Position numbers and translations under genes: made by a program | Shown here: piece by piece, positions 1-58,441 of the stretch | Position numbering within the stretch: position 1 is the first letter of the stretch | Layout of the letters: every line of letters begins with the position of its first letter | Assembly (NCBI GenBank): GCA_947627765.1 | Contig: CANQXA010000008.1 | Coordinates: 1 to 58,441, forward strand | Length of the DNA stretch: 58,441 bases | Direction: 5' to 3' | DNA from: an uncultured Clostridia bacterium | Lineage (GTDB): Bacteria; Bacillota; Clostridia; Christensenellales; Borkfalkiaceae | Notes under the pieces: generated by a model | What the model saw: only the letters and a program-made list of their open reading frames with translations | Told to the model about the DNA's origin: nothing | The model's database searches: none

Positions 1-461
1 CTGCCGTCGAACGCCTTATCCGAAACGCCGCGGAAGTCGCGGACGCGGGGAAGCGCGATGGAGACGAGCTTGTCGTAGAAATCATACATCCTTCTGCCGC
101 GGAGGGTCACTTTGAGGCCGATGTTCATCCCCTCGCGGAGCTTGAAGTTCGCGACCGACTTGGTCGCCTTGCGGTAGATGGGCTTCTGCCCCGTGATGAG
201 GGCGAGTTCCTTCTCCACCGTCTGCATGGACTTCTGGTTGTCCTTGATGTCGCCGAGGCCGGTATTGATGACGATCTTGTCGAGCTTGGGGACCTGCATG
301 ACCGAAGTGTAGTTGAACTTCTTCATGAGGTACGGGACGACTTCTGTCTCGTACAACGTCCTGACTCTGCTGGGCTCGGTGGGTGCGGCGGGTTTGGTCT
401 CCTTGGCGCCCTTCGTCTTTGCGGGAGCTGCGGGAGCAGCATTCTTTTTCTTTTCAGCCAT
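1..461 (-). CDS. rplE: Ribosomal protein L5, partial (3' end off the window)
   Basis: Large-subunit protein that binds 5S rRNA in the central protuberance. The first 153 codons are present; the C-terminus lies beyond position 1. After an N-terminal extension of about 30 residues rich in Ala, Lys and Pro, the family core starts near [19 protein letters not shown] and continues with [14 protein letters not shown] and the [21 protein letters not shown] stretch typical of L5. ATG at 461 follows a purine-rich GGGGGAA site, 12 bases after the rplX stop. Last visible gene of the S10 operon. The extension is not part of canonical L5 (about 180 residues) and its role is unknown. Confidence 0.95.
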
Positions 462-473
462 GATGATTCCCCC

Positions 474-890
474 TTACTCCTTGCTTTCCTCGGTCTTTTG
501 GCTGCGCTTTCTCGTGCGCTTCTTGGGCGCCTCGGTCTCCTCTGCGGGAGCGGCATTGCCCTTGACCTTCTTTGCGAATTCTTTATCGAGCGAAGCGCCG
601 CACTTCTTGCAGACGCGCACCTTCTTCCCGTCTACTTCGGCGTGGGCGACCCTCGTCGTCTTCCCGCACTTGTCGCAGACGATCTCCACGTTGGAGACGT
701 CGATGGGAGCCTCCTCGGTGACGATCCGGGACGTCTCGTTCGCCTTTCTCGCCTTCTCGTGCTTGTGCACGATCTGCACGCCTTCGACGATGACCCGGTT
801 GGACTTGGGATCGGTCTTCAAGACTTTTCCCTCTTTGCCTTTATATGTGCCCGTAATGACGCGCACGGTATCGTTGACTTTGATGTTCAT
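474..890 (-). CDS. rplX: Ribosomal protein L24
   Basis: Assembly-initiating protein of the large subunit. Residues 1-40 carry the KOW motif (VITGTYKGKEGKVLK). Near residues 80-105 there are two Cys-x-x-Cys pairs (CDKCG and CKKCG) that probably bind zinc, as in many Gram-positive L24 proteins. At 138 residues it is about 30 longer than usual because of a charged Ala/Glu/Lys/Arg tail after residue 108. Lies between rplN and rplE in the canonical S10 order, with 12-base gaps on both sides. Confidence 0.96.
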   Translation of the reverse strand: MNIKVNDTVRVITGTYKGKEGKVLKTDPKSNRVIVEGVQIVHKHEKARKANETSRIVTEEAPIDVSNVEIVCDKCGKTTRVAHAEVDGKKVRVCKKCGASLDKEFAKKVKGNAAPAEETEAPKKRTRKRSQKTEESKE

Positions 891-902
891 GGTCTACCCT
901 CC

Positions 903-1271
903 TTACAGTACCTCGGGGGCGAGGGAAATGATCCGCATATAGTCCTTTTCCCTGAGCTCTCTTGCGATGGGTCCGAAGATACGGGTACCCTTGGGCTGTT
1001 TCTGCGCGTCGATAATGACGGCGGCGTTGTCGTCGAAGCGGATATAGGTGCCGTCCGCTCTGCGGATCCCCTTCGCGCTTCTGACGATGACAGCCTTTAC
1101 GACTTCACCCTTCTTCACGGCGCCGCCGGGGTTCGCAGTCTTGACGCTTGCTACGATGACGTCGCCGATGTTGCCGCTTCTGCGGAAACTGCCGCCCAAA
1201 ACGCGGATGCACATGATCTCTTTTGCGCCGGAGTTGTCGGCGACTTTGAGTCTCGTTTGAGGTTGAATCAT
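903..1271 (-). CDS. rplN: Ribosomal protein L14
   Basis: Large-subunit protein at the subunit interface, contacting L19. The 122 residues match the usual family length. It opens with [19 protein letters not shown], with the AK.I.CIRVLGG pattern and ends [10 protein letters not shown], all standard for L14. ATG at 1271 follows a GGAGG site; the gap to the rpsQ stop is 15 bases. Part of the S10 operon. No anomalies seen. Confidence 0.98.
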
Positions 1272-1286
1272 AATCCTGTGCCTCCC

Positions 1287-1541
1287 TTACTTCGCCTTCT
1301 CGATGATCTCGGAGACTCTCCAATTCTTGTCCTTGGAAAGTTTCCTCGTCTCGGTGATGCGGACTTTATCGCCCACGCCGCACTCGTTGAGTTCGTCGTG
1401 CGCCTTGAATTTCTTGGTGCGGGTGATCGTCTTCTTGTAGACGGGGTGCTTCGCCTTATCGGTCACGGCGACGACGACCGTCTTATCCATCTTGTCGGAT
1501 ACGACGACGCCCACTCTCTCTTTTCTCAGATTTCTTTCCAT
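1287..1541 (-). CDS. rpsQ: Ribosomal protein S17
   Basis: Primary 16S rRNA-binding protein of the small subunit. ATG at 1541 is chosen because AGGAGGC lies 6 bases upstream and the product (84 residues, starting [20 protein letters not shown]) matches the family; the frame is open for 22 more codons upstream but that part reads antisense-like and overlaps rpmC. The family pattern [14 protein letters not shown] is present. Canonical position between rpmC and rplN. Confidence 0.97.
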
Positions 1542-1552
1542 TTCCTGCCTCC

Positions 1553-1741
1553 TTACTTCTTCCGCGCGCGGATCTCGGTGTTCACCCTCGCGATGTCCCT
1601 CTTGCAAGTCCTGATGGACAGGGGATTCTCGAGCTGGCCGCTCGCATGGCGGAAACGGAGATTGAAGAGCTCGCTCTTGAGATCCTGAAGTTTCCTCTCG
1701 AGTTCAACTTCGGACATGGCTTTGAATTCGTTGGATTTCAT
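1553..1741 (-). CDS. rpmC: Ribosomal protein L29
   Basis: Small (62-residue) large-subunit protein near the peptide exit tunnel, one of the docking sites for nascent-chain factors such as signal recognition particle. The two-helix hairpin sequence with [18 protein letters not shown] and a final RD(I)[12 protein letters not shown] is typical. ATG at 1741 overlaps the rplP stop by four bases (ATGA), indicating translational coupling inside the S10 operon. Confidence 0.97.
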
Positions 1742-2190
1742 TTCGTTTCACCGCCTATCTCCGGATTTTCGGCGACGGGTTCCGTCTCCTTCTTGATAAA
1801 TTTGCACTTGACGGGGAGCTTGTGCGCCGCAAGACGCATTGCCTCGCGCGCCACTTCTTCGGGCACGCCCGCCATCTCGAAGAGCACTCTGCCCGGCTTG
1901 ACCACCGCGACCCAGAACTCCACCGCGCCCTTCCCGGAACCCATACGGGCTTCCGCCGGGTGACGGGTAATGGGCTTGTGGGGGAAGATGTCGATCCAGA
2001 CCTGCCCGCCGCGCTTGATGAAACGGGTCATCGCGATACGGGCGGCTTCGATCTGGTTGGACTTGATCCATGCCGCTTCTTCGGCTACGAGACCGTATTC
2101 GCCGTACGCGATACGGTTGCCCTTATGCGCGGCGCCTTTGAGACTGCCGCGGTGCTGTTTTCTCCTCTTCACTCTCTTCGGAATTAACAT
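1738..2190 (-). CDS. rplP: Ribosomal protein L16
   Basis: Large-subunit protein near the A-site tRNA. ATG at 2190 gives [15 protein letters not shown], the standard L16 N-terminus; an in-frame extension upstream would overlap rpsC. It contains [18 protein letters not shown] and the [18 protein letters not shown] segment that is diagnostic for L16. The 150-residue product has a short extra acidic tail (after residue 135) rich in Glu and Pro. The ATG shares one base with the rpsC stop (TAATG), so translation is probably coupled. Confidence 0.97.
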
Positions 2191-2849
2191 TATCTGCCTC
2201 CCTCCGGTTTCTTCGCGGATTTGAGGACGTCGCCCTTGTAGACCCAGCACTTGACGCCGATCATGCCGAACGTCGTGTGCGCTTCCGCAAAGCCGTACTC
2301 GATGTCGGCGCGCAGCGTTTGCAGGGGAATGGACCCCTCGAGATAGTGCTCCGTGCCGGCGATCTCTCTGCCGTCGAGACGGCCCGATACCTGCATCTTG
2401 ACGCCCTTGACGCCTGCGCGCATCGTCTTACCGATCGCCTGCTTCATCGCCCTTCTGAACGAGGTACGCTTTTCGAGCTGAGCCGCAACGCTCTCGGCGA
2501 CCAGCTGGGCGTCCGCGTCGGGCTTCTTCACTTCGATGACGTTGACGTTGATCTGCTTGCCCTTCGTGAGCTTGGCGATGTCCTTCTTGATCACTTCGAT
2601 CTCGGCGCCCGCCTTGCCGATGAGCACGCCAGGCCTGCCCGTGTGGATGGTCACGACCAGCCTGCCCGCCGCACGCTCGATGAGGATGCGGGAGATCGCC
2701 GCCGCATAATACTTCTTCTTGATGAAGGTACGGATGGTATGGTCCTCTTTGAGATAGACGGCGAAGTCCTTCTTATCGGCATACCATTGCGTATCCCAGC
2801 CCTTATTGATGCCCACGCGCAGACCGTGAGGATTTACTTTCTGTCCCAT
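2190..2849 (-). CDS. rpsC: Ribosomal protein S3
   Basis: Small-subunit protein at the mRNA entry tunnel. 219 residues, starting [22 protein letters not shown] type II domain lies at about residues 38-106 with the [15 protein letters not shown] loop, followed by the C-terminal S3 domain with [15 protein letters not shown] and AEIARTE-like [10 protein letters not shown]. Start codon shares one base with the rplV stop (TAATG). No anomalies. Confidence 0.98.
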
Positions 2850-3250
2850 TACAGTTCTCCCTCCCCTCTCTTGACGTCAAGTATGACGGTGATGTGGCTC
2901 GTTCTCTTGAGGATCGCGTGGCCTCTGCCCTTGGAGACGGGCTGCATCCGTTTGAGATGGGTGCCGCCGTTGGCGAAGCACTCGGCGACGATGAGGTCGC
3001 CTCTGTCCATGCCCTGGTTGTGCTCGGCGTTTGCGACCGCGCTCATGAGCACCTTCTTCGTGGGCTCCGCGCCCCCGTTGGGGCAATTCTCGAGGATCGC
3101 CTGCGCCTCTTTCACGCTCTTGCCGCGGATGAGGTCGAGCACCGTTCTCACCTTATAGGGAGAAACTCTGATATACTTTGCGACGGCGTAGGGACGGGTA
3201 TCCCTGTTCTCTTCGATGCGCGCCGTTTTCTTTTTCATGTTGCCTGCCAT
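2849..3250 (-). CDS. rplV: Ribosomal protein L22
   Basis: Large-subunit protein lining the exit tunnel. 133 residues; an 18-residue lysine-rich lead precedes the core, which begins [24 protein letters not shown]. The extended beta-hairpin region ([22 protein letters not shown]) contains the residues known in the family to affect macrolide sensitivity. ATG at 3250, stop overlapping the rpsC start by one base. Confidence 0.97.
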
Positions 3251-3261
3251 CTCTTGCCTCC

Positions 3262-3540
3262 TTACTTCCCGGGCGCCGTGGTCTTTGCCGTGTGACCCCT
3301 AAAGGTCCTCGTGGGGGCGAACTCGCCAAGTTTGCACCCTACCATGTCCTCGGTGATATAGACGGGAACGTGCTTCCTGCCGTCGTATACGGCGATCGTG
3401 TGACCGACCATCTGAGGGAAGATCGTGGAAGCTCTCGACCAGGTTTTGAGCACTTTCTTCTCGTTTGCCTCATTCATCGCCTCGATCCTCGCAAGGAGCT
3501 TGGCTTCGACGTAGGGGCCTTTCTTAACGCTTCTCGACAT
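3262..3540 (-). CDS. rpsS: Ribosomal protein S19
   Basis: Small-subunit head protein that works with S13. 92 residues with the family opening [16 protein letters not shown] and the motif [25 protein letters not shown], ending [16 protein letters not shown] at 3540 follows a GAGGAGGGAT site. Canonical place between rplB and rplV. Confidence 0.98.
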
Positions 3541-3555
3541 TTTCTATCCCTCCTC

Positions 3556-4383
3556 TTAGTTGATCCGCTTCAAGATGAACTTGCTCGTCGGATTCTTCTT
3601 CTTTCTCGTCTTATAGCCGAGTGCGGGCTTGCCCCAAGGGGTCTCGGGACCGGCATGGCCGACAGGCGATTTGCCTTCGCCGCCGCCGTGAGGGTGGTCG
3701 TTCGGGTTCATGACCGAGCCGCGCACCGTGGGACGGATGCCGAGGTGACGGGTCTTGCCCGCCTTGCCCACGCTGATGATCTCGTGCTCGACGTTGCCGA
3801 CCTGACCGATGGTCGCACGGCAACCGACGGGGATGAGCCTCATCTCGCCCGAGGGCATTCTGATCGTCGCATAAGCGCCTTCGCGCGCCATGATCTGCGC
3901 CGCGATGCCCGCGCTCCTCGCGATCTGCCCGCCCTTGCCGGGACGGAGCTCGATGTTGTGGATCGTCGTACCGACGGGGATCTCGGAGAGAGGAAGGGTG
4001 TTGCCCACCTTGATGTCCGAGCCCGTGCCGCTCGTCACGGTGTCGCCGACGTTGAGCCCGACGGGAGCGAGGATGTATCTCTTCTCGCCGTCCGCATAGA
4101 CCAAAAGGGCGATGTTGGCGCTGCGGTTGGGATCGTATTGGATGCTGTCCACCTTGGCGGGGATCCCGTCCTTATTGCGCTTGAAGTCGATGATGCGGTA
4201 CTTCTGCTTGTTGCCGCCGCCGCGGTGGCGGACGCTGATCCTGCCCGCATTGTTTCTGCCGCCTGTGTGACGCTGGTCTTCCAACAGTCCGCGTACGGGC
4301 TTCGCCTTCGCGATGTCTCCGTAGACGGGGACCGTCATCTGGCGGCGCGCCGCCGACGTGGGTTTATATCTCTTGACTGCCAT
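3556..4383 (-). CDS. rplB: Ribosomal protein L2
   Basis: Large-subunit core protein required for subunit joining and peptidyl transferase activity. 275 residues, the normal length. Contains [19 protein letters not shown] near residue 45 and the C-terminal signature [19 protein letters not shown], including the conserved histidine of the peptidyl-transferase region. ATG at 4383 with an AGGA-type site. No anomalies. Confidence 0.98.
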
Positions 4384-4398
4384 TTCCCTATCCTCCCG

Positions 4399-4689
4399 TT
4401 ACTGCAACGCGCTGAAGAACTCGATCGCTTTGCTCTCCGGTGTGAGCGTGACGATCGCCTTCTTGGTCGTGGGGGTGTACCCTTCGTTCCTGCCCATTCT
4501 CTTGAGCTTGCCCCGTTGGGTCACGGTGTTGACGCTCTTGACCTTCACGGAGAACATCTTCTCCACGGCGATCTTGATCTGCGTCTTGTTTGCCGTTTTG
4601 AGCACGGTGAACGTGTATCTCTTATCGGCGATCCCGTCCGTCGCCTTCTCGGTAAGGACGGGTTTCAAAATGATGTCTTCGGGCGTCAT
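4399..4689 (-). CDS. rplW: Ribosomal protein L23
   Basis: Large-subunit protein at the exit-tunnel rim and docking site for trigger factor and signal recognition particle. 96 residues; core motifs ILKPVLTEKATD near the N-terminus and KTQIKIAVEKMFSVKVKSVNT in the middle are typical. Its ATG at 4689 overlaps the rplD stop by four bases (ATGA). Confidence 0.97.
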   Translation of the reverse strand: MTPEDIILKPVLTEKATDGIADKRYTFTVLKTANKTQIKIAVEKMFSVKVKSVNTVTQRGKLKRMGRNEGYTPTTKKAIVTLTPESKAIEFFSALQ

Positions 4690-5312
4690 GCCAGGTAAAC
4701 CTCCTCGAGCTTTTTCACAGAGCCCTTCGTAAGCACCACGACGGCGCTCTTGACGATCTCATAGGTATTGATCTCATCGATGGAGATCGTGTTGAGGGTG
4801 GGAAGGTTGCGCGCGGCAAGGATCACATCCTCGTTCTTCTCGTCCATGACGACCACGGCGCGCCCGTCGAGCTTGAGCGCCTTGCGGAACGCCTCCATCT
4901 CCTTGGTCTTGGGGGCTTCCACTTTGAGCTCGTCCACGACGAGCAGTTCGCCGTCCGCGACCTTCTTGGAGAGAGCGGAGAAGAACGCGCCTCTCTTCGC
5001 CGTAACGTTCATGTGCTTCGTGAAGTCGCGCGATTTGGGTGCGAAGACGACGCCGCCCTTCGTCCACTGGGGAGCTCTCGTCGAGCCCTGGCGCGCACGG
5101 CCTGTGCCCTTCTGTCTCCAAGGCTTGATGCCGCCGCCGCGGACCTCCGTTCTCGTCAGCGTGGACTTCGTGCCCTGACGCCGGTTGGCGAGATAGGTGA
5201 CGACCGCCTGATGAATGAGCGGTTCGTTGTATTCGGCGCCGAAGATCTCGTCGGGAAGATCGATCGTCCCGACCTCTGCGCCTTTCATATTATAGACCTT
5301 TACGTTTGCCAT
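4686..5312 (-). CDS. rplD: Ribosomal protein L4
   Basis: Large-subunit tunnel-constriction protein; in enterobacteria it also autoregulates the S10 operon, which is not shown here. 208 residues with the family core RRQGTKSTLTRTEVRGGG, KPWRQKGTGRARQGS and APQWTKGGVVFAPKSRDF. ATG at 5312 preceded by AAGGAGCGAG. Operon member between rplC and rplW. Confidence 0.97.
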   Translation of the reverse strand: MANVKVYNMKGAEVGTIDLPDEIFGAEYNEPLIHQAVVTYLANRRQGTKSTLTRTEVRGGGIKPWRQKGTGRARQGSTRAPQWTKGGVVFAPKSRDFTKHMNVTAKRGAFFSALSKKVADGELLVVDELKVEAPKTKEMEAFRKALKLDGRAVVVMDEKNEDVILAARNLPTLNTISIDEINTYEIVKSAVVVLTKGSVKKLEEVYLA

Positions 5313-5324
5313 GTCTCTCGCTCC

Positions 5325-5954
5325 TTATTTGTGCTTCACGCTCGTCTTGAGGGTAACGACGCTCCCCTTGGGACCGGGGATCGCGCCCTTGAGGAGGATC
5401 GCGTTTCTCGCTACGTCCACCTTCACGACCTCGAGGTTCTGGACGGTGACGTTCTCAACGCCCCATTGCCCGGCGAGGTGCTTGTGCTTGAATACGCGCG
5501 AGGGATCGCTGATCGACCCCATGGAACCGGGCTCCCTGTGTACGGGGCCGACGCCGTGCGTCTCTTTGAGACGGTGCTGGTTCCACTTTTTGATGACGCC
5601 CGTATAGCCGTGGCCCTTGCTGACGCCCGAGACGTCCACCCTGTCGCCCGCGGCGAAGATGTCCGCTTTGATCAGGTCGCCCACTTTGAAGCCTTCGAGA
5701 CCTTTGACCTCTTTGAGCACTTTGCAGGGCTTTACGTTTGCTTTCTTGAACTGACCGAGGTCGGGCTTGGTGAGCGTCTTTTCTTTGGCTTCGAGGAATC
5801 CGAGCTTCAAGGCGTCGTATCCGTCGCTCTCCACCGTCTTGACCTGCACCACGGGGCAGGGACCTGCCTCCACGACCGTGACGGGGATCACTTTCCCGTC
5901 TTCCGCAAAGATCTGGGTCATACCCACTTTGCGCGCGATGATTGCTTTACTCAT
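5325..5954 (-). CDS. rplC: Ribosomal protein L3
   Basis: Large-subunit assembly initiator that reaches the peptidyl transferase centre. 209 residues, starting MSKAIIARKVGMTQIFAEDG. The loop that approaches the active site is present (GHGYTGVIKKWNQHRLKETHG). Gap to rpsJ is 70 bases, the longest inside this operon, and contains nothing recognisable apart from the ribosome site region. Confidence 0.98.
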   Translation of the reverse strand: MSKAIIARKVGMTQIFAEDGKVIPVTVVEAGPCPVVQVKTVESDGYDALKLGFLEAKEKTLTKPDLGQFKKANVKPCKVLKEVKGLEGFKVGDLIKADIFAAGDRVDVSGVSKGHGYTGVIKKWNQHRLKETHGVGPVHREPGSMGSISDPSRVFKHKHLAGQWGVENVTVQNLEVVKVDVARNAILLKGAIPGPKGSVVTLKTSVKHK

Positions 5955-6024
5955 GTTTGATAAAGTTCACTCCTATGATTTTTATTTGGGAATACCGCTT
6001 TGCAGTATTTCAAATTCTTGGGGA

Positions 6025-6327
6025 TCAGCCGAGCTTGACCTTGATGTCTACGCCGGCGGGAAGGTGGATGCTGTCGAGCAGCTTGGCGTTGGGCGAATAG
6101 ATGTCGATGATGCGGCGGTAGGTGCGCATTTCGAACTGTTCGCGCGAATCCTTATATTTATGGGGGCTCCTGAGGATGGTGACGATCTCGCGTTCCGTGG
6201 GAAGCGGAATGGGACCTGAGATCTTCGCTCCGCCCTTTTGCATGGTTTCGACGATGCGGCCCGCCGCTTGGTCCACGAGTTCGTGGTCGTACGCCGAAAG
6301 TTTGATCCTGATCTTCTGACTTGCCAT
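6025..6327 (-). CDS. rpsJ: Ribosomal protein S10
   Basis: Small-subunit head protein; also the NusE partner of NusB in antitermination. 100 residues with [20 protein letters not shown] at the start and [19 protein letters not shown] in the middle, both standard. First gene of the operon. ATG at 6327 is preceded by AAAAAAGGAGTAAG. The upstream leader (to the promoter at 6592-6620) is about 260 nt long. Confidence 0.98.
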
Positions 6328-6401
6328 TTTTCTTACTCCTTTTTTATACGAACCGTGTTGTCTTACGTCAACGCTTCCGTGCGTGTCGGGGTCGCCTCAT
6401 C

Positions 6402-6430
6402 AAAAAAACACTCGCTTTGCGGTGTTTTTT
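6402..6430 (-). terminator. Hairpin with U-tract in the S10 leader (possible attenuator)
   Basis: Read on the minus strand the RNA would form AAAAAACAC-CGC-AAA-GCG-A-GTGTTTTTTT, a stem ending in seven U residues, about 75 nt before the rpsJ ATG and inside the transcribed leader. That architecture is what a transcription attenuator looks like, but the stem is AU-rich at its base so strength is uncertain. It could also act as a terminator for plus-strand transcription because it is nearly symmetrical. Confidence 0.4.
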
Positions 6431-6591
6431 CGCAAAAGCCCCCGGTTCGTCGCAGGAATCTAAGTCCCACATTTGTCAGCGGAAATTATCTGCCGGGGAG
6501 GCTTAAACCCCGGATTTGCAGTAACTTCCCGCCTCAACCCTACACGCATCAAAGCACAGCAAAAGAATGCCGCTATGACGCAAGCCTACTT

Positions 6592-6620
6592 ATCTTACCA
6601 TAAAGTCAACCCGCTGTCAA
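6592..6620 (-). promoter_or_regulatory. Promoter of the S10 ribosomal operon
   Basis: Minus-strand TTGACA (6615-6620), 17-base spacer and TAAGAT (6592-6597), a near-consensus sigma-A promoter. Predicted start is near 6585. Immediately upstream, runs of five, eight and five A residues (6632-6665) spaced roughly one helical turn apart resemble an UP element, as expected for a ribosomal operon. Confidence 0.85.
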
Positions 6621-6726
6621 CGATTTCGCGGGTGTTTTTGCGGTTTTTTTTACGGTTTTTCCCTCTCTCGGGCAGATTTTTGACCGATTGTGCCCCGAAT
6701 ATTCCCGCGGCACAAGATATTGTGGG

Positions 6727-7308
6727 TCAAAGCCCCTCCAATTCGTCGAGGGAGAGCGAAAAGGCGGGGATGAAGTGCTCGAAGAAATAATCTACCGAGC
6801 GCATCCCGCGTTCTTTGAGCTGGCGGGCGATCGTCTTTTCCACCTGCGCGAACTCGCGGTTGCCCGAGCGGAGCTCCTCCAAACACTTCAAATAGGCGGA
6901 GAGCTTGTCCGCCGCCTTCACGAAGCGGTACTCCGCCGAATCCTTATCGGGCAGGAGAGCGGGCAGAAGAAGTTCTTTGAGTTCGGGCGGAAGATCCGCC
7001 GCGATCTTCTCCACGGCGAGATTCTCGAGCTTTTCGTACTCCCCGTGGATGGCGTTGCTGTAATACTTGATGGGCGTGGGCATATCCCCCGTCATGACTT
7101 CGCTGACCTCATGATAGAGGGCGAAGAGGACGACCTTCTCCGCGTCCACATTGCCGCCGAAAACGCCGTTTTCAATGAGACAGAGGGCGTGCGCGAGCAC
7201 TGCCACCGAGTGGGAATGCTCCATGATGTTCTCTTCGCGCGTACAGCGCATGAGCTGCCACCGCTTGATGAACTTCATGCGGTCCATATAGGCGTAAAAC
7301 TTTTCCAT
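6727..7308 (-). CDS. yfbR: YfbR-type HD-domain 5'-deoxynucleotidase
   Basis: Predicted metal-dependent phosphohydrolase that removes phosphate from deoxynucleoside 5'-monophosphates. 193 residues. The HD fold residues are visible: H33 in MEHSHSVAVLAH, H66 in LYHEVSEV, then TGDMPTPIKYY (D75) and a later Asp in KAADKLSAYLKCL near residue 133. Where E. coli YfbR has His-Asp this protein has His-Glu (H66-E67). ATG at 7308 is chosen because AAAGGAG lies 6 bases upstream; the frame is open 12 codons further. A TATAAT box at 7343-7348 fits a -10 but no convincing -35 was found. No terminator separates it from the S10 promoter. Confidence 0.85.
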   Translation of the reverse strand: MEKFYAYMDRMKFIKRWQLMRCTREENIMEHSHSVAVLAHALCLIENGVFGGNVDAEKVVLFALYHEVSEVMTGDMPTPIKYYSNAIHGEYEKLENLAVEKIAADLPPELKELLLPALLPDKDSAEYRFVKAADKLSAYLKCLEELRSGNREFAQVEKTIARQLKERGMRSVDYFFEHFIPAFSLSLDELEGL

Positions 7309-7418
7309 ATCTTCTCCTTTGCGGGCGATTTCATTTGAGATCATTATATAATAGGTATATAGTGTTGCAGCGGCAAGGACTTGCCCACCCCCCTACCCCC
7401 ATCCCACGGAGGGGGTGC

Positions 7419-7514
7419 GTCATTCTGAGGGAGCAACGCGACCGAAGAATCCCGTTGGTCGATGATGGATGTCGGACTTCGTACCTCGGGATCCTTCGCT
7501 CTGCTCAGGATGAC
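7419..7514. repeat. Palindromic intergenic repeat, GTCATTCTG family, copy 1
   Basis: 96-base element bounded by GTCATTCTGAG and CTCAGGATGAC, i.e. inverted ends. Its interior (GACCGAAGAATCCCGTTGG and CGGACTTCGTACCTCGGG) recurs in opposite orientation in the element at 23353-23499. It is preceded by a C-rich TTGCCCACCCCC stretch at 7380, also repeated there. The arrangement resembles non-autonomous MITE-like or REP-type repeats. No coding capacity. Confidence 0.75.
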
Positions 7515-7550
7515 AGCGGAGGAATGGGGATGACGCCCACCCCCCCCCTC

Positions 7551-7570
7551 GTCATTCTGAGGGAGCGGTC
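7551..7570. repeat. Fragment of the GTCATTCTG repeat
   Basis: The end sequence GTCATTCTGAGGGAGCGG recurs 37 bases after copy 1 but the rest of the element is absent. The fragment reaches the stop codon of the gene at 7569-8135, so the last codons of that gene may have been rewritten by the insertion. Confidence 0.55.
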
Positions 7571-8135
7571 AGCCGAGGCGGGAGCGGAGGCGCAGAAGTT
7601 CCCCCTCTCCCAGCCCGAGCCCCCGCAAAAAGGTTACGGCGGAGGCGTCCTCTTTCAAAAACTTCCATAGAATGCGGAAGATCTGCTTCCCCTCTCCTCC
7701 GACCAAGAGCACCGTTTTTCCGCATACCATGTCGCGATACAGCATATCGTCTGCGGACATGGGTGCGTCGTAAACGGTCAAGCCGCCGAGCGCGTCTTCC
7801 TCGGGCATGGTATCGGCGTAGAGCGCCACGAATGCCGTGTAGTGGCGGCTGTCGTACCTTCTTCCGCCGAATTCGCAGGCGGTCACGGAGCCCAATTCCC
7901 GTGTGGTCCTCCCGTATTTTGCCGTCACGCTTTTGAGGAGGGAGAACTCGTAGGGAGCGTCCTCTTTGTCCGCGGTGCAAACGCGCTCGACGCGCGCCTT
8001 TTGGAGACGGTCGTGCACGCCGACGGGCGCGAGCACCTCTTCCCCCTGCGCGGCGGGAAATCCGATGAGATACCAATAGACGCGGCCCATGAGGTTCTCG
8101 TCTTCGGTGAAGCGAAGCGCGGCAAAATCGAACAT
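7569..8135 (-). CDS. Unrecognised 188-residue protein
   Basis: I do not recognise this protein. It is cytoplasmic by sequence (no signal peptide or membrane segment). Residues 18-60 (GRVYWYLIGFPAAQ..EVLAPVG..DRLQKARVERV) faintly recall the N-terminal DNA-binding domain of PriA-type helicases, a short beta domain, but no helicase follows. The middle has RRYDSRHYTAFVALYADTMPEED and a glycine-rich VLLVGGEGKQIF segment. ATG at 8135 has a good GGGAGGGGAG site, and a TTGTTT-N17-TATAAT promoter lies just upstream, so expression is likely. It is transcribed divergently from thiT with abutting promoters. The stop lies at a repeat fragment. Confidence 0.7.
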   Translation of the reverse strand: MFDFAALRFTEDENLMGRVYWYLIGFPAAQGEEVLAPVGVHDRLQKARVERVCTADKEDAPYEFSLLKSVTAKYGRTTRELGSVTACEFGGRRYDSRHYTAFVALYADTMPEEDALGGLTVYDAPMSADDMLYRDMVCGKTVLLVGGEGKQIFRILWKFLKEDASAVTFLRGLGLGEGELLRLRSRLG

Positions 8136-8152
8136 TCTCCCCTCCCGAAGAA

Positions 8153-8181
8153 ATTATACTACATTCCGCGCAAAAAAACAA
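8153..8181 (-). promoter_or_regulatory. Promoter of the unknown gene at 7569-8135
   Basis: Minus-strand TTGTTT (8176-8181), 17-base spacer, TATAAT (8153-8158). The start would be near 8146, about 10 bases before the ATG. The -35 hexamer directly abuts the -35 hexamer of the divergent thiT promoter. Confidence 0.7.
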
Positions 8182-8210
8182 TTGACTTTTGGGTAAAATG
8201 AGAATATACT
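8182..8210 (+). promoter_or_regulatory. Promoter of the thiT transcript
   Basis: TTGACT (8182-8187), 17-base spacer, TATACT (8205-8210). Predicted start near 8217, about 17 bases before the TPP aptamer. Confidence 0.8.
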
Positions 8211-8233
8211 ATGGGTACAAATTCATCAAAGAT

Positions 8234-8309
8234 CCGTCGTGGGTGCCCTTTTGGGGCTGAGATCATACCATTGGAATCGGGCAAGGTAACGCTTGGACGA
8301 AAGAACGGT
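8234..8309 (+). promoter_or_regulatory. TPP (THI-box) riboswitch
   Basis: The THI-element signature is present: GGGTGCCC, then GGCTGAGA (8255-8262) with ATCATACC following, then the second arm with GCAAGGTAACGCTTGG, matching the GxTAATGCxxxCG core of TPP aptamers, and a closing P1 pairing between CCGT (8234) and ACGG (8305). A terminator follows at 8321-8350 and the controlled gene is a thiamine transporter, so thiamine pyrophosphate should shut off thiT. Confidence 0.92.
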
Positions 8310-8320
8310 TGAAAGAATTT

Positions 8321-8350
8321 CCGCCTGCGATCATTTGCGGGCGGTTTTTT
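8321..8350 (+). terminator. Expression-platform terminator of the TPP riboswitch
   Basis: An eight-base-pair stem, CCGCCTGC against GCGGGCGG with an eight-base loop, followed by six T residues. It lies between the aptamer and the thiT start, as expected for transcriptional control in Firmicutes. Confidence 0.8.
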
Positions 8351-8377
8351 CATGGGCGGATCAAACGGAGGTAACCT

Positions 8378-9475
8378 ATGTTGCAAAGTTCCCTTTTGAG
8401 CTCCGCCGTATGGTATCCGTTCCGCGTGGAGGACTCCCCCTTGGGGATCCTGCGCTTTACGGCATTCTGGGCGACGGTGCTCTTCCTCGTGCTCGGCGTC
8501 GTCTGCGCGCTCATTCTGAGCCGTGAGGACCGCGCCGCCTTCGGACGCGCCTACTTCGTGGGAGCGATCTTCGCCGCCGCCGCGCTCGGGATTCTCTTCC
8601 TCGTCGTCACCTTCCTCGAAGACGGGATCGCGCTCATCCTGTTTGCGCCCCTTCTGACCCTGATCCTCGCCGCGATCGTCGCCGCAGTCCTTCTGCTCAT
8701 ACGGAGAAACCTCGCGACGAAGATCCTCGCAGGGATCCTCGTGGGCGGGGCGTTCATCGCCGCCGTCGTCTGCGTAGGGCTCCACTTCGCTTCGGGCGAA
8801 TCCCTCGAATGGAACGGGATCGGCAACGGAGACGTCAGCGAACTCGGGCTCTATCTCTCCGCCGCACTCTTTTTGGCGCTTCTCGCCGCCGCGGCGTTCT
8901 GGTTCGGCAGAAAGGATAAGAAGGGCTTCGATTCCCGTTCGATCGCGTATGCCGCCGTCTGCATCGCCATGAGCTTCGCCCTCTCCTATCTCCGCATCGT
9001 CAAGATGCCGCAGGGCGGATCCATCACCGTCGCCTCCCTCCTGCCTCTCATGCTGTACTCCTATATGTTCGGCACCAAAAAGGGCGTGTTCGCGGGCATG
9101 ATCTACGGCATTCTGCAAGCCTTCCAAGACCTCTACATCCTGCATCCCGCGCAGTTCATCCTCGACTACCCAGCCGCCTTCGCCTGCATCGGGCTCGCGG
9201 GAATGTTTGCAAAGTGCAAGTCTCTCGAAAAACTGCCCCCTCTCCAATTCGCGCTGGGTGCGGTCGTCGCGGGGCTTCTCCGCTTCGTCGCCCACTTCCT
9301 CTCGGGCTGTTTCGCCTTCGGCGCCTTCGCGCCCGAGGGTACGCCCGTCTGGATCTACAGCCTCACCTATCAGGCGGGCTACGTCCTGCCCGACATCGCG
9401 ATCGTCGTCGCGGTCGGCATCTTCCTCTTCTGCTCCCGCTCCTTTGTGAAGACGGTCCGCCGCGTCAACCGCTGA
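8378..9475 (+). CDS. thiT: Thiamine ECF transporter S component with extra N-terminal membrane domain
   Basis: Substrate-binding membrane subunit that takes up thiamine together with a shared ECF module (not encoded here). The ThiT domain occupies residues about 186-365: SITVASLLPLMLYSYMFG, GVFAGMIYGILQAFQDLYI, then HPAQFILDYPAAF (LDYP at 262-265) and an AHFLSGCFAFG segment, all characteristic of ThiT. Normal ThiT is about 190 residues. Here 180 extra residues precede it, with about five hydrophobic helices (near 25-47, 58-80, 83-108, 115-136, 155-175) and a charged linker at 176-186. GGAGGT at 8367 is well spaced from ATG 8378, so the extension is translated. Upstream TPP riboswitch supports the substrate. 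Confidence 0.9.
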   Translation: MLQSSLLSSAVWYPFRVEDSPLGILRFTAFWATVLFLVLGVVCALILSREDRAAFGRAYFVGAIFAAAALGILFLVVTFLEDGIALILFAPLLTLILAAIVAAVLLLIRRNLATKILAGILVGGAFIAAVVCVGLHFASGESLEWNGIGNGDVSELGLYLSAALFLALLAAAAFWFGRKDKKGFDSRSIAYAAVCIAMSFALSYLRIVKMPQGGSITVASLLPLMLYSYMFGTKKGVFAGMIYGILQAFQDLYILHPAQFILDYPAAFACIGLAGMFAKCKSLEKLPPLQFALGAVVAGLLRFVAHFLSGCFAFGAFAPEGTPVWIYSLTYQAGYVLPDIAIVVAVGIFLFCSRSFVKTVRRVNR

Positions 9476-9509
9476 GCCGCCGTAAAACGGGATCAAACCG
9501 TAAAAAACG

Positions 9510-9579
9510 ACCCGCCTCCCCGATGGGACCCCGAAGCCGCAAGACTTTGGGCGTTCCCGTCGCCGAAGGCGGGTTTTTT
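9510..9579. terminator. Bidirectional terminator between thiT and the TIR gene
   Basis: An outer stem ACCCGCCT (9510-9517) pairs with AGGCGGGT (9567-9574), and an inner stem CCGAAG pairs with CTTTGG. T-runs follow on the plus strand (9574-9579), and A-runs at 9502-9507 give a T-run on the minus strand. It can end both thiT and the pyrH-to-TIR operon. Confidence 0.75.
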
Positions 9580-9591
9580 GCATGAGGGGGC

Positions 9592-10017
9592 TCAAACGGG
9601 GAAGGCTTCGACCGCCTCCACGAGCCCGCCGAGCCCTTCTTCTCCCCAACGGAAGGACGGGCTCATGCGGATCCCCCGCGGATAGGCGGCAGGGTCGCCG
9701 CCGAGATAGGAGAGAAAGAGCTTCTTCTTGCCGTCCGCGACGTCGCGGTAAAAACTTTCCCACTCATAGCGGACCCAGCCGTCCGCGCAGTCGCCGGGCG
9801 CACCCGAGACGAGGATCAGACATTCCGCCCCGTCCAAATGCCGCGAAATGAGGGTGAGATAATCGTAAGTCCCCGAATCGGGCGTCTCCTCCAAGCTGAA
9901 ATAGACGCGGTAACCCATGCCGCGCAACCGTTCGGTGAGACTGCGTGCGGCGACATACTCGGGCGCGCAAAGATCGCGTTCGAAACTGAAACGGCAGCAG
10001 ACAAAGATCTCTTTCAT
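9592..10017 (-). CDS. Small TIR-domain protein
   Basis: A stand-alone Toll/interleukin-1 receptor (TIR) fold of 141 residues. Seen: first strand KEIFVCCRFS, helix with AARSLTERLRGMGYRVYFSLEE, a turn rich in Gly and Asp, YLTLISRHLDGAECLILVSG, then WVRYEWESFY, where E85 occupies the position of the catalytic Glu of NAD-cleaving TIR proteins (WxxxE). Family knowledge says bacterial TIR proteins cleave NAD or make signalling nucleotides, often in phage defence; no effector partner such as a SIR2 or SLOG gene is nearby. It starts 15 bases after the rseP stop with GGAGG before ATG 10017, so it is the last gene of the pyrH operon. Enzyme activity is inferred only. Confidence 0.75.
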   Translation of the reverse strand: MKEIFVCCRFSFERDLCAPEYVAARSLTERLRGMGYRVYFSLEETPDSGTYDYLTLISRHLDGAECLILVSGAPGDCADGWVRYEWESFYRDVADGKKKLFLSYLGGDPAAYPRGIRMSPSFRWGEEGLGGLVEAVEAFPV

Positions 10018-10032
10018 ACTTCCTCCGTATAA

Positions 10033-11379
10033 TCAAACGAACTGTAAGATATCGACGAGAACGGCAAACCCGAGCAGTAAAATAAATCCGACGGCATGGA
10101 TGACCGCCTCGACCTTGCGGGAGATGGGCTTCTTACGGATCCATTCGATGAGGGTGAATACCACCTTACTGCCGTCGAGCGCGGGAATGGGAAGGAGATT
10201 GAACACCGCGAGATTCACCCCGATATACGCCGTGATCTCGAGGAAATTCCGAAATCCCGTGACCGCGATGCGCGACGTCATCGAGATGGTCGTAACGGGT
10301 CCGCCCAGCGCGTCGATGCCGAGCCGCCCCGTCAAGAGGTCTCCGATCACGCGGAAAATGGACCCCGCGATCTTAAAGGAATAGACGAAACTGCGCCCGA
10401 CCGTCTCGAAAAAGCCGAAGCGGTACGTCGCAGAGGACAGCATATAGTACCTGCCGTCTTCCAGCTCCTCTACGCCGATGCCGAGCGCGCGCCAAACGCC
10501 CGAGACGTCGGCGCTGTTCTTCACATGGACGTCGCTGCGGAGCTTGATCTCGCGGTCCGCCTCGGCATAGCCGTCCTCCGTGGGATACGCCACGCGGAAG
10601 GTGACGATCTCTCCCTCTTTCTTGCCGTTGATCGCCGCGGCGATGTCCGTCGTGAGATATAAATTTTTGCCGTTCGCGCGCAGAAGAATGTCTCCCGCGG
10701 CGAAGGAATATTCGGCGGGATAGGCGTCGTTGACCTCCGAGCCCCGTACCATGACCAAGCTCTGCCCGTAGCAAGAGAAGAGAAGCAGGATGACGACGAT
10801 GGAGAGCAGGTAGTTCATCAGCGCTCCCGCGACCAAGACGATGATCCTCTGCCACGGCTTTTTTTCGACGAAAGAGCCCGTCTCGCCCTTGCCCGAAGGC
10901 GCCGCCGCCTCGTCTGTCTTCTCCGAAGAGGGTTTCTCTGCGGGGACGGGGGCGGGCTCTTCCGAAGGGACGGTTTCCTGTACGGAGACCGGCTCCTCCG
11001 CGGCGGCGGGCTCATTTGAAGGGGCTGTGCGATCGGCGGGAGAGGTCTCTTCCACGTCGGGAAAGACGTTCTCCTCCGCAGGGGCGGCTTCCTCGGACGC
11101 TTTTGCGGCTTTCTCCCCCTCCAACCCGTCTTCATCGGCGAAGGAACAATATCCCCCGAGCGGAATGAGGCGGATCGCAAAGAGTTCCCCCGTCTTCTTG
11201 CTCCGCCGTTTGAAGAGGGCGGGCCCGAATCCGATGGAGAACTCGTTGATCTTGAATTTCAGCAACTTCCCCGCAAGATAGTGCCCGAACTCATGGATGG
11301 TGATCATCACCAGCAAGATGAGAACGGCGAGGACGATGCCGAGCGCGGTACTGCCCGCGCTTAGAAGATTATTTTGCAT
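10033..11379 (-). CDS. rseP: Site-2 intramembrane zinc metalloprotease
   Basis: M50B protease that cleaves transmembrane substrates, typically anti-sigma factors or signal peptides. 448 residues from ATG 11379 (the open frame extends 18 codons further into dxr). Zinc motif HEFGH at 29-33 in the first membrane helix; a PDZ region at about 225-300; C-terminal NLLPIPALDGSKVVF near 390 supplies the third zinc ligand (Asp). Between residues about 85 and 170 there is an insertion rich in Glu, Pro, Ala and Ser not found in typical homologues. The 5' end overlaps the dxr stop by 11 bases. RseP after dxr and cdsA is a common bacterial gene order. Confidence 0.93.
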   Translation of the reverse strand: MQNNLLSAGSTALGIVLAVLILLVMITIHEFGHYLAGKLLKFKINEFSIGFGPALFKRRSKKTGELFAIRLIPLGGYCSFADEDGLEGEKAAKASEEAAPAEENVFPDVEETSPADRTAPSNEPAAAEEPVSVQETVPSEEPAPVPAEKPSSEKTDEAAAPSGKGETGSFVEKKPWQRIIVLVAGALMNYLLSIVVILLLFSCYGQSLVMVRGSEVNDAYPAEYSFAAGDILLRANGKNLYLTTDIAAAINGKKEGEIVTFRVAYPTEDGYAEADREIKLRSDVHVKNSADVSGVWRALGIGVEELEDGRYYMLSSATYRFGFFETVGRSFVYSFKIAGSIFRVIGDLLTGRLGIDALGGPVTTISMTSRIAVTGFRNFLEITAYIGVNLAVFNLLPIPALDGSKVVFTLIEWIRKKPISRKVEAVIHAVGFILLLGFAVLVDILQFV

Positions 11380-12457
11380 AGAGGAACCTTTCCGCGGTCT
11401 TGCGCGCCTTACGGTCGGCGGCGGCGAGGACATCGTACCCCTCCGCTTCTTCGCGGGGGATGCGGTCGAGCGCGTCTTTGATAGTGTCAGCGATTTGCGG
11501 GAAGGTTATACTCCCGCCGAGGAAGGCATGGACGGCGGTCTCCGCCGCGCCGTTGAGGATCGTGGGGCAGGTCCCCCCCGCCTTTCCCGCTTGGAGGGCG
11601 AGCCCGAAACAGGGGAATTTCTCCTCGGGAAGCCGCTCGAAATGCAGGGCGCCGAGCCGCGCGAAATCGAGTTGCGGACAGCAGGGAAGCCGCGCGGGAT
11701 AGGTGAGCGCGAGCTGGATGGGAAGCCGCATATCGGGATAACCGAGCTGGGCAATCGCCGCGCCGTCTTCGAAGCAGACGATGGAATGTACGACGGATTC
11801 GGGATGGACGACCGCGCGGATCCGTTCGAACCCCGCGCCGTACAGCCATTTCGCTTCGATCACCTCGTAGCCCTTGTTGAGCATGGTCGCCGAATCCACG
11901 GTGATCTTCGGACCCATCTTCCAATTCGGATGACGGAGGGCGTCCTGCGGGGTGACCCTCTTCATCTCCTCCTCCGTGAGGCGGAGGAAGGGTCCGCCGC
12001 TCGCCGTAAGGACGATTTCGGAAAAAGGGGTATCCCTGCGGAAGGAGAGCGCCTGGAAGATGGCGGAATGCTCGCTGTCTACGGGGACGATCTCCGCGCC
12101 CGTTTCCGCCGCCCGCTTCATCACGATCTCCCCGCCGCAGACGAGGGATTCCTTGTTCGCGAGGGCGACCTTCTTCCCCTTCCCGACCGCGGCAAGGGTA
12201 TAGGAAAGCCCGACGAATCCGCCCGCCGCGATGAACGCGACATCGCATTCCGAGAAGAGATCCTCGGGCATGGGTGCCCCGTCCGCGGCACAGAGCGCAA
12301 ACCGCGGGGAAAATTCCGCGGCTTGACGGGCGAGGGCGGCGCGGTCGCTTCCGCAGACGAGAGCGGAGATACTGAAGTTTTCTTTGTGGCTCCGTACGAC
12401 GTCGAGCACCTGTCTTCCGACGCTCCCCGTACTGCCGATGAGTGCGATCCGTATCAT
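11369..12457 (-). CDS. dxr: 1-deoxy-D-xylulose 5-phosphate reductoisomerase
   Basis: NADPH-dependent second step of the methylerythritol phosphate pathway to isoprenoid precursors. 362 residues. N-terminal nucleotide loop IALIGSTGSVGRQVLDV; active-site metal region PVDSEHSAIFQ; substrate-binding GGPFLR near 190 and HPNWKMGPKITVDSATMLNKG. ATG at 12457 is the family start; it has no good ribosome site, and a hairpin (12470-12487) lies only 12 bases upstream. Supplies the pathway that feeds uppS in the same operon. Confidence 0.97.
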   Translation of the reverse strand: MIRIALIGSTGSVGRQVLDVVRSHKENFSISALVCGSDRAALARQAAEFSPRFALCAADGAPMPEDLFSECDVAFIAAGGFVGLSYTLAAVGKGKKVALANKESLVCGGEIVMKRAAETGAEIVPVDSEHSAIFQALSFRRDTPFSEIVLTASGGPFLRLTEEEMKRVTPQDALRHPNWKMGPKITVDSATMLNKGYEVIEAKWLYGAGFERIRAVVHPESVVHSIVCFEDGAAIAQLGYPDMRLPIQLALTYPARLPCCPQLDFARLGALHFERLPEEKFPCFGLALQAGKAGGTCPTILNGAAETAVHAFLGGSITFPQIADTIKDALDRIPREEAEGYDVLAAADRKARKTAERFLYAK

Positions 12458-12469
12458 AAGAAAAAGAAA

Positions 12470-12487
12470 CCCGCCTGCAATGGCGGG
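12470..12487 (-). terminator. Intercistronic hairpin between cdsA and dxr
   Basis: CCCGCC and GGCGGG with a six-base loop; on the minus strand it is followed by TTTCTTTTTC. Weak terminator character inside an operon, directly before the dxr ATG. It may instead be a processing or stability element. Confidence 0.35.
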
Positions 12488-12505
12488 CGATTTATTCTAT
12501 GCGCG

Positions 12506-13549
12506 CTATCCCATGATCATGATCCTTACGACCATGACCAGACAGACAATGAGCCCCGCGTAGAGGGCGGAATCGATACGGTCCAAGATGCCGCCGTGCC
12601 CCGGCAAAATCTTGCCCATATCCTTGATGCCGAGCTTGCGCTTGATGGCGCTCTCGACGAGGTCGCCGAACTGCGAAAAGGCGGCGGTCAGCACGCCGAG
12701 CCCCATAAAGAAGAAGAGGTTGAGCGGCGTCGCGCCGATGTTGCGGATGGCGACCGCCGTGACCCCGATGTCGTCGAGCCGCATGATGCCGTAGTAAATA
12801 AAGAAGATGACGACCGCGCCCACTGCGCCGCCGATGAGCCCGCCGAGCCCGCCGATCACCGTCTTCTTGGGCGAAATGTTGGGCGCCATCTTCATCGGAA
12901 GGTACTTTCCGAACAGCTTCCCGAAGAAGAAGGCGAAGGTGTCCGCAAACGGCGAGACGACGAACACGAAGAGCACCGCGAGCTCGGAGTAGAATTGAAG
13001 GTGGTTGCAGACCGCGAGGACGACGAGCAGGAACGCGGGGTAGAGGTAGCACAGGAGCGCACAGCCCGTCGATTCGAGGGTGACCTTCCCGTGCGCGAAG
13101 ACGAGCATCGCGAGCAGGACGGAGATCCCCGCCATGAACACGACAAAGGTGATGTGGAGGGAGTAATTCCGCCCGGGAAGGGAGTTGAAGAGTTCATCGT
13201 TGAAACTGCCGTCGGGATTGAAAAAGCCGTCCTTGGGAAGCCCGACTTTCATGATGTCCTGGAAGATGTAATCGGACACCGCATAGGTGACGATGACGAG
13301 CGACGTGAATACCATGACCGTGGCCGTCTGCGAGGCGTGCAGTTTTCCCTTGAAGGCGCGGGTCATCTCCCACGTTCCGACGACGGAAAAGAGCAGGATC
13401 AGCGCGTCGAAAAACAGGTCGCTCACAAAAATTTTCAGCGCAAAAAAGGCGGCAAGCACTGCGATATAGACCGCACCCGTGATACAGCGGAGCGTGAGGT
13501 TGCTCATCTGCTTCTTGGGGGGGCGTTGTCCGGTCGTTTCTTCTTGCAT
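12506..13549 (-). CDS. cdsA: Phosphatidate cytidylyltransferase
   Basis: Integral membrane enzyme making CDP-diacylglycerol from phosphatidate and CTP, the branch point of phospholipid synthesis. 347 residues, about 75 more than usual; the excess is mainly a soluble loop after the third helix (around residues 85-130). The CdsA signature is present near the C-terminus: AIKRKLGIKDMGKILPGHGG followed by ILDRIDS. ATG 13549 lies 6 bases after the uppS stop; the nearest GGGAG is inside uppS. Confidence 0.95.
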   Translation of the reverse strand: MQEETTGQRPPKKQMSNLTLRCITGAVYIAVLAAFFALKIFVSDLFFDALILLFSVVGTWEMTRAFKGKLHASQTATVMVFTSLVIVTYAVSDYIFQDIMKVGLPKDGFFNPDGSFNDELFNSLPGRNYSLHITFVVFMAGISVLLAMLVFAHGKVTLESTGCALLCYLYPAFLLVVLAVCNHLQFYSELAVLFVFVVSPFADTFAFFFGKLFGKYLPMKMAPNISPKKTVIGGLGGLIGGAVGAVVIFFIYYGIMRLDDIGVTAVAIRNIGATPLNLFFFMGLGVLTAAFSQFGDLVESAIKRKLGIKDMGKILPGHGGILDRIDSALYAGLIVCLVMVVRIMIMG

Positions 13550-13555
13550 AGCGGT

Positions 13556-14236
13556 TTATAATCTCCCAAAGCGGCGTTCCCGCTTTCTGTAATCATCGAT
13601 CGCTTCCTCGAGGTCGCGGACGGTAAAATCGGGAAACATCTTTTCCGAAAACCACAGCTCGGCGTAAGCCGATTCGTAGAGCAGAAAATTGGAAAGTCTC
13701 ATCTCGTTTCCCGTGCGGATGAGAAGGTCGAGCTCGGGCATGGTACCCGTCGAAAGCGTCTCACGGAAGGTTTGCTCGGTGACGGGCTCCCCTTTCCCGA
13801 CGAGACGGTTGCAGGCGGCGACGATGTCCTGCCTGCCGCCGTAGCCGATGGCGATCGCAAGTTTTCCCCGCGTGCCGTCCGCCGTATCTTCCTCGGCGGA
13901 GGCGATGAGGGCGCGGATATCCGCGGGCAACGGACCGCGGTCCCCGATGATCTTCAACGAGATCCCGCGCTCTTTCAGCGAAGCCGTCTCCGACGAAAAA
14001 TACTCGCGGAAAAGCCCAAAGAGCTCTTCGAGCTCCTCCTTGGGACGCAGAAAATTCTCATGGGAGAGGGCGAATACCGTACAGCATCCGATGCCCATCG
14101 AAAAGGTGCGGTCTACGAGCTCCATCATGCGTTTCATGCCCGCGCGATGCCCCATAGCCCGCGGCAAAAGACGCCGCTTCGCCCACCTGCCGTTGCCGTC
14201 CATGATGATGGCGATATGCCGCGGAAGCGCGTTCAA
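13556..14236 (-). CDS. uppS: Undecaprenyl diphosphate synthase (cis-prenyltransferase)
   Basis: Builds the C55 lipid carrier for cell-wall synthesis from isopentenyl and farnesyl diphosphate. 226 residues. Catalytic Asp in IAIIMDGNGRWAKRR, the GHRAGMKR helix, FALSHENFLRPKEE, and the C-terminal DLLIRTGNEMRLSNFLLYES segment with AYAELWF. The family usually has RTGGE; here it is RTGNE. ATG 14236 overlaps the frr stop by four bases. Confidence 0.96.
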   Translation of the reverse strand: MNALPRHIAIIMDGNGRWAKRRLLPRAMGHRAGMKRMMELVDRTFSMGIGCCTVFALSHENFLRPKEELEELFGLFREYFSSETASLKERGISLKIIGDRGPLPADIRALIASAEEDTADGTRGKLAIAIGYGGRQDIVAACNRLVGKGEPVTEQTFRETLSTGTMPELDLLIRTGNEMRLSNFLLYESAYAELWFSEKMFPDFTVRDLEEAIDDYRKRERRFGRL

Positions 14237-14805
14237 ACGGTGAGGAGCTCCTTTTCTTTGGCGGCCGCCGCCTTATCGATCTGCTCGATGTACTTCGTGA
14301 CGCTCTTCTCGATATCGATCTCGCAGTTCTTCGCCTCATCCTCGGAAATCTCTTTCGCCGTCTTCATCTTCTTGACGGCCTCCATCGCCTCTCTTCTCAC
14401 GTTGCGCGCGGCGACCTTGGCGTCCTCGCCCATTCTGCGGGTCTGCTTGACAAGCTCCTTTCTGCGCTCTTCGGTGAGCTCGGGGAACACGAGGCGGATG
14501 ACCGTGCCGTCGTTTGCGGGCGTGATGCCGACATTGGAGGCAAGGATCGCCTTCTCGATGGGCTTCAACAAAGACTTATCCCACGGGCTGATCACGAGAC
14601 AACGCGCGTCGGCGACGGAGACGTTCCCGAGCTGGTTCAGAGGGCTCATGCCGCCGTACGCTTCCACTTGCAGTTTATCGAGAATGTGGGGATTGGCTCT
14701 GCCCGCGCGAATGGCGGCATAGTCTGCCGTCAGGACGCTGACCGTCTTCTCCAGCTTCTCTTCGAGTACGAGAAATACTTCATCTACCTTTTCGCTGTCG
14801 ATCAT
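14233..14805 (-). CDS. frr: Ribosome recycling factor
   Basis: Splits post-termination ribosomes together with EF-G. 190 residues, close to the standard 185. Contains IRAGRANPHILDKLQVEAYG near residue 30, SVADARCLVISPWDKSLL, and RKELVKQTRRMGEDAKVAARNVRR. ATG 14805 follows GAAGGAGATATT. Second gene of the pyrH operon. Confidence 0.98.
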   Translation of the reverse strand: MIDSEKVDEVFLVLEEKLEKTVSVLTADYAAIRAGRANPHILDKLQVEAYGGMSPLNQLGNVSVADARCLVISPWDKSLLKPIEKAILASNVGITPANDGTVIRLVFPELTEERRKELVKQTRRMGEDAKVAARNVRREAMEAVKKMKTAKEISEDEAKNCEIDIEKSVTKYIEQIDKAAAAKEKELLTV

Positions 14806-14829
14806 AATATCTCCTTCACCCGTTACGGG

Positions 14830-15540
14830 TCAATCATTACAAATGAGGGTGCCGATCTTCTCGCCGCAGACGGCGCGGAGGATCGAATCGCGTTCGCCGA
14901 GGGCAAAGGCAAGCACGGGAATGTTGTTCTCCATGCACATCGTGGCGGCGGTGGCGTCCATCGCCTTCAACCCGCCCGAGACGACGTCGCGGAACGTGAT
15001 CTTATCGTATTTTTTGGCATTGGGATCGAGGCGCGGATCGCGGTCGTAGATGCCGTCTACATTCTTTGCCATAAGTAAGACGTCGGCGTCGATCTCGCAA
15101 GCGCGCTGTGCCGCGGCGGTATCGGTGGAGCAATAGGGATTGCCCGTGCCGCACGCCATGATGACGATCCTGCCCTTCTCGAAGTGGTGGAGCGCCCTGC
15201 GCAGGATATAGGGCTCGGCGACGGAGATCATGTTGAGCGCGGTCTGCACGCGGGTAGGGATCCCCCGCTTTTCGATGGCGTCCATGAGAGCGAGGGAGTT
15301 CATGACGGTCGCGAGCATTCCCATGTGGTCGGCGGTCGTACGGTCCATCTGCGTGCCCTGCCGCCCCCTCCAAAAGTTGCCGCCGCCGATGACGAGCCCC
15401 ATCTCGACGCCCATCTCATGCACTTTGACGAGCTGGTCTACGACCCCCGAGATGACCTCTTCGTTGAGCCCGAAGCGTTGCTCGCCCGCGAGCGCTTCGC
15501 CCGAGAGCTTTAAGAGGACGCGCTTGAATTTTGCTTCCAT
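14830..15540 (-). CDS. pyrH: UMP kinase
   Basis: Amino-acid-kinase-fold enzyme converting UMP to UDP. 236 residues, starting MEAKFKRVLLKLSGEALAG, with GLVIGGGNFWRGRQ, DHMGMLATVMNSLA and CGTGNPYCSTDTAAAQRA. First gene of the operon; the predicted transcript starts about 20 bases upstream of ATG 15540, with only a weak AAGGCGGG site. Confidence 0.98.
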   Translation of the reverse strand: MEAKFKRVLLKLSGEALAGEQRFGLNEEVISGVVDQLVKVHEMGVEMGLVIGGGNFWRGRQGTQMDRTTADHMGMLATVMNSLALMDAIEKRGIPTRVQTALNMISVAEPYILRRALHHFEKGRIVIMACGTGNPYCSTDTAAAQRACEIDADVLLMAKNVDGIYDRDPRLDPNAKKYDKITFRDVVSGGLKAMDATAATMCMENNIPVLAFALGERDSILRAVCGEKIGTLICND

Positions 15541-15567
15541 GTTTTCCCGCCTTATTCCGTTTTTCTT

Positions 15568-15596
15568 AGTATATCATACCCGCGGCGAAAAATCAA
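15568..15596 (-). promoter_or_regulatory. Promoter of the pyrH-frr-uppS-cdsA-dxr-rseP operon
   Basis: Minus-strand TTGATT (15591-15596), 17-base spacer, TATACT (15568-15573) with an extended TG one base before the -10. Start near 15561. Confidence 0.8.
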
Positions 15597-15610
15597 GTGT
15601 TCACGGGATG

Positions 15611-15643
15611 AAAAAAGGACCCGAAAATCTTCGGGTCCTTTTT
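15611..15643. terminator. Bidirectional terminator after the 2405-residue lipoprotein gene
   Basis: AAAAAGGACCCGAA and TTCGGGTCCTTTTT form a long perfect stem with a four-base loop, ending the minus-strand lipoprotein gene ten bases after its stop. It is followed by the pyrH promoter. Confidence 0.9.
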
Positions 15644-15652
15644 GGTCGGAAG

Positions 15653-18600
15653 TTATTCGTTCTCGGTCACCACCACGTCGGTGCCTTCCATCTTGAACGT
15701 GTACGTTCCCGTCTTGGTTGTGATCGTCCAACTGCCGTCTTCGTTCTTTGTGAACGTTGCGCTTTGGTCGAACGTCACCATGTTGTCCTCGCCGATTGCG
15801 CCGAAGCCGTAGACTTGGATGACCGTGACGGTCTCCGTCTCCGAATCGTAGGTGTAGGCGAACATCACGCCCCACTTGCCGTCCTTGGAGCCAAACAGGC
15901 CCGCGTTGTAGAGGCTGAGCGTTACGTTCTCCACATCGGTGTGATCCTCGCTTGCAAAGGTGAAGTCCATGATGAACGCGAACATATCGCCGCTACTCTG
16001 CAAAACGTTGAGAACGAGGCGGGAATCGTCGGGCGAGCTCCAAATGCGGGTAAGATTCAGAGACTGCCCGTTCTGCCTGATCGACGCGGAGTAGATCGCA
16101 CCGTATTCCAAATAGGGCGAGTACAGCGTACGGAACAAGATGACGGTGTAGGTCGACGAAGTGCTCCTGAAGTTGTACTGTTCGACTACCGTGAGGCTAT
16201 CGAGGACGAAGGCATTCTGAGCTTTCCCCTCTTCGTTCTTCGGGCCGATGTAGAAGATCACGGAGAAGATCTGCTGCGCCGCGTTCTGCAAGAGGACTTG
16301 ATAGCCGCTGCCGAGCTGTTTATCCGTGCCAATGGCGTCGGGCTCGATGTTGAAGAACATGAACGGGATCCCTTGGGGCGCATAGGAGTAGAAGATACCC
16401 GAGACGTCGCCCTCCGTCCCGATCAAGAGGAGGTTGTAATCCTCTTGCTCGCCCTGCAAATAGGCGTAATCGAGGTAGTAGGTGTAGTCCGCATTGAAGA
16501 CGTCGAACACTTCGCGATCGTCGACGAGAATGGTGTAATCGTCTGCGTCGCCGGGCGTGACTGCCGTCCACGACCATGTGCCGTCCGCATTCTGTTCTTT
16601 GTTCTTGGTGATCTTCGCCGGGATCATCGAGTAATCCGAACCCGAAACCTCGAAGAGATACAGGATGTATTCGATTTGGTTGACGCCCTTTTCATCCGTG
16701 GTGAAGAGGGCCTGCACCGAGTAGCCGTAAGGAAGATCGATCTCGCCGAAGATGTAATAGTCCTGCTTATCGGTCGCCTTCTTGAGCGTGGCGGTGGTTC
16801 CCTCAGCGCCCTTGGTCAGCGTGTAGACGTACGCCTGATAGCTGTATTTCCCCTCTTCCGCGCCCGCGACTTGCTTGACGGCGACGAGATACTGCTGATC
16901 GGGCTCCACATAGTACATGACGTAAGTATCTCCGCCTTCGATCGTGAATTCGTAGATATCGCCCTGCGCGTACGGGTTGCCGTCGACATCGAGCGCGTCG
17001 CCCGCCCAATAGAGGGTGGTCTTGATGGTGACGCCGTCCGCCGTGATGGTCTCACCGGGCTTCGTGACTATATAGAGCTTGTATACGGGTTTTCTTTCGC
17101 GATTGTAGCCGAGAGCCAAACCGATCGTGTATTCGATCTGATCGGTACCCTTGACCGTGACGTAATACAGCGTGCCGTCCGTAGTGACATCCTGCTTGGT
17201 CACTTCGAGCTTCTGGCTTGCGGAATCCACGAGCGTGGGGATATCGACGGAGATCGTCTCCTTGCCCGATTGATCCGTATACAGGGTGACGGTGCCATCG
17301 TTTCCGTTGACATCGGAGTAGGTGATCGAGGATTCGACGGTTGCGCTGAATTCGCCCGCCTGATCGTCGAAGCTGCCATCCTGGAAGGTGAAGGTGTAGA
17401 CGATGCTGTCGATCGAGGTGACCGTCCACGTCCCCTCTTTCTCTTCGCCGGAGAGGATATCGTAGTAGTAGCCGTCAACGTACTTGAAGAGGAATTCGTC
17501 GATCTTGGTCGTATCTTCCTTCGTGTAGAGCACGATAAAGGTTTCGCCCTCGAACGCCTCGGAGACGACGGTGCCGTAGTACTTGGTATCGTCGCAGGTG
17601 AAGCCCGTATCGGTCAGCGTTACGTCGAGCGCCTTTTGAAGAGTTTCTCCCTCGGGCGTGTAGTAGAAGACGATGCGGCCGTCCATGTCGAACCACTGAT
17701 CGCCGCAGTCGATCTTCTTACCCTCGTGGGCGATCTCGTAGTCGATGACCTCTTCGCTCGGGATGTTGTAGAAATTGGAGTAGACGCTGAGAACGGCGGT
17801 GAGGTCGTAATTCTTCCCATCGTCGTCGGAGATGGTCTCCTCGCGGTTAATGGAGAAGAGGATGAACGCATTCGCGCCTTCGGATTCGATATACCAGACG
17901 CTGCAAACCTTCTCGTCCACCGTGCCCTTGACGCTCTTGATGGTGCCGTTGGTGTTCTTGCCGACCTCGGTCACGCTGTCCGCCTTCGCCGTGAAGGTGA
18001 CGGGATGACCCTGCGCGTCGCCGAGATAGGAGAAGTAGACGGTGATGCCTTGCTCGCTCTTTAAGATATATCCGACGGTCGAATGGCCCATGAGATAGAG
18101 GATATCGAAGGAGGCAGTGCCCGCCTTGGCGACCGTTGCCGCGCTCGGGATCTTATCTTCCCCGGGCGTGAAGGTGATCTTGTAGGCGTTGTTGCCGTCT
18201 TCGTCCGCCGTCTGCGTGAACCACATGATCTCGGTCTCGTTGAACTGCGCATAGATCGGCCTGAGATATTGGGGATTCTCGGGATCGGAATTATCGTAGA
18301 GCCCGAAGGAGATCGGATCGCCCTGCTTGTAGCCCTGCGCGGTGAATACGGACTCGAAGAAGTTGGCGAACCAATAGAAGCTCGCACAGGCGAGATAGTT
18401 GCCCTCTGCGACCGTATATTCTTGATATGCGGTGATCATGAAGAGGAGCATATAATCTTCGCCGCCCTCTGTGACCAAATAGAATTCGATCTCGTAGATC
18501 ACGCCGTCTGCCGCTTCGCCCTCGAAGCTGTAGACCGGGCCGAGCTTTTCGTCCGCATTCTCTTCATCGATGTTGAGTTCGGTGCCGACGATCTTGAGCG

Positions 18601-21600
18601 GGTTGCCCTGCGTATCGCAAGGATATGCGTCGCCGTAGTACGCCGCCTCTTCGTCCGCTTCGAATTGATAGAAGACGTCGGAGAGCTCCTTCGAGCCGAG
18701 CATATAGACGGCGTTGAGCATGAGCCAACCGCTGTACTCGTAGTCCTCGTACTCGTTCCCGTAGATGGCGGCTTTGATCTCGAACGTCCCGTTCTTCTCA
18801 GTAAAGTTGCAGTGAAGCGTGACGTCGAACATATCAGCCGAACTGTAATTGTACACAAGGACGACGACGCCGATCGTGTTTTCGGAATCGTTGCCGTAGT
18901 AGATGAGCCACGGTCCTTCGACTTCTTCGCCTTTTTCGTCCTTCAAGGTCGCTACGCCGTTGATCTCATAGGTGCCGTCGGGCGTGAAGGTCATCGTGTA
19001 ATTTTCGAACGTCTCTTCGCCCGCGATAACCTTACCCGTGAGCGTGAGAGCGGTCCCCGCCGTGTAGCGGTAGTAGGTCACTTGATCGAGCTCATAGGTC
19101 TCGCCGAGCGCCTGGTGCGTCGTCTTCGTATAGCCGCCGTTTGCGTCGCGCATCCAAATGGTGAGAGCGTCGCCCTCGCCCACTTCGAAGAAGCCGCCCG
19201 TCGTGCCGTCCGCGCCGTTGATGTAATACATATTGTCGCGGAATTCGACGGAGAACAGGGAATCGGAGTAGTAGATGACGTCGACGTCGCTCGTGACGTA
19301 ATCGAAGGTGTGCTTCGTCTTATCGTAGGTGACGAAGAAATTCTTGGATCCTGTGCCGAGCACGAGGTGCGTCCCGTCCACCGCGTTGTAGTAGGCGGTC
19401 GTCTCGAAGCCGAGCTTATCGATGTACCAGCCGTAGCCGAAGCCGTCGAGATAAGCCATGGAGCCGTCGGGAGCCTGGTACTTGCCCGCGATGCCCTCGT
19501 TGACGAGCACGCAGACGGGATAGCCGTCGTCTACGAAGATCTTCGCCTTCCATTCGAGAGGCTGATCCTGCCCTTCGACCGTGAAGGTGAGCAGATAGAT
19601 GTTCTCCTCGTCCGTGAGGGTGTAGGTACCCGTCGCGTGCAAGGTCTCGCCATCATCCTCATAGAGCTTGGCAACGCCGTCTTCGAGGAGCTCCACATAG
19701 TACCCTTCGAAGCCATCGACGTCTTGATAGCTGTCATCGACCACGCCATAGAGGGTCTGCAGTTTTTCGGGCTCGGTGAAACTGCCCGCTTCGAGATCGA
19801 ACTCGAAGTAGTAGGAGAAGGAATATCCTACGTAATCGGCAAGGTTGAGGGAGCCGTCATAGGCAAGGGTATAGGTCCCCTCGTAGGTCTCGCCGTCCGC
19901 CGTCGTATAGCGGCCGTAGTGGAAATAGCCGTCGAGCTCGAGGGTCGCGCCGCTCTCCGCTTGTAGCGTGACGTCGTAGTCCTCATCGTAGACGCTGAAA
20001 TAGTAGATCGGGCCGAAAGCGCTCGACTCGGTGTAGGCGATAAAGTTGACCGTAGCGCCCCCCGCCGTAGCGGTGAACGTGTACTTGGTATCGCCGAACG
20101 CGGTCGTGCCGCTCTTAGCGTACGTCCCGTCGGTCCAATTCCACTGTTCCTGTTCCCCGTCGTAGACGCCGTAGCGCGCACTGCCTGCGCCGTCGAGGAG
20201 CATTTGGTCGTAACCGTTCTGCGACTGATAGGTATTGGGCTGTTCGTCGAGGAGAACGTACGTCCCCGCAGTCTGCCCGACCGTCACCTTGATGTAGAGA
20301 CTGCTCAGCTTCTGCGCGGCGATATCGATGTAGTCAAAGACCCAATAGGAAACGTTGTCCCCCTCCGTGAGGTCGAAGCTCGACGAGGAGAGACTGCCTT
20401 CGGTGACCAGCCCGCCGTTGAAGAACAGCGTGCCCATGTATCTGATGCCGAGAGGATTGTACCAGAAGTAATTGGAGGCGTTGCCCTCTTCGGAGATCAC
20501 GATGTAGTTGGGCTGCCCGTCGATCTCGTAGGCGTAGTAGACGTTGAGCGCATCGGCGTTGGTCGTGACCCCGCCGACCGCAAAGCTCACCGAAGTGAAG
20601 GGAAGGCTCTCGACCGCGGACGTGGGATTCTGTGCGACGAGCGTGTAATACATCACGCCGCCGAGATCCCGAACGGTGTAGTAGCCGTCTGCGATCTTGA
20701 CCGCGTCGCCGCCCTGTTCGACGGGCGCATAGAGCGCCGCTTTCTTGGCGCCTGTAACGCCGTCCACCGTGACCTCGCTGTCGTAGAGCAAGACCATGGG
20801 ATAATAGAGGGAAGGGGAAGGCTGGCTTTCCTGATTGAGATGGATCCAAAGATATTCGGTGAACAGTTCATCGACGATTTCGAGGGTGATGCCCGAGCCG
20901 CCGTTTACGGTGCGGAAGGCGATGAGCGTCTCGCCGTCGGTCCCGTAGATCTCGATGATGGTGCCGAGCAGATCGCTGGTTTTGAGGATGTACTGACCTT
21001 GGATGGTCTCATCGCCCTTCGTGTAGGTCGCACTGTTGGTGAAGGTGCCGAAGCCGTCGAGCGTGACCGTCGCCCCGTCTGCGAGTTCAAAGGGCTCGCC
21101 GCCGTGATATAAGGTCTCGTTGCGGAGGATGAATCCCTGCGACCCGCCGCTGAGCGGAAGGGTGTGGAAGCCCGCAAGGAAGGTGTAGGAACCGTCCTTC
21201 GAGCTCGCATAGAGTTCGCCGACTTGGATCGCGCCGTTGCCCGCCGAACCCGTGAGGGCATACCGCCCCGTAATGGCGGTATTGGACTCTTCTTCGGTCA
21301 AGGTGAAGCCCCCGAAGCCGTCGAGGACGAGAACGTAGCCGCCCAAACGGCCGCGGCCGTCCTTATCCGTGAACTCAAAGTAGCCGTAAGTCCCCCTTTC
21401 GGAGCCGATCTGAATGAAGACGGGCGTCTGATCGGCGCCGTCGCCGTCTGGATCGTAATCGCCGATCATGAAATCAAAGCCCACGGGTTGACCGAGAAGC
21501 TCCGTATAGAAGGTGTAGACCCCGGCCTCGCCCGTGAATTGGAAGACGCCTTGAAGCGAAATAGGCTTCTCCGTGCCGTCGTCTCCGGTCGTGGTGATCG

Positions 21601-22870
21601 TATACGTCGCGCCGTAGTAGCCGTCGAGCGTAAGGGTGGTCTTCTCGTCGACGAAAGTATCGGGGTTTTCGGGATCGTAGTAACTGCTGTAAAGGTAGAA
21701 GGTGTCCTCATTGGCTTCGCGGTAGTAGAGGAACATCTCGTCGCCGACGGTCTTACCCTTCAGCGTCGCTTTGCCGACGGTGACCTCAAAGAGAGAGGTC
21801 TCGGCGTTATAAGTGCCCGTGAACGTCTCGCCGCCGCGGTGAAGGGTGACGGTGTCGCCGTCGAGGAAAATGACGTCGTCGCCGCCGAACAGGTCGGCAA
21901 GGCCGACGTTCCAAACCGCATAGAGACGGATATCGTCGGTGACGTTCGTGATCTGCTCGCCCGCTTGGTGGGTGACGTTGCCCTCGGCAGTATCCGCCCA
22001 ACCAAGGAAGTAATAATTATTGGGAAGATTGAAGTCCGCGCCGTCCGCAAGGGTGACCGAACCCTCGTAGTAGACGGTCGCCGAGGCGATATGCGCCGTA
22101 CTTTCGGGAATGTTCACGTTGTAGATGACGAGATAGGTCTCGCGCGCGAGGTAGACGGTGAAGCTCTCCTTCGTGCCGAGAGAATCCGAAGCGAAGGTGC
22201 CCTGCGTCTGGTCGAGCGTGAAGTGCTCGGGCGCGGCATAGGTGAAGGGCTCGCCGTAGATGCCCTTGCCCTCGGAAGTGACGGACTCGGCGGGCCAAGT
22301 CCCGTCCGCCTTCTGCTCGTAGACGTTGAGGGAATAGGTCGCGTTGTACTTCGCGGTGACAGTCGTCGTGGTAGAGGGCATGACGGTCTCCTGCGTGACC
22401 GCGGTGGTGCCGATGTACCAACCCGCGAATTCGAGACCCGTTTTCGGCGTGGGCTGTTTATCCGCGAGGAAGGTGAGCAGGTTGGAACCCGCGGCGACGT
22501 AGTAGGATGTCTCCCCTTCCGTCGTTGCGCCGTTGCCCACGGAAACGGTGAGCTGCTTCAAGGAAGCGTCTCTCCATTTTGCATAATATTTCGTGCTCTT
22601 TTCGGGCATGGTAGTGGGTAAATCGGTCGCCTGCGTGCAGCCTGCGTCTAAATACCAGCCGTCGAACACGAACCCGTCGCACGTGGGATCGGGCGGCAAG
22701 AGGGCGGTGATGTCCGCTCCCGCTTCCGCCACGATGGGCTCGATCGGCGTGCCGTCGCCCGTTTCGAAGGTCAACTTGGGTTTGCCGCCGCCGCACGCGC
22801 CGAGGGCGAGCGCAAGCGCAAACACCACGCCGATCAACGAAAGAAACAGCCGTTTCATAGTTTTCGACAT
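15653..22870 (-). CDS. Giant surface lipoprotein (2405 residues), InlB-type repeats plus LDGxG modules
   Basis: Predicted lipid-anchored surface protein of unknown function. ATG 22870 is chosen because AAAGGAG lies 7 bases upstream. Signal peptide residues 1-25 with lipobox LGAC (Cys26) then GGGK. Residues about 30-95, 120-160 and 270-330 are Listeria/Bacteroides (InlB B, Flg_new) repeats ending YYAKW, VTAKY and LYAVW. The remaining 2000 residues are Tyr-, Thr-, Asp- and Gly-rich, beta-predicted, with a recurrent LxLDGxGxxxY motif (encoded near 21620, 21320, 21055, 20190, 19930, 19445). No enzymatic motif, sortase signal or membrane helix was seen. The N- and C-terminal regions match the protein at 50582-55879, a paralogue. 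Own promoter and terminator: monocistronic. Confidence 0.85.
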   Translation of the reverse strand: MSKTMKRLFLSLIGVVFALALALGACGGGKPKLTFETGDGTPIEPIVAEAGADITALLPPDPTCDGFVFDGWYLDAGCTQATDLPTTMPEKSTKYYAKWRDASLKQLTVSVGNGATTEGETSYYVAAGSNLLTFLADKQPTPKTGLEFAGWYIGTTAVTQETVMPSTTTTVTAKYNATYSLNVYEQKADGTWPAESVTSEGKGIYGEPFTYAAPEHFTLDQTQGTFASDSLGTKESFTVYLARETYLVIYNVNIPESTAHIASATVYYEGSVTLADGADFNLPNNYYFLGWADTAEGNVTHQAGEQITNVTDDIRLYAVWNVGLADLFGGDDVIFLDGDTVTLHRGGETFTGTYNAETSLFEVTVGKATLKGKTVGDEMFLYYREANEDTFYLYSSYYDPENPDTFVDEKTTLTLDGYYGATYTITTTGDDGTEKPISLQGVFQFTGEAGVYTFYTELLGQPVGFDFMIGDYDPDGDGADQTPVFIQIGSERGTYGYFEFTDKDGRGRLGGYVLVLDGFGGFTLTEEESNTAITGRYALTGSAGNGAIQVGELYASSKDGSYTFLAGFHTLPLSGGSQGFILRNETLYHGGEPFELADGATVTLDGFGTFTNSATYTKGDETIQGQYILKTSDLLGTIIEIYGTDGETLIAFRTVNGGSGITLEIVDELFTEYLWIHLNQESQPSPSLYYPMVLLYDSEVTVDGVTGAKKAALYAPVEQGGDAVKIADGYYTVRDLGGVMYYTLVAQNPTSAVESLPFTSVSFAVGGVTTNADALNVYYAYEIDGQPNYIVISEEGNASNYFWYNPLGIRYMGTLFFNGGLVTEGSLSSSSFDLTEGDNVSYWVFDYIDIAAQKLSSLYIKVTVGQTAGTYVLLDEQPNTYQSQNGYDQMLLDGAGSARYGVYDGEQEQWNWTDGTYAKSGTTAFGDTKYTFTATAGGATVNFIAYTESSAFGPIYYFSVYDEDYDVTLQAESGATLELDGYFHYGRYTTADGETYEGTYTLAYDGSLNLADYVGYSFSYYFEFDLEAGSFTEPEKLQTLYGVVDDSYQDVDGFEGYYVELLEDGVAKLYEDDGETLHATGTYTLTDEENIYLLTFTVEGQDQPLEWKAKIFVDDGYPVCVLVNEGIAGKYQAPDGSMAYLDGFGYGWYIDKLGFETTAYYNAVDGTHLVLGTGSKNFFVTYDKTKHTFDYVTSDVDVIYYSDSLFSVEFRDNMYYINGADGTTGGFFEVGEGDALTIWMRDANGGYTKTTHQALGETYELDQVTYYRYTAGTALTLTGKVIAGEETFENYTMTFTPDGTYEINGVATLKDEKGEEVEGPWLIYYGNDSENTIGVVVLVYNYSSADMFDVTLHCNFTEKNGTFEIKAAIYGNEYEDYEYSGWLMLNAVYMLGSKELSDVFYQFEADEEAAYYGDAYPCDTQGNPLKIVGTELNIDEENADEKLGPVYSFEGEAADGVIYEIEFYLVTEGGEDYMLLFMITAYQEYTVAEGNYLACASFYWFANFFESVFTAQGYKQGDPISFGLYDNSDPENPQYLRPIYAQFNETEIMWFTQTADEDGNNAYKITFTPGEDKIPSAATVAKAGTASFDILYLMGHSTVGYILKSEQGITVYFSYLGDAQGHPVTFTAKADSVTEVGKNTNGTIKSVKGTVDEKVCSVWYIESEGANAFILFSINREETISDDDGKNYDLTAVLSVYSNFYNIPSEEVIDYEIAHEGKKIDCGDQWFDMDGRIVFYYTPEGETLQKALDVTLTDTGFTCDDTKYYGTVVSEAFEGETFIVLYTKEDTTKIDEFLFKYVDGYYYDILSGEEKEGTWTVTSIDSIVYTFTFQDGSFDDQAGEFSATVESSITYSDVNGNDGTVTLYTDQSGKETISVDIPTLVDSASQKLEVTKQDVTTDGTLYYVTVKGTDQIEYTIGLALGYNRERKPVYKLYIVTKPGETITADGVTIKTTLYWAGDALDVDGNPYAQGDIYEFTIEGGDTYVMYYVEPDQQYLVAVKQVAGAEEGKYSYQAYVYTLTKGAEGTTATLKKATDKQDYYIFGEIDLPYGYSVQALFTTDEKGVNQIEYILYLFEVSGSDYSMIPAKITKNKEQNADGTWSWTAVTPGDADDYTILVDDREVFDVFNADYTYYLDYAYLQGEQEDYNLLLIGTEGDVSGIFYSYAPQGIPFMFFNIEPDAIGTDKQLGSGYQVLLQNAAQQIFSVIFYIGPKNEEGKAQNAFVLDSLTVVEQYNFRSTSSTYTVILFRTLYSPYLEYGAIYSASIRQNGQSLNLTRIWSSPDDSRLVLNVLQSSGDMFAFIMDFTFASEDHTDVENVTLSLYNAGLFGSKDGKWGVMFAYTYDSETETVTVIQVYGFGAIGEDNMVTFDQSATFTKNEDGSWTITTKTGTYTFKMEGTDVVVTENE

Positions 22871-22895
22871 AAGATAGCTCCTTTTCCCCATGACC

Positions 22896-22915
22896 GTATA
22901 AATGAATATTTATAC
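22896..22915. repeat. Inverted repeat in the lipoprotein leader
   Basis: GTATAAAT-GAAT-ATTTATAC, an eight-base perfect inverted repeat in the 5' leader between the promoter and the ribosome site. It could be a protein-binding operator or an mRNA hairpin. Confidence 0.45.
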
Positions 22916-22938
22916 ATCGGATGAGGGCATTATTGAAT

Positions 22939-22968
22939 AGTTTAACATAAAAACGCGGACGATGTCAA
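22939..22968 (-). promoter_or_regulatory. Promoter of the giant lipoprotein gene
   Basis: Minus-strand TTGACA (22963-22968), 18-base spacer, TAAACT (22939-22944) preceded by an extended TG. The leader is about 60 nt. Confidence 0.75.
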
Positions 22969-23095
22969 ATGATTTTTGGGGGGAAAGTATTTGAATCAGT
23001 AATATTTACTATAAGTGTGGGTTATAAGATAATGAATTTTTGGGAATTGCCCACCCCCTTGGTCCCCCTCCCTTCCCGTCATCCTGCCCCTCCTC

Positions 23096-23183
23096 GTCAT
23101 TTCGACCAAGCGAGCGATAGCGAGCGCGTGGAGAAATCTCATGCACAATAAGGTAGAGATGTCTCGACTACGCTCGACATGAC
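23096..23183. repeat. Palindromic element, GTCATTTCGA family
   Basis: 88 bases with imperfect terminal inverted repeats: GTCATTTCGACCAAGCGAG at one end and CTCGACTACGCTCGACATGAC (20-base core) at the other, with GAGAAATCTC and GAGATGTCTC inside. The layout matches MITE/REPIN-like repeats; no coding capacity. Confidence 0.7.
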
Positions 23184-23352
23184 GATAGGAGGATTGCCCA
23201 CCCCCTTGGTCCCCCTCCAATGGAGGGGGTAGGTTGGGCGGCGTTCCCCAATGGAGTGGGTAAAACGCGAACCCCCTCCTGCGGAGGGGGGTAGGGGGGT
23301 GGGTGGACACCCCCGCGTTTGTTGCCCACCCCCTTAGTCCCCCTCCATTCCC

Positions 23353-23499
23353 GTCATCCTGCCCCGACCGAAGTTTCTATTTGCGGTACTAAGGTCGGCA
23401 CGAGCCGCAGGCGAAGTAGGCGGATGCGAAGGATCCCGAGGTACGAAGTCCGTCATCGACCAACGGGATTCTTCGGGGGCTACGCCCCCTCAGAATGAC
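23353..23499. repeat. Palindromic element, GTCATTCTG family, copy 2
   Basis: 147 bases from GTCATCCTGCC to CTCAGAATGAC. The right half is the reverse complement of the interior of the element at 7419-7514 (shared CGGACTTCGTACCTCGGG and GAAGAATCCCGTTGG). It has an extra 50-base segment not seen in copy 1. Confidence 0.75.
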
Positions 23500-23522
23500 A
23501 CGGGAAGGGGTGGGTGGAGGGT

Positions 23523-23558
23523 AAAAAAAATCCCACGGAGACCGTGGGATCTTTTTTT
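23523..23558. terminator. Bidirectional terminator after the 1393-residue lipoprotein gene
   Basis: ATCCCACGG-AGA-CCGTGGGAT stem flanked by eight A and seven T residues, 30 bases after the stop codon at 23589. Confidence 0.9.
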
Positions 23559-23588
23559 CGATTTCTTCCTTCCGGAAGAGGAGAGGTT

Positions 23589-26500
23589 TTACGCCTTCTC
23601 GTAGGAGTTGAGAACGATGTAGCAGGCTTCGCCGCCGATACCGATCTGCATACCGTCCCACTGAACGCCGGTATCATGCCACCAGCTCCAGTTGTCGGCA
23701 AGCTCGAAGGTCGCGGTGCAGACGTACACCTGGTCGGGAGCGTCGGCCTTGGTGGCCTTGAAGGTCATCGAGAAGTAACCGCCGCACACATCGCCCATGA
23801 TGACGTTGGTCGCGTCGAACGTGAACTCAACGGTGCAGTTCGCGAAGATCTGCCTTGCGGCCGCCCACCACTTGTCGGCGTCGTTACCCTCAGCCTTAGC
23901 GTCCGGTTCGAACGTGGAATCTGCGGTGCTACCGTTGAAAGCGGTGACGTGCGTGGAGGCAACACCCGTCCAGTTGTCGCCGCGGAGACCTGCGTGCCAA
24001 CCGGAATCATCGGAGAAGACGTTGAGGATCGGGCAGTGCCAGTTCAATTCGGCCTTCGAGGTCATCGTGCCGGAAAGGGTGATGACTTCGCCAGGCTGAA
24101 TGGTGCCGACCCAAACGGGATTGGTTGCGGTGTAGACAAGACCAAACGCCGCGTCGCCGATCGTGAAATTGTGATCAGCGGAAGGGATCTCGGATTCCTG
24201 ACGAAGCGACATCAACATCGCTCCCGCGGTCTCTTCTTCCTCTTCTTCGGGTTCGGGCGCCGTAGGCTTGTGAGCGGTATATGCCGTGTACTCGGCCAAG
24301 ACTTTCGCATCATCGTAAGCGCCCTTGATCACAGAGACGTTCTTCATAGGGGTGCCGGCTACGTTGATCGTGATACCTTCATGCGAAACGAGGCTCAGGA
24401 AGAGCTGTGCGAATTCCGCAACGTTACCGTCACCTGCCGCGTTGTCTGCCGGGTAGCTGATTGCAAGCGCACCATCGAGATAGAAGTTGACACCGGACGT
24501 GGTAGAAATAGTGATCGCCACATGAGCGGTCTTGTTAAGGAAGCAATCCCATTCGTTGCCGTTCTTCTTGTTGTCCGCAGTAGGAACAACGTTCTTTCCG
24601 GTGAACTTCCCTGCAAGTTCTTTCTCTGCAGCCGTCGCGCCGGCAAGGTCGCCGATCGTGTTGTTCCAAGGATCAAGGTTGGGAAGGGTGATATAGAACG
24701 CCGCACCCGTAGGAGAAAGAGCCTGTGCGCCCCAGTCGCTCGTAGCATTCATGACTTCGAACATCACGGTCATGCCGCTCTCGACGAGATTCTCCTTTTC
24801 GCCCTGAAGCCCGGTGATCGTGAGCCCTTCGGCCGCAACTTCCTTATCGTTGAAGTTTCTCACACTGCCGCACTGCGTGCAGGAGTAGAGCCCGGTCGTC
24901 TCATCCGCGGTCGTGGACCACGTATGCTCGCCCGTGTAAGCGTTGGTGATGTTCGCGTAGTAGAACGCGTCTGCCCCGCTCTTGACGTCGTGGCTCTGCA
25001 ACGTAGGCGTTGCGCAGTTGCCCTCAATGAGCGTTGTAGGAGTATCTTGTGCGGTGAACGAAACGCCGTCCTCGATGATCATGTAGGAGGTGTCTTCACC
25101 CTCGGTGTGCAGTTTGACGTTGTAGTAGGTACCCGTGTTGCCCGTAGGATTGAACTCGAAGGTGTATTCGTCGTTCGCCTCATAGCCGAGCTTGGTGATA
25201 TCGATCTCGATGACGAGGAAGGCGCCGCGGTCGGTATCCCTGTTGTCGTCAAGGGTGCCGTAGGTGACAAATCTGCCGGAGACGAGCCCGTTGACCTTTA
25301 CGTTGGTGAAGGTGACGGTGCCGTCTGCGCCGACGACGTAGGAGAGGTCGTGCTTGCCGATGAAGTCGCTTCTGAGCACAGGGGTGTTCTTACCTGCGTT
25401 GATCTGAATGGAGAGAGATCCACGGATCGCGTTGTAAGAGGTGACCATTCTCGGATATGCCTTACCCGTGACAATGATGAGACGGGCGCCTTCCGCCTGT
25501 ACATAGTAATCGTCGATCATGACGCCGCGATCGCCTTCTTGGCTCGTAAGTTCGAACGCAGGATACACGACGTCGGAGACCTCGAGGGTCTTGTTGGCGA
25601 GGAGCACGAAATTGTAGTTGGCAATGTTCGTAACGCTCGCGGGGATGTGATAGGTGACATCGAGCGTGCCCGCGGTAGGCGTCTTCACCGTGACGGTGAC
25701 GCCGTTGCTACCGACGTTACGGGTCGCCGTGTCGGTGTGCTCCGCAGCCGTCGGATCGAGGTTACCGGTACCGACGACACGGCCGCCGGGTGCGCGGAAG
25801 AACGTGCTGAGCGCCGTGGTGACGGAGCCGTAGCCGATGGTGTAGTCGCCCGCGTTGTCCTTGTTGATCAACTCGCCGCTCTTGAGCGTGTAGACGATGT
25901 GGATCTCGCCGCCGCCGTTGAGGGTGATCGGCTTGGTCTGGGTGACGGTGGAGGTGTAGGTGAAGGACGAGACGTTCTCGAGGTTGATGTTGATCGTCGC
26001 AGTCTGAAGCCCGGTGATCGTGACGTTCTTCGTCTGGACAACGGTCTTGTCGATCGCGAGGATGACGTCCACATGGGTGCCGTCTGTGCTTGCCTTCGCA
26101 TAGCCCTTCGTGCCTTCGATCGTGCCGTCCGCATTTTCGGTGAACTTCGTCGTGCCGTTGGCATAGATCGAGAAGGCGACATAGTGGGAAGCGGTGACAT
26201 CGGTTCCGAGAGCCGTCTTATGCAGTTGGTCCATGGTAGCCGCCGCGCCGTTCACGGTGAGGACGGGCTCCTTGGAATACGTGGTGCCCTCGACCTTCTG
26301 CCCGAAGTCGATGCCGGAGAGCTGGGTCGCGGTGAAGGTCTGATTGCCCTTGGCAACGTCGTTTGCGACGGCGTTGTCTACCGCGTTCGCCGTGATGGTG
26401 AAGATGCCGCCATCGGCATTCGCCGTGAAGATCTTCTCATCGGATTGATCGCCCGCCGCGACGACAGCCTTGAAGGACTTCATCGAGGTGGAGAGCTTTT

Positions 26501-27770
26501 CTTTGCTGAGGTCGATCCAGTTCGCCTCTGCATCGTTGACGTCGGTCACGCCTTCCTTCGTGGAGGCATAGATGTCGAACGCGTCGGCGCGGACAGCGGA
26601 ATCGTACTGCTCGTACTTCGTCATGACGCTGATCGCGTTGAAGTCGAGATACTCGTTCTCGATGTAATCGGTCTTCTGGCCCTGAACGGCGCCGACGGAC
26701 TCGATCTCTTCGAGGTTGAGGTTCTGCTGAACGATCGCCTTGGTGAAGGTCATCTTCATCTGCTCGCCGTGGAGAATGGCGTTGTAGAACTGCCTCTCGG
26801 GGAGCTTGACGCGCGCCGTGCGGAGACGGCCGAGCGCGGGATAGTACCACGTCATGGTGGCAACGCAGTGCTCATCGTAGGACCAAGTGAGCTGGATGTC
26901 GGTCTCCACATCGAACGCGGAGGAATCGGAAATGTCGCCCTCGACGTAGACGATCATCTCTTCCGCGGTCTCATAGCCGGGCCATTCGTTGCCGGAACCG
27001 TTCTTCGCATCCTGGTTGCCTCTCGCCCAAGCGGCAGGACCGCCCGCCATTGCGTCGTAGATGGACCAGTTGTCGTTTCTCTGAAGGATGGAACCGTTCT
27101 CTTCGAAGTTGCCGATCCCGAGAACGGGATAGTAGTAGGTCGCCGCGTTTTTGACCAAGGTTTCGCCTTTCCCGATGAGGGTGATGGTCATACCTTTATC
27201 AAGACGGCCGACGGTAGAGGTCGCGCCATTGTAAACGCTCTCGACCTGCTTCGCACCCGTGCCGTTGGTGACCGTCATGCCATCGCCCCAACCTGCGATC
27301 TGGGCGACGTCATTGATCGTCTTCTCGGTCTTGGTGGCATGGTCTTCGCCGGCGCACATGAACTTGCCTTCTTCGCCTTCGACGGGCTCCCATGCGTGAT
27401 CGATCACGACCGTGCCGGTGCCGACTTCGTCGTTCTCGTTGCCCGCCTTATCGGTGGGTTGCACGTTGAAGGAATAGGTGCCGATCGTACCGAACTGGAT
27501 CTTTTCGATCTCTTCGTCCTTGACTTCCCATTCCTTGGTGGTAAGCGTCTTGGTCGTTGCGTCTTCGTCATCGTATACAACGGTGACTTCGAGTTTGGAA
27601 AGCTCTTTTTTGAAGTCTTCCTTCGTTTGAGTTTCCGTCAACTGAATCTGATTGCTGACCGTGACGCTTACGATCGCGCCGGGCGCCTTTTTGCCGCCGC
27701 CGCAAGCGAACAGGCAAAGAGACATCGCAGCCGCGAAGAGCGTGATCAACAGGATCTTCAGCTTCTTCAT
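23589..27770 (-). CDS. Large surface lipoprotein (1393 residues) with Ig-like and lectin-like modules
   Basis: Predicted lipid-anchored exported protein, function unknown. ATG 27770 (GGGGAGG upstream) starts a signal peptide with lipobox LFAC (Cys23) then GGGKK. Residues about 30-110 (VTVSNQIQLTETQTKEDF ... GTIGTYSFNV) resemble a bacterial Ig-like group 3 domain. Next comes HAWEP..GKFMCAGEDH and a Trp/Asn-rich domain; near residue 985 a second HTWSTTADETTGLYSCTQCG motif with a Cys-x-x-Cys pair, followed by another such domain, and a third at the C-terminus. These three regions look like repeats of a concanavalin/lectin-like module (inference). A Glu-rich hinge (PEPEEEEEE) lies near residue 1180. 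Not obviously paralogous to the other two lipoproteins beyond the signal peptide style. Confidence 0.82.
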   Translation of the reverse strand: MKKLKILLITLFAAAMSLCLFACGGGKKAPGAIVSVTVSNQIQLTETQTKEDFKKELSKLEVTVVYDDEDATTKTLTTKEWEVKDEEIEKIQFGTIGTYSFNVQPTDKAGNENDEVGTGTVVIDHAWEPVEGEEGKFMCAGEDHATKTEKTINDVAQIAGWGDGMTVTNGTGAKQVESVYNGATSTVGRLDKGMTITLIGKGETLVKNAATYYYPVLGIGNFEENGSILQRNDNWSIYDAMAGGPAAWARGNQDAKNGSGNEWPGYETAEEMIVYVEGDISDSSAFDVETDIQLTWSYDEHCVATMTWYYPALGRLRTARVKLPERQFYNAILHGEQMKMTFTKAIVQQNLNLEEIESVGAVQGQKTDYIENEYLDFNAISVMTKYEQYDSAVRADAFDIYASTKEGVTDVNDAEANWIDLSKEKLSTSMKSFKAVVAAGDQSDEKIFTANADGGIFTITANAVDNAVANDVAKGNQTFTATQLSGIDFGQKVEGTTYSKEPVLTVNGAAATMDQLHKTALGTDVTASHYVAFSIYANGTTKFTENADGTIEGTKGYAKASTDGTHVDVILAIDKTVVQTKNVTITGLQTATININLENVSSFTYTSTVTQTKPITLNGGGEIHIVYTLKSGELINKDNAGDYTIGYGSVTTALSTFFRAPGGRVVGTGNLDPTAAEHTDTATRNVGSNGVTVTVKTPTAGTLDVTYHIPASVTNIANYNFVLLANKTLEVSDVVYPAFELTSQEGDRGVMIDDYYVQAEGARLIIVTGKAYPRMVTSYNAIRGSLSIQINAGKNTPVLRSDFIGKHDLSYVVGADGTVTFTNVKVNGLVSGRFVTYGTLDDNRDTDRGAFLVIEIDITKLGYEANDEYTFEFNPTGNTGTYYNVKLHTEGEDTSYMIIEDGVSFTAQDTPTTLIEGNCATPTLQSHDVKSGADAFYYANITNAYTGEHTWSTTADETTGLYSCTQCGSVRNFNDKEVAAEGLTITGLQGEKENLVESGMTVMFEVMNATSDWGAQALSPTGAAFYITLPNLDPWNNTIGDLAGATAAEKELAGKFTGKNVVPTADNKKNGNEWDCFLNKTAHVAITISTTSGVNFYLDGALAISYPADNAAGDGNVAEFAQLFLSLVSHEGITINVAGTPMKNVSVIKGAYDDAKVLAEYTAYTAHKPTAPEPEEEEEETAGAMLMSLRQESEIPSADHNFTIGDAAFGLVYTATNPVWVGTIQPGEVITLSGTMTSKAELNWHCPILNVFSDDSGWHAGLRGDNWTGVASTHVTAFNGSTADSTFEPDAKAEGNDADKWWAAARQIFANCTVEFTFDATNVIMGDVCGGYFSMTFKATKADAPDQVYVCTATFELADNWSWWHDTGVQWDGMQIGIGGEACYIVLNSYEKA

Positions 27771-27831
27771 GTCTTGTTCGTCCTCCCCTTTTGAAATAGT
27801 TAGAATTTGCCATTTATACAATAGCAACAAT

Positions 27832-27860
27832 ATTCTACATCATAATTTTGGGTCTGTCAA
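27832..27860 (-). promoter_or_regulatory. Promoter of the 1393-residue lipoprotein gene
   Basis: Minus-strand TTGACA (27855-27860), 17-base spacer, TAGAAT (27832-27837). The leader is about 55 nt and contains TGTATAAAT, as does the leader of the giant lipoprotein. Confidence 0.85.
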
Positions 27861-28021
27861 TATCTTTTTGAAAAAAATTACAACAGCTTTTTTGTTTTCC
27901 TTTGCCGAAAAAACAAATTTTGTGACTTTGTTTCCCTGCGGAGGAGAAAAATCCGCGGATCGGGGGAGGATCCGACGCCGCCCCGATACGGCAAAAGGCG
28001 CAGAACGCCGCGAAAAGACAT

Positions 28022-28043
28022 AAAAAAAGGCGCGGAACGCGCC
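28022..28043 (-). terminator. Terminator of the recJ-relA-hemZ operon
   Basis: GGCGCG-TTC-CGCGCC followed by seven T residues on the minus strand, about 150 bases after the hemZ stop. Confidence 0.8.
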
Positions 28044-28073
28044 CTCCCCGAAAGCGGGATATGGATAATATTA

Positions 28074-28107
28074 TATATTGTATACGCGTACGGGCGCGCA
28101 CAATATA
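28074..28107. repeat. AT-rich hairpin downstream of hemZ
   Basis: TATATTGT and ACAATATA frame an inner CGCG/CGCG pairing with the loop TACGGG. It lies in the transcribed 3' region of the hemZ operon, before the terminator. Function unknown. Confidence 0.45.
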
Positions 28108-28189
28108 AACTTTCGTCTTCCGCGGCGGATCTTTGTCTTTCGCGGCTTGTCTTCGGCGGCGCGGACCTTGGGAAATGCGGGCGTGGGCG

Positions 28190-29563
28190 TCAAACCGAAA
28201 AGAGCCTTTTCTTCTCTTCGATGAGCGCGCCGACCTTCGCGAGGTAGGTGGGAATATCCTTGGAACTGCCGATCCGCTCGATCCGCCCCTCCTTCAAGAT
28301 CACGCGCTTGGAGATCGCGTTGCTCCCGACGGCGAGGTTGTCTGCCGTCTCCTCCATCACGTCCACATTGTAGACGCACGCCTTGCCGGGCTTCGTCCAC
28401 CCGACGTTCTCGTGCGCGCCCGCCATGTATTTTTGGCGGTAGAGGTAGTACGGTTCGTAGCCCGCCGCGGTGAGTTTTTCGCGCGAGTAAGCGATCATCT
28501 CGGACATACCCCCCTCGGAAAGGGTCTGCGTCTCTTCTTTGAGCTTCGCGCCCTTCTTCAAACAGAGGGTGTGGACGGTGATGTTTTCGGGCGAAAGGGA
28601 GAGGGCGGCGTCGATGCTGCGCTTGAATTCTTCAACCGATTCGCCCGTCAGCCCCGCGATGAGGTCGCAGTTGACGTCGAACCCGTAGGGCTTTGCCATC
28701 GAGAAGGCGCGATAGACGTCTTCGGCGCTGTGTTTGCGCCCGATGGCGGCGAGCGTACGGTCGGAAAAGCTCTGGGCGTTGATGCAGATCCTCGTTACGC
28801 CGTACCGCTTACAGACCTCGAGCTTTGCTTCGGTGAAGACGTCCGGCCTGCCCGCTTCCACCGTGAGCTCGCACCCGTTTCCGCGCACCCGATCGACGGC
28901 CCCGAGCACCCGCGCGAGGTCTTCCGCTTCGAGCACGAAGGGCGTTCCGCCCCCAATGTAGACCGATCTGAGACGCCCGATCGCGGACATGGTACCCTCC
29001 AATTCCCTCTCGATGGCTTCGAGATAGGCGGGTACAAAGCCGCGCGTGCGCTCGATGGGCGCGGTGATAAAGGAGCAGTAGGTGCACTTCGTCGGGCAGA
29101 AGGGAAGGGAGACGAAGAGGTCGCAGTTCCCCTCGCGGCGCTCGTAGATCCCCTCTTGCCCTTTGAGGACGCGCGCGACGAGCCCGATGTTCTCCTTTGA
29201 TACGCCCATCTCTTCGAACAGGGCGCGAAAATCCCGCCCTGCGTCCTGTTCGGCATAGGCAAGGCGGGTGGGACGGATCCCCGTGAGCGAACCCCACGGG
29301 AGCGTTTTATGGTAGTAATCGGAGAGGAAGCGGTAGAGCGAGAGCTTGGCGTAGCGCTTCATGAGGCTCTTGTACTCCAAATCGCTATGGGCGTTGACGG
29401 GGTCCGTCCTGCAAAACGTCCTATCCCCCGCTTGAAATTTGTTCTCGAAACAGCCGCCCTCCGGGTTGACCTCGTGGGCGATCTCCAATGTCTCCGCTCC
29501 CTCGAAGAGGCGGACGACGTCCATAAGCTCGGGTTCGAGCCATTTGCAGACGGAAGTGATCAT
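28190..29563 (-). CDS. hemZ: Radical SAM coproporphyrinogen III dehydrogenase family protein HemZ
   Basis: Oxygen-independent coproporphyrinogen oxidase-like radical SAM enzyme; in Bacillus named HemZ. 457 residues. The CPTKCTYCSF motif (Cys-x3-Cys-x2-Cys) near residue 156 binds the 4Fe-4S cluster and SAM, followed by YIGGGTPF and NAQSFSDRTL. An N-terminal domain of about 150 residues precedes the radical domain, with WGSLTGIRPTRLAY, characteristic of HemZ. ATG 29563 forms ATGA with the upstream stop, so the TTG four codons earlier is not preferred. No other haem genes are in view; related proteins (HemW) are chaperones rather than oxidases. Confidence 0.9.
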   Translation of the reverse strand: MITSVCKWLEPELMDVVRLFEGAETLEIAHEVNPEGGCFENKFQAGDRTFCRTDPVNAHSDLEYKSLMKRYAKLSLYRFLSDYYHKTLPWGSLTGIRPTRLAYAEQDAGRDFRALFEEMGVSKENIGLVARVLKGQEGIYERREGNCDLFVSLPFCPTKCTYCSFITAPIERTRGFVPAYLEAIERELEGTMSAIGRLRSVYIGGGTPFVLEAEDLARVLGAVDRVRGNGCELTVEAGRPDVFTEAKLEVCKRYGVTRICINAQSFSDRTLAAIGRKHSAEDVYRAFSMAKPYGFDVNCDLIAGLTGESVEEFKRSIDAALSLSPENITVHTLCLKKGAKLKEETQTLSEGGMSEMIAYSREKLTAAGYEPYYLYRQKYMAGAHENVGWTKPGKACVYNVDVMEETADNLAVGSNAISKRVILKEGRIERIGSSKDIPTYLAKVGALIEEKKRLFSV

Positions 29564-30195
29564 AGGCGGATCCAACGGTTGTATTTGCGCTCCCTGCCGA
29601 GCGTCGTGGGCGCGCCGTGGCCGGGATAGACGGGCAGATCCCCCTCGAGCGCGCAGAGTTTTTTCAGGCTCTCCCCGAGCGCCGCCGCACTTCCCGTGGG
29701 AAGATCGGTCCTGCCGACGTCGCCCGCAAAGAGGGTGTCGCCCGTAAAAAGGACGGGATCTCCCCCTTCCCCCGCCGCAGGAGCTTGCGGGGAGACGAGA
29801 TACGAAACGCTACCCGCGGTGTGCCCGGGGGTACCCATGACCGAGACGGACAGCCCGCAAAGCTCCAAAACGTCGCCGTCCTCAAAGGTCAGATCGACGC
29901 CGAAGGGTGGGACGGGAACGCCGAAACGGTCGCCGAGATTGCAAGAGAGCGCGAGGTCCCGTTCCGACGAAAGACAACCCACCGAAGCGCCTGCCGCGCG
30001 CAGGGCGGCGCACCCGCCGATATGGTCGAAATGCCCGTGCGTGAGGAGGACGTATTTCACCTCCAAGCCCCTCTTTTGCGCCTCTTCGAGGACGCGGGGC
30101 TGTGCGGCGTCGACGGCGACGGCGGTCTTTCCGTCCTGTGTGACAAGATAGGTATTCGCCGCGAAACCGCGGGGAGAAAGGAGAAAAATGTCCAT
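29560..30195 (-). CDS. Metallo-beta-lactamase-fold hydrolase (glyoxalase II-like)
   Basis: Binuclear metal hydrolase of unknown substrate, 211 residues. Metal motif THGHFDHIGG near residue 52, then GTPGHTAGS, FTGDTLFAGDVGRTDL and a final PGHGAPTT, the order of the hydroxyacylglutathione hydrolase-like group. ATG 30195 has GGAG 6 bases upstream; an alternative TTG lies 12 codons earlier. Situated between relA and hemZ, as in many Clostridia, with a four-base overlap to hemZ. Confidence 0.88.
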   Translation of the reverse strand: MDIFLLSPRGFAANTYLVTQDGKTAVAVDAAQPRVLEEAQKRGLEVKYVLLTHGHFDHIGGCAALRAAGASVGCLSSERDLALSCNLGDRFGVPVPPFGVDLTFEDGDVLELCGLSVSVMGTPGHTAGSVSYLVSPQAPAAGEGGDPVLFTGDTLFAGDVGRTDLPTGSAAALGESLKKLCALEGDLPVYPGHGAPTTLGRERKYNRWIRL

Positions 30196-30254
30196 ATCCG
30201 CTCCGAAGCTCTTCTTTCCGAAACTGCGCAAGGCGTTCTACCTTACGGAAAGGC

Positions 30255-32384
30255 TCAGTTGCTCATTCTGTGCACGTCGAGAATGCGGGGATTTGCGCGG
30301 ATCTTGCCGAGAAGGGTCTCGACGTCCTGCTTGCTCGGGAGGCTCACGGTGAGCTCCACGATGGCGTCCCCGTTCTTATCGTATCTGCCGTTGATCGAGG
30401 AGATGGAGAGCTTCATCTCGGTGATGCTCTGCGAGATCGCCGAAAGCGCGGCGCCCTGTTCCTCCGCGTAGACCACGATCGCGACCTTGAAGCGGGATTG
30501 GGCGGATTTATCCGTCCATTCGGCGGGTTGCAGACGCTCGGGATCGGCGTTGCGGAGGTTGGGGCAGTCCCTCCTGTGGATGACAAGTCCCCTTCCCCGC
30601 GTGACGAAGCCCACGATGTCGTCCCCGGGGACGGGCGAACAGCACCCCGCAAAGGAGACGAGAAGGCCCGTCATCCCCTTGACGGTGACGGCGCTCCCGT
30701 CGTGCTTCTCCTTGAAGGGGCGGACCTCGATGGGCTGAGGGACTTCCTTGCGGAAATAGTCGATGAGCTTGAAGAGAACCTGATTGACGGAGACGGCGCC
30801 GTAGCCGACGGCGGCGAACATCTCTTCCTGCGTATCGAAGGCGAGTTTTTCGGAGACCTTCTTGAAACTCTCCGCCGTGAGGATCTCGGAGAGGACGTAC
30901 CCCTTGCGTTTGGCGCCCTCTTCGAGCATACTTCTGCCGAGACGGATGTTCTCTTCCTTGGTCTCCTTCTTATAGAAGGTCTTGATCTTCGCCTTGGCGG
31001 AAGGAGATTTGATGAATTTGAGCCAGTCGCGGGAAGGGCCCTTGCTCGTGGGAGAGGTGATGATCTCGACGACGTCCCCGAGCTCGAGTTCGGAGTTCAA
31101 GGGCACGATCTTGCCGTTGACCTTGGCGCCCGTGCAGTGGTTGCCCACCTCCGAGTGGATGGCGTAGGCGAAATCGACGGGCGTCGCGCCCACGGGAAGG
31201 GAGATGACCTTGCTCTGCGGCGTGAAGACGAGAAGCTCGGTGCTGTAAAGTTCCTCCTTCACCGAATCCATGAACTCGCGGGAATCGCGGAATCCCCCCT
31301 GCAAGTCCATCATCTCGCGCACCCATGCGATGCGCTGGTCGAGCGAGGTCTCCTGTTCGCGCTGTTCCTTGTATTTCCAATGCGCCGCGATACCGTATTC
31401 CGCCGTGCGGTGCATCTCCTCGGTGCGGATCTGGATCTCGAACGGCTGTCCGAAGTTGGTGACGACCGTCGTATGCAGCGATTGGTAGAGGTTGGGCTTG
31501 GGCGTTGCGATATAGTCCTTGATCCTGCCGGGGACGGGTTTCCACGTCTTGTGGATCTTGCCGAGCACTTCGTAGCATTCGTCTACGGTGGCGACGATGA
31601 CCCGCACCGCCGTGAGGTCGTAGATCTGGTCCAACGTCTTATTCTTGCTCTTCATCTTTTTATAGATGGAGTAGAAATGCTTGGGTCTGCCGAAGACTTC
31701 GCCGTGAATGCCCGACTCGGTGAGAATATCGTTGATCTCGCGGACGACGAAATCCACGAAACGGTTGCGCTCCTCGAGCTTTTGGTGGATGTTCTCGACG
31801 AGATACTCGAATGCGGCGGGGTCGAGATATTTGAGGCAGAGGTCTTCGAGCTCGCACTTCACCTGGCTGATACCCAGCCTGCCCGCGATGGGAGCGTAGA
31901 TGTCGAGGGTCTCCTTCGCCATCTTCTGCTGACGTTCGGGGGAGAGGTAGTTGAGCGAGCGCATATTGTGGAGACGGTCGGCGAGCTTGATGATGATGAC
32001 GCGGATATCCTTCGCCATCGCGATGAAGATCTTGCGGAAGTTTTCCGCCTCCTCCTCTTCCTCCGATTTGAAGACGATCTTATCGAGTTTGGTCACCCCC
32101 GAAACCAGCGAGAGCACGTTTTCGCCGAACTCGCGGCGGATGTCCTCCTCGGTGGAAGGCGTATCCTCGATGACGTCGTGCAAAAGGGCGCCCGCGATGG
32201 TCTCGGCGTCCAGCCCGAGCTCGACCAAGATCTCGGCGACCGCGCACGGGTGGATGAAATACGGTTCGCCCGAAGCGCGCTTCTGGTTTTCGTGCGCGGC
32301 CTTGGCGTAATCGTAGGCGTGCAGGAGCATATCGCGGTCTTCGCCCGTGTAATATTCGTAGATTTTCATCAGGATCGCGTCCAC
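30255..32384 (-). CDS. relA: Bifunctional (p)ppGpp synthetase/hydrolase
   Basis: Stringent-response enzyme that makes and degrades (p)ppGpp. 709 residues. HD hydrolase domain near 15-160 (GEPYFIHPCAVAEIL, ALLHDVIEDT), synthetase domain about 220-340 (GRPKHFYSIYKKM, YDLTAVRVIVA), TGS near 370-430 (VFTPQSKVISLPVGATPVDF), a zinc-finger-like GCCSPVPGDDIVGF near 585 and an ACT domain at the end. GTG 32384 is chosen: AAGGAGGG is ideally spaced and a following ATG (32369) lacks a site. The start overlaps the recJ stop by 16 bases. The apt and dtd genes often found in this cluster are missing. Confidence 0.95.
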   Translation of the reverse strand: MDAILMKIYEYYTGEDRDMLLHAYDYAKAAHENQKRASGEPYFIHPCAVAEILVELGLDAETIAGALLHDVIEDTPSTEEDIRREFGENVLSLVSGVTKLDKIVFKSEEEEEAENFRKIFIAMAKDIRVIIIKLADRLHNMRSLNYLSPERQQKMAKETLDIYAPIAGRLGISQVKCELEDLCLKYLDPAAFEYLVENIHQKLEERNRFVDFVVREINDILTESGIHGEVFGRPKHFYSIYKKMKSKNKTLDQIYDLTAVRVIVATVDECYEVLGKIHKTWKPVPGRIKDYIATPKPNLYQSLHTTVVTNFGQPFEIQIRTEEMHRTAEYGIAAHWKYKEQREQETSLDQRIAWVREMMDLQGGFRDSREFMDSVKEELYSTELLVFTPQSKVISLPVGATPVDFAYAIHSEVGNHCTGAKVNGKIVPLNSELELGDVVEIITSPTSKGPSRDWLKFIKSPSAKAKIKTFYKKETKEENIRLGRSMLEEGAKRKGYVLSEILTAESFKKVSEKLAFDTQEEMFAAVGYGAVSVNQVLFKLIDYFRKEVPQPIEVRPFKEKHDGSAVTVKGMTGLLVSFAGCCSPVPGDDIVGFVTRGRGLVIHRRDCPNLRNADPERLQPAEWTDKSAQSRFKVAIVVYAEEQGAALSAISQSITEMKLSISSINGRYDKNGDAIVELTVSLPSKQDVETLLGKIRANPRILDVHRMSN

Positions 32385-34684
32385 GGTCCACCCTCCTTGA
32401 TCCGCGCCACCGCCCGGTAGACGGCGGAAGATTTGAGATCGGCTTTCCTTCCGCGGGGGACGGCGAGACGGCCCCCTTTCAGCGAGATGAGCCCGAGCTC
32501 TTCGAAGACGGCGAGCGCAAAGACGACCTGCTCGGGCGCAAACGGAAGTTTCAGCCGCCGCGCCGCTTCCGCATAGCTTTCGCCCGTCTCCGCACCCTCC
32601 GCACGGCGCAACGCCGCAAAGAGTTCGAGTAGGTCTTCCCGTACGGCGGAGACGCGTTTCATGGCACCCATGTCCGAAACAGAGGCGTTGGAAACGACAT
32701 TGGTATGCCCTCCGACGGGAGACGCCGCACCGTCGAGAAAGACGACGTCGCGGAAGACGGAAAGATCGCAGTCTTCGTCGGGCGCAAACAAAACGATATT
32801 GGCGCAACTGCCCGAAGAGGGGCGGAATACGTCGAGCTCCATGCCGTTTAACGCGGGGAAGCGGGCGAGGGAGGCGCGGTCGTCGAGGACGGCGGCGAGC
32901 CCGTAGGCACAGCCCTCCAAGCGGTCCTTCAAAAACGCATTGAGGTCGCCCTCTTCCATATGTTTGCTCGTATCCGCCTTCGCCATTCTTCCGAGACGGC
33001 GTTCAAACGCTTCGAGCTCGATGTCTTTGCCCGTAAAGCCGTCGTATGTGACGCAACGGACGAAGCCCTTCACATACTCCTTGCCGCGATAGCGGGAGAC
33101 GTTGTACTCGAAGACGATGCGCTTTTCGACATCGCTTTCGAGGATCCCGAGGTCGCGCGCGCCGTTGAAGTAGACGAGTTCGAAGCCCCCCACGTTCATG
33201 GTGAGGTGGGGCGACCCCGGTTTGATGGGCGCGGCGTTCACACTGCCCGCCGAGACGTAGAAGAGCGGACGGCGGTTGCCGATGCCGCAGGGCTCGAGCA
33301 TGGTGATCTCGTGCGCGACCGTGCGGAAATCTTCCGAGAGCTCTCCCGCGACGGGGATGCTCTTTTCGAAGTCCTCCCGCGTGTAGTGGGCGGCGATGTA
33401 TCCATCGAGCGCGGCCCTGAGGTCCTCAAAGGAATCCTCCGAGACGTTGACGCCCGCCGCCTGTGCGTGCCCGCCGAATTCTTCGATATAGGATGAACAG
33501 CTTTTGAGCGCCTCGAAGATGTTGACGCTCTCGATGCTCCGCGCGCTCCCCCGAAGCATCTCTCCGCGGCGGACAAAGAGCAGGGCGGGACGGGCGAATT
33601 CCTCGGCGATCCTTGCGGCGACGATCCCCACAAAGCCCGCGTTCCAATTTTCGCTCGCGAGCATGACGACGTTGCCGTAAGCTCCTTGGCGGAGCACTTC
33701 CCCGTGCGCCTGCGTATAGAGTTCGTCGCAGCGCTTCTGGCGCTCGAGATTATAGGCGTTGAGGCGGGCGCCGAGCTCTTCGATCTCCCCTTCGTCCTCG
33801 CTCAAAAAGAGTTTGAGGGCGGAGGCGGCGTCCCCCATCCTGCCCGCGGCGTTGACGCGGGGCGCGACGGTGAAGGCGAGCGTCTGCGCCGTGATCTCGC
33901 CCGTTTTCCCCAAGAGGGCGGCAAAGGCGGGGCGGAGGCTCTTTTCCATGAGGCGGAGCCCTTCCGCCACGATGTCGCGGTTCTCGCCGAAGAGGGGTAC
34001 GCTGTCCGCCACGGTGGAGAGGGCGGCGAAATCGACGAGCCCGTCCGCACGGTCGCCGACGAGCGCCTGCGCGAGTTTGAGCGCGACGCCCGCGCCGCAG
34101 AGGTTGTCGTAGGGATAGTCGTCCTCCAATTTAGGGTTGACGACGATACACTCGGGCAGTTCGTCGGGCAGTTCATGGTGATCGGTGACGATCACATACG
34201 CCCCCTGCTCCTTGATATATTCCACCTCCTGTTTGCAGGAGATGCCGCAGTCCACGGTGACAATGAGGTCGGGCAGAAATTCGTCGAAAATGCGGTCGAT
34301 GGCGGCGACGGAGAGCCCGTAACCGTCCGTACGTTCGGGGACGAAGACGTAGGGTTCGATCCCGAACATGGTCAGCGCGCGGGATAGGATGGCGCAGGCG
34401 CCGATCCCGTCCGCGTCGTAATCGCCGAACACCGCGACCCGCCAGCCCTCGCCGCGGGCCTTCTCCAAAAGTTCCTTCGCCTCCTTCATGCCGCGCATGA
34501 GGAAGGGCGAGAGGAAATGTTTCTTCGAGGGCGCGAGAAAGGCGCGCGCCTTTTCCTCGGTGTCGAGACCGCGCGCGTACAGAATGCCCGCCGTCGTCCC
34601 GGTGACGCCGATGGCGCGGGCAAGCTCCGCTACTTCATGAAGTTGTTCGGGCGAAAAACTGAATTCGCGGACAAGTTTCGTCAT
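32369..34684 (-). CDS. recJ: Single-stranded-DNA-specific exonuclease RecJ
   Basis: 5'-3' exonuclease of DNA repair and recombination. 771 residues. DHH motifs: VFGDYDADGIGA near residue 88, VDCGIS, VTDHHELPDELP; DHHA1 domain with GIVAARIAEEFARPALLF and EEFGGHAQAAGVNVS near 400. The C-terminal 200 residues form the Firmicute-type extra domain. ATG 34684 begins the family N-terminus, but only ten bases separate it from a terminator hairpin and no Shine-Dalgarno sequence is visible (TTAGAAGCT). Downstream overlap with relA suggests coupling. Confidence 0.94.
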   Translation of the reverse strand: MTKLVREFSFSPEQLHEVAELARAIGVTGTTAGILYARGLDTEEKARAFLAPSKKHFLSPFLMRGMKEAKELLEKARGEGWRVAVFGDYDADGIGACAILSRALTMFGIEPYVFVPERTDGYGLSVAAIDRIFDEFLPDLIVTVDCGISCKQEVEYIKEQGAYVIVTDHHELPDELPECIVVNPKLEDDYPYDNLCGAGVALKLAQALVGDRADGLVDFAALSTVADSVPLFGENRDIVAEGLRLMEKSLRPAFAALLGKTGEITAQTLAFTVAPRVNAAGRMGDAASALKLFLSEDEGEIEELGARLNAYNLERQKRCDELYTQAHGEVLRQGAYGNVVMLASENWNAGFVGIVAARIAEEFARPALLFVRRGEMLRGSARSIESVNIFEALKSCSSYIEEFGGHAQAAGVNVSEDSFEDLRAALDGYIAAHYTREDFEKSIPVAGELSEDFRTVAHEITMLEPCGIGNRRPLFYVSAGSVNAAPIKPGSPHLTMNVGGFELVYFNGARDLGILESDVEKRIVFEYNVSRYRGKEYVKGFVRCVTYDGFTGKDIELEAFERRLGRMAKADTSKHMEEGDLNAFLKDRLEGCAYGLAAVLDDRASLARFPALNGMELDVFRPSSGSCANIVLFAPDEDCDLSVFRDVVFLDGAASPVGGHTNVVSNASVSDMGAMKRVSAVREDLLELFAALRRAEGAETGESYAEAARRLKLPFAPEQVVFALAVFEELGLISLKGGRLAVPRGRKADLKSSAVYRAVARIKEGGPWTRS

Positions 34685-34693
34685 AGCTTCTAA

Positions 34694-34718
34694 CAAAAAC
34701 GGCGGGTCACCCCGCCGT
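34694..34718 (-). terminator. Terminator between secF and recJ
   Basis: ACGGCGGG and CCCGCCGT stem with loop GTGA, followed by TTTTTG on the minus strand. It ends secDF, yet its T-run is only ten bases from the recJ ATG, so recJ needs read-through or a promoter inside secF. Confidence 0.75.
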
Positions 34719-34737
34719 CTCGATTCATTTCGGGCGG

Positions 34738-35757
34738 TTACTCCGGATCGGACTCCTGTGCCGCCGCCTTTTTCTTGCCGACATACCCCTTCTTCTTGGA
34801 CGCGCGCCACTTATCGAGCCGCTTTTGGAGCATTGCGCAGACCTCGGGACCGATCAGAAGCGCCGAATAGACGGGGACCGCCACGCCGACGAGGGCGGGA
34901 AGGATGGAGAGCGCCGTACCTGCAACGCCGATCGCACCGATCACCGCGATCGCCGCGGCGAAGACGATCGCCACCGCAAAGAAGGGCTTGCGCGTACGCT
35001 TCACCGTCTCACGGACGATCTCCGAACGGGAGAGGGAAGCGAAGTCGGGCGATTTGAAGTTCTGCCGCATGGCGATACAGAGTACCATCCACAGCGAGAC
35101 GGAGACGAACGCCGCGACCGCCGCGTACAGCACGGGCATAAACCCGTATACGGGGAAACGGGTGATTGCGAAGACCGCGAGCGTGAAGAGGGTATCGTGC
35201 AGACAGCAGACGAGCCCCGCGACGCCGCAACTCACGCCGAAGCGGATGGTCAGATAGGCGAGGGCGACGAAGGCGGCGACGGCGATGGCGATCGCGCCCC
35301 TCCAAGCCGCCGTGGAAAACGCAAATCCGCTGTTGGCATGGTAGGAGGCGTGGACAAACGCCGTCTGCGTCCCCTCCGCGTCGGTAAACTCATGCGCGTT
35401 GACCGCTCTCGCACAGTCGTCGAGCACCGTGACGTCCGCGTCGGCGCCGAAGGTATAGACGAGCACCATGTCCGTCGTGTTGGAGAAGGAGGATGCGTCG
35501 ATCGACGAAGTGATCTCGCGGCTCTTGTAGGAGACGCCGCCCTTTTCGAAGTTGGTCTCGCAGAGGTCGCAGAGGTCGTCCTCTTGGTCGAAGACTTGCA
35601 GAAGCATTTCGTACTTCACTTCGAACGTATAGCTCTTGCGGCGGTCGGGCGCGGTGTTGAAGCCGAGGAGGGAATAGAGTATGATGCCCGCGACGATCAC
35701 GACCAGCGAGAGCGCCGCAAACAGGGAAAATTTCTTACCGGAGAGCTTATTCATCAT
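34738..35757 (-). CDS. secF: Protein translocase subunit SecF (divergent)
   Basis: Membrane partner of SecD that uses proton motive force to aid protein export through SecYEG. 339 residues with an N-terminal helix (residues 11-32), a periplasmic-side domain of about 110 residues, and five helices after residue 150. The SecF-like helix sequence AYLTIRFGVSCGVAGLVCC-LHDTLFTLAVF is recognisable, including the conserved HD. The DFTGG motif of the first extracellular loop and the NDTIVVFDR-type motif are absent or strongly altered. Start overlaps the secD stop by 11 bases. Confidence 0.8.
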   Translation of the reverse strand: MMNKLSGKKFSLFAALSLVVIVAGIILYSLLGFNTAPDRRKSYTFEVKYEMLLQVFDQEDDLCDLCETNFEKGGVSYKSREITSSIDASSFSNTTDMVLVYTFGADADVTVLDDCARAVNAHEFTDAEGTQTAFVHASYHANSGFAFSTAAWRGAIAIAVAAFVALAYLTIRFGVSCGVAGLVCCLHDTLFTLAVFAITRFPVYGFMPVLYAAVAAFVSVSLWMVLCIAMRQNFKSPDFASLSRSEIVRETVKRTRKPFFAVAIVFAAAIAVIGAIGVAGTALSILPALVGVAVPVYSALLIGPEVCAMLQKRLDKWRASKKKGYVGKKKAAAQESDPE

Positions 35758-37273
35758 CGTCGTCCTCCCGCTTGAAGTTGCAGAACTTGCCCTTATCTTT
35801 GGCGAACGACATCATCGCCGCCCAATGAAGCCTGTTGACGGCGAGCGTGCCGAGCGCGGAGAATACGACGCCGAGCACGAGGGCAAGCCCGAAGAAGTGA
35901 AGCTCGGTGATCCCGATCGCATAGACGAGCACCGCAAACAGCGCGAGCACGCCGTGAGCGTCGAGCAAGGGCCAGAGGCAACGCTTGTAGCCCGCCTTGA
36001 CCGAAGACGCCATCGTCTTGCCGTACGAATACTCCTTCCGCGCGCATTCGAACGAATAGGCGTTGGAGACGGAGAGCAGTGCGCCCGAAAGGACGAGGGC
36101 GAGGAAGATCTCGATCCCGATGTGCAGACCCACGCCCCAATAGACGATGATCAGCAGGAACAGCCACAGAAGGAAGGTGTAGAGGTGCACCACGGCGAGC
36201 GAGCGGTAGCGGATGAAGAAGAACGCCATCATCGCGACGAAGAGCACGCCGAACCCGATGTAGAGGAGGGTGAGCGCAAGGTCGCCGAAGAGCGCCCCGC
36301 TGCGGTAACAGCTCCCCACCGTAAAGCCGAGATCGGTCTGTGCGCCGTTGATCGCGGAATCGATCGTCGTTGCGACCGCCTTCGCCGTCTCGGAAGTGTA
36401 ACTGCCGCTGACATAGATCGTGGACGAAGTCACCTGCTCGCTGATCGAGAGGGAGATGACCTGTTCGTCGCCCACGTTGAAGTACAGGGTGATCGCGCTC
36501 GACGCCGCACCCTGCGTCCAATTCGAGAGGACGTCCTTCCCCTTGGAAGTCAGGCGGACGGCGACGTACGCCGTGGAACCGTTGGTCCCCCAGCTTGCGC
36601 CCTTGACGTAGTCGCGCACCGTCTCGTTGTCCTTCTTGCTGTACTCGATGCCCGTCGCGGTGGAGGGGCTCGAGCCGTACGTCAACGAGAACTCGCCCGT
36701 GTAGGAGAAGTAATTGATGATGACCGCCTGCGCAGTGCCGTAGTCGGGAAGGAAGACCTTCACGGAGAGGCCGTCGGTCACGGCGACGGTGACGTCGGTC
36801 ATATTGAGCCTGCCGTAGCGGGCGCGGAAGAGCTCGACGGCGCTATCGAACTTTTCGAGGAACTCCTCGGTCGGTTCGGTCCCGTCCGCACCGCCGCAGA
36901 CGCTCTCCTTTTCGAGGTAGAGCGACCCGTACGGGAGATACCCGTCGCGGTAGTCGGTATAGGCGTCCGCCTTCTCTTGGTCTTCGGCGTCCGCTTCGCT
37001 CGCCGCTTTGAGCGACGCGCAGTTCTTTTCATACTCTTCCGCGGAGATGACGCCGTCGGGATAATAGACCGCCGTATAGCCGCCGCCGCGGTAATTCTCG
37101 CCGTCGGCGAGCGGGGCGCCCAGCTTGGCGTCCTTCCCCATCATGTTGACGACGGAATCAAACGTCTTCATCTTGTCCGTCCCATACGAAAAAGATACCG
37201 TGCACATGAAGCACAGACCAAGTATGAGGATGGTGATCAAGATGAGGATCACCGCCGATTTCTTCTTGCCCAT
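35747..37273 (-). CDS. secD: Protein translocase subunit SecD (divergent)
   Basis: Export motor subunit. 508 residues from ATG 37273, with AGGAGG seven bases upstream. N-terminal helix at 5-27, a large external domain with AYVAVRLTSKGKDVLSNWT and SISEQVTSSTIYVSGSYTSETAKA (P1-like region), then six helices from residue 300 on, including LALTLLYIGFGVLFVAMMAF. The LDLxGG motif is replaced by a YRGGGY segment. First gene of the secDF transcript. Confidence 0.85.
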   Translation of the reverse strand: MGKKKSAVILILITILILGLCFMCTVSFSYGTDKMKTFDSVVNMMGKDAKLGAPLADGENYRGGGYTAVYYPDGVISAEEYEKNCASLKAASEADAEDQEKADAYTDYRDGYLPYGSLYLEKESVCGGADGTEPTEEFLEKFDSAVELFRARYGRLNMTDVTVAVTDGLSVKVFLPDYGTAQAVIINYFSYTGEFSLTYGSSPSTATGIEYSKKDNETVRDYVKGASWGTNGSTAYVAVRLTSKGKDVLSNWTQGAASSAITLYFNVGDEQVISLSISEQVTSSTIYVSGSYTSETAKAVATTIDSAINGAQTDLGFTVGSCYRSGALFGDLALTLLYIGFGVLFVAMMAFFFIRYRSLAVVHLYTFLLWLFLLIIVYWGVGLHIGIEIFLALVLSGALLSVSNAYSFECARKEYSYGKTMASSVKAGYKRCLWPLLDAHGVLALFAVLVYAIGITELHFFGLALVLGVVFSALGTLAVNRLHWAAMMSFAKDKGKFCNFKREDDDDE

Positions 37274-37361
37274 TGATTCCTCCTGTAAAACGTGAGCGGG
37301 ACAACCCTTTCGCGACGTTCCGCCGCACGGCAGATCTCGCACCGGAAAACTCACTCTCTTA

Positions 37362-37390
37362 ATTATATAGGAAACGGCGGGGCTCGTCAA
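37362..37390 (-). promoter_or_regulatory. Promoter of secD-secF
   Basis: Minus-strand TTGACG (37385-37390), 17-base spacer, consensus TATAAT (37362-37367). The leader is about 80 nt. Confidence 0.88.
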
Positions 37391-37431
37391 GCCGAAACGC
37401 GCCGCTTACGGGATTTTTCTCGGAAAATTCT

Positions 37432-38739
37432 TTAATTTTCGCGCAACTTCCGCGCGGCGAGCACGTGCATCGCACACTCCAACCGTTTCTTCATCATCGC
37501 GCAGGTGATGGGATAGGGCTCCTCGATGTCCCCGCAGTAATGATAGTTGTTGGCGCTGCACCCGCCCGAACACAGAAATTTGGCGAAACAGTCCGCACAT
37601 TTCTTGCGCGTAAAGAGACAGCTTCGGGCGAACTTTGCGCGGAGAACGGGATCAAGCTCCCCCGTAAAGACGTTGCCCATCCTAAAATCCTTGTCCCCCG
37701 CGAACTGGTGGCAGGGATAGATGTCCCCGTTTGGCACGACCGAGAAATACTCGTTGCCCGCGCCGCAGGCGGAGACCTTCTTTTGAAGACAGGGCGCCCC
37801 TTCGAGATCGACGTGGAAGTGGAAGAAGAGGAAGCCCTTCCCCTCCGCTTCGCGGCGGATGTACTCGTCGCACAGCTTCTCGTACTCCCGCTCGATCGCG
37901 GGAAGATGCTCTTCGCCGATTTTAAGGTCCTCGATGTCGGTGACGACGGGCTCGAGGGAGATACTTTCGAATCCGCTGTCGGCGAGAAAGAGGACGTCCT
38001 TGGAAAAGTCGAGGTTCTTCGCGGTAAAGGTGCCGCGGACGTAGTAGTGCTTGTCCCCCCGTATTTCGACGAACTTCTTGATCTTTTCGAAGACGGCGTC
38101 GAAACTTCCCTTGCCGTTGACCGTCTTCCGCACCGCGTCGTGGATCTCCTTCCTGCCGTCGAGGGAGAGAACGACGTTCTCCATCTCCTCGTTGAGGAAG
38201 GCGGCGCGCTCTTCGTCGAGCAAGAGCCCGTTGGTGGTGGTCGTAAAGAGGAACTTCTTCCCCCGCTTCGCCCCCTCTTCCTTGGCGTAGTACACGGTGC
38301 GCTTGACGACGTCGAAATTCATCAAGGGCTCGCCGCCGAAGAAGTCCACTTCGAGCACCTTGCGGCGTCCGCTCTTTTCGAGAAGGAAGTCGATCGCCGC
38401 CTTCGCCGTCCCGAACGACATCACTTCGCGCGCGGCATGGTAGGCGCCTTCGTCGGCAAAGCAATAGCGGCAGCGGAGATTGCAGTCGTGCGAGACATGG
38501 AGGCAGAGCGCCTTCACCTCGCCGGACTTTACGGGCTGTACCGCGGGCTCGGGGGCGTCGTAAAGCCCCGCCGCCTTCAACCCCTCGACGTCGGCGAGGA
38601 CCGCGGCGAGCTCTTCGTCCGTCATTTCGACAGGCTCGCCCTTTAAGGTGCGCGCCGTCTTTTCGTCGCAGACGTGCAGGCTCCCGCTGCCCGTATCGTA
38701 GATGTAGTAATTGTCGTGATAAGTAAAGATGTGGACCAT
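37432..38739 (-). CDS. scfB: SCIFF peptide maturase, radical SAM/SPASM enzyme
   Basis: Forms thioether crosslinks between Cys thiols and neighbouring residues of the SCIFF precursor encoded just upstream. 435 residues. A short N-terminal precursor-recognition region (VHIFTYHDNYYIYDTGSGS), radical SAM motif CNLRCRYCFA near residue 105, VDFFGGEPLMNF, and a C-terminal SPASM region with Cys clusters (CGAGNEYFSVVPNGDIYPC, CLFTRKKCADCFAKFLCSGGC). ATG 38739 matches the family start; the open frame extends further but overlaps the precursor gene. Ribosome site is weak, and a hairpin separates it from the precursor, so it is likely made in lower amount. Confidence 0.95.
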   Translation of the reverse strand: MVHIFTYHDNYYIYDTGSGSLHVCDEKTARTLKGEPVEMTDEELAAVLADVEGLKAAGLYDAPEPAVQPVKSGEVKALCLHVSHDCNLRCRYCFADEGAYHAAREVMSFGTAKAAIDFLLEKSGRRKVLEVDFFGGEPLMNFDVVKRTVYYAKEEGAKRGKKFLFTTTTNGLLLDEERAAFLNEEMENVVLSLDGRKEIHDAVRKTVNGKGSFDAVFEKIKKFVEIRGDKHYYVRGTFTAKNLDFSKDVLFLADSGFESISLEPVVTDIEDLKIGEEHLPAIEREYEKLCDEYIRREAEGKGFLFFHFHVDLEGAPCLQKKVSACGAGNEYFSVVPNGDIYPCHQFAGDKDFRMGNVFTGELDPVLRAKFARSCLFTRKKCADCFAKFLCSGGCSANNYHYCGDIEEPYPITCAMMKKRLECAMHVLAARKLREN

Positions 38740-38760
38740 GGCAATTTCCGAAAGTACGTC

Positions 38761-38785
38761 AAAAGAGCGACGGGATCCGTCGCTC
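38761..38785 (-). terminator. Attenuating hairpin between SCIFF precursor and maturase
   Basis: GAGCGACGG and CCGTCGCTC form a nine-base-pair stem with a three-base loop followed by TTTTG. A partial terminator here would give more precursor than enzyme, as is common in RiPP operons. Confidence 0.65.
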
Positions 38786-38804
38786 CGTGCAGGTTTCGGG
38801 CGGA

Positions 38805-38957
38805 TTATTTTCTCTCGATCTTCTGCTCTTTGGTGACGCGTTCGCAGGACTGGTTCCCTACGGTACAGCTCGTCTTGCAGGCGGACTGGCAGGTGCTTCT
38901 GCACTCGCCGCAACCCGTGATCTTCTTCTCGGAAGGCTTGGCAATCGTCTTGATCAT
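38805..38957 (-). CDS. scfA: SCIFF precursor peptide (six cysteines in forty-five residues)
   Basis: Ribosomally made peptide modified to a thioether (ranthipeptide) product. 50 residues, too short for ordinary gene calling. Translation begins MIKTIAKPSEKKIT and continues TGCGECRSTCQSACKTSC, then TVGNQSCERV and a basic tail; six Cys at 16, 19, 23, 27, 31 and 38 match the nearly invariant SCIFF core. AAGGAG lies 7 bases before ATG 38957. Own strong promoter at 38985-39013 and a hairpin after it. Its biological activity is unknown in the family; near-universal presence in Clostridia suggests a housekeeping or signalling role. Confidence 0.97.
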   Translation of the reverse strand: MIKTIAKPSEKKITGCGECRSTCQSACKTSCTVGNQSCERVTKEQKIERK

Positions 38958-38984
38958 GGAGGATCTCCTTCATCGTTTTTTCCC

Positions 38985-39013
38985 ATTATACTACCTTCCG
39001 CGGCAATTTGCAA
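38985..39013 (-). promoter_or_regulatory. Promoter of the SCIFF operon
   Basis: Minus-strand TTGCAA (39008-39013), 17-base spacer, TATAAT (38985-38990). Start near 38978, giving a 20-nt leader. Confidence 0.85.
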
Positions 39014-39018
39014 GCAAT

Positions 39019-39396
39019 TTACTCCTCTTTCCGTAATTTTACGCCGAGGATCGCGCCGATCCCGCCGAAAAGGGCGGCGAGGACGAGCTCGAGCGGGAAG
39101 AGCGCGGTGATGCGGAATCCGCCCCCGATCGCCGCAAAGAGGAGAAGAGAGAGGAGACAGGAGAAAACTCCCGCCGCCGCGCCCTTCCAGATCGCCCTGC
39201 CCTTACGGACGAAGAGAAGGGAAAAGGCGAGCGAGGCAAGCGCCTTAAACGTCCAATTCACCGCGGTGACCACCGTCTGCGGGGGAGCGTACGCCCGCAC
39301 GATCACGGCGAAGACCGCCGCCGCAAAGAGATAAAAGATGGCGCCCGCAGTCCCCGCGAGCAAGATTTCTTTCGCCGCTTTCCAACGCTTTTCCAT
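39019..39396 (-). CDS. TIGR04086-type small membrane protein
   Basis: 125-residue protein with four hydrophobic helices (about 10-32, 42-62, 68-92, 97-120) and a basic C-terminus KLRKEE. It matches in size, helix pattern and location the membrane protein family that neighbours SCIFF loci and yajC in Clostridia; function unknown. ATG 39396 is used because GGAGG lies seven bases upstream; that GGAGG is also the 3' arm of the yajC terminator hairpin. A much longer frame upstream is an antisense-like artefact over yajC. Confidence 0.8.
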   Translation of the reverse strand: MEKRWKAAKEILLAGTAGAIFYLFAAAVFAVIVRAYAPPQTVVTAVNWTFKALASLAFSLLFVRKGRAIWKGAAAGVFSCLLSLLLFAAIGGGFRITALFPLELVLAALFGGIGAILGVKLRKEE

Positions 39397-39431
39397 AAAA
39401 AAACCTCCGCACACGATACCGTATGCGGAGG
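39397..39431 (-). terminator. yajC terminator containing the next gene's ribosome site
   Basis: CCTCCGCACACG pairs with CGTATGCGGAGG (one mismatch, four-base loop), followed by seven T residues on the minus strand. GGAGG in the 3' arm and the T-run form the ribosome site and spacer of the gene starting at 39396. Confidence 0.8.
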
Positions 39432-39452
39432 CGCGTTGAAATATGCTCCCGA

Positions 39453-40022
39453 TCATTCTTCCGCGGGCGTCTCTTCCTGCGTGGTTTCCGCTTCCGAAGG
39501 CTCTTCCGCGGGCTTCAAAGTCTCCTGCTCCGAAGGCGCTTCCTCGGGCGTTACAGGCTCTTTTGCGGGCTCTTCCGCGGGCATGGGTGCCTCGTCTTGC
39601 GCGGAAGCCTTTCCTTCCTTCCCCGCTTTCTTCTCTGCTTCCTTCGCTTCGCGGGCGATCTGGGCGGGGCCCTTCGCGTCCGTCTGATAGATGGAAGCCT
39701 TGTCGAGCTTGAAGTAGGACTTGCCCGATTTGTCGCTGCCCGTCTCGATGATGACGGTGTTGTCGTCGCAGACTTCGACGACCACGCCGCACAGTCCGCC
39801 CGCGCTCTTTACCTTATTGCCGGGCTGAATGGCGTTGAGCTGTTCGGCATACTCGCTGTTGCGCTGTTTGTTCTTTCTGCTCGAATAGAAGAACCACAAA
39901 AGCAAAAGTACGACAAGGACCCCGATCACGACGGGAAAAACCCAACCGGGAAGTCCGCCCGTAGCCGGGGAGGTCTCAGGATCGGTCCCTTCGGCGCCGT
40001 CCAACAAATTCCAGAAAAACAT
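39453..40022 (-). CDS. yajC: YajC-type preprotein translocase accessory subunit
   Basis: Small membrane protein associated with SecDF. 189 residues. One membrane helix at about 26-46, followed by the YajC domain (NKQRNSEYAEQLNAIQPGNK, VKSAGGLCGVVVEV). Typical YajC is about 90-110 residues; here residues 115-189 form an acidic tail rich in Glu, Ala, Pro and Ser. ATG 40022 has AAAAAAGGAG 8 bases upstream and its own promoter. Confidence 0.9.
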   Translation of the reverse strand: MFFWNLLDGAEGTDPETSPATGGLPGWVFPVVIGVLVVLLLLWFFYSSRKNKQRNSEYAEQLNAIQPGNKVKSAGGLCGVVVEVCDDNTVIIETGSDKSGKSYFKLDKASIYQTDAKGPAQIAREAKEAEKKAGKEGKASAQDEAPMPAEEPAKEPVTPEEAPSEQETLKPAEEPSEAETTQEETPAEE

Positions 40023-40041
40023 AATTTATCTCCTTTTTTCT

Positions 40042-40070
40042 ATCTTATCCTATTTTGCCGCTTTTAGCAA
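40042..40070 (-). promoter_or_regulatory. Promoter of yajC
   Basis: Minus-strand TTGCTA (40065-40070), 17-base spacer, TAAGAT (40042-40047). Leader about 15 nt. Confidence 0.7.
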
Positions 40071-40117
40071 GCGTTTTTAGGTGAAATTTCCCACACAAAG
40101 CGTGAGATCGTACAATT

Positions 40118-41564
<1,447 letters not shown>

Positions 41565-42584
41565 TTATAAAAAGAGGCAAGCATCGCCGAAAGAAAAAAA
41601 CCGATACCCCTCCCCAACCGCAACCCGATAGACGTCTAAGACCTCCTCGCGGGAACAGAGACAGCTCACGAGCATGAGGAGAGTACTCTCGGGAAGATGA
41701 AAATTGGTGATGAGCGCGTCCACGCACTTCATGCGGTAAGGGGGATAGAGAAAGATGCTCGTCTCGCCGCTTCCCGCGTGAATGAAGCCACCCATGTCCG
41801 CAACCGTCTCGAGCGTACGCACCGAAGTCGTCCCCACGCATACGATTCGCCGCCCCTCCCGTTTGGCGCGGTTGATCGTCTCCGCCGCCTCTTGACTTAC
41901 CTCATAGAATTCGCTGTGCATGACGTGGTTTTCCACGTCGTCCACCTTGACGGGACGGAAGGTCCCAAGCCCCACATGGAGCAGGACCTCTACGATCTCC
42001 ACGCCCATCGCGCGGATCTTTCCGAGTAGCTCGGGGGTGAAGTGAAGCCCTGCCGTGGGCGCCGCCGCCGACCCGTTTTCGCGGGAATAGACCGTCTGAT
42101 AGCGCTCGGGATCGCCGAGTTTTTCATGGATATAGGGCGGAAGAGGCATGGTCCCTACGCGGGAAAGCACGTCTTCAAACGCGCCTTGATAATAAAATTT
42201 GACAATCCGCTCGCCCGTCTCGGCGATCGCCTTTACTTCGAGGGAGAGCTCCTGTCCGACGGTCAGCTTCGTCCCGACCCTGCACTTCTTCCCCGGCTTT
42301 ACGAGCACCTCCCACTCGTCGAGCTCCAACCGCTTCAAGAGCAAAACTTCCACCTTCCCCCCGGACATGGTAGTCGCATAGATCCTCGCGGGGAGAACGC
42401 GGGTGCGGTTGACGACGAGCACGTCGCCTGCTTTGAGATAGTCGGTGATGTCGCGGAAAATGCGGTGTTCGATCGTCTTCGTGTCCCGATGATAGACCAA
42501 AAGCCGCGACGAATCGCGCGGCTCTGCGGGAGTTTGGGCGATCAGCTCCTCGGGTAGATCGTAATAAAAATCGGAAGTTTTCAT
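41565..42584 (-). CDS. queA: S-adenosylmethionine:tRNA ribosyltransferase-isomerase
   Basis: Transfers and rearranges the ribose of SAM onto preQ1 in tRNA, making epoxyqueuosine. 339 residues, starting [20 protein letters not shown], with [46 protein letters not shown] and HMHSEFYE-like VMHSEFYEV, all typical. Ten bases after ruvB. The last 15 codons run to the repeat array; the terminus [11 protein letters not shown] is the usual end, so the insertion did not damage the gene. Confidence 0.97.
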
Positions 42585-42594
42585 AGGAAAAAAA

Positions 42595-43641
42595 TCAGTC
42601 GCCGTCGTCGAAAACGCTCATCTGCCTTCTCACGGCTTCGGGCATCTGTACGCCCATATGCTCATACCCGCCTTTAAGACAGACCCGCCCGCGCGGGGTA
42701 CGCGCGATAAACCCGAGTTGCAGGAGATAGGGCTCGTAAATATCCTCGATGGTGCCGACGTCCTCGTTGATCGTCGCCGCGAGGGTCTCCAACCCCGCAG
42801 GACCCCCGTTGAACTTCTCGATCAGCGCGCGGAGGAGGTTGCGGTCGGTCTCGTCCAGCCCCAAACCGTCGATCTCCATGCGCAGGAGCGCCTTGTTTGC
42901 GTCGGCGCGGGTGACGGCGGTACTGCCCATCACGGCGGAGAAATCCCGCACGCGCTTTAAGAGACGGTTCGCGATCCGCGGCGTCCCGCGGGACCTTCTC
43001 GCGATCTCAAACGCCCCGTCCTCCTCGATGGAGATGCCGAGGGTCTTCGCGGAACGGGTCACGATGCGTTTGAGCTCCTCGGGCGTGTACATATCGAGGC
43101 GGCACATGATGCCGAAACGGTCGCGTAAAGGGGAAGAGAGCATTCCTGCGCGGGTCGTCGCGCCGATGAGGGTAAACCGTTTGAGCGAAAAGCGGATGTT
43201 GCGGGCGGAAGGCCCCTTGCCCACGATGATGTCGAGCGCGTAGTCCTCCATCGCGGAATACAGGATCTCCTCCACTTGATGGTTGAGGCGGTGGATCTCG
43301 TCGATAAAGAGGACGTCCCCCTCGTTGAGATTGGTCAGAATGGCGGCGAGATCGCCCGCGCGCTCGATGGCGGGCCCGCTCGTCACCTTGATCTGCGTGC
43401 CCATCGTGTTGGCGATGATATGGGCGAGGGTCGTCTTGCCGAGCCCGGGCGGGCCGTACAGCAAGACGTGGTCAAGCGCTTCCCCGCGGTTCTTGGCGGC
43501 AGCCATATACACCGCAAGGTTCTCCTTGACCTTGTCCTGCCCGACATACTCCTCCATCGTCTTGGGACGGAGAATATTCTCTTCGATGTCGTACTCGCTC
43601 TTGGTGCTCGAAAGGAGCCTGTCGTTGTCGTCGTCAAACAT
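42595..43641 (-). CDS. ruvB: Holliday junction DNA helicase RuvB
   Basis: Hexameric AAA+ motor that drives branch migration with RuvA. 348 residues. N-terminal [19 protein letters not shown], Walker [14 protein letters not shown], Walker [11 protein letters not shown], sensor [18 protein letters not shown] and C-terminal winged helix with [10 protein letters not shown]. Part of ruvC-ruvA-ruvB-queA. Confidence 0.98.
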
Positions 43642-43654
43642 CTTCTATCCCCTA

Positions 43655-44257
43655 TTACATCCCGCGGAGCGCGGCGGCGATAATCTCTTCCACCGTTCCC
43701 GCGCCTCTCGCCTTTGCCTTCGCTACCGCCTGCGCGCTCTCCTGTTTGGTGAATCCCAACCCCATCAGAGCGGCTACGGCGTCGTCATCCTCGGACATGG
43801 TAGGCACGGAAACTCTCCCGCCCACCGTTTCACTGCCCAAGATCTCGTCTGCGGAGATCTTGCCGTGGAGCTCCAAAATAATGCGCTCCGCCGTCTTTTT
43901 CCCGACGCCCTTCACCGCGGAGAGCCGCTTGGAATCCGCCATGGCGATCGCCTCGGAGACGTCGGACGGGCGCATGGAGGAGAGGATCGCGATGGCGAGC
44001 TTTGCGCCCACGCCCTGCACGGAGGTGAGGCGGAGGAAGAGATCCTTCTCGCGCGGATCGGCAAACCCGAAGAGGGTGATGTCGTCCTCCTGGATCCTGA
44101 GATAGGTGTAGACCTCCCCCGTCTCCCCGGGACGTACGCCCGCAAGCCGCGAAAACGCCGCGCCCGAGCAGACGACTTCGTACCCCACGCCGTTCACTTC
44201 CAACAGGACGGACCCCGGTGAGATCGCTTTTACGTTTCCTTTGAGATAACCGATCAT
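43655..44257 (-). CDS. ruvA: Holliday junction DNA helicase subunit RuvA
   Basis: Tetrameric junction-binding protein. 200 residues with the OB fold start MIGYLKGNVKAISPGSVLLE, helix-hairpin-helix repeats LRLTSVQGVGAKLAIAIL and KGVGKKTAERIILEL, and a C-terminal RuvB-binding domain (AVAALMGLGFTKQES). Ten bases after ruvC. Confidence 0.98.
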   Translation of the reverse strand: MIGYLKGNVKAISPGSVLLEVNGVGYEVVCSGAAFSRLAGVRPGETGEVYTYLRIQEDDITLFGFADPREKDLFLRLTSVQGVGAKLAIAILSSMRPSDVSEAIAMADSKRLSAVKGVGKKTAERIILELHGKISADEILGSETVGGRVSVPTMSEDDDAVAALMGLGFTKQESAQAVAKAKARGAGTVEEIIAAALRGM

Positions 44258-44266
44258 ATGCGCTCC

Positions 44267-44764
44267 TTATCTGACGCCGAACATTCCCGCAAAACGATTG
44301 GTGAAAGCATGGCAAAGCGCGACGGCAAGGGCGTCCGCCGCGTCGTCGGGACGGGGCACCGAAGACAGCCTGAGATGGGACGCGACCACGCGCTGCATCT
44401 GCCCCTTGTCCGCGGCGCCGTAACCCGTCAGCGCCTGCTTGATCTGGTTGGGCGTATATTCGAAGATCTTGCCGCACCGCTTGTTGCAAGTGAGCAGGAT
44501 CACCCCTCTCGCATGGGCGACGGCGATGCCCGTCGTCACGTTTTTGGAGAAGAACAGCTCCTCCATCGCCGCCTCTTCGGGATGAAACTTATCGAAAAGC
44601 GCGTTGACGCCCTCCTCGAGCATACAAAGACGCACGGCGAAATTCTCGCTTGCGGGCGTCTTGACCGCACCGTAGTCCACGGCGGTACAATTTCCGCGCC
44701 CGTCTTTCTCGATGACCCCGTAGCCCATCGTGCCGTAACCGGGATCGAGTCCCAATATTATCAT
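44267..44764 (-). CDS. ruvC: Holliday junction resolvase RuvC
   Basis: Nicks Holliday junctions symmetrically. 165 residues. Acidic catalytic residues are visible: Asp7 in ILGLDPGYG, Glu in AMEELFFSKN near 68, and the Asp pair in RPDDAADALAVALCH near 140. The -10 box ends seven bases before ATG 44764, so the mRNA is probably leaderless. First gene of the ruv-queA operon. Confidence 0.97.
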   Translation of the reverse strand: MIILGLDPGYGTMGYGVIEKDGRGNCTAVDYGAVKTPASENFAVRLCMLEEGVNALFDKFHPEEAAMEELFFSKNVTTGIAVAHARGVILLTCNKRCGKIFEYTPNQIKQALTGYGAADKGQMQRVVASHLRLSSVPRPDDAADALAVALCHAFTNRFAGMFGVR

Positions 44765-44770
44765 GGTTTT

Positions 44771-44800
44771 ATTTTACATGAAAGAGCGGGAAGATGTCAA
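44771..44800 (-). promoter_or_regulatory. Promoter of ruvC operon, predicted leaderless
   Basis: Minus-strand TTGACA (44795-44800), 18-base spacer, TAAAAT (44771-44776) preceded directly by TG. The expected start coincides with the ruvC ATG. Confidence 0.7.
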
Positions 44801-44802
44801 GG

Positions 44803-44822
44803 AAAAACGGCGGACTGCCGCG
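44803..44822 (-). terminator. Weak terminator after the 74-residue gene
   Basis: GCGG-CAGT-CCGC followed by CGTTTTT on the minus strand, between the small gene and the ruvC promoter. Short stem. Confidence 0.45.
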
Positions 44823-44866
44823 CTTTCTTCGTCAAAACGTCCTTCCCCGCTCATTGATAAGACCCC

Positions 44867-45091
44867 TCAGCGGACGGGGAAATTCTCCTCGATGTCCCAA
44901 TCGAGCCCCCGCGTTTTGGCTTTTTCCCAGCAGTCCTGTACGATCTCGAGACAGGCGACCAGCGCGGCGCGCATCCCCATGTGATAATCGTCGGGCAGGC
45001 TCTGCCCGGCTTCCACCGTCTCTTCCAACATATCCGTAATGCGGTCGATGAGAACGGACAACGTCCTCTCCGCGTCCATGATTTCGCCCAT
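44867..45091 (-). CDS. Unrecognised 74-residue acidic protein
   Basis: I do not recognise this small protein. It is predicted soluble and helical (MGEIMDAERTLSVLIDRITD, then EETVEAGQSLPDDYHMGMRA and ALVACLEIVQDCWEKAKTRG), with 16 acidic residues. ATG 45091 has GGGAGGG five bases upstream, and a TTGTCA-N18-TAAAAT promoter lies at 45122-45151, so it is probably real and monocistronic. No neighbour suggests a role. Confidence 0.65.
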   Translation of the reverse strand: MGEIMDAERTLSVLIDRITDMLEETVEAGQSLPDDYHMGMRAALVACLEIVQDCWEKAKTRGLDWDIEENFPVR

Positions 45092-45121
45092 GCCACCCTC
45101 CCCCGAGAGTATAATAAAGTA

Positions 45122-45151
45122 ATTTTAGCACATCGGGGTCCCGCCTGACAA
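45122..45151 (-). promoter_or_regulatory. Possible promoter of the 74-residue gene
   Basis: Minus-strand TTGTCA (45146-45151), 18-base spacer, TAAAAT (45122-45127). A second possible -10, TATACT (45108-45113), lies closer to the ATG. Confidence 0.5.
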
Positions 45152-45192
45152 GAGATTTGGGAAAATTTACGGCAATTTTCCGCAAGAGGGGC

Positions 45193-45224
45193 AAAAAATC
45201 CCGCCGCGCTCATTTGCGCGGCGG
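45193..45224. terminator. Terminator after galM
   Basis: CCGCCGCGC and GCGCGGCGG with loop AAATGA, followed by GATTTTTT on the minus strand, 17 bases after the galM stop. Confidence 0.85.
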
Positions 45225-45240
45225 TCTCCGTTAAGACCTG

Positions 45241-46278
45241 TTAGTCTGCGATCCCGAATTCGTAGGCGGCGATGAAATCGTACTCCTCCCCCGCTTCGAG
45301 GACCGAGCTCCCCTTCTCGGCGTACTCGGGCACGTTGACGTTGTTGGGGATCGCCTCCGTCTCGAGGCAGAGCCCTGCGTGCGCCTTGTAGAAGGAATAC
45401 TTGCCCTTTTGGTTGAGCCCGTTGCCCGTGTAGAGCTGTACGGCGGGCATATCGGTGTAGCAGGACATCTTGATGCCCGTTGCGGGGCTCGTGACTTCGG
45501 CGTATTTCGCGTAATTTCCCGCCCCCTGTTTCAAAACGAAGCAGTGATCGTACCCGTTGCCCTTTTTGAGGTCCTCGTCGTCCGCGCCGATGTCGCGGCC
45601 GACCGCCTTGGGCGTATTGAAATCGAAGGGCGTGCCCTCTACTTCGCGGAAGCCGCCCGTGGGGATCATCGTCTCATCGGTGGGAGCGATCTCGTCGCTG
45701 TCGATCCAGAGGAGATGCCCGAGGACGTCCGTCCCCTCGCCGCTCAGGTTGAAATAGGCGTGATTGGTCAGCCCCACGACCGTCTTTTGGTCGCACTTGG
45801 CGAAGTAATGGATCCTGAGGACGTTGTTGCGGAAAGTATAGACGGCGGTGACCTTCAAATTCCCGGGATAATTCTCCTCGCCGTCGGGAGAGATGATCGA
45901 GAGGGCGAGCGAGTTGCCCGAGGTGGCGTATGCCCAAACTTTGCGGTTGAAGCCCTCCTTGCCGCCGTGGAGATGGTTGCCGCGGTCGTTGCAATAGAGC
46001 TGGTAGTCCTTCCCGTCGAGGGTGAACTTCCCGCCGCCGATGCGGTTGCCGAATCTGCCGATGAGCGCGCCGAGATAGCCGCCGTTCTCCTCGTATTCCG
46101 CGACCGTATTGTAGCCGAGCACGACGTCGGTCATGCGCCCGTCCTTCGCGGGAACGATTAGACGCTGGATGATCCCGCCGTAGTTGAGAATGGTCACCCT
46201 GCTTCTTCCGTCCGCAATGGTGAAGGCGTAAACGGTCTCCCCGTTCTTCGTTGTTCCGAATTTCTTGCAAGTAATCAT
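45241..46278 (-). CDS. galM: Aldose 1-epimerase (mutarotase)
   Basis: Interconverts alpha and beta anomers of aldoses such as galactose and glucose. 345 residues. Beta-fold enzyme with IGRFGNRIGGGKF, the substrate His in NHLHGG, catalytic His in GLTNHAYFNLSG near 175 and catalytic Glu in LCLETEAIPN near 310. ATG 46278 with GGAGG 7 bases upstream. No other galactose gene is adjacent; flanked by its own promoter and terminator. Confidence 0.95.
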   Translation of the reverse strand: MITCKKFGTTKNGETVYAFTIADGRSRVTILNYGGIIQRLIVPAKDGRMTDVVLGYNTVAEYEENGGYLGALIGRFGNRIGGGKFTLDGKDYQLYCNDRGNHLHGGKEGFNRKVWAYATSGNSLALSIISPDGEENYPGNLKVTAVYTFRNNVLRIHYFAKCDQKTVVGLTNHAYFNLSGEGTDVLGHLLWIDSDEIAPTDETMIPTGGFREVEGTPFDFNTPKAVGRDIGADDEDLKKGNGYDHCFVLKQGAGNYAKYAEVTSPATGIKMSCYTDMPAVQLYTGNGLNQKGKYSFYKAHAGLCLETEAIPNNVNVPEYAEKGSSVLEAGEEYDFIAAYEFGIAD

Positions 46279-46303
46279 ATCGATCCCTCCGAGTCTTTCT
46301 CCT

Positions 46304-46332
46304 ATTATAGCACAACCGAAAGGAAAAGTAAA
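46304..46332 (-). promoter_or_regulatory. Promoter of galM
   Basis: Minus-strand TTTACT (46327-46332), 17-base spacer, TATAAT (46304-46309) with an extended TG. Start near 46297. Confidence 0.7.
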
Positions 46333-46364
46333 TAAATTCGCGAAATTTTACGCAAACTCCGCAT

Positions 46365-47042
46365 ATGCAGAAAAAATCCCTGACGATCGCCGTCTTTCTC
46401 TTCGGATTGCTCCTCGTCCTCCTCGCGCACCTCTCGGGGCGGACGATGGCGACTCCCGTCTTTACATTTGCCGAAGAGCGCGAAGTCTACCTCACGTTCG
46501 ACGACGGGCCGAGCACCGCCGTCACCGAAAAGATCCTCGATACCCTCAAAGCGGAAGAGATCAAAGCGACGTTCTTCGTCGTGGGGGAACGCATTCCGGG
46601 GCGGGAAAAGACGCTCCGCCGCATCCGCGACGAAGGGCATACCATCGGCGTGCACTCCGATTCCCACCGCTACGAGACGATCTACGCCTCCGACGCCGCC
46701 TTTCTCGAAGACGTCGAGGCGTGCGCCGACCGTATTTTGAAGACGGCGGACGTCACCGCAACCGTCTACCGCTTCCCGGGCGGAGGACGGCATCCCTCAA
46801 AGGAGACCCTCCTCAAAGAGCGCGGCTACCGCATTGTGTGGTGGAACGCCGTCTGCGGGGACGAGGAGATCCCCGGGGCGGACGCGAAGACGCTCACAGA
46901 GCGCGCGATCGCGACGGCGAAGGGCAAGCGGCGGGTCGTCCTCCTACTCCACGATTCGGCGCCGCACGGCGCGACCGCCGAGGCGCTTCCCGCGATCATC
47001 GAATACTTCCGCGGGGAAAATTACGTCTTTAAGGCTTTCTGA
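46365..47042 (+). CDS. Polysaccharide deacetylase, membrane-anchored (NodB/CE4 family)
   Basis: Predicted metal-dependent deacetylase of cell-wall or extracellular N-acetyl sugars. 225 residues. One N-terminal hydrophobic helix (about 6-24) without lipobox, then the CE4 motifs: VYLTFDDGPS (metal/catalytic Asp) near 42, HSDSH (metal His pair) near 97, YRFPGGGRHPS near 130 and the C-terminal LLLHDS. ATG 46365 lacks a clear Shine-Dalgarno; no strong plus-strand promoter was identified. One of two plus-strand genes. Its 3' end overlaps the convergent ATPase gene by 22 bases. Substrate not determinable. Confidence 0.88.
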   Translation: MQKKSLTIAVFLFGLLLVLLAHLSGRTMATPVFTFAEEREVYLTFDDGPSTAVTEKILDTLKAEEIKATFFVVGERIPGREKTLRRIRDEGHTIGVHSDSHRYETIYASDAAFLEDVEACADRILKTADVTATVYRFPGGGRHPSKETLLKERGYRIVWWNAVCGDEEIPGADAKTLTERAIATAKGKRRVVLLLHDSAPHGATAEALPAIIEYFRGENYVFKAF

Positions 47043-49591
47043 GGGGCGGCTCGGCGTTTTTTCCCTGCGAGGGCGATCCCCTTATAGAGTTCGCCGAGGG
47101 GCACGATGACGAGGGACAGCCCGACGGAGACAGCCCACTGCGCGGCGTCGAGCGCGGAGAGGTCGAAGAGAAGGCGGAGCGGCGTCGCGACCAAAAGCAC
47201 CGTGAGCGCTACGCCGACGGCGACGGTGACGAGGAGCGCGGGATTGGATACGAAGTCCTTCGGCTTGGACATGGTATCCTCCTTTCTGACGTTGAAGGCA
47301 TAAAATAGCTCCAAAAGGGAGAGCATGACGAAGGACATCGTGCTTGCGACGGCGTTCCCCCATACCATGTCTGCGGAGATGAACACGGAAACGATGAGCG
47401 CCGCCTGAATCACGCCGAACAGGACGATCTTCAAGAGCGCGGGCGGGGCGTAGATCTCACGGTCGCTGACGGGGGGACGGAGCATGGCGCCCTCCGTCTT
47501 TTCCATTCCGAGCGCGAGGACGGGCAAAGAGTCGGTGATCAAATTGACCCAAAGGAGCTGGGTGGACGTCAAAAAATCCAGCCGCCAGAAAAAGAGGGAT
47601 ACGATGAGCACGCAGAGCACTTCGGCGAGATTGGTCGCAAGGAAGAAGGAGATCGTCTTTTTGACGTTGAAAAAGACGTTTCTGCCCTCCTCGACGGCGC
47701 TCGTCATCGTGGCGAAATTGTCGTCGGCGAGCACGATGTCGGCGGCATTTTTCGTGACGTCGGTCCCCGAGCCCATGGCGACGCCGATGTCCGCGGCTTT
47801 TAAGGCGGGAGCATCGTTGACGCCGTCGCCCGTCATGGCGACGACCTCCCCCTTCGCTTGAAGGGCGCGGACGATGCGCATCTTGTGCCCGGGCGAGACG
47901 CGCGCATACACCGAATAGCCCTCCGCCCGCGCCGCGAGTTCCTCCTCCGCCATGCCGTCGAGTTCGTCGCCCGTGACGACTTCCCCCCGCGCCGCGGCGA
48001 TCCCGAGGCGGGAGGCGATGGCAAAGGCGGTCTCCGCGCCGTCGCCCGTGATCATCACCGTCTTGACGCCCGCCCTCTTCAATGTCTCCACCGCGCGGGC
48101 GGCGCCCTCTTTGGGGGGATCGGTCATGGCGGCGAGCCCGAGCAGGATGAGGTTTTCCTCGCGGTCCCCCTCCCCCATCGCGAAGGCGAGCACCCGCATC
48201 GCGTTTTGCGCATACCCGTCCGCCGCGGAGGAGACCGCCCGAAGATCTTCCGCCCCGAGCGGACGGACCTTTTCCGCCAAGACGCGGGTACATTTTTTGA
48301 GAAGGACGTCCAAAGCGCCCTTGACGTATAGCGTCGTCCTGTCCGTTTTGACCGCCACGCTCATCATCTTTCGCTCGGAAGAGAAGGGTGTACCCCCGAC
48401 ATGGGTATAGGGAAAGCGGTCAATGCGCAAATCGGCGTACTCCAAGAGCGCGATCTCCGTAGGGTCGCCGAGATAGCCGCCCTGCGTCCCCTTGACGGTA
48501 TGGCAGACGTGCATACAGCGCAGGATCTCCCGCTCCGCCGCCGCCGAAAAGCCGAAGACCGACTCCACCGTCATCTTGTTTTTTGTGAGGGTGCCCGTCT
48601 TATCCGAGCAGATCACGGTACAGCTCCCGAGCGCTTCCACCGCGGAGAGCCTGCGCATCACGGCGCGGCGCTTCGCCATGCGTTGGACGCCCATCGCGAG
48701 AATGACGGTGACGACGGCGCCCATGCCCTCGGGAATGGCGGCGACGGCGACCGCGACCGCCGCCATCAGGTTTTGCAGAAGGCTCACCCTGCGGGCGAGC
48801 AGTCCGCCGACGAACAGGACGAGGGAGACGAGGAGCACGAAGACGGTGATGATCTTCCCGAGGCGGGAGATCGTCTTATCGAGGGGAGAAGGCGCGGACT
48901 TGTTCTCGTGCAAGAGCGCCGCGACCCGTCCCATCTCCGTGGAGGCGCCCGTATTGACGACGACGGCGCGCGCCCGCCCCTTCACGCAGAATGTCGCGCA
49001 AAACGCCGTGTTCGCACGGTCTGAGAGCCCGCTCTTGGAGACGACGCAGTCGTACTTTCTGACGGGCTCCGATTCCCCCGTGAGAGACGATTCGTCCGCG
49101 CGGAACTCCTCCGAGGAGAGGATGCGGCAGTCGGCGGGGATCCTGTCCCCCTCCTCGAGCTCGACGACGTCGCCCACGACGAGCTCCTCGGCGTCAACGC
49201 GGACGATCCTGCCGTCCCGCGAGACCTTCGCCTCGCACCGTGTGAGCGTTTTGAGCTTCTCGAGGGCGCTGTCCGCGCGGTACTCCTGCAAAAACCCGAC
49301 GACCGCGTTGAGCAGAATGATGAAGAGCAGGATCCCCGTATCGACGAGTTCCCCCGTATCCCGAGTGAGAAAGGCGAGTACGCCCGAAAGGACTGCCGCC
49401 GAGATGAGGATCAGCGTCATGAGGTCCTTGAACTGCGCGAAGAAGAGGCGCAGTTTGCTCCGTTTTTTGCCGCCGCCGATCACGTTCCTGCCCGAAAGCA
49501 GACGGCGCGCCGCCTCGGCGGACGATAGTCCGCCCGCGCTTCCCTCCACCTTCCGCAACACTTCCTCTAACGGCATTCCGTACTGTTCCAT
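47021..49591 (-). CDS. P-type calcium-transporting ATPase (P2A)
   Basis: Ion pump, most likely Ca2+ efflux. 856 residues. Cation ATPase N-terminal domain, TGES dephosphorylation loop ([12 protein letters not shown]) near 165, IPEG motif in helix 4 ([19 protein letters not shown]), phosphorylation site DKTGTLTKN near 330, KGALDVLL, and [12 protein letters not shown] hinge near 585, then six C-terminal helices. The [17 protein letters not shown] pattern fits SERCA/PMCA-like bacterial pumps. ATG 49591 chosen as the first family-like start; there is no ribosome site, and upstream TTG (49639) lies in a terminator hairpin. Confidence 0.93.
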
Positions 49592-49627
49592 GGGGATATG
49601 GTATGCCCGTCCGCACGCGAATATGAG

Positions 49628-49657
49628 TAAAGGCGGCAAGACCGATGTCTTGCCGCC
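49628..49657 (-). terminator. Terminator after the ttcA-like gene
   Basis: GGCGGCAAGAC and GTCTTGCCGCC perfect 11-base-pair stem with loop ATCG, followed by TTTAC on the minus strand, 19 bases after the stop at 49676. Confidence 0.75.
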
Positions 49658-49675
49658 CCTTCCGATTGAGGATTT

Positions 49676-50515
49676 TCAGTATTCGTCGAGGAAGTGATGT
49701 CTGACGCCCGCCTTGTCCTTGTAGGCGATGACGGTGGACAGGTTGACGTTCTCCACGCTCTTGAAGATATTCTGCTCGACCTGCCCGTATTCCGCCTTCA
49801 ATTCGCGGATGAGCGCCTTCACGCGGAGCCGCTTGCTCTCGCCCGTCCCGCCGCCTTCGCTCCACTTGTTCTCCTCCGTGAAACGGCAGGCGCACTGCAA
49901 AAAGCGGAGCCCGTTTGCATCCCGCCACGCCTTGATGTCCTCCTCGCGGACGAGATAGAGGGGGCGGATCAGCTCCATTCCCGAAAAATTTGCGGATCTC
50001 AGCTTGGGCATCATCGTCTGCACCTGCCCGCCGTAGAGCATCCCCATGAGGACGGTCTCGATCACGTCGTCGTAGTGGTGCCCGAGCGCGATCTTGTTAC
50101 AGCCGAGTTCCTGCGCATGGCGGTAGAGGTGCCCGCGGCGCATCCGCGCGCACAGGTAGCAGGGAGACTTCTCGACGGGATAAACGCTCTCGAAGATGTC
50201 CGTCGGAAAGATGTCGAGGGGGATGCCGAGCAGTGCGGCGTTTTCCTCGATCCTGCGGCGGTTTTCCGCGCTGTAACCGGGATCCATACAGAGGAACCGA
50301 AGCTCGAAGGGGAACTTATCGTGCCGTTTGAGTTCCTGAAAGAGCTTCGCCATGAGGAAGGAATCTTTTCCGCCCGAAATACAGACGGCGATGCGGTCCC
50401 CCTCCTCGACGAGACGGTACATGACGATCGCCTGCGCAAAGCGGGAAAAGAGCGTGCGGTGGAACCTCTTTCTGATGCTGTTTTCTACCTCGTTCACCGA
50501 TTTCGTGCCATCCAT
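49676..50515 (-). CDS. ttcA: TtcA-family tRNA 2-thiolation PP-loop ATPase
   Basis: Adenylates and thiolates a tRNA base, in the TtcA group position C32. 279 residues. PP-loop [14 protein letters not shown] near residue 47, Cys pair [12 protein letters not shown] near 120, [20 protein letters not shown], and a later CACRF Cys pair for an iron-sulfur cluster. ATG 50515 chosen over an ATG at 50575, because the stretch between encodes an intrinsic terminator; AAGGAC precedes 50515. Exact tRNA target is inferred from family only. Confidence 0.85.
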
Positions 50516-50533
50516 GTCCGAAAACCGTCCTTC

Positions 50534-50572
50534 AAAACGGGGGCGCCGCGGTCGCGGCGCCCCACTTTTTTT
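50534..50572. terminator. Bidirectional terminator after the 1765-residue lipoprotein gene
   Basis: GGGGCGCCGCG and CGCGGCGCCCC form an 11-base-pair stem with a two-to-three-base loop; T-runs flank it on both strands (CGTTTTG on minus, seven T on plus). It lies just downstream of the stop at 50582. Confidence 0.85.
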
Positions 50573-50581
50573 CATGCTTTT

Positions 50582-53500
50582 TTACTGCATTTCGATCGCA
50601 AATCCGCCGCCGTCGGGGACGATCTTCACCCGATAGACGGAGCCGCCCGCAGTCACGGTCCAGCTCCCGTCGTCGTTCTTTTCGAACACGGCGTCCCGCT
50701 TGGTGGAGTCGTATTCCTTGAAGCTGAGAAGGTAGACGACCGTCATATCCGCCCCGTCCATCAGATAGAGGAAGGAGATCTCGTAGCGGATGCCCGAATA
50801 GGCGATGGCGTAGCCGTACTCCCCTTCGCTCTCGGCGTTCTCCACGAATCCGTTCTCGCCGAACGTGAGGTCGAACACGTACGCCGAATAGTCGTAGGAG
50901 CCCGTCGTCGTATTCATGTTCTGGCGCACGAGGGCGGCCTTCATCTTTGTCAGCATCTTCCACTCGGTCGTCGTGGTGACGCCCGACTCGGGCAGGGTGA
51001 GACGCATGACATCCAACTTTTCGTAGCCGTCGATATACGCCGAACCCGCCCAAAGCTGGGTCACGGTGAGTTTGCCCGCGCCGCGGATGTTGTACGAACT
51101 CTCCACGGATACGGAGTGAAGGATGAACTGCTTCCCGCCGTCGTCGAGGAAGAAGCGGACGGTGTAGACGACGCCGTCCTTGCCCGTAACGGGCAGAGCC
51201 TTGGCATAGCCGAACGAGTAGTGGCTGTTGCCCGTATCCTCTTTCGCGGCGGAGAAGGTCCCTTCATAGGCGATCGGATTGCCCGCGGTATCCTGCACGG
51301 GCAGGGCGAGCGTGAGGGCGTCGGCGAGATAGTAACCGCCTACCCTGCGCCCGTCGATCGTGGCGGTAAGCCCCGCAAAAGCGCGGTCGGTATAAGTGCC
51401 CGAACTGCCCTTCGGAGCCGTCTGGAAGGTGTTCCCTTCGCCCGTGAAGTGAAGGGTGAGATCGTACTCTTCGAGCAGGGTATCGGCACCCGCGCGGTAT
51501 GCGAGGGTGACAAAGAGATGCCCCGCAAGATATTCGGCGGTCACGGTATACCCGCCTTCGCCCGCAAGGGTGGCGTTTGCGGTGAACTGCGCGCCGTCCG
51601 GCGTAAAGACGAGCGCCGCGTCCGCATGGTCTTCGAGCGTAAAGGTCAGAGCCCCGCCCTCATAGCGCGTGTACTTTTTTCCGTTGTAGGAATAGGTCTT
51701 CCCCGCGCCGAACAGCGGGATCGTGGAACTTGCATGATCGCCCGCAACGGCGTACCGCGTGACGGTATTCCTCTCCACGGTGTAGAAGTACTCCACGCCC
51801 TCCGCGATGAGTTTCGCCTCGCCGAAGATCACCGAACCGAAGCTCTCCGAATAGAAGGAGGCGAGATGACTTGAATGGTCGATGAGGGCGAACGTTCCGT
51901 CGCCGTAGGAGAATACCGCGGAAAGGCGCGCCGATTCGAAGTAGCCGAGCCCTTCCGCAAAGAAGAGCACGCTGCCCGTGAAGACGTCGCCGTAGCAGTT
52001 GGTATAGGACGCGCCGCCGTAGCCGTCGAGGGCGAGCACCGACCAATCTTTCCCCAAATAGACGTGGTTTGTGTCCTCCGTAAAGAGACGGTAGACGTAG
52101 GTCGTCGTATCGTCCGCGGTCAGGGTGTCGAGCAGGAAGCGGAAGGTCTTCCCGTCCGCCTCGAAGAGATAGCCGCCGCCCGTGAGAGGCTCATAGGTCC
52201 CCTGAACGGCGTCGCCGTTTTCGGTATACGTCGCACCGCCGTGCCCGTCGAGATAGAGCGTCCCCGCGCCGCTTTGCACACCCTCGAAGGAGGCAAAGGC
52301 GTAGTTGCCGTAGGGCAGGGAGCGGAGATCGAGCTCTCCCGAATCATCGATGTCGAAATAGAAGGAAGTCGAAGTGGGAAGCCCGCTCTCCCAGATCCAA
52401 AAACGGACCTGTTTCCCGTCTGCGCCGTTTGTAAAGTCGCGGTCGGTCGTCGTCTCCCCGCAGGTGCCGAGATACATATTGCCGTAATACTCGTTGCCTT
52501 CGGCGTCGATGTAGACGGCGTTGCGGTTGGGATAGCCCGCGCTGAAAACGCTCCCCCCGCCCTTCACATCGAAATCGCCGATCCTGTGGGCGATCTGCGC
52601 CTGATAGAGGGGCATGGTATCCACCTCGCCGCCCAAATTGACGGGATAGGTCCCGAGGATATAGTTGACCGCGGCGCCCTCTTTCGGGGTTATGGTGTAT
52701 TCGAGGAAGCCCTCGGCGTAATTTTTGGTGCGGGCATACGTTGCCTCCGAGACGGACGTCTCATCCGTCAAGCCGTCGTAGGAGTAGAAGAACGCATTGC
52801 CCCTGCCGTCGAGCACGAGATAGCGGTCCTGCGTGATGCCGTTGTTGGCGTCCATTTCGTACCAGAATCCTGCGTCGGTGAGCACGCGGTCCACCTTGTT
52901 GCCTTCGGGATCGGCGGCGAGCACGAAGATGGGCGCGTCCTCCACGTCTTCGGAGGGCAGGAAGTAGAAGAGCTGACCCTTGCCCAAGCCGATGGTAAAG
53001 ACGATCGAGCCCTCATAGGAATCTTCGCCCGCCGTGTAGAGATAGACGCCGTACCCGTCCGTCGTGAAGTTGGAGAAGGTATAGGGGGTGGACTGTTGGA
53101 CGAAGGTGCCGCCGCCCGCGTTTTCGAAGCGCTTGAAGCGGAATGCGTCGTAGTCGGTGAATTCTTCGTCCTCCATCTCCGCAAGGTGGGCGGTGAGGGT
53201 GAAGTCGTACTCGTCCGTCTTGCCTGCGACGGGCGCCGCCGTGCCCTCGCCGACGAAGCGGATCAGCCCGCTGCTGAGCCGGAAAGCGAGGTAGACGCGC
53301 TCTCCCGCAAAGTAGAGGGCGCCGTAGTAGAAGTTCTCGGGCTCGCCGAAGGGGAACTCGATGCTGTACAGTGCGGCGGGATCGACAGGATGGAACTCCC
53401 GCGCGCCGCTTTCGGTGTAGAAGAGATGGTCCGTCCCGCCGTAGGTGAAGGTGTAGAAGTCGATATAGCCGATGGTGGACGTATAGGCGATCTCTTCGTC

Positions 53501-55879
53501 TTGATAGGTCGCCGTGCCCGCCGTGTAGTCGAGGACGAGCCCCTCGGCGACGGTGACGGTATCATGCTCGTCGGGCAGACGGATCGCGGCGGTGTGCCTT
53601 ACGGGATCGACCGTAAAGTCGAAGGTGTTCTCGTAGTATTCGCCCGTGACTTTGTTCTGCGTCCTGAGGAAAGTATAGTAGGGAGCGCTCTCCGTCCCCT
53701 TCTTTTCGACCGAACTCATCAGCTCGGAATAGAGCACATAGACGGGCTCGCCGATGAGATTGTAGTCGTAGACCGTCCAAAACTCTGCGTCGCCGTTCTC
53801 GAAGACGTAGAGGAAGCCGTCGAACATCGCGTTGAGGACGAAGACGTCCCCGATCGGATACGCGCCCACGAGGCCGCTGTTTGCCCCGCTCTTTGCGATC
53901 ACGCGGTCGATCTCATAGTCGCCGTAGTCGAGGTCGAGGCGGAAATAGTAGTAGGTGGTTTGGGTGACAAAGCGGACGAGAAGGTAGTCGTCGATGACGT
54001 CGCCGCTGTCCGTCTCATAGCTCCACAGCCATGTGATGACCTCGTAGGTCCCCTCTTCGGCGCCGTAAGCGCCTTCGCCGTAGCCGTCGAGGTAGAGCGT
54101 CTCGTCGGAGCCCTCCCACTTGTCGTTGTACTCGTTGCGGACGCCGTCGTCCATTACGGCGAGCGCCTTCACCGTCCCGACGTCTTCATATCCGCCCGGG
54201 ACGGCGGGCACGGGCGCGGTAAGATCGAGATGGAAGGTGAACTGTTTGAGGATGCCCGAGAAATCGCGCGTATAGGCGAGATAGAGCCCCTCGTTGCCGT
54301 TCCATACGCCGTCCGCGAGCCATTCGTAGTACCCCGAAACGGTGAGCACGGGCTCGCCGAAGATCTGATATTCGTAGTTCGTGTTGTTGTAGTGGTATTC
54401 GAGACCGTTCAACCCGTTGAGGTAGAGGATGATGCCCGTTTCGGCGTCGTAATAATAGCCCTCCTCCTCGAGGTTCTGGCGGCGGAACACGATCTCGCCC
54501 TCGCCCGTGGGCTCATAGAGATTGAAGAGGAACTCCTCCTCGCCGTAGAACTTAAAGTAGCCCGTCTCGAAGTCGATGCCGTACGTTCCGCTCACCGAAA
54601 CGCCGTCGCCGTCCGTGTAGATGACGGCGCCGTTCTCTTGGATGGCGAGGGTCGCGTCGGTGCCCTCGAGATCGTGATAGGTGCGCTCATAGGTATCGCG
54701 GAAGTAGAGGAAGGAATAGCTCTCGGGGAGCAGTCTTCCGCTCAGCCCGCCGATGGTAAAGAGCATGGTATCGGGATCGTACGTTCCCTTTTGCTCTTCG
54801 ACGCCGTCCCGCTCGAGATAGACCGTTTTCTCCTCGGTCACGGAGGGATAGAGGACGTCCTGCCCGCCGAAGAGGTCGCGAAGCCCGCCTTCCCAGCGCG
54901 CGTAGAGGTGGATGCCGTTTTCGTCGAGATCCTCGATGACGTCCCCCGCACGGTAGACGACGTCCCCGTCCTCGCTCAGCGCCCAGCCCGCAAAGCGGTA
55001 GACGCCGTCAAGAGTAAAGCCGCACGCGAGCGCCTTGATCTCCGCGCCGTAGAGGGCGGTCTGCACCCGCATCGTCCCCGTATAGGAGACCCCTTTGGGC
55101 GGATTGGCGTCGTAGCGGACCCCGCAGAGTTCGCGGGCGAGATAGAGGGTGAACGTCTCCCCGACGCCCAGAGAAGGAGAGGAGAGACGGGCGTTTTCCA
55201 TGGCGACGTCGTAGGTAAAGTGCGCGGGCGCGGGATGGGCGACCGTGCAGTCGAAGGGTTCGCCGTAGAAGGCGGCGCCCGACTCCGTCTTGCCCTCGCC
55301 GTAGTTGCCCCCGGCGTCCTGCGTGTAGACGGTCATCGTATATTCGGCGGTGTATTTTGCGGAAACCGTGAGCCCCCTTTCGGACATGGTCACGTCGTCC
55401 GCGATGGGAACCGAGCCGAGATACCAGCCCGCGAAGGTCAGCCCCTGCTTGACGGAAACGGGCTCTTTGCCTTCGAGAAAGCTCTTCACGTTCTCGCCGA
55501 CCCGAAGCTCGAAGGAGGTCTCGGAAAGAGTCCCGCCGTCGTTTGTGGTCAGCGTGAGGGTGCCGAACGCCTCCCGCCACTTGGCGTAATAGGTCGCGCC
55601 CTTTTCGGGCATGACGCTTGGCAATGTCACGGCAGAGCCCGCCGCGTCCTTGTCCTCATACCAGCCCTCGAAGACGTAACCGAGCCTTTCGGGATCCTTC
55701 GGGAGAAGCCCCGAGATGTCCGTGCCCGCTTCGGCGACAATGGGCGGAATTTCGGTGCCGCCGAAGGTCTCGAACGTGAGCTTGACCTTTTTGCTTCCGC
55801 CGCACCCTGCGAGGGCGGCGAGCGCGAGGGCAAGGAGCGCGATGAGCGCGTAAAACAGACGGCGCGTGCGTTTTTTCAT
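50582..55879 (-). CDS. Giant surface lipoprotein (1765 residues), paralogue of the 2405-residue protein
   Basis: Predicted lipid-anchored surface protein of unknown function. AAGGAG precedes ATG 55879. Signal peptide with lipobox LAGC (Cys26). Residues 33-97 (LTFETFGGTEIPPIVAEAGT to TYYAKW) align throughout with the corresponding region of the protein at 15653-22870, as do GLTFAGWYLGS, FYGEPF and FTLYLARE. The central 1300 residues carry LYLDGYGEGAY-type motifs (encoded near 54080, 52805, 52245, 52020), and the ending DAVFEKNDDGSWTVTAGGS aligns with SATFTKNEDGSWTITTKTG of the other protein. No catalytic motif or wall anchor. The domain count differs, so the paralogues have diverged by loss or gain of modules. 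Confidence 0.85.
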   Translation of the reverse strand: MKKRTRRLFYALIALLALALAALAGCGGSKKVKLTFETFGGTEIPPIVAEAGTDISGLLPKDPERLGYVFEGWYEDKDAAGSAVTLPSVMPEKGATYYAKWREAFGTLTLTTNDGGTLSETSFELRVGENVKSFLEGKEPVSVKQGLTFAGWYLGSVPIADDVTMSERGLTVSAKYTAEYTMTVYTQDAGGNYGEGKTESGAAFYGEPFDCTVAHPAPAHFTYDVAMENARLSSPSLGVGETFTLYLARELCGVRYDANPPKGVSYTGTMRVQTALYGAEIKALACGFTLDGVYRFAGWALSEDGDVVYRAGDVIEDLDENGIHLYARWEGGLRDLFGGQDVLYPSVTEEKTVYLERDGVEEQKGTYDPDTMLFTIGGLSGRLLPESYSFLYFRDTYERTYHDLEGTDATLAIQENGAVIYTDGDGVSVSGTYGIDFETGYFKFYGEEEFLFNLYEPTGEGEIVFRRQNLEEEGYYYDAETGIILYLNGLNGLEYHYNNTNYEYQIFGEPVLTVSGYYEWLADGVWNGNEGLYLAYTRDFSGILKQFTFHLDLTAPVPAVPGGYEDVGTVKALAVMDDGVRNEYNDKWEGSDETLYLDGYGEGAYGAEEGTYEVITWLWSYETDSGDVIDDYLLVRFVTQTTYYYFRLDLDYGDYEIDRVIAKSGANSGLVGAYPIGDVFVLNAMFDGFLYVFENGDAEFWTVYDYNLIGEPVYVLYSELMSSVEKKGTESAPYYTFLRTQNKVTGEYYENTFDFTVDPVRHTAAIRLPDEHDTVTVAEGLVLDYTAGTATYQDEEIAYTSTIGYIDFYTFTYGGTDHLFYTESGAREFHPVDPAALYSIEFPFGEPENFYYGALYFAGERVYLAFRLSSGLIRFVGEGTAAPVAGKTDEYDFTLTAHLAEMEDEEFTDYDAFRFKRFENAGGGTFVQQSTPYTFSNFTTDGYGVYLYTAGEDSYEGSIVFTIGLGKGQLFYFLPSEDVEDAPIFVLAADPEGNKVDRVLTDAGFWYEMDANNGITQDRYLVLDGRGNAFFYSYDGLTDETSVSEATYARTKNYAEGFLEYTITPKEGAAVNYILGTYPVNLGGEVDTMPLYQAQIAHRIGDFDVKGGGSVFSAGYPNRNAVYIDAEGNEYYGNMYLGTCGETTTDRDFTNGADGKQVRFWIWESGLPTSTSFYFDIDDSGELDLRSLPYGNYAFASFEGVQSGAGTLYLDGHGGATYTENGDAVQGTYEPLTGGGYLFEADGKTFRFLLDTLTADDTTTYVYRLFTEDTNHVYLGKDWSVLALDGYGGASYTNCYGDVFTGSVLFFAEGLGYFESARLSAVFSYGDGTFALIDHSSHLASFYSESFGSVIFGEAKLIAEGVEYFYTVERNTVTRYAVAGDHASSTIPLFGAGKTYSYNGKKYTRYEGGALTFTLEDHADAALVFTPDGAQFTANATLAGEGGYTVTAEYLAGHLFVTLAYRAGADTLLEEYDLTLHFTGEGNTFQTAPKGSSGTYTDRAFAGLTATIDGRRVGGYYLADALTLALPVQDTAGNPIAYEGTFSAAKEDTGNSHYSFGYAKALPVTGKDGVVYTVRFFLDDGGKQFILHSVSVESSYNIRGAGKLTVTQLWAGSAYIDGYEKLDVMRLTLPESGVTTTTEWKMLTKMKAALVRQNMNTTTGSYDYSAYVFDLTFGENGFVENAESEGEYGYAIAYSGIRYEISFLYLMDGADMTVVYLLSFKEYDSTKRDAVFEKNDDGSWTVTAGGSVYRVKIVPDGGGFAIEMQ

Positions 55880-56014
55880 ATGATCCGACTCCTTATCGAT
55901 GTTATTTAGGATTGGAAAACCGAAGGAAGTTCATGCGCGAAGTTGAGAACTTGAAAAACGCATGAGAAGAGAACGAAAAAGATCGTTCTCTTCCATCTCC
56001 GTTTTTGCGGTGCG
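55880..56014. other. Gap between two surface-protein genes with a hairpin
   Basis: 135 bases. A perfect ten-base-pair hairpin GAAGAGAACG/CGTTCTCTTC lies at 55966-55993, but the nearest minus-strand T-run is seven bases further on, so terminator function is uncertain. No convincing promoter for the lipoprotein was found. Confidence 0.4.
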
Positions 56015-58441
56015 TTACGCTTTCTTGCTGAACAGGATCGCGTTGGTTTCGTTTAAGACGTCCGTGAAGACGAGCGTTTCGCCCTTGACCTGTACGAACC
56101 AATAGGTGTTGTTCCAATAGACGTGGGCGCTCGACGTGTTGATGAAATTGCTTCCGTAGATCGGGGCGGCGGCGCCGTCGATCGTCAGTTTGGAACTCTT
56201 GATCTCGAGCGTATGCTGTCCGCCTTCGGAAGTCCACGTCGTTTCGCTGATATAACTGCCGCCGACTTTCAAAGAGCAGGAACCGCTCCCTGTAAAGTTA
56301 CACCATGCCTTTTGGACGCCGCTGTCGTCCGTCGTGGAGATCGCATAGTTGTCGATCGAGGCTACGGTATACGTCTTGCCGCCGTAAACGTACTCGATCC
56401 CGTTTCCGTCCGCGGTGAGCTTGGCGGGGACGAGGGTCCCGTCCTCTTTGAACCATTCGGTCGAGGGAATATCGGGGGTGAAAATGCCGACCTTATCCTC
56501 TTGGATGTTGATCGCATAGCCGTCGCTGTCCTGCCAAATGCCCTGCAAGTCTTCGGGGACGGCGAGGGAGGGCAGGGGCTCTTCGCCGCCTTCGCTCTTT
56601 TTCTCGGTGAAGACGACCGTCTTGCCGCCGCCGTAGGAGACGAACGTCAGTTTGAACGTCGCCACGGTATCCCCTTCGAAGGAGAAGGTATACCACATCC
56701 CGTTGCAGAACGCCGTGCCGCTGTGCCCGTCCGCGGAATAGGAGACAATCTCGAGCGCGTCGTCCCCCCAATGGGCGATGGGCTCATACTCGCTGTCCGA
56801 GCCGGGATCGTAGGCGGGATCGTCGAAGTAGAGATCTTTCTCCCCTTCGGCGGAGAAGAGGGTGCGGTAGTTCGCGAGCTTATCGCCCTCCGCCCCTTGG
56901 TATCCGCTGTAATCGGAGATCGTTGCCGCGGGGAAGACGTTTCTGTACGCGACCGTCGCATATTTATACAAGATGTAATCCTGCGATGCGTCGTACGCCG
57001 CCTTTCCGAAGAAGAGGACGGACGTCTTGCCTTGGGATTCCGAAGAGAAGATGAGGAACTGCCCGTCGCTTGTGAGCTTCAAGGTATATACGACGTTGTC
57101 GACGGTCACGGTATAGAAGTTCCCCTCCGCCGCCTTGGTCGCCTTGTAGGAGAGGGCGGTCCCGTCGTTTGCGGTGTACCCCTTGGCGCCGTACTTGAAG
57201 GATTTCTCGCCGATCTTGATGTAGGGCTCCTTCCAGCCCATCAGCCGCCAATAGCCCTGCCACTCTTCGCCGAACGCGTCCGATTCCACTTCGGGAAGGG
57301 GTTCGGAAGAGGCGTCGAGCGTGAATTCATACTTCATATAGCCGCCGAATTCCTGCAAGACGGGCTTTTCGGTGAGCGAAGCCGTCCAATAGCTGTCGTT
57401 GTAGACGGCGTGCGCGGTCGTTTCGTCGGTGTAAAATACGAGGAAGGAAACATCCTTAACCGTCGCCTTGCCCGCGGCGTCGATTTTCAGCGCGCCGAGG
57501 GTCGCATTGTTCCAAAGGGTGCCATAGAAACGGGCGGGGAATCCGACGTCGGGCGCGCTCCCCTTCGCAAAGAGAATGTGGTTGGAACCGATCGCGAGAT
57601 GAAGCACTTGATCGCCGATCCAATCGAGCGTATAATTCCAATTCCCCGCGCGGAAGACGATGGCGCTTTCCGATTGCTCCTTGATCTCGCACGCGCTGCC
57701 GTTATAGAGAAGCTCTGTCTCCGTCACGGAGAGCGTGGTTTTGATGTTGGTCTTCGTGAACTGCGTCCAGTCCCCCTGCCACTTCTGCGGGATGGACGTC
57801 GTCGGCGCGGGCCCCTCTTTTTCTACAAACGTCGCCTTAACGGTCGTATTGTCCTGCACTTGGAAGGTGTATACCCCGCCCTTGCCGAGCGTTTCGGCAT
57901 GGTCGTTTACGGTGAACGTCTCGACGGTGTAATTTTCAAGCGCGGTGACGGTGACCGTCACCGTTTCGCCCTTAATATAGCCCTGTTGGGAAGCGGGCGC
58001 GCTCAGTTCGATCGTCCCCTTCTCCGCATCGTACTCCTTCGTCACGGTGTAGTAGACAGTCGGCGCGGGCCCCTCTTTTTCTACAAACGTCGCCTTGACG
58101 GTCGTGTTATCCTGCACTTGGAAGGTGTATACCCCGCCCTCGCCGAGCGTTTCGGCATGGTCGTTCACGGTGAACGTCTCGACGGTATAGTTTTCGAGGG
58201 CGGTAACCGTCACCGTCACCGTCTCGTCCTTGATATAGCCCTGCCGGGAAGCGGGTTCGCTCAGCTCGATCGTCCCCTTCTCCGCATCGTACTCCTTCGT
58301 CACGGTGTAGTAGACAGTCGGCGCGGGCCCCTGCTTTTCGATGAAGGTCGCCTTGACGGTCGTATTATCCTGCACTTGGAAGGTGTATACCCCGCCCTCG
58401 CCGAGCGTTTCGGCATGGTCGTTCACGGTGAACGTCTCGAC
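56015..58441 (-). CDS. Repeat-containing surface protein, partial (5' end off the window)
   Basis: Open to the right edge; the apparent start at 58426 is a GTG inside a repeat, so it is not real. Visible 808 residues. First come tandem 86-residue repeats (one partial, two complete) with YTVTKEYDAEKGTIEL, GYIKxETVTVTVTALENYTV and VYTFQVQDNTTVKATF, matching divergent InlB B-repeats (Flg_new_2). Then three beta-rich regions, each starting with a QGxW motif (WQGDW near 57780, WQGYW near 57260, LQGIW near 56545) and ending in a hydrophobic F-x-K strand (ILFAKG, VLFFGK, ILFSKK), recalling lipocalin-like folds. No sortase motif at the C-terminus. Signal peptide presumably lies outside the window. 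Confidence 0.8.
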   Translation of the reverse strand, partial: VETFTVNDHAETLGEGGVYTFQVQDNTTVKATFIEKQGPAPTVYYTVTKEYDAEKGTIELSEPASRQGYIKDETVTVTVTALENYTVETFTVNDHAETLGEGGVYTFQVQDNTTVKATFVEKEGPAPTVYYTVTKEYDAEKGTIELSAPASQQGYIKGETVTVTVTALENYTVETFTVNDHAETLGKGGVYTFQVQDNTTVKATFVEKEGPAPTTSIPQKWQGDWTQFTKTNIKTTLSVTETELLYNGSACEIKEQSESAIVFRAGNWNYTLDWIGDQVLHLAIGSNHILFAKGSAPDVGFPARFYGTLWNNATLGALKIDAAGKATVKDVSFLVFYTDETTAHAVYNDSYWTASLTEKPVLQEFGGYMKYEFTLDASSEPLPEVESDAFGEEWQGYWRLMGWKEPYIKIGEKSFKYGAKGYTANDGTALSYKATKAAEGNFYTVTVDNVVYTLKLTSDGQFLIFSSESQGKTSVLFFGKAAYDASQDYILYKYATVAYRNVFPAATISDYSGYQGAEGDKLANYRTLFSAEGEKDLYFDDPAYDPGSDSEYEPIAHWGDDALEIVSYSADGHSGTAFCNGMWYTFSFEGDTVATFKLTFVSYGGGKTVVFTEKKSEGGEEPLPSLAVPEDLQGIWQDSDGYAINIQEDKVGIFTPDIPSTEWFKEDGTLVPAKLTADGNGIEYVYGGKTYTVASIDNYAISTTDDSGVQKAWCNFTGSGSCSLKVGGSYISETTWTSEGGQHTLEIKSSKLTIDGAAAPIYGSNFINTSSAHVYWNNTYWFVQVKGETLVFTDVLNETNAILFSKKA
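57803..58441 (-). repeat. 258-bp tandem repeats
   Basis: Units begin at 57803, 58061 and 58319 (exactly 258 bases apart, 86 codons), the last running off the window. Units differ at only a few bases, mostly at Ser/Arg/Gln and Lys/Asp positions, so they are recent or homogenised duplications. Confidence 0.95.

Follow-up and report, generated by a model that had tools for sequence, protein, structure and literature searches.

The giant gene of the analysed window (the whole stretch of 58,441 nucleotides) encodes a lipoprotein of three successive parts: InlB-type repeats, an array of LDGxG units and copies of a second module, CT. The LDGxG repeat is real and has no entry in the libraries searched; the C-terminal half is, as predicted by family profiles, four diverged CT copies, three clear and one weak. 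The kind of protein remains that of a modular surface lipoprotein; the CT module and a partner gene are more informative additions than the LDGxG repeat. We lean towards reading it as a modular protein held at the cell surface by a lipid anchor, in which a stalk carries binding heads.

Gene structure and domain architecture

15653..22870, minus strand: giant lipoprotein gene (2405 aa, stop included)
22793..22870, minus strand: signal peptide and lipobox, residues 1-26 (..LALGAC, C26), read by eye from the sequence
22939..22968, minus strand: promoter-like site TTGACA-18-TAAACT, TG before the -10 (consensus scan)
15612..15643, minus strand: intrinsic terminator hairpin with T-rich tail (hairpin folding and shuffles)
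21881..22774, minus strand: InlB-type (PF09479/TIGR02543) repeat region, residues ~33-330 (Pfam, NCBIfam)
19298..21883, minus strand: LDGxG array, residues ~330-1191 (profile self-alignment and unit matches)

An earlier note on this DNA had described a 2405-residue lipoprotein, and both the open reading frame from 22870 to 15653 on the minus strand and the lipobox with C26 were found. An ATG at 22891 is also in frame, but the start at ATG 22870 is favoured because AAAAGGAG precedes it; the gene has a good ribosome-binding sequence 5' of its start. The strong promoter also claimed for the gene was not borne out by the scan, which returned 5 promoter-like sites against 4.0 +/- 2.1 in shuffles; with a count not above shuffles, the site at 22968-22939 is weak evidence. 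The strong terminator did hold: the hairpin at 15643-15612 folds at -21.4 kcal/mol (z -4.44), and 0 of 200 shuffles were equally good. This hairpin is missing from the consensus scan list. We infer a single-gene transcript. No RNA family reached its gathering score in window positions 14500-28500.

Against Pfam and NCBIfam, searched to E 1, only InlB-type repeats match the giant protein, in agreement with what had been claimed. PF09479 matches at E 1.4e-16 in three stretches (best stretch 33-98), scoring 60.7 bits against a curated cut-off of 27; TIGR02543 also matches, and a pattern search places GW-type cores at residues 69, 148 and 288. The view that LDGxG units form the bulk of the protein had to be given up: the array takes up ~860 of 2405 residues (~36%), and residues 1338-2396 are occupied by the putative CT copies. 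The C-terminus, read by eye, ends in ..VVVTENE with no LPXTG-like motif, so that the reported lack of a wall anchor stands.

The LDGxG array

Seven units, one of them weak and partial, pass the threshold used.

21506..21658, minus strand: LDGxG unit, residues 405-455 (22.0 bits; independent HMM 12.0)
21185..21343, minus strand: LDGxG unit, residues 510-562 (17.2 bits; independent HMM 12.3)
20927..21082, minus strand: LDGxG unit, residues 597-648 (21.2 bits; independent HMM 9.5)
20042..20233, minus strand: LDGxG unit, residues 880-943 (16.6 bits; independent HMM 3.5, not significant alone)
19778..19960, minus strand: LDGxG unit, residues 971-1031 (25.0 bits; independent HMM 5.8)
19571..19666, minus strand: weak partial LDGxG unit, residues 1069-1100 (8.0 bits)
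19298..19486, minus strand: LDGxG unit, residues 1129-1191 (24.1 bits; independent HMM 0.2, not significant alone)

The higher scores (8.0-25.0 bits) come from a model of which the giant protein was part, iterated over 43 family members. The independent HMM was trained solely on three proteins from other genomes (L026-L028) and matched at residues 404, 512, 598, 891, 973 and 1141. On 400 shuffled sequences it gave three domains of at least 5 bits, one of them 8, and by these shuffle scores three units are clear, one is moderate and two are not significant alone. The motif or a near form of it occurs at all six places where it had first been noticed (LDGYYG and LDGYF at two). The internal repeat is recovered by self-alignment of the family profile, at E 4.8e-20, 5.9e-18, 1.9e-14 and weaker values over residues ~330-1180, but plain BLASTP of the giant protein against itself finds none; the repeat is visible to profiles only.

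The unit spans 55 positions, with conserved G1, Y3, L11, L13, D14, G15, Y21, G31, Y33, F44, F52 and F54. The 39 members longer than 1400 residues carry 5-9 units each (median 6), and the giant protein at least seven, or perhaps ten counting spacings. In an alignment of the array that kept 41 of 43 rows (L038 and L045, with <500 residues in the region, were dropped), 76 columns hold one residue in at least 75% of the rows: 30 G, 16 Y, 10 L, 9 F, 5 D, 2 R, 2 T, 1 E and 1 A. The absence of H, C and K from these columns argues against a catalytic site common to the members in this region; the analysis applies to the array, CT lying outside it. Hydrophobic lag-2 periodicity is not clear in the LDGxG region (z 1.1, against a clear z 4.1 in the CT region), so a beta structure is proposed for the unit from the i,i+2 pattern among its conserved positions; the unit is probably all-beta.

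The description of the module as one of unknown function was supported by Pfam, NCBIfam and the sequences of solved structures, none of which gave a convincing match. From the unit alignment, in which 86 units passed the filter, 75 remained after redundancy and 70 were printed as references, 40 units were picked by hand (35 from the loci, 5 from the window). Chitin_bind_4 matched one of these 40 weakly (E 0.0014), and DUF3994, among 12 families, matched two (best E 0.057); neither was accepted. The MORN repeat (PF02493) was likewise set aside, with a match in 1 of 41 members at E 0.48. Profile comparison found no similarity between LDGxG and CT, or between LDGxG and the InlB-type repeat. In the partial literature coverage available, queried with terms other than the motif itself, nothing was found on the module.

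It is possible, though we hold it only tentatively, that the unit represents no new family but a divergent tandem form of DUF5640, presumably a lipocalin-like small beta domain, which may bind small hydrophobic molecules. Profile comparison with the DUF5640-region sequences L149, L151 and L153 gave a probability of 64.9 and a score of 26.1, the best of 150 windows from other surface proteins scoring 17.3, and by eye a DG turn, a GTYxV strand and F/Y strands follow one another in a similar way. Yet the first set, L149-L151, had given a probability of 40.6 and a score of 23.4, and L150, which looks like another repeat type, was swapped for L153 after that; L151 is itself below the Pfam cut-off. 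As single sequences the three score 19.0, 13.4 and 14.5, the first being exceeded by one of its 60 shuffles (19.8), and the null was built from single sequences, not alignments. Nor is DUF5640 among the 12 Pfam families matched by the 40 units to E 10. The distant tie is no more than suggestive.

The CT module

CT is a module of ~230 residues, and the following copies were predicted in the giant protein with an HMM that did not contain it.

18131..18859, minus strand: CT copy 1, residues 1338-1580 (27.1 bits)
17384..18079, minus strand: CT copy 2, weak, residues 1598-1829 (11.7 bits)
16523..17296, minus strand: CT copy 3, residues 1859-2116 (41.2 bits)
15683..16345, minus strand: CT copy 4, residues 2176-2396 (30.1 bits)

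Many members have C-termini that align with one another, and this HMM was built from those of 15 other members, chosen by eye; an HMM iterated from the whole C-terminal half had collapsed onto its query, and other members' C-termini were used instead. On 200 shuffled sequences the best score was 15.6 and the next 4.4 and below, and copy 2 is uncertain because one shuffle exceeded its 11.7 bits. The CT assignment rests on the family profile, because window-to-window comparison of the copies as single sequences gave nothing (five pairs, probabilities <=0.6). A broadened CT profile also touched L034, L035, L037, L044 and L091, so the module may be wider than counted. The profile used to survey CT across the order contains the giant protein's four copies, and its strong CT scores are not independent.

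Most other CT-bearing members have one copy, and L005 and L039 have about two. A paralogue in the same window has one:

50582..55879, minus strand: paralogue, 1765 aa, with lipobox, InlB repeats, LDGxG units and one full CT
50585..51532, minus strand: CT of the paralogue, residues 1450-1765 (403 bits; paralogue in the HMM)

The length of the giant protein, 2405 residues against 1765, is largely explained by multiplication of CT. No Pfam family or solved-structure sequence gave a convincing match to CT. The candidates rejected were glutaminase (a single weak match, E 0.18), a phage tail-fibre domain (1 of 19 rows, E 0.0043, weak) and Big_3 (2 of 19 rows, best E 0.039, among 22 families).

Exchange of the C-terminal part

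Members of the family have the N-terminal part and the array in common, and what follows downstream is either CT or LRR_5 (PF13306). Pfam finds LRR_5 in 17 of 41 homologous segments, and the NCBIfam leucine-rich repeat adhesin HupY/LrrG occurs in 5 of 41 members; among solved structures, BspA-like LRR proteins and the choline binding protein PcpA match the LRR_5 part. The earlier note had seen no adhesin signature, which holds for the giant protein but not for these relatives. Because a similar stalk is followed in relatives by a single CT or by BspA-type LRRs, the end would be the interchangeable functional part.

The ends follow descent. On a tree of the N-terminal part the CT label changes 4 times, against a mean of 13.7 in shuffles, and 0 of 500 shuffles were as low; one of the four changes comes from a truncated row (L052). 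The giant protein is not part of the main clade of partner-linked CT members; a moderately supported fork (94/95) places it as basal in a larger mixed group. Given this position, its CT copies may have arisen otherwise than by simple multiplication inside that main clade.

A partner gene linked to CT

56015..58441, minus strand: gene upstream of the paralogue, related to the InlB-type partner family; it runs off the window

This gene lies ~135 bases from the paralogue and matches PF18998 at 22.0 bits, below the cut-off of 23.6. A related InlB-type gene stands upstream, on the same strand, in all 12 full-CT loci (>=300 bits), against 3 of 26 loci without a full CT; the comparison took in 38 of 40 loci (L038 and L067 left out) and one family gene per locus. 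The three matches outside the full-CT set are L034, at a distance of ~2.8 kb, L066, which is weak, and L052, whose member belongs to the CT clade but is truncated. Of the twelve partner genes, ten could be resolved as ORFs, with gaps of 10-279 bases and products of 647-1507 residues; in L050 and L060 the caller settled on an antisense frame instead. Across the neighbouring genes of 41 members, InlB-type repeats were found in 10 and 2. No other recurrent surface or substrate family appeared near members among the best 25 of 44 families, GH16 occurring once.

The downstream opposite-strand neighbours in L042, L047 and L072 are mutually similar (68-73% identity). Three neighbours that were scanned, taken as those of these loci, are LigD-type DNA ligase/primase-polymerases.

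Such linkage, in full-CT loci and beside the window paralogue, would be expected if CT bound the InlB-type protein encoded next to it and the pair captured a ligand, the giant protein being a solitary relative with a partner encoded away from its own locus. We regard this two-protein complex as an open but minority option. Three of the twelve full-CT loci supplied the partner queries, and L033 (198 bits) and L039 (46 bits) have CT with no partner match, the upstream DNA of L057 being too short to judge. The giant gene itself has no partner gene beside it: its upstream neighbour, at 23589-27770, is another lipoprotein gene, unrelated to the partner family by BLAST. Moreover, gene linkage is not contact.

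Distribution, locus and divergence

In support of a module that recurs across the order, the LDGxG unit profile matches large ORFs in 20 of 200 genomes of the order, its own included. These genomes fall in 6 families and in 11 of the 102 genera sampled. Within the sample, the genus itself contributes matches from 5 of its 7 genomes, the other genera of its family none from 6. Across 391 genomes of the class four match, all of its own genus (own included), and across 398 genomes of the phylum only its own; distant forms may be missed here, since the profile was trained inside the order. CT is rarer than LDGxG: of the 200 genomes of the order 4 match, two weakly. ORFs in other families share the layout of an InlB-type start followed by LDGxG units, and by pattern 9 of the 10 with the start in view have a lipobox, L096 being the exception. 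L085 has one ORF with 13 LDGxG units beside one with 10, and at L035:9818-18938 two family genes are adjacent in tandem. Plasmid and phage collections gave no match at 1e-5 to the array region of the paralogue.

A search with the giant protein finds a match at E 1e-3 in 45 of 61 genomes (its own and 60 relatives), in many of them owing to InlB-type repeats alone. At the stricter E 1e-20, matches remain in 25 of the genus's 37 genomes and in 1 of the 24 from elsewhere in the order. The 40 named loci comprise 38 from uncultured Clostridia ('Lapin' samples), one from Clostridiales HAN102 and one from a BRZ_PB bin. The source bacterium is probably from rabbit gut, 'Lapin' being French for rabbit.

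Divergence within the genus is strong. In 36 other genus genomes the best long match is 33% identical (residues 107-1469), with N-terminal pieces reaching up to 49% (residues 6-386), while the amino-acid-kinase-family protein encoded next to the giant gene, which we take to be PyrH, is 79-90% identical in 38 other genus genomes. The sequence before pyrH was compared at 30 loci, the window's own included, of 40 matches (up to 1.5 kb, two <500 bases; ORFs >=90 codons), and in the 29 other genomes nothing there matches CT, the giant protein or its upstream neighbour. The giant gene therefore looks like a lineage-specific arrival or relocation. The usual gene order is tsf-pyrH. An elongation-factor-Ts-like motif lies within 1.5 kb upstream of pyrH in 9 of 29 genus relatives, and this order seems to be broken in the window at 14830-15653, the giant gene preceding the kinase gene.

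The 631 bases at 22900-23530, between the giant gene and its upstream neighbour, are largely dispersed non-coding repeats: as a query they hit 136 pieces in their own genome, themselves included, and the best other copies are 88-91% identical over ~150-180 bases. The neighbour beyond them (23589-27770), ~720 bases from the giant gene, encodes a 1393-aa lipoprotein; Pfam offers nothing convincing for it, a zinc-ribbon at E 0.049 being below cut-off.

A decoy or immune-facing coat protein, pressed to vary and lacking a specific ligand, would fit this divergence, the lineage-specific location with dispersed repeats alongside, and the several related ORFs per genome (at least 5 distinct ones each in G006, G007, G023 and G035, related-gene numbers per genome being lower bounds because scoring was limited to five candidates in each). 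We consider it unlikely, because the conserved unit motif, the conserved CT, head classes that follow the tree and the partner linkage argue for a specific function.

Proposed function

Our preferred reading, a lipid-anchored stalk with binding heads, builds on features legible in the sequence: an anchor motif, three repeat types with their limits, exchange of ends, multiplication of CT and strong divergence. The lipobox would tether the protein to the membrane, and the InlB-type repeats together with at least seven LDGxG units, each probably all-beta, would make up the stalk. The CT modules at the C-terminus would face outwards and bind a ligand, the likeliest being a polymer or protein in gut contents, and having four diverged copies could increase avidity or widen the range. 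The division into stalk and head is read from the order of the sequence parts; surface exposure, the beta fold, the binding role and the ligand are likewise inferred. A stalk that is kept while its end piece changes points to binding more than to catalysis.

That the protein is a surface enzyme from a family not yet described is very improbable: CT has no characterised relative, but neither Pfam nor NCBIfam yields an enzyme family at a useful level and the conserved array columns look structural, in keeping with the first impression that no enzyme motif is present.

Extended further, the stalk-and-head reading would describe an order-specific two-component capture system, in which an LDGxG stalk carries exchangeable CT or LRR heads, the CT branch is paired with the InlB-type gene, and the whole diversifies fast by paralogy and head multiplication. 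This is a speculative proposal, to which we give rather little weight; if true, such a system would be like known glycan- or host-binding surface systems in function and unrelated to them in sequence.

Limits and profiles are now given for two recurring modules missing from the domain libraries searched. Large unannotated surface-type proteins of a little-known Clostridia lineage come under one architecture with exchangeable ends, one branch of which has a linked partner gene. An opaque 2405-residue protein is thereby divided into pieces of a size suited to expression, structure determination and binding assays.

Comparison with known systems

For the LDGxG unit, the nearest likenesses are distant. 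DUF5640 (PF18692) is a small domain in which a GTYxV-like strand follows a DG turn, and its weak profile similarity to the unit varies with the sequences compared; in the matches examined it is seen once each, whereas LDGxG units stand in tandem. The best solved-structure sequence for the unit profile is the CshA surface-associated protein (6szc), with 18 of 54 positions at E 0.046, which is not significant.

At the level of whole proteins, there is a likeness to InlB B-repeat (Listeria-Bacteroides repeat) proteins (PF09479, TIGR02543), whose repeat the giant protein has in three stretches behind the lipobox; beyond residues ~33-330, however, it consists of the LDGxG array and the predicted CT copies, outside those models. 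Internalin combines LRRs, InlB repeats and a wall anchor. The giant protein differs from it in having no LRR family (Pfam to E 1) and, judged by eye from its ..VVVTENE terminus, no LPXTG. The likeness to BspA-type LRR proteins (LRR_5, PF13306) runs through the 17 of 41 array-sharing homologues that carry LRR_5, whereas the giant protein and the window paralogue have CT at that place, with no LRR_5 match.
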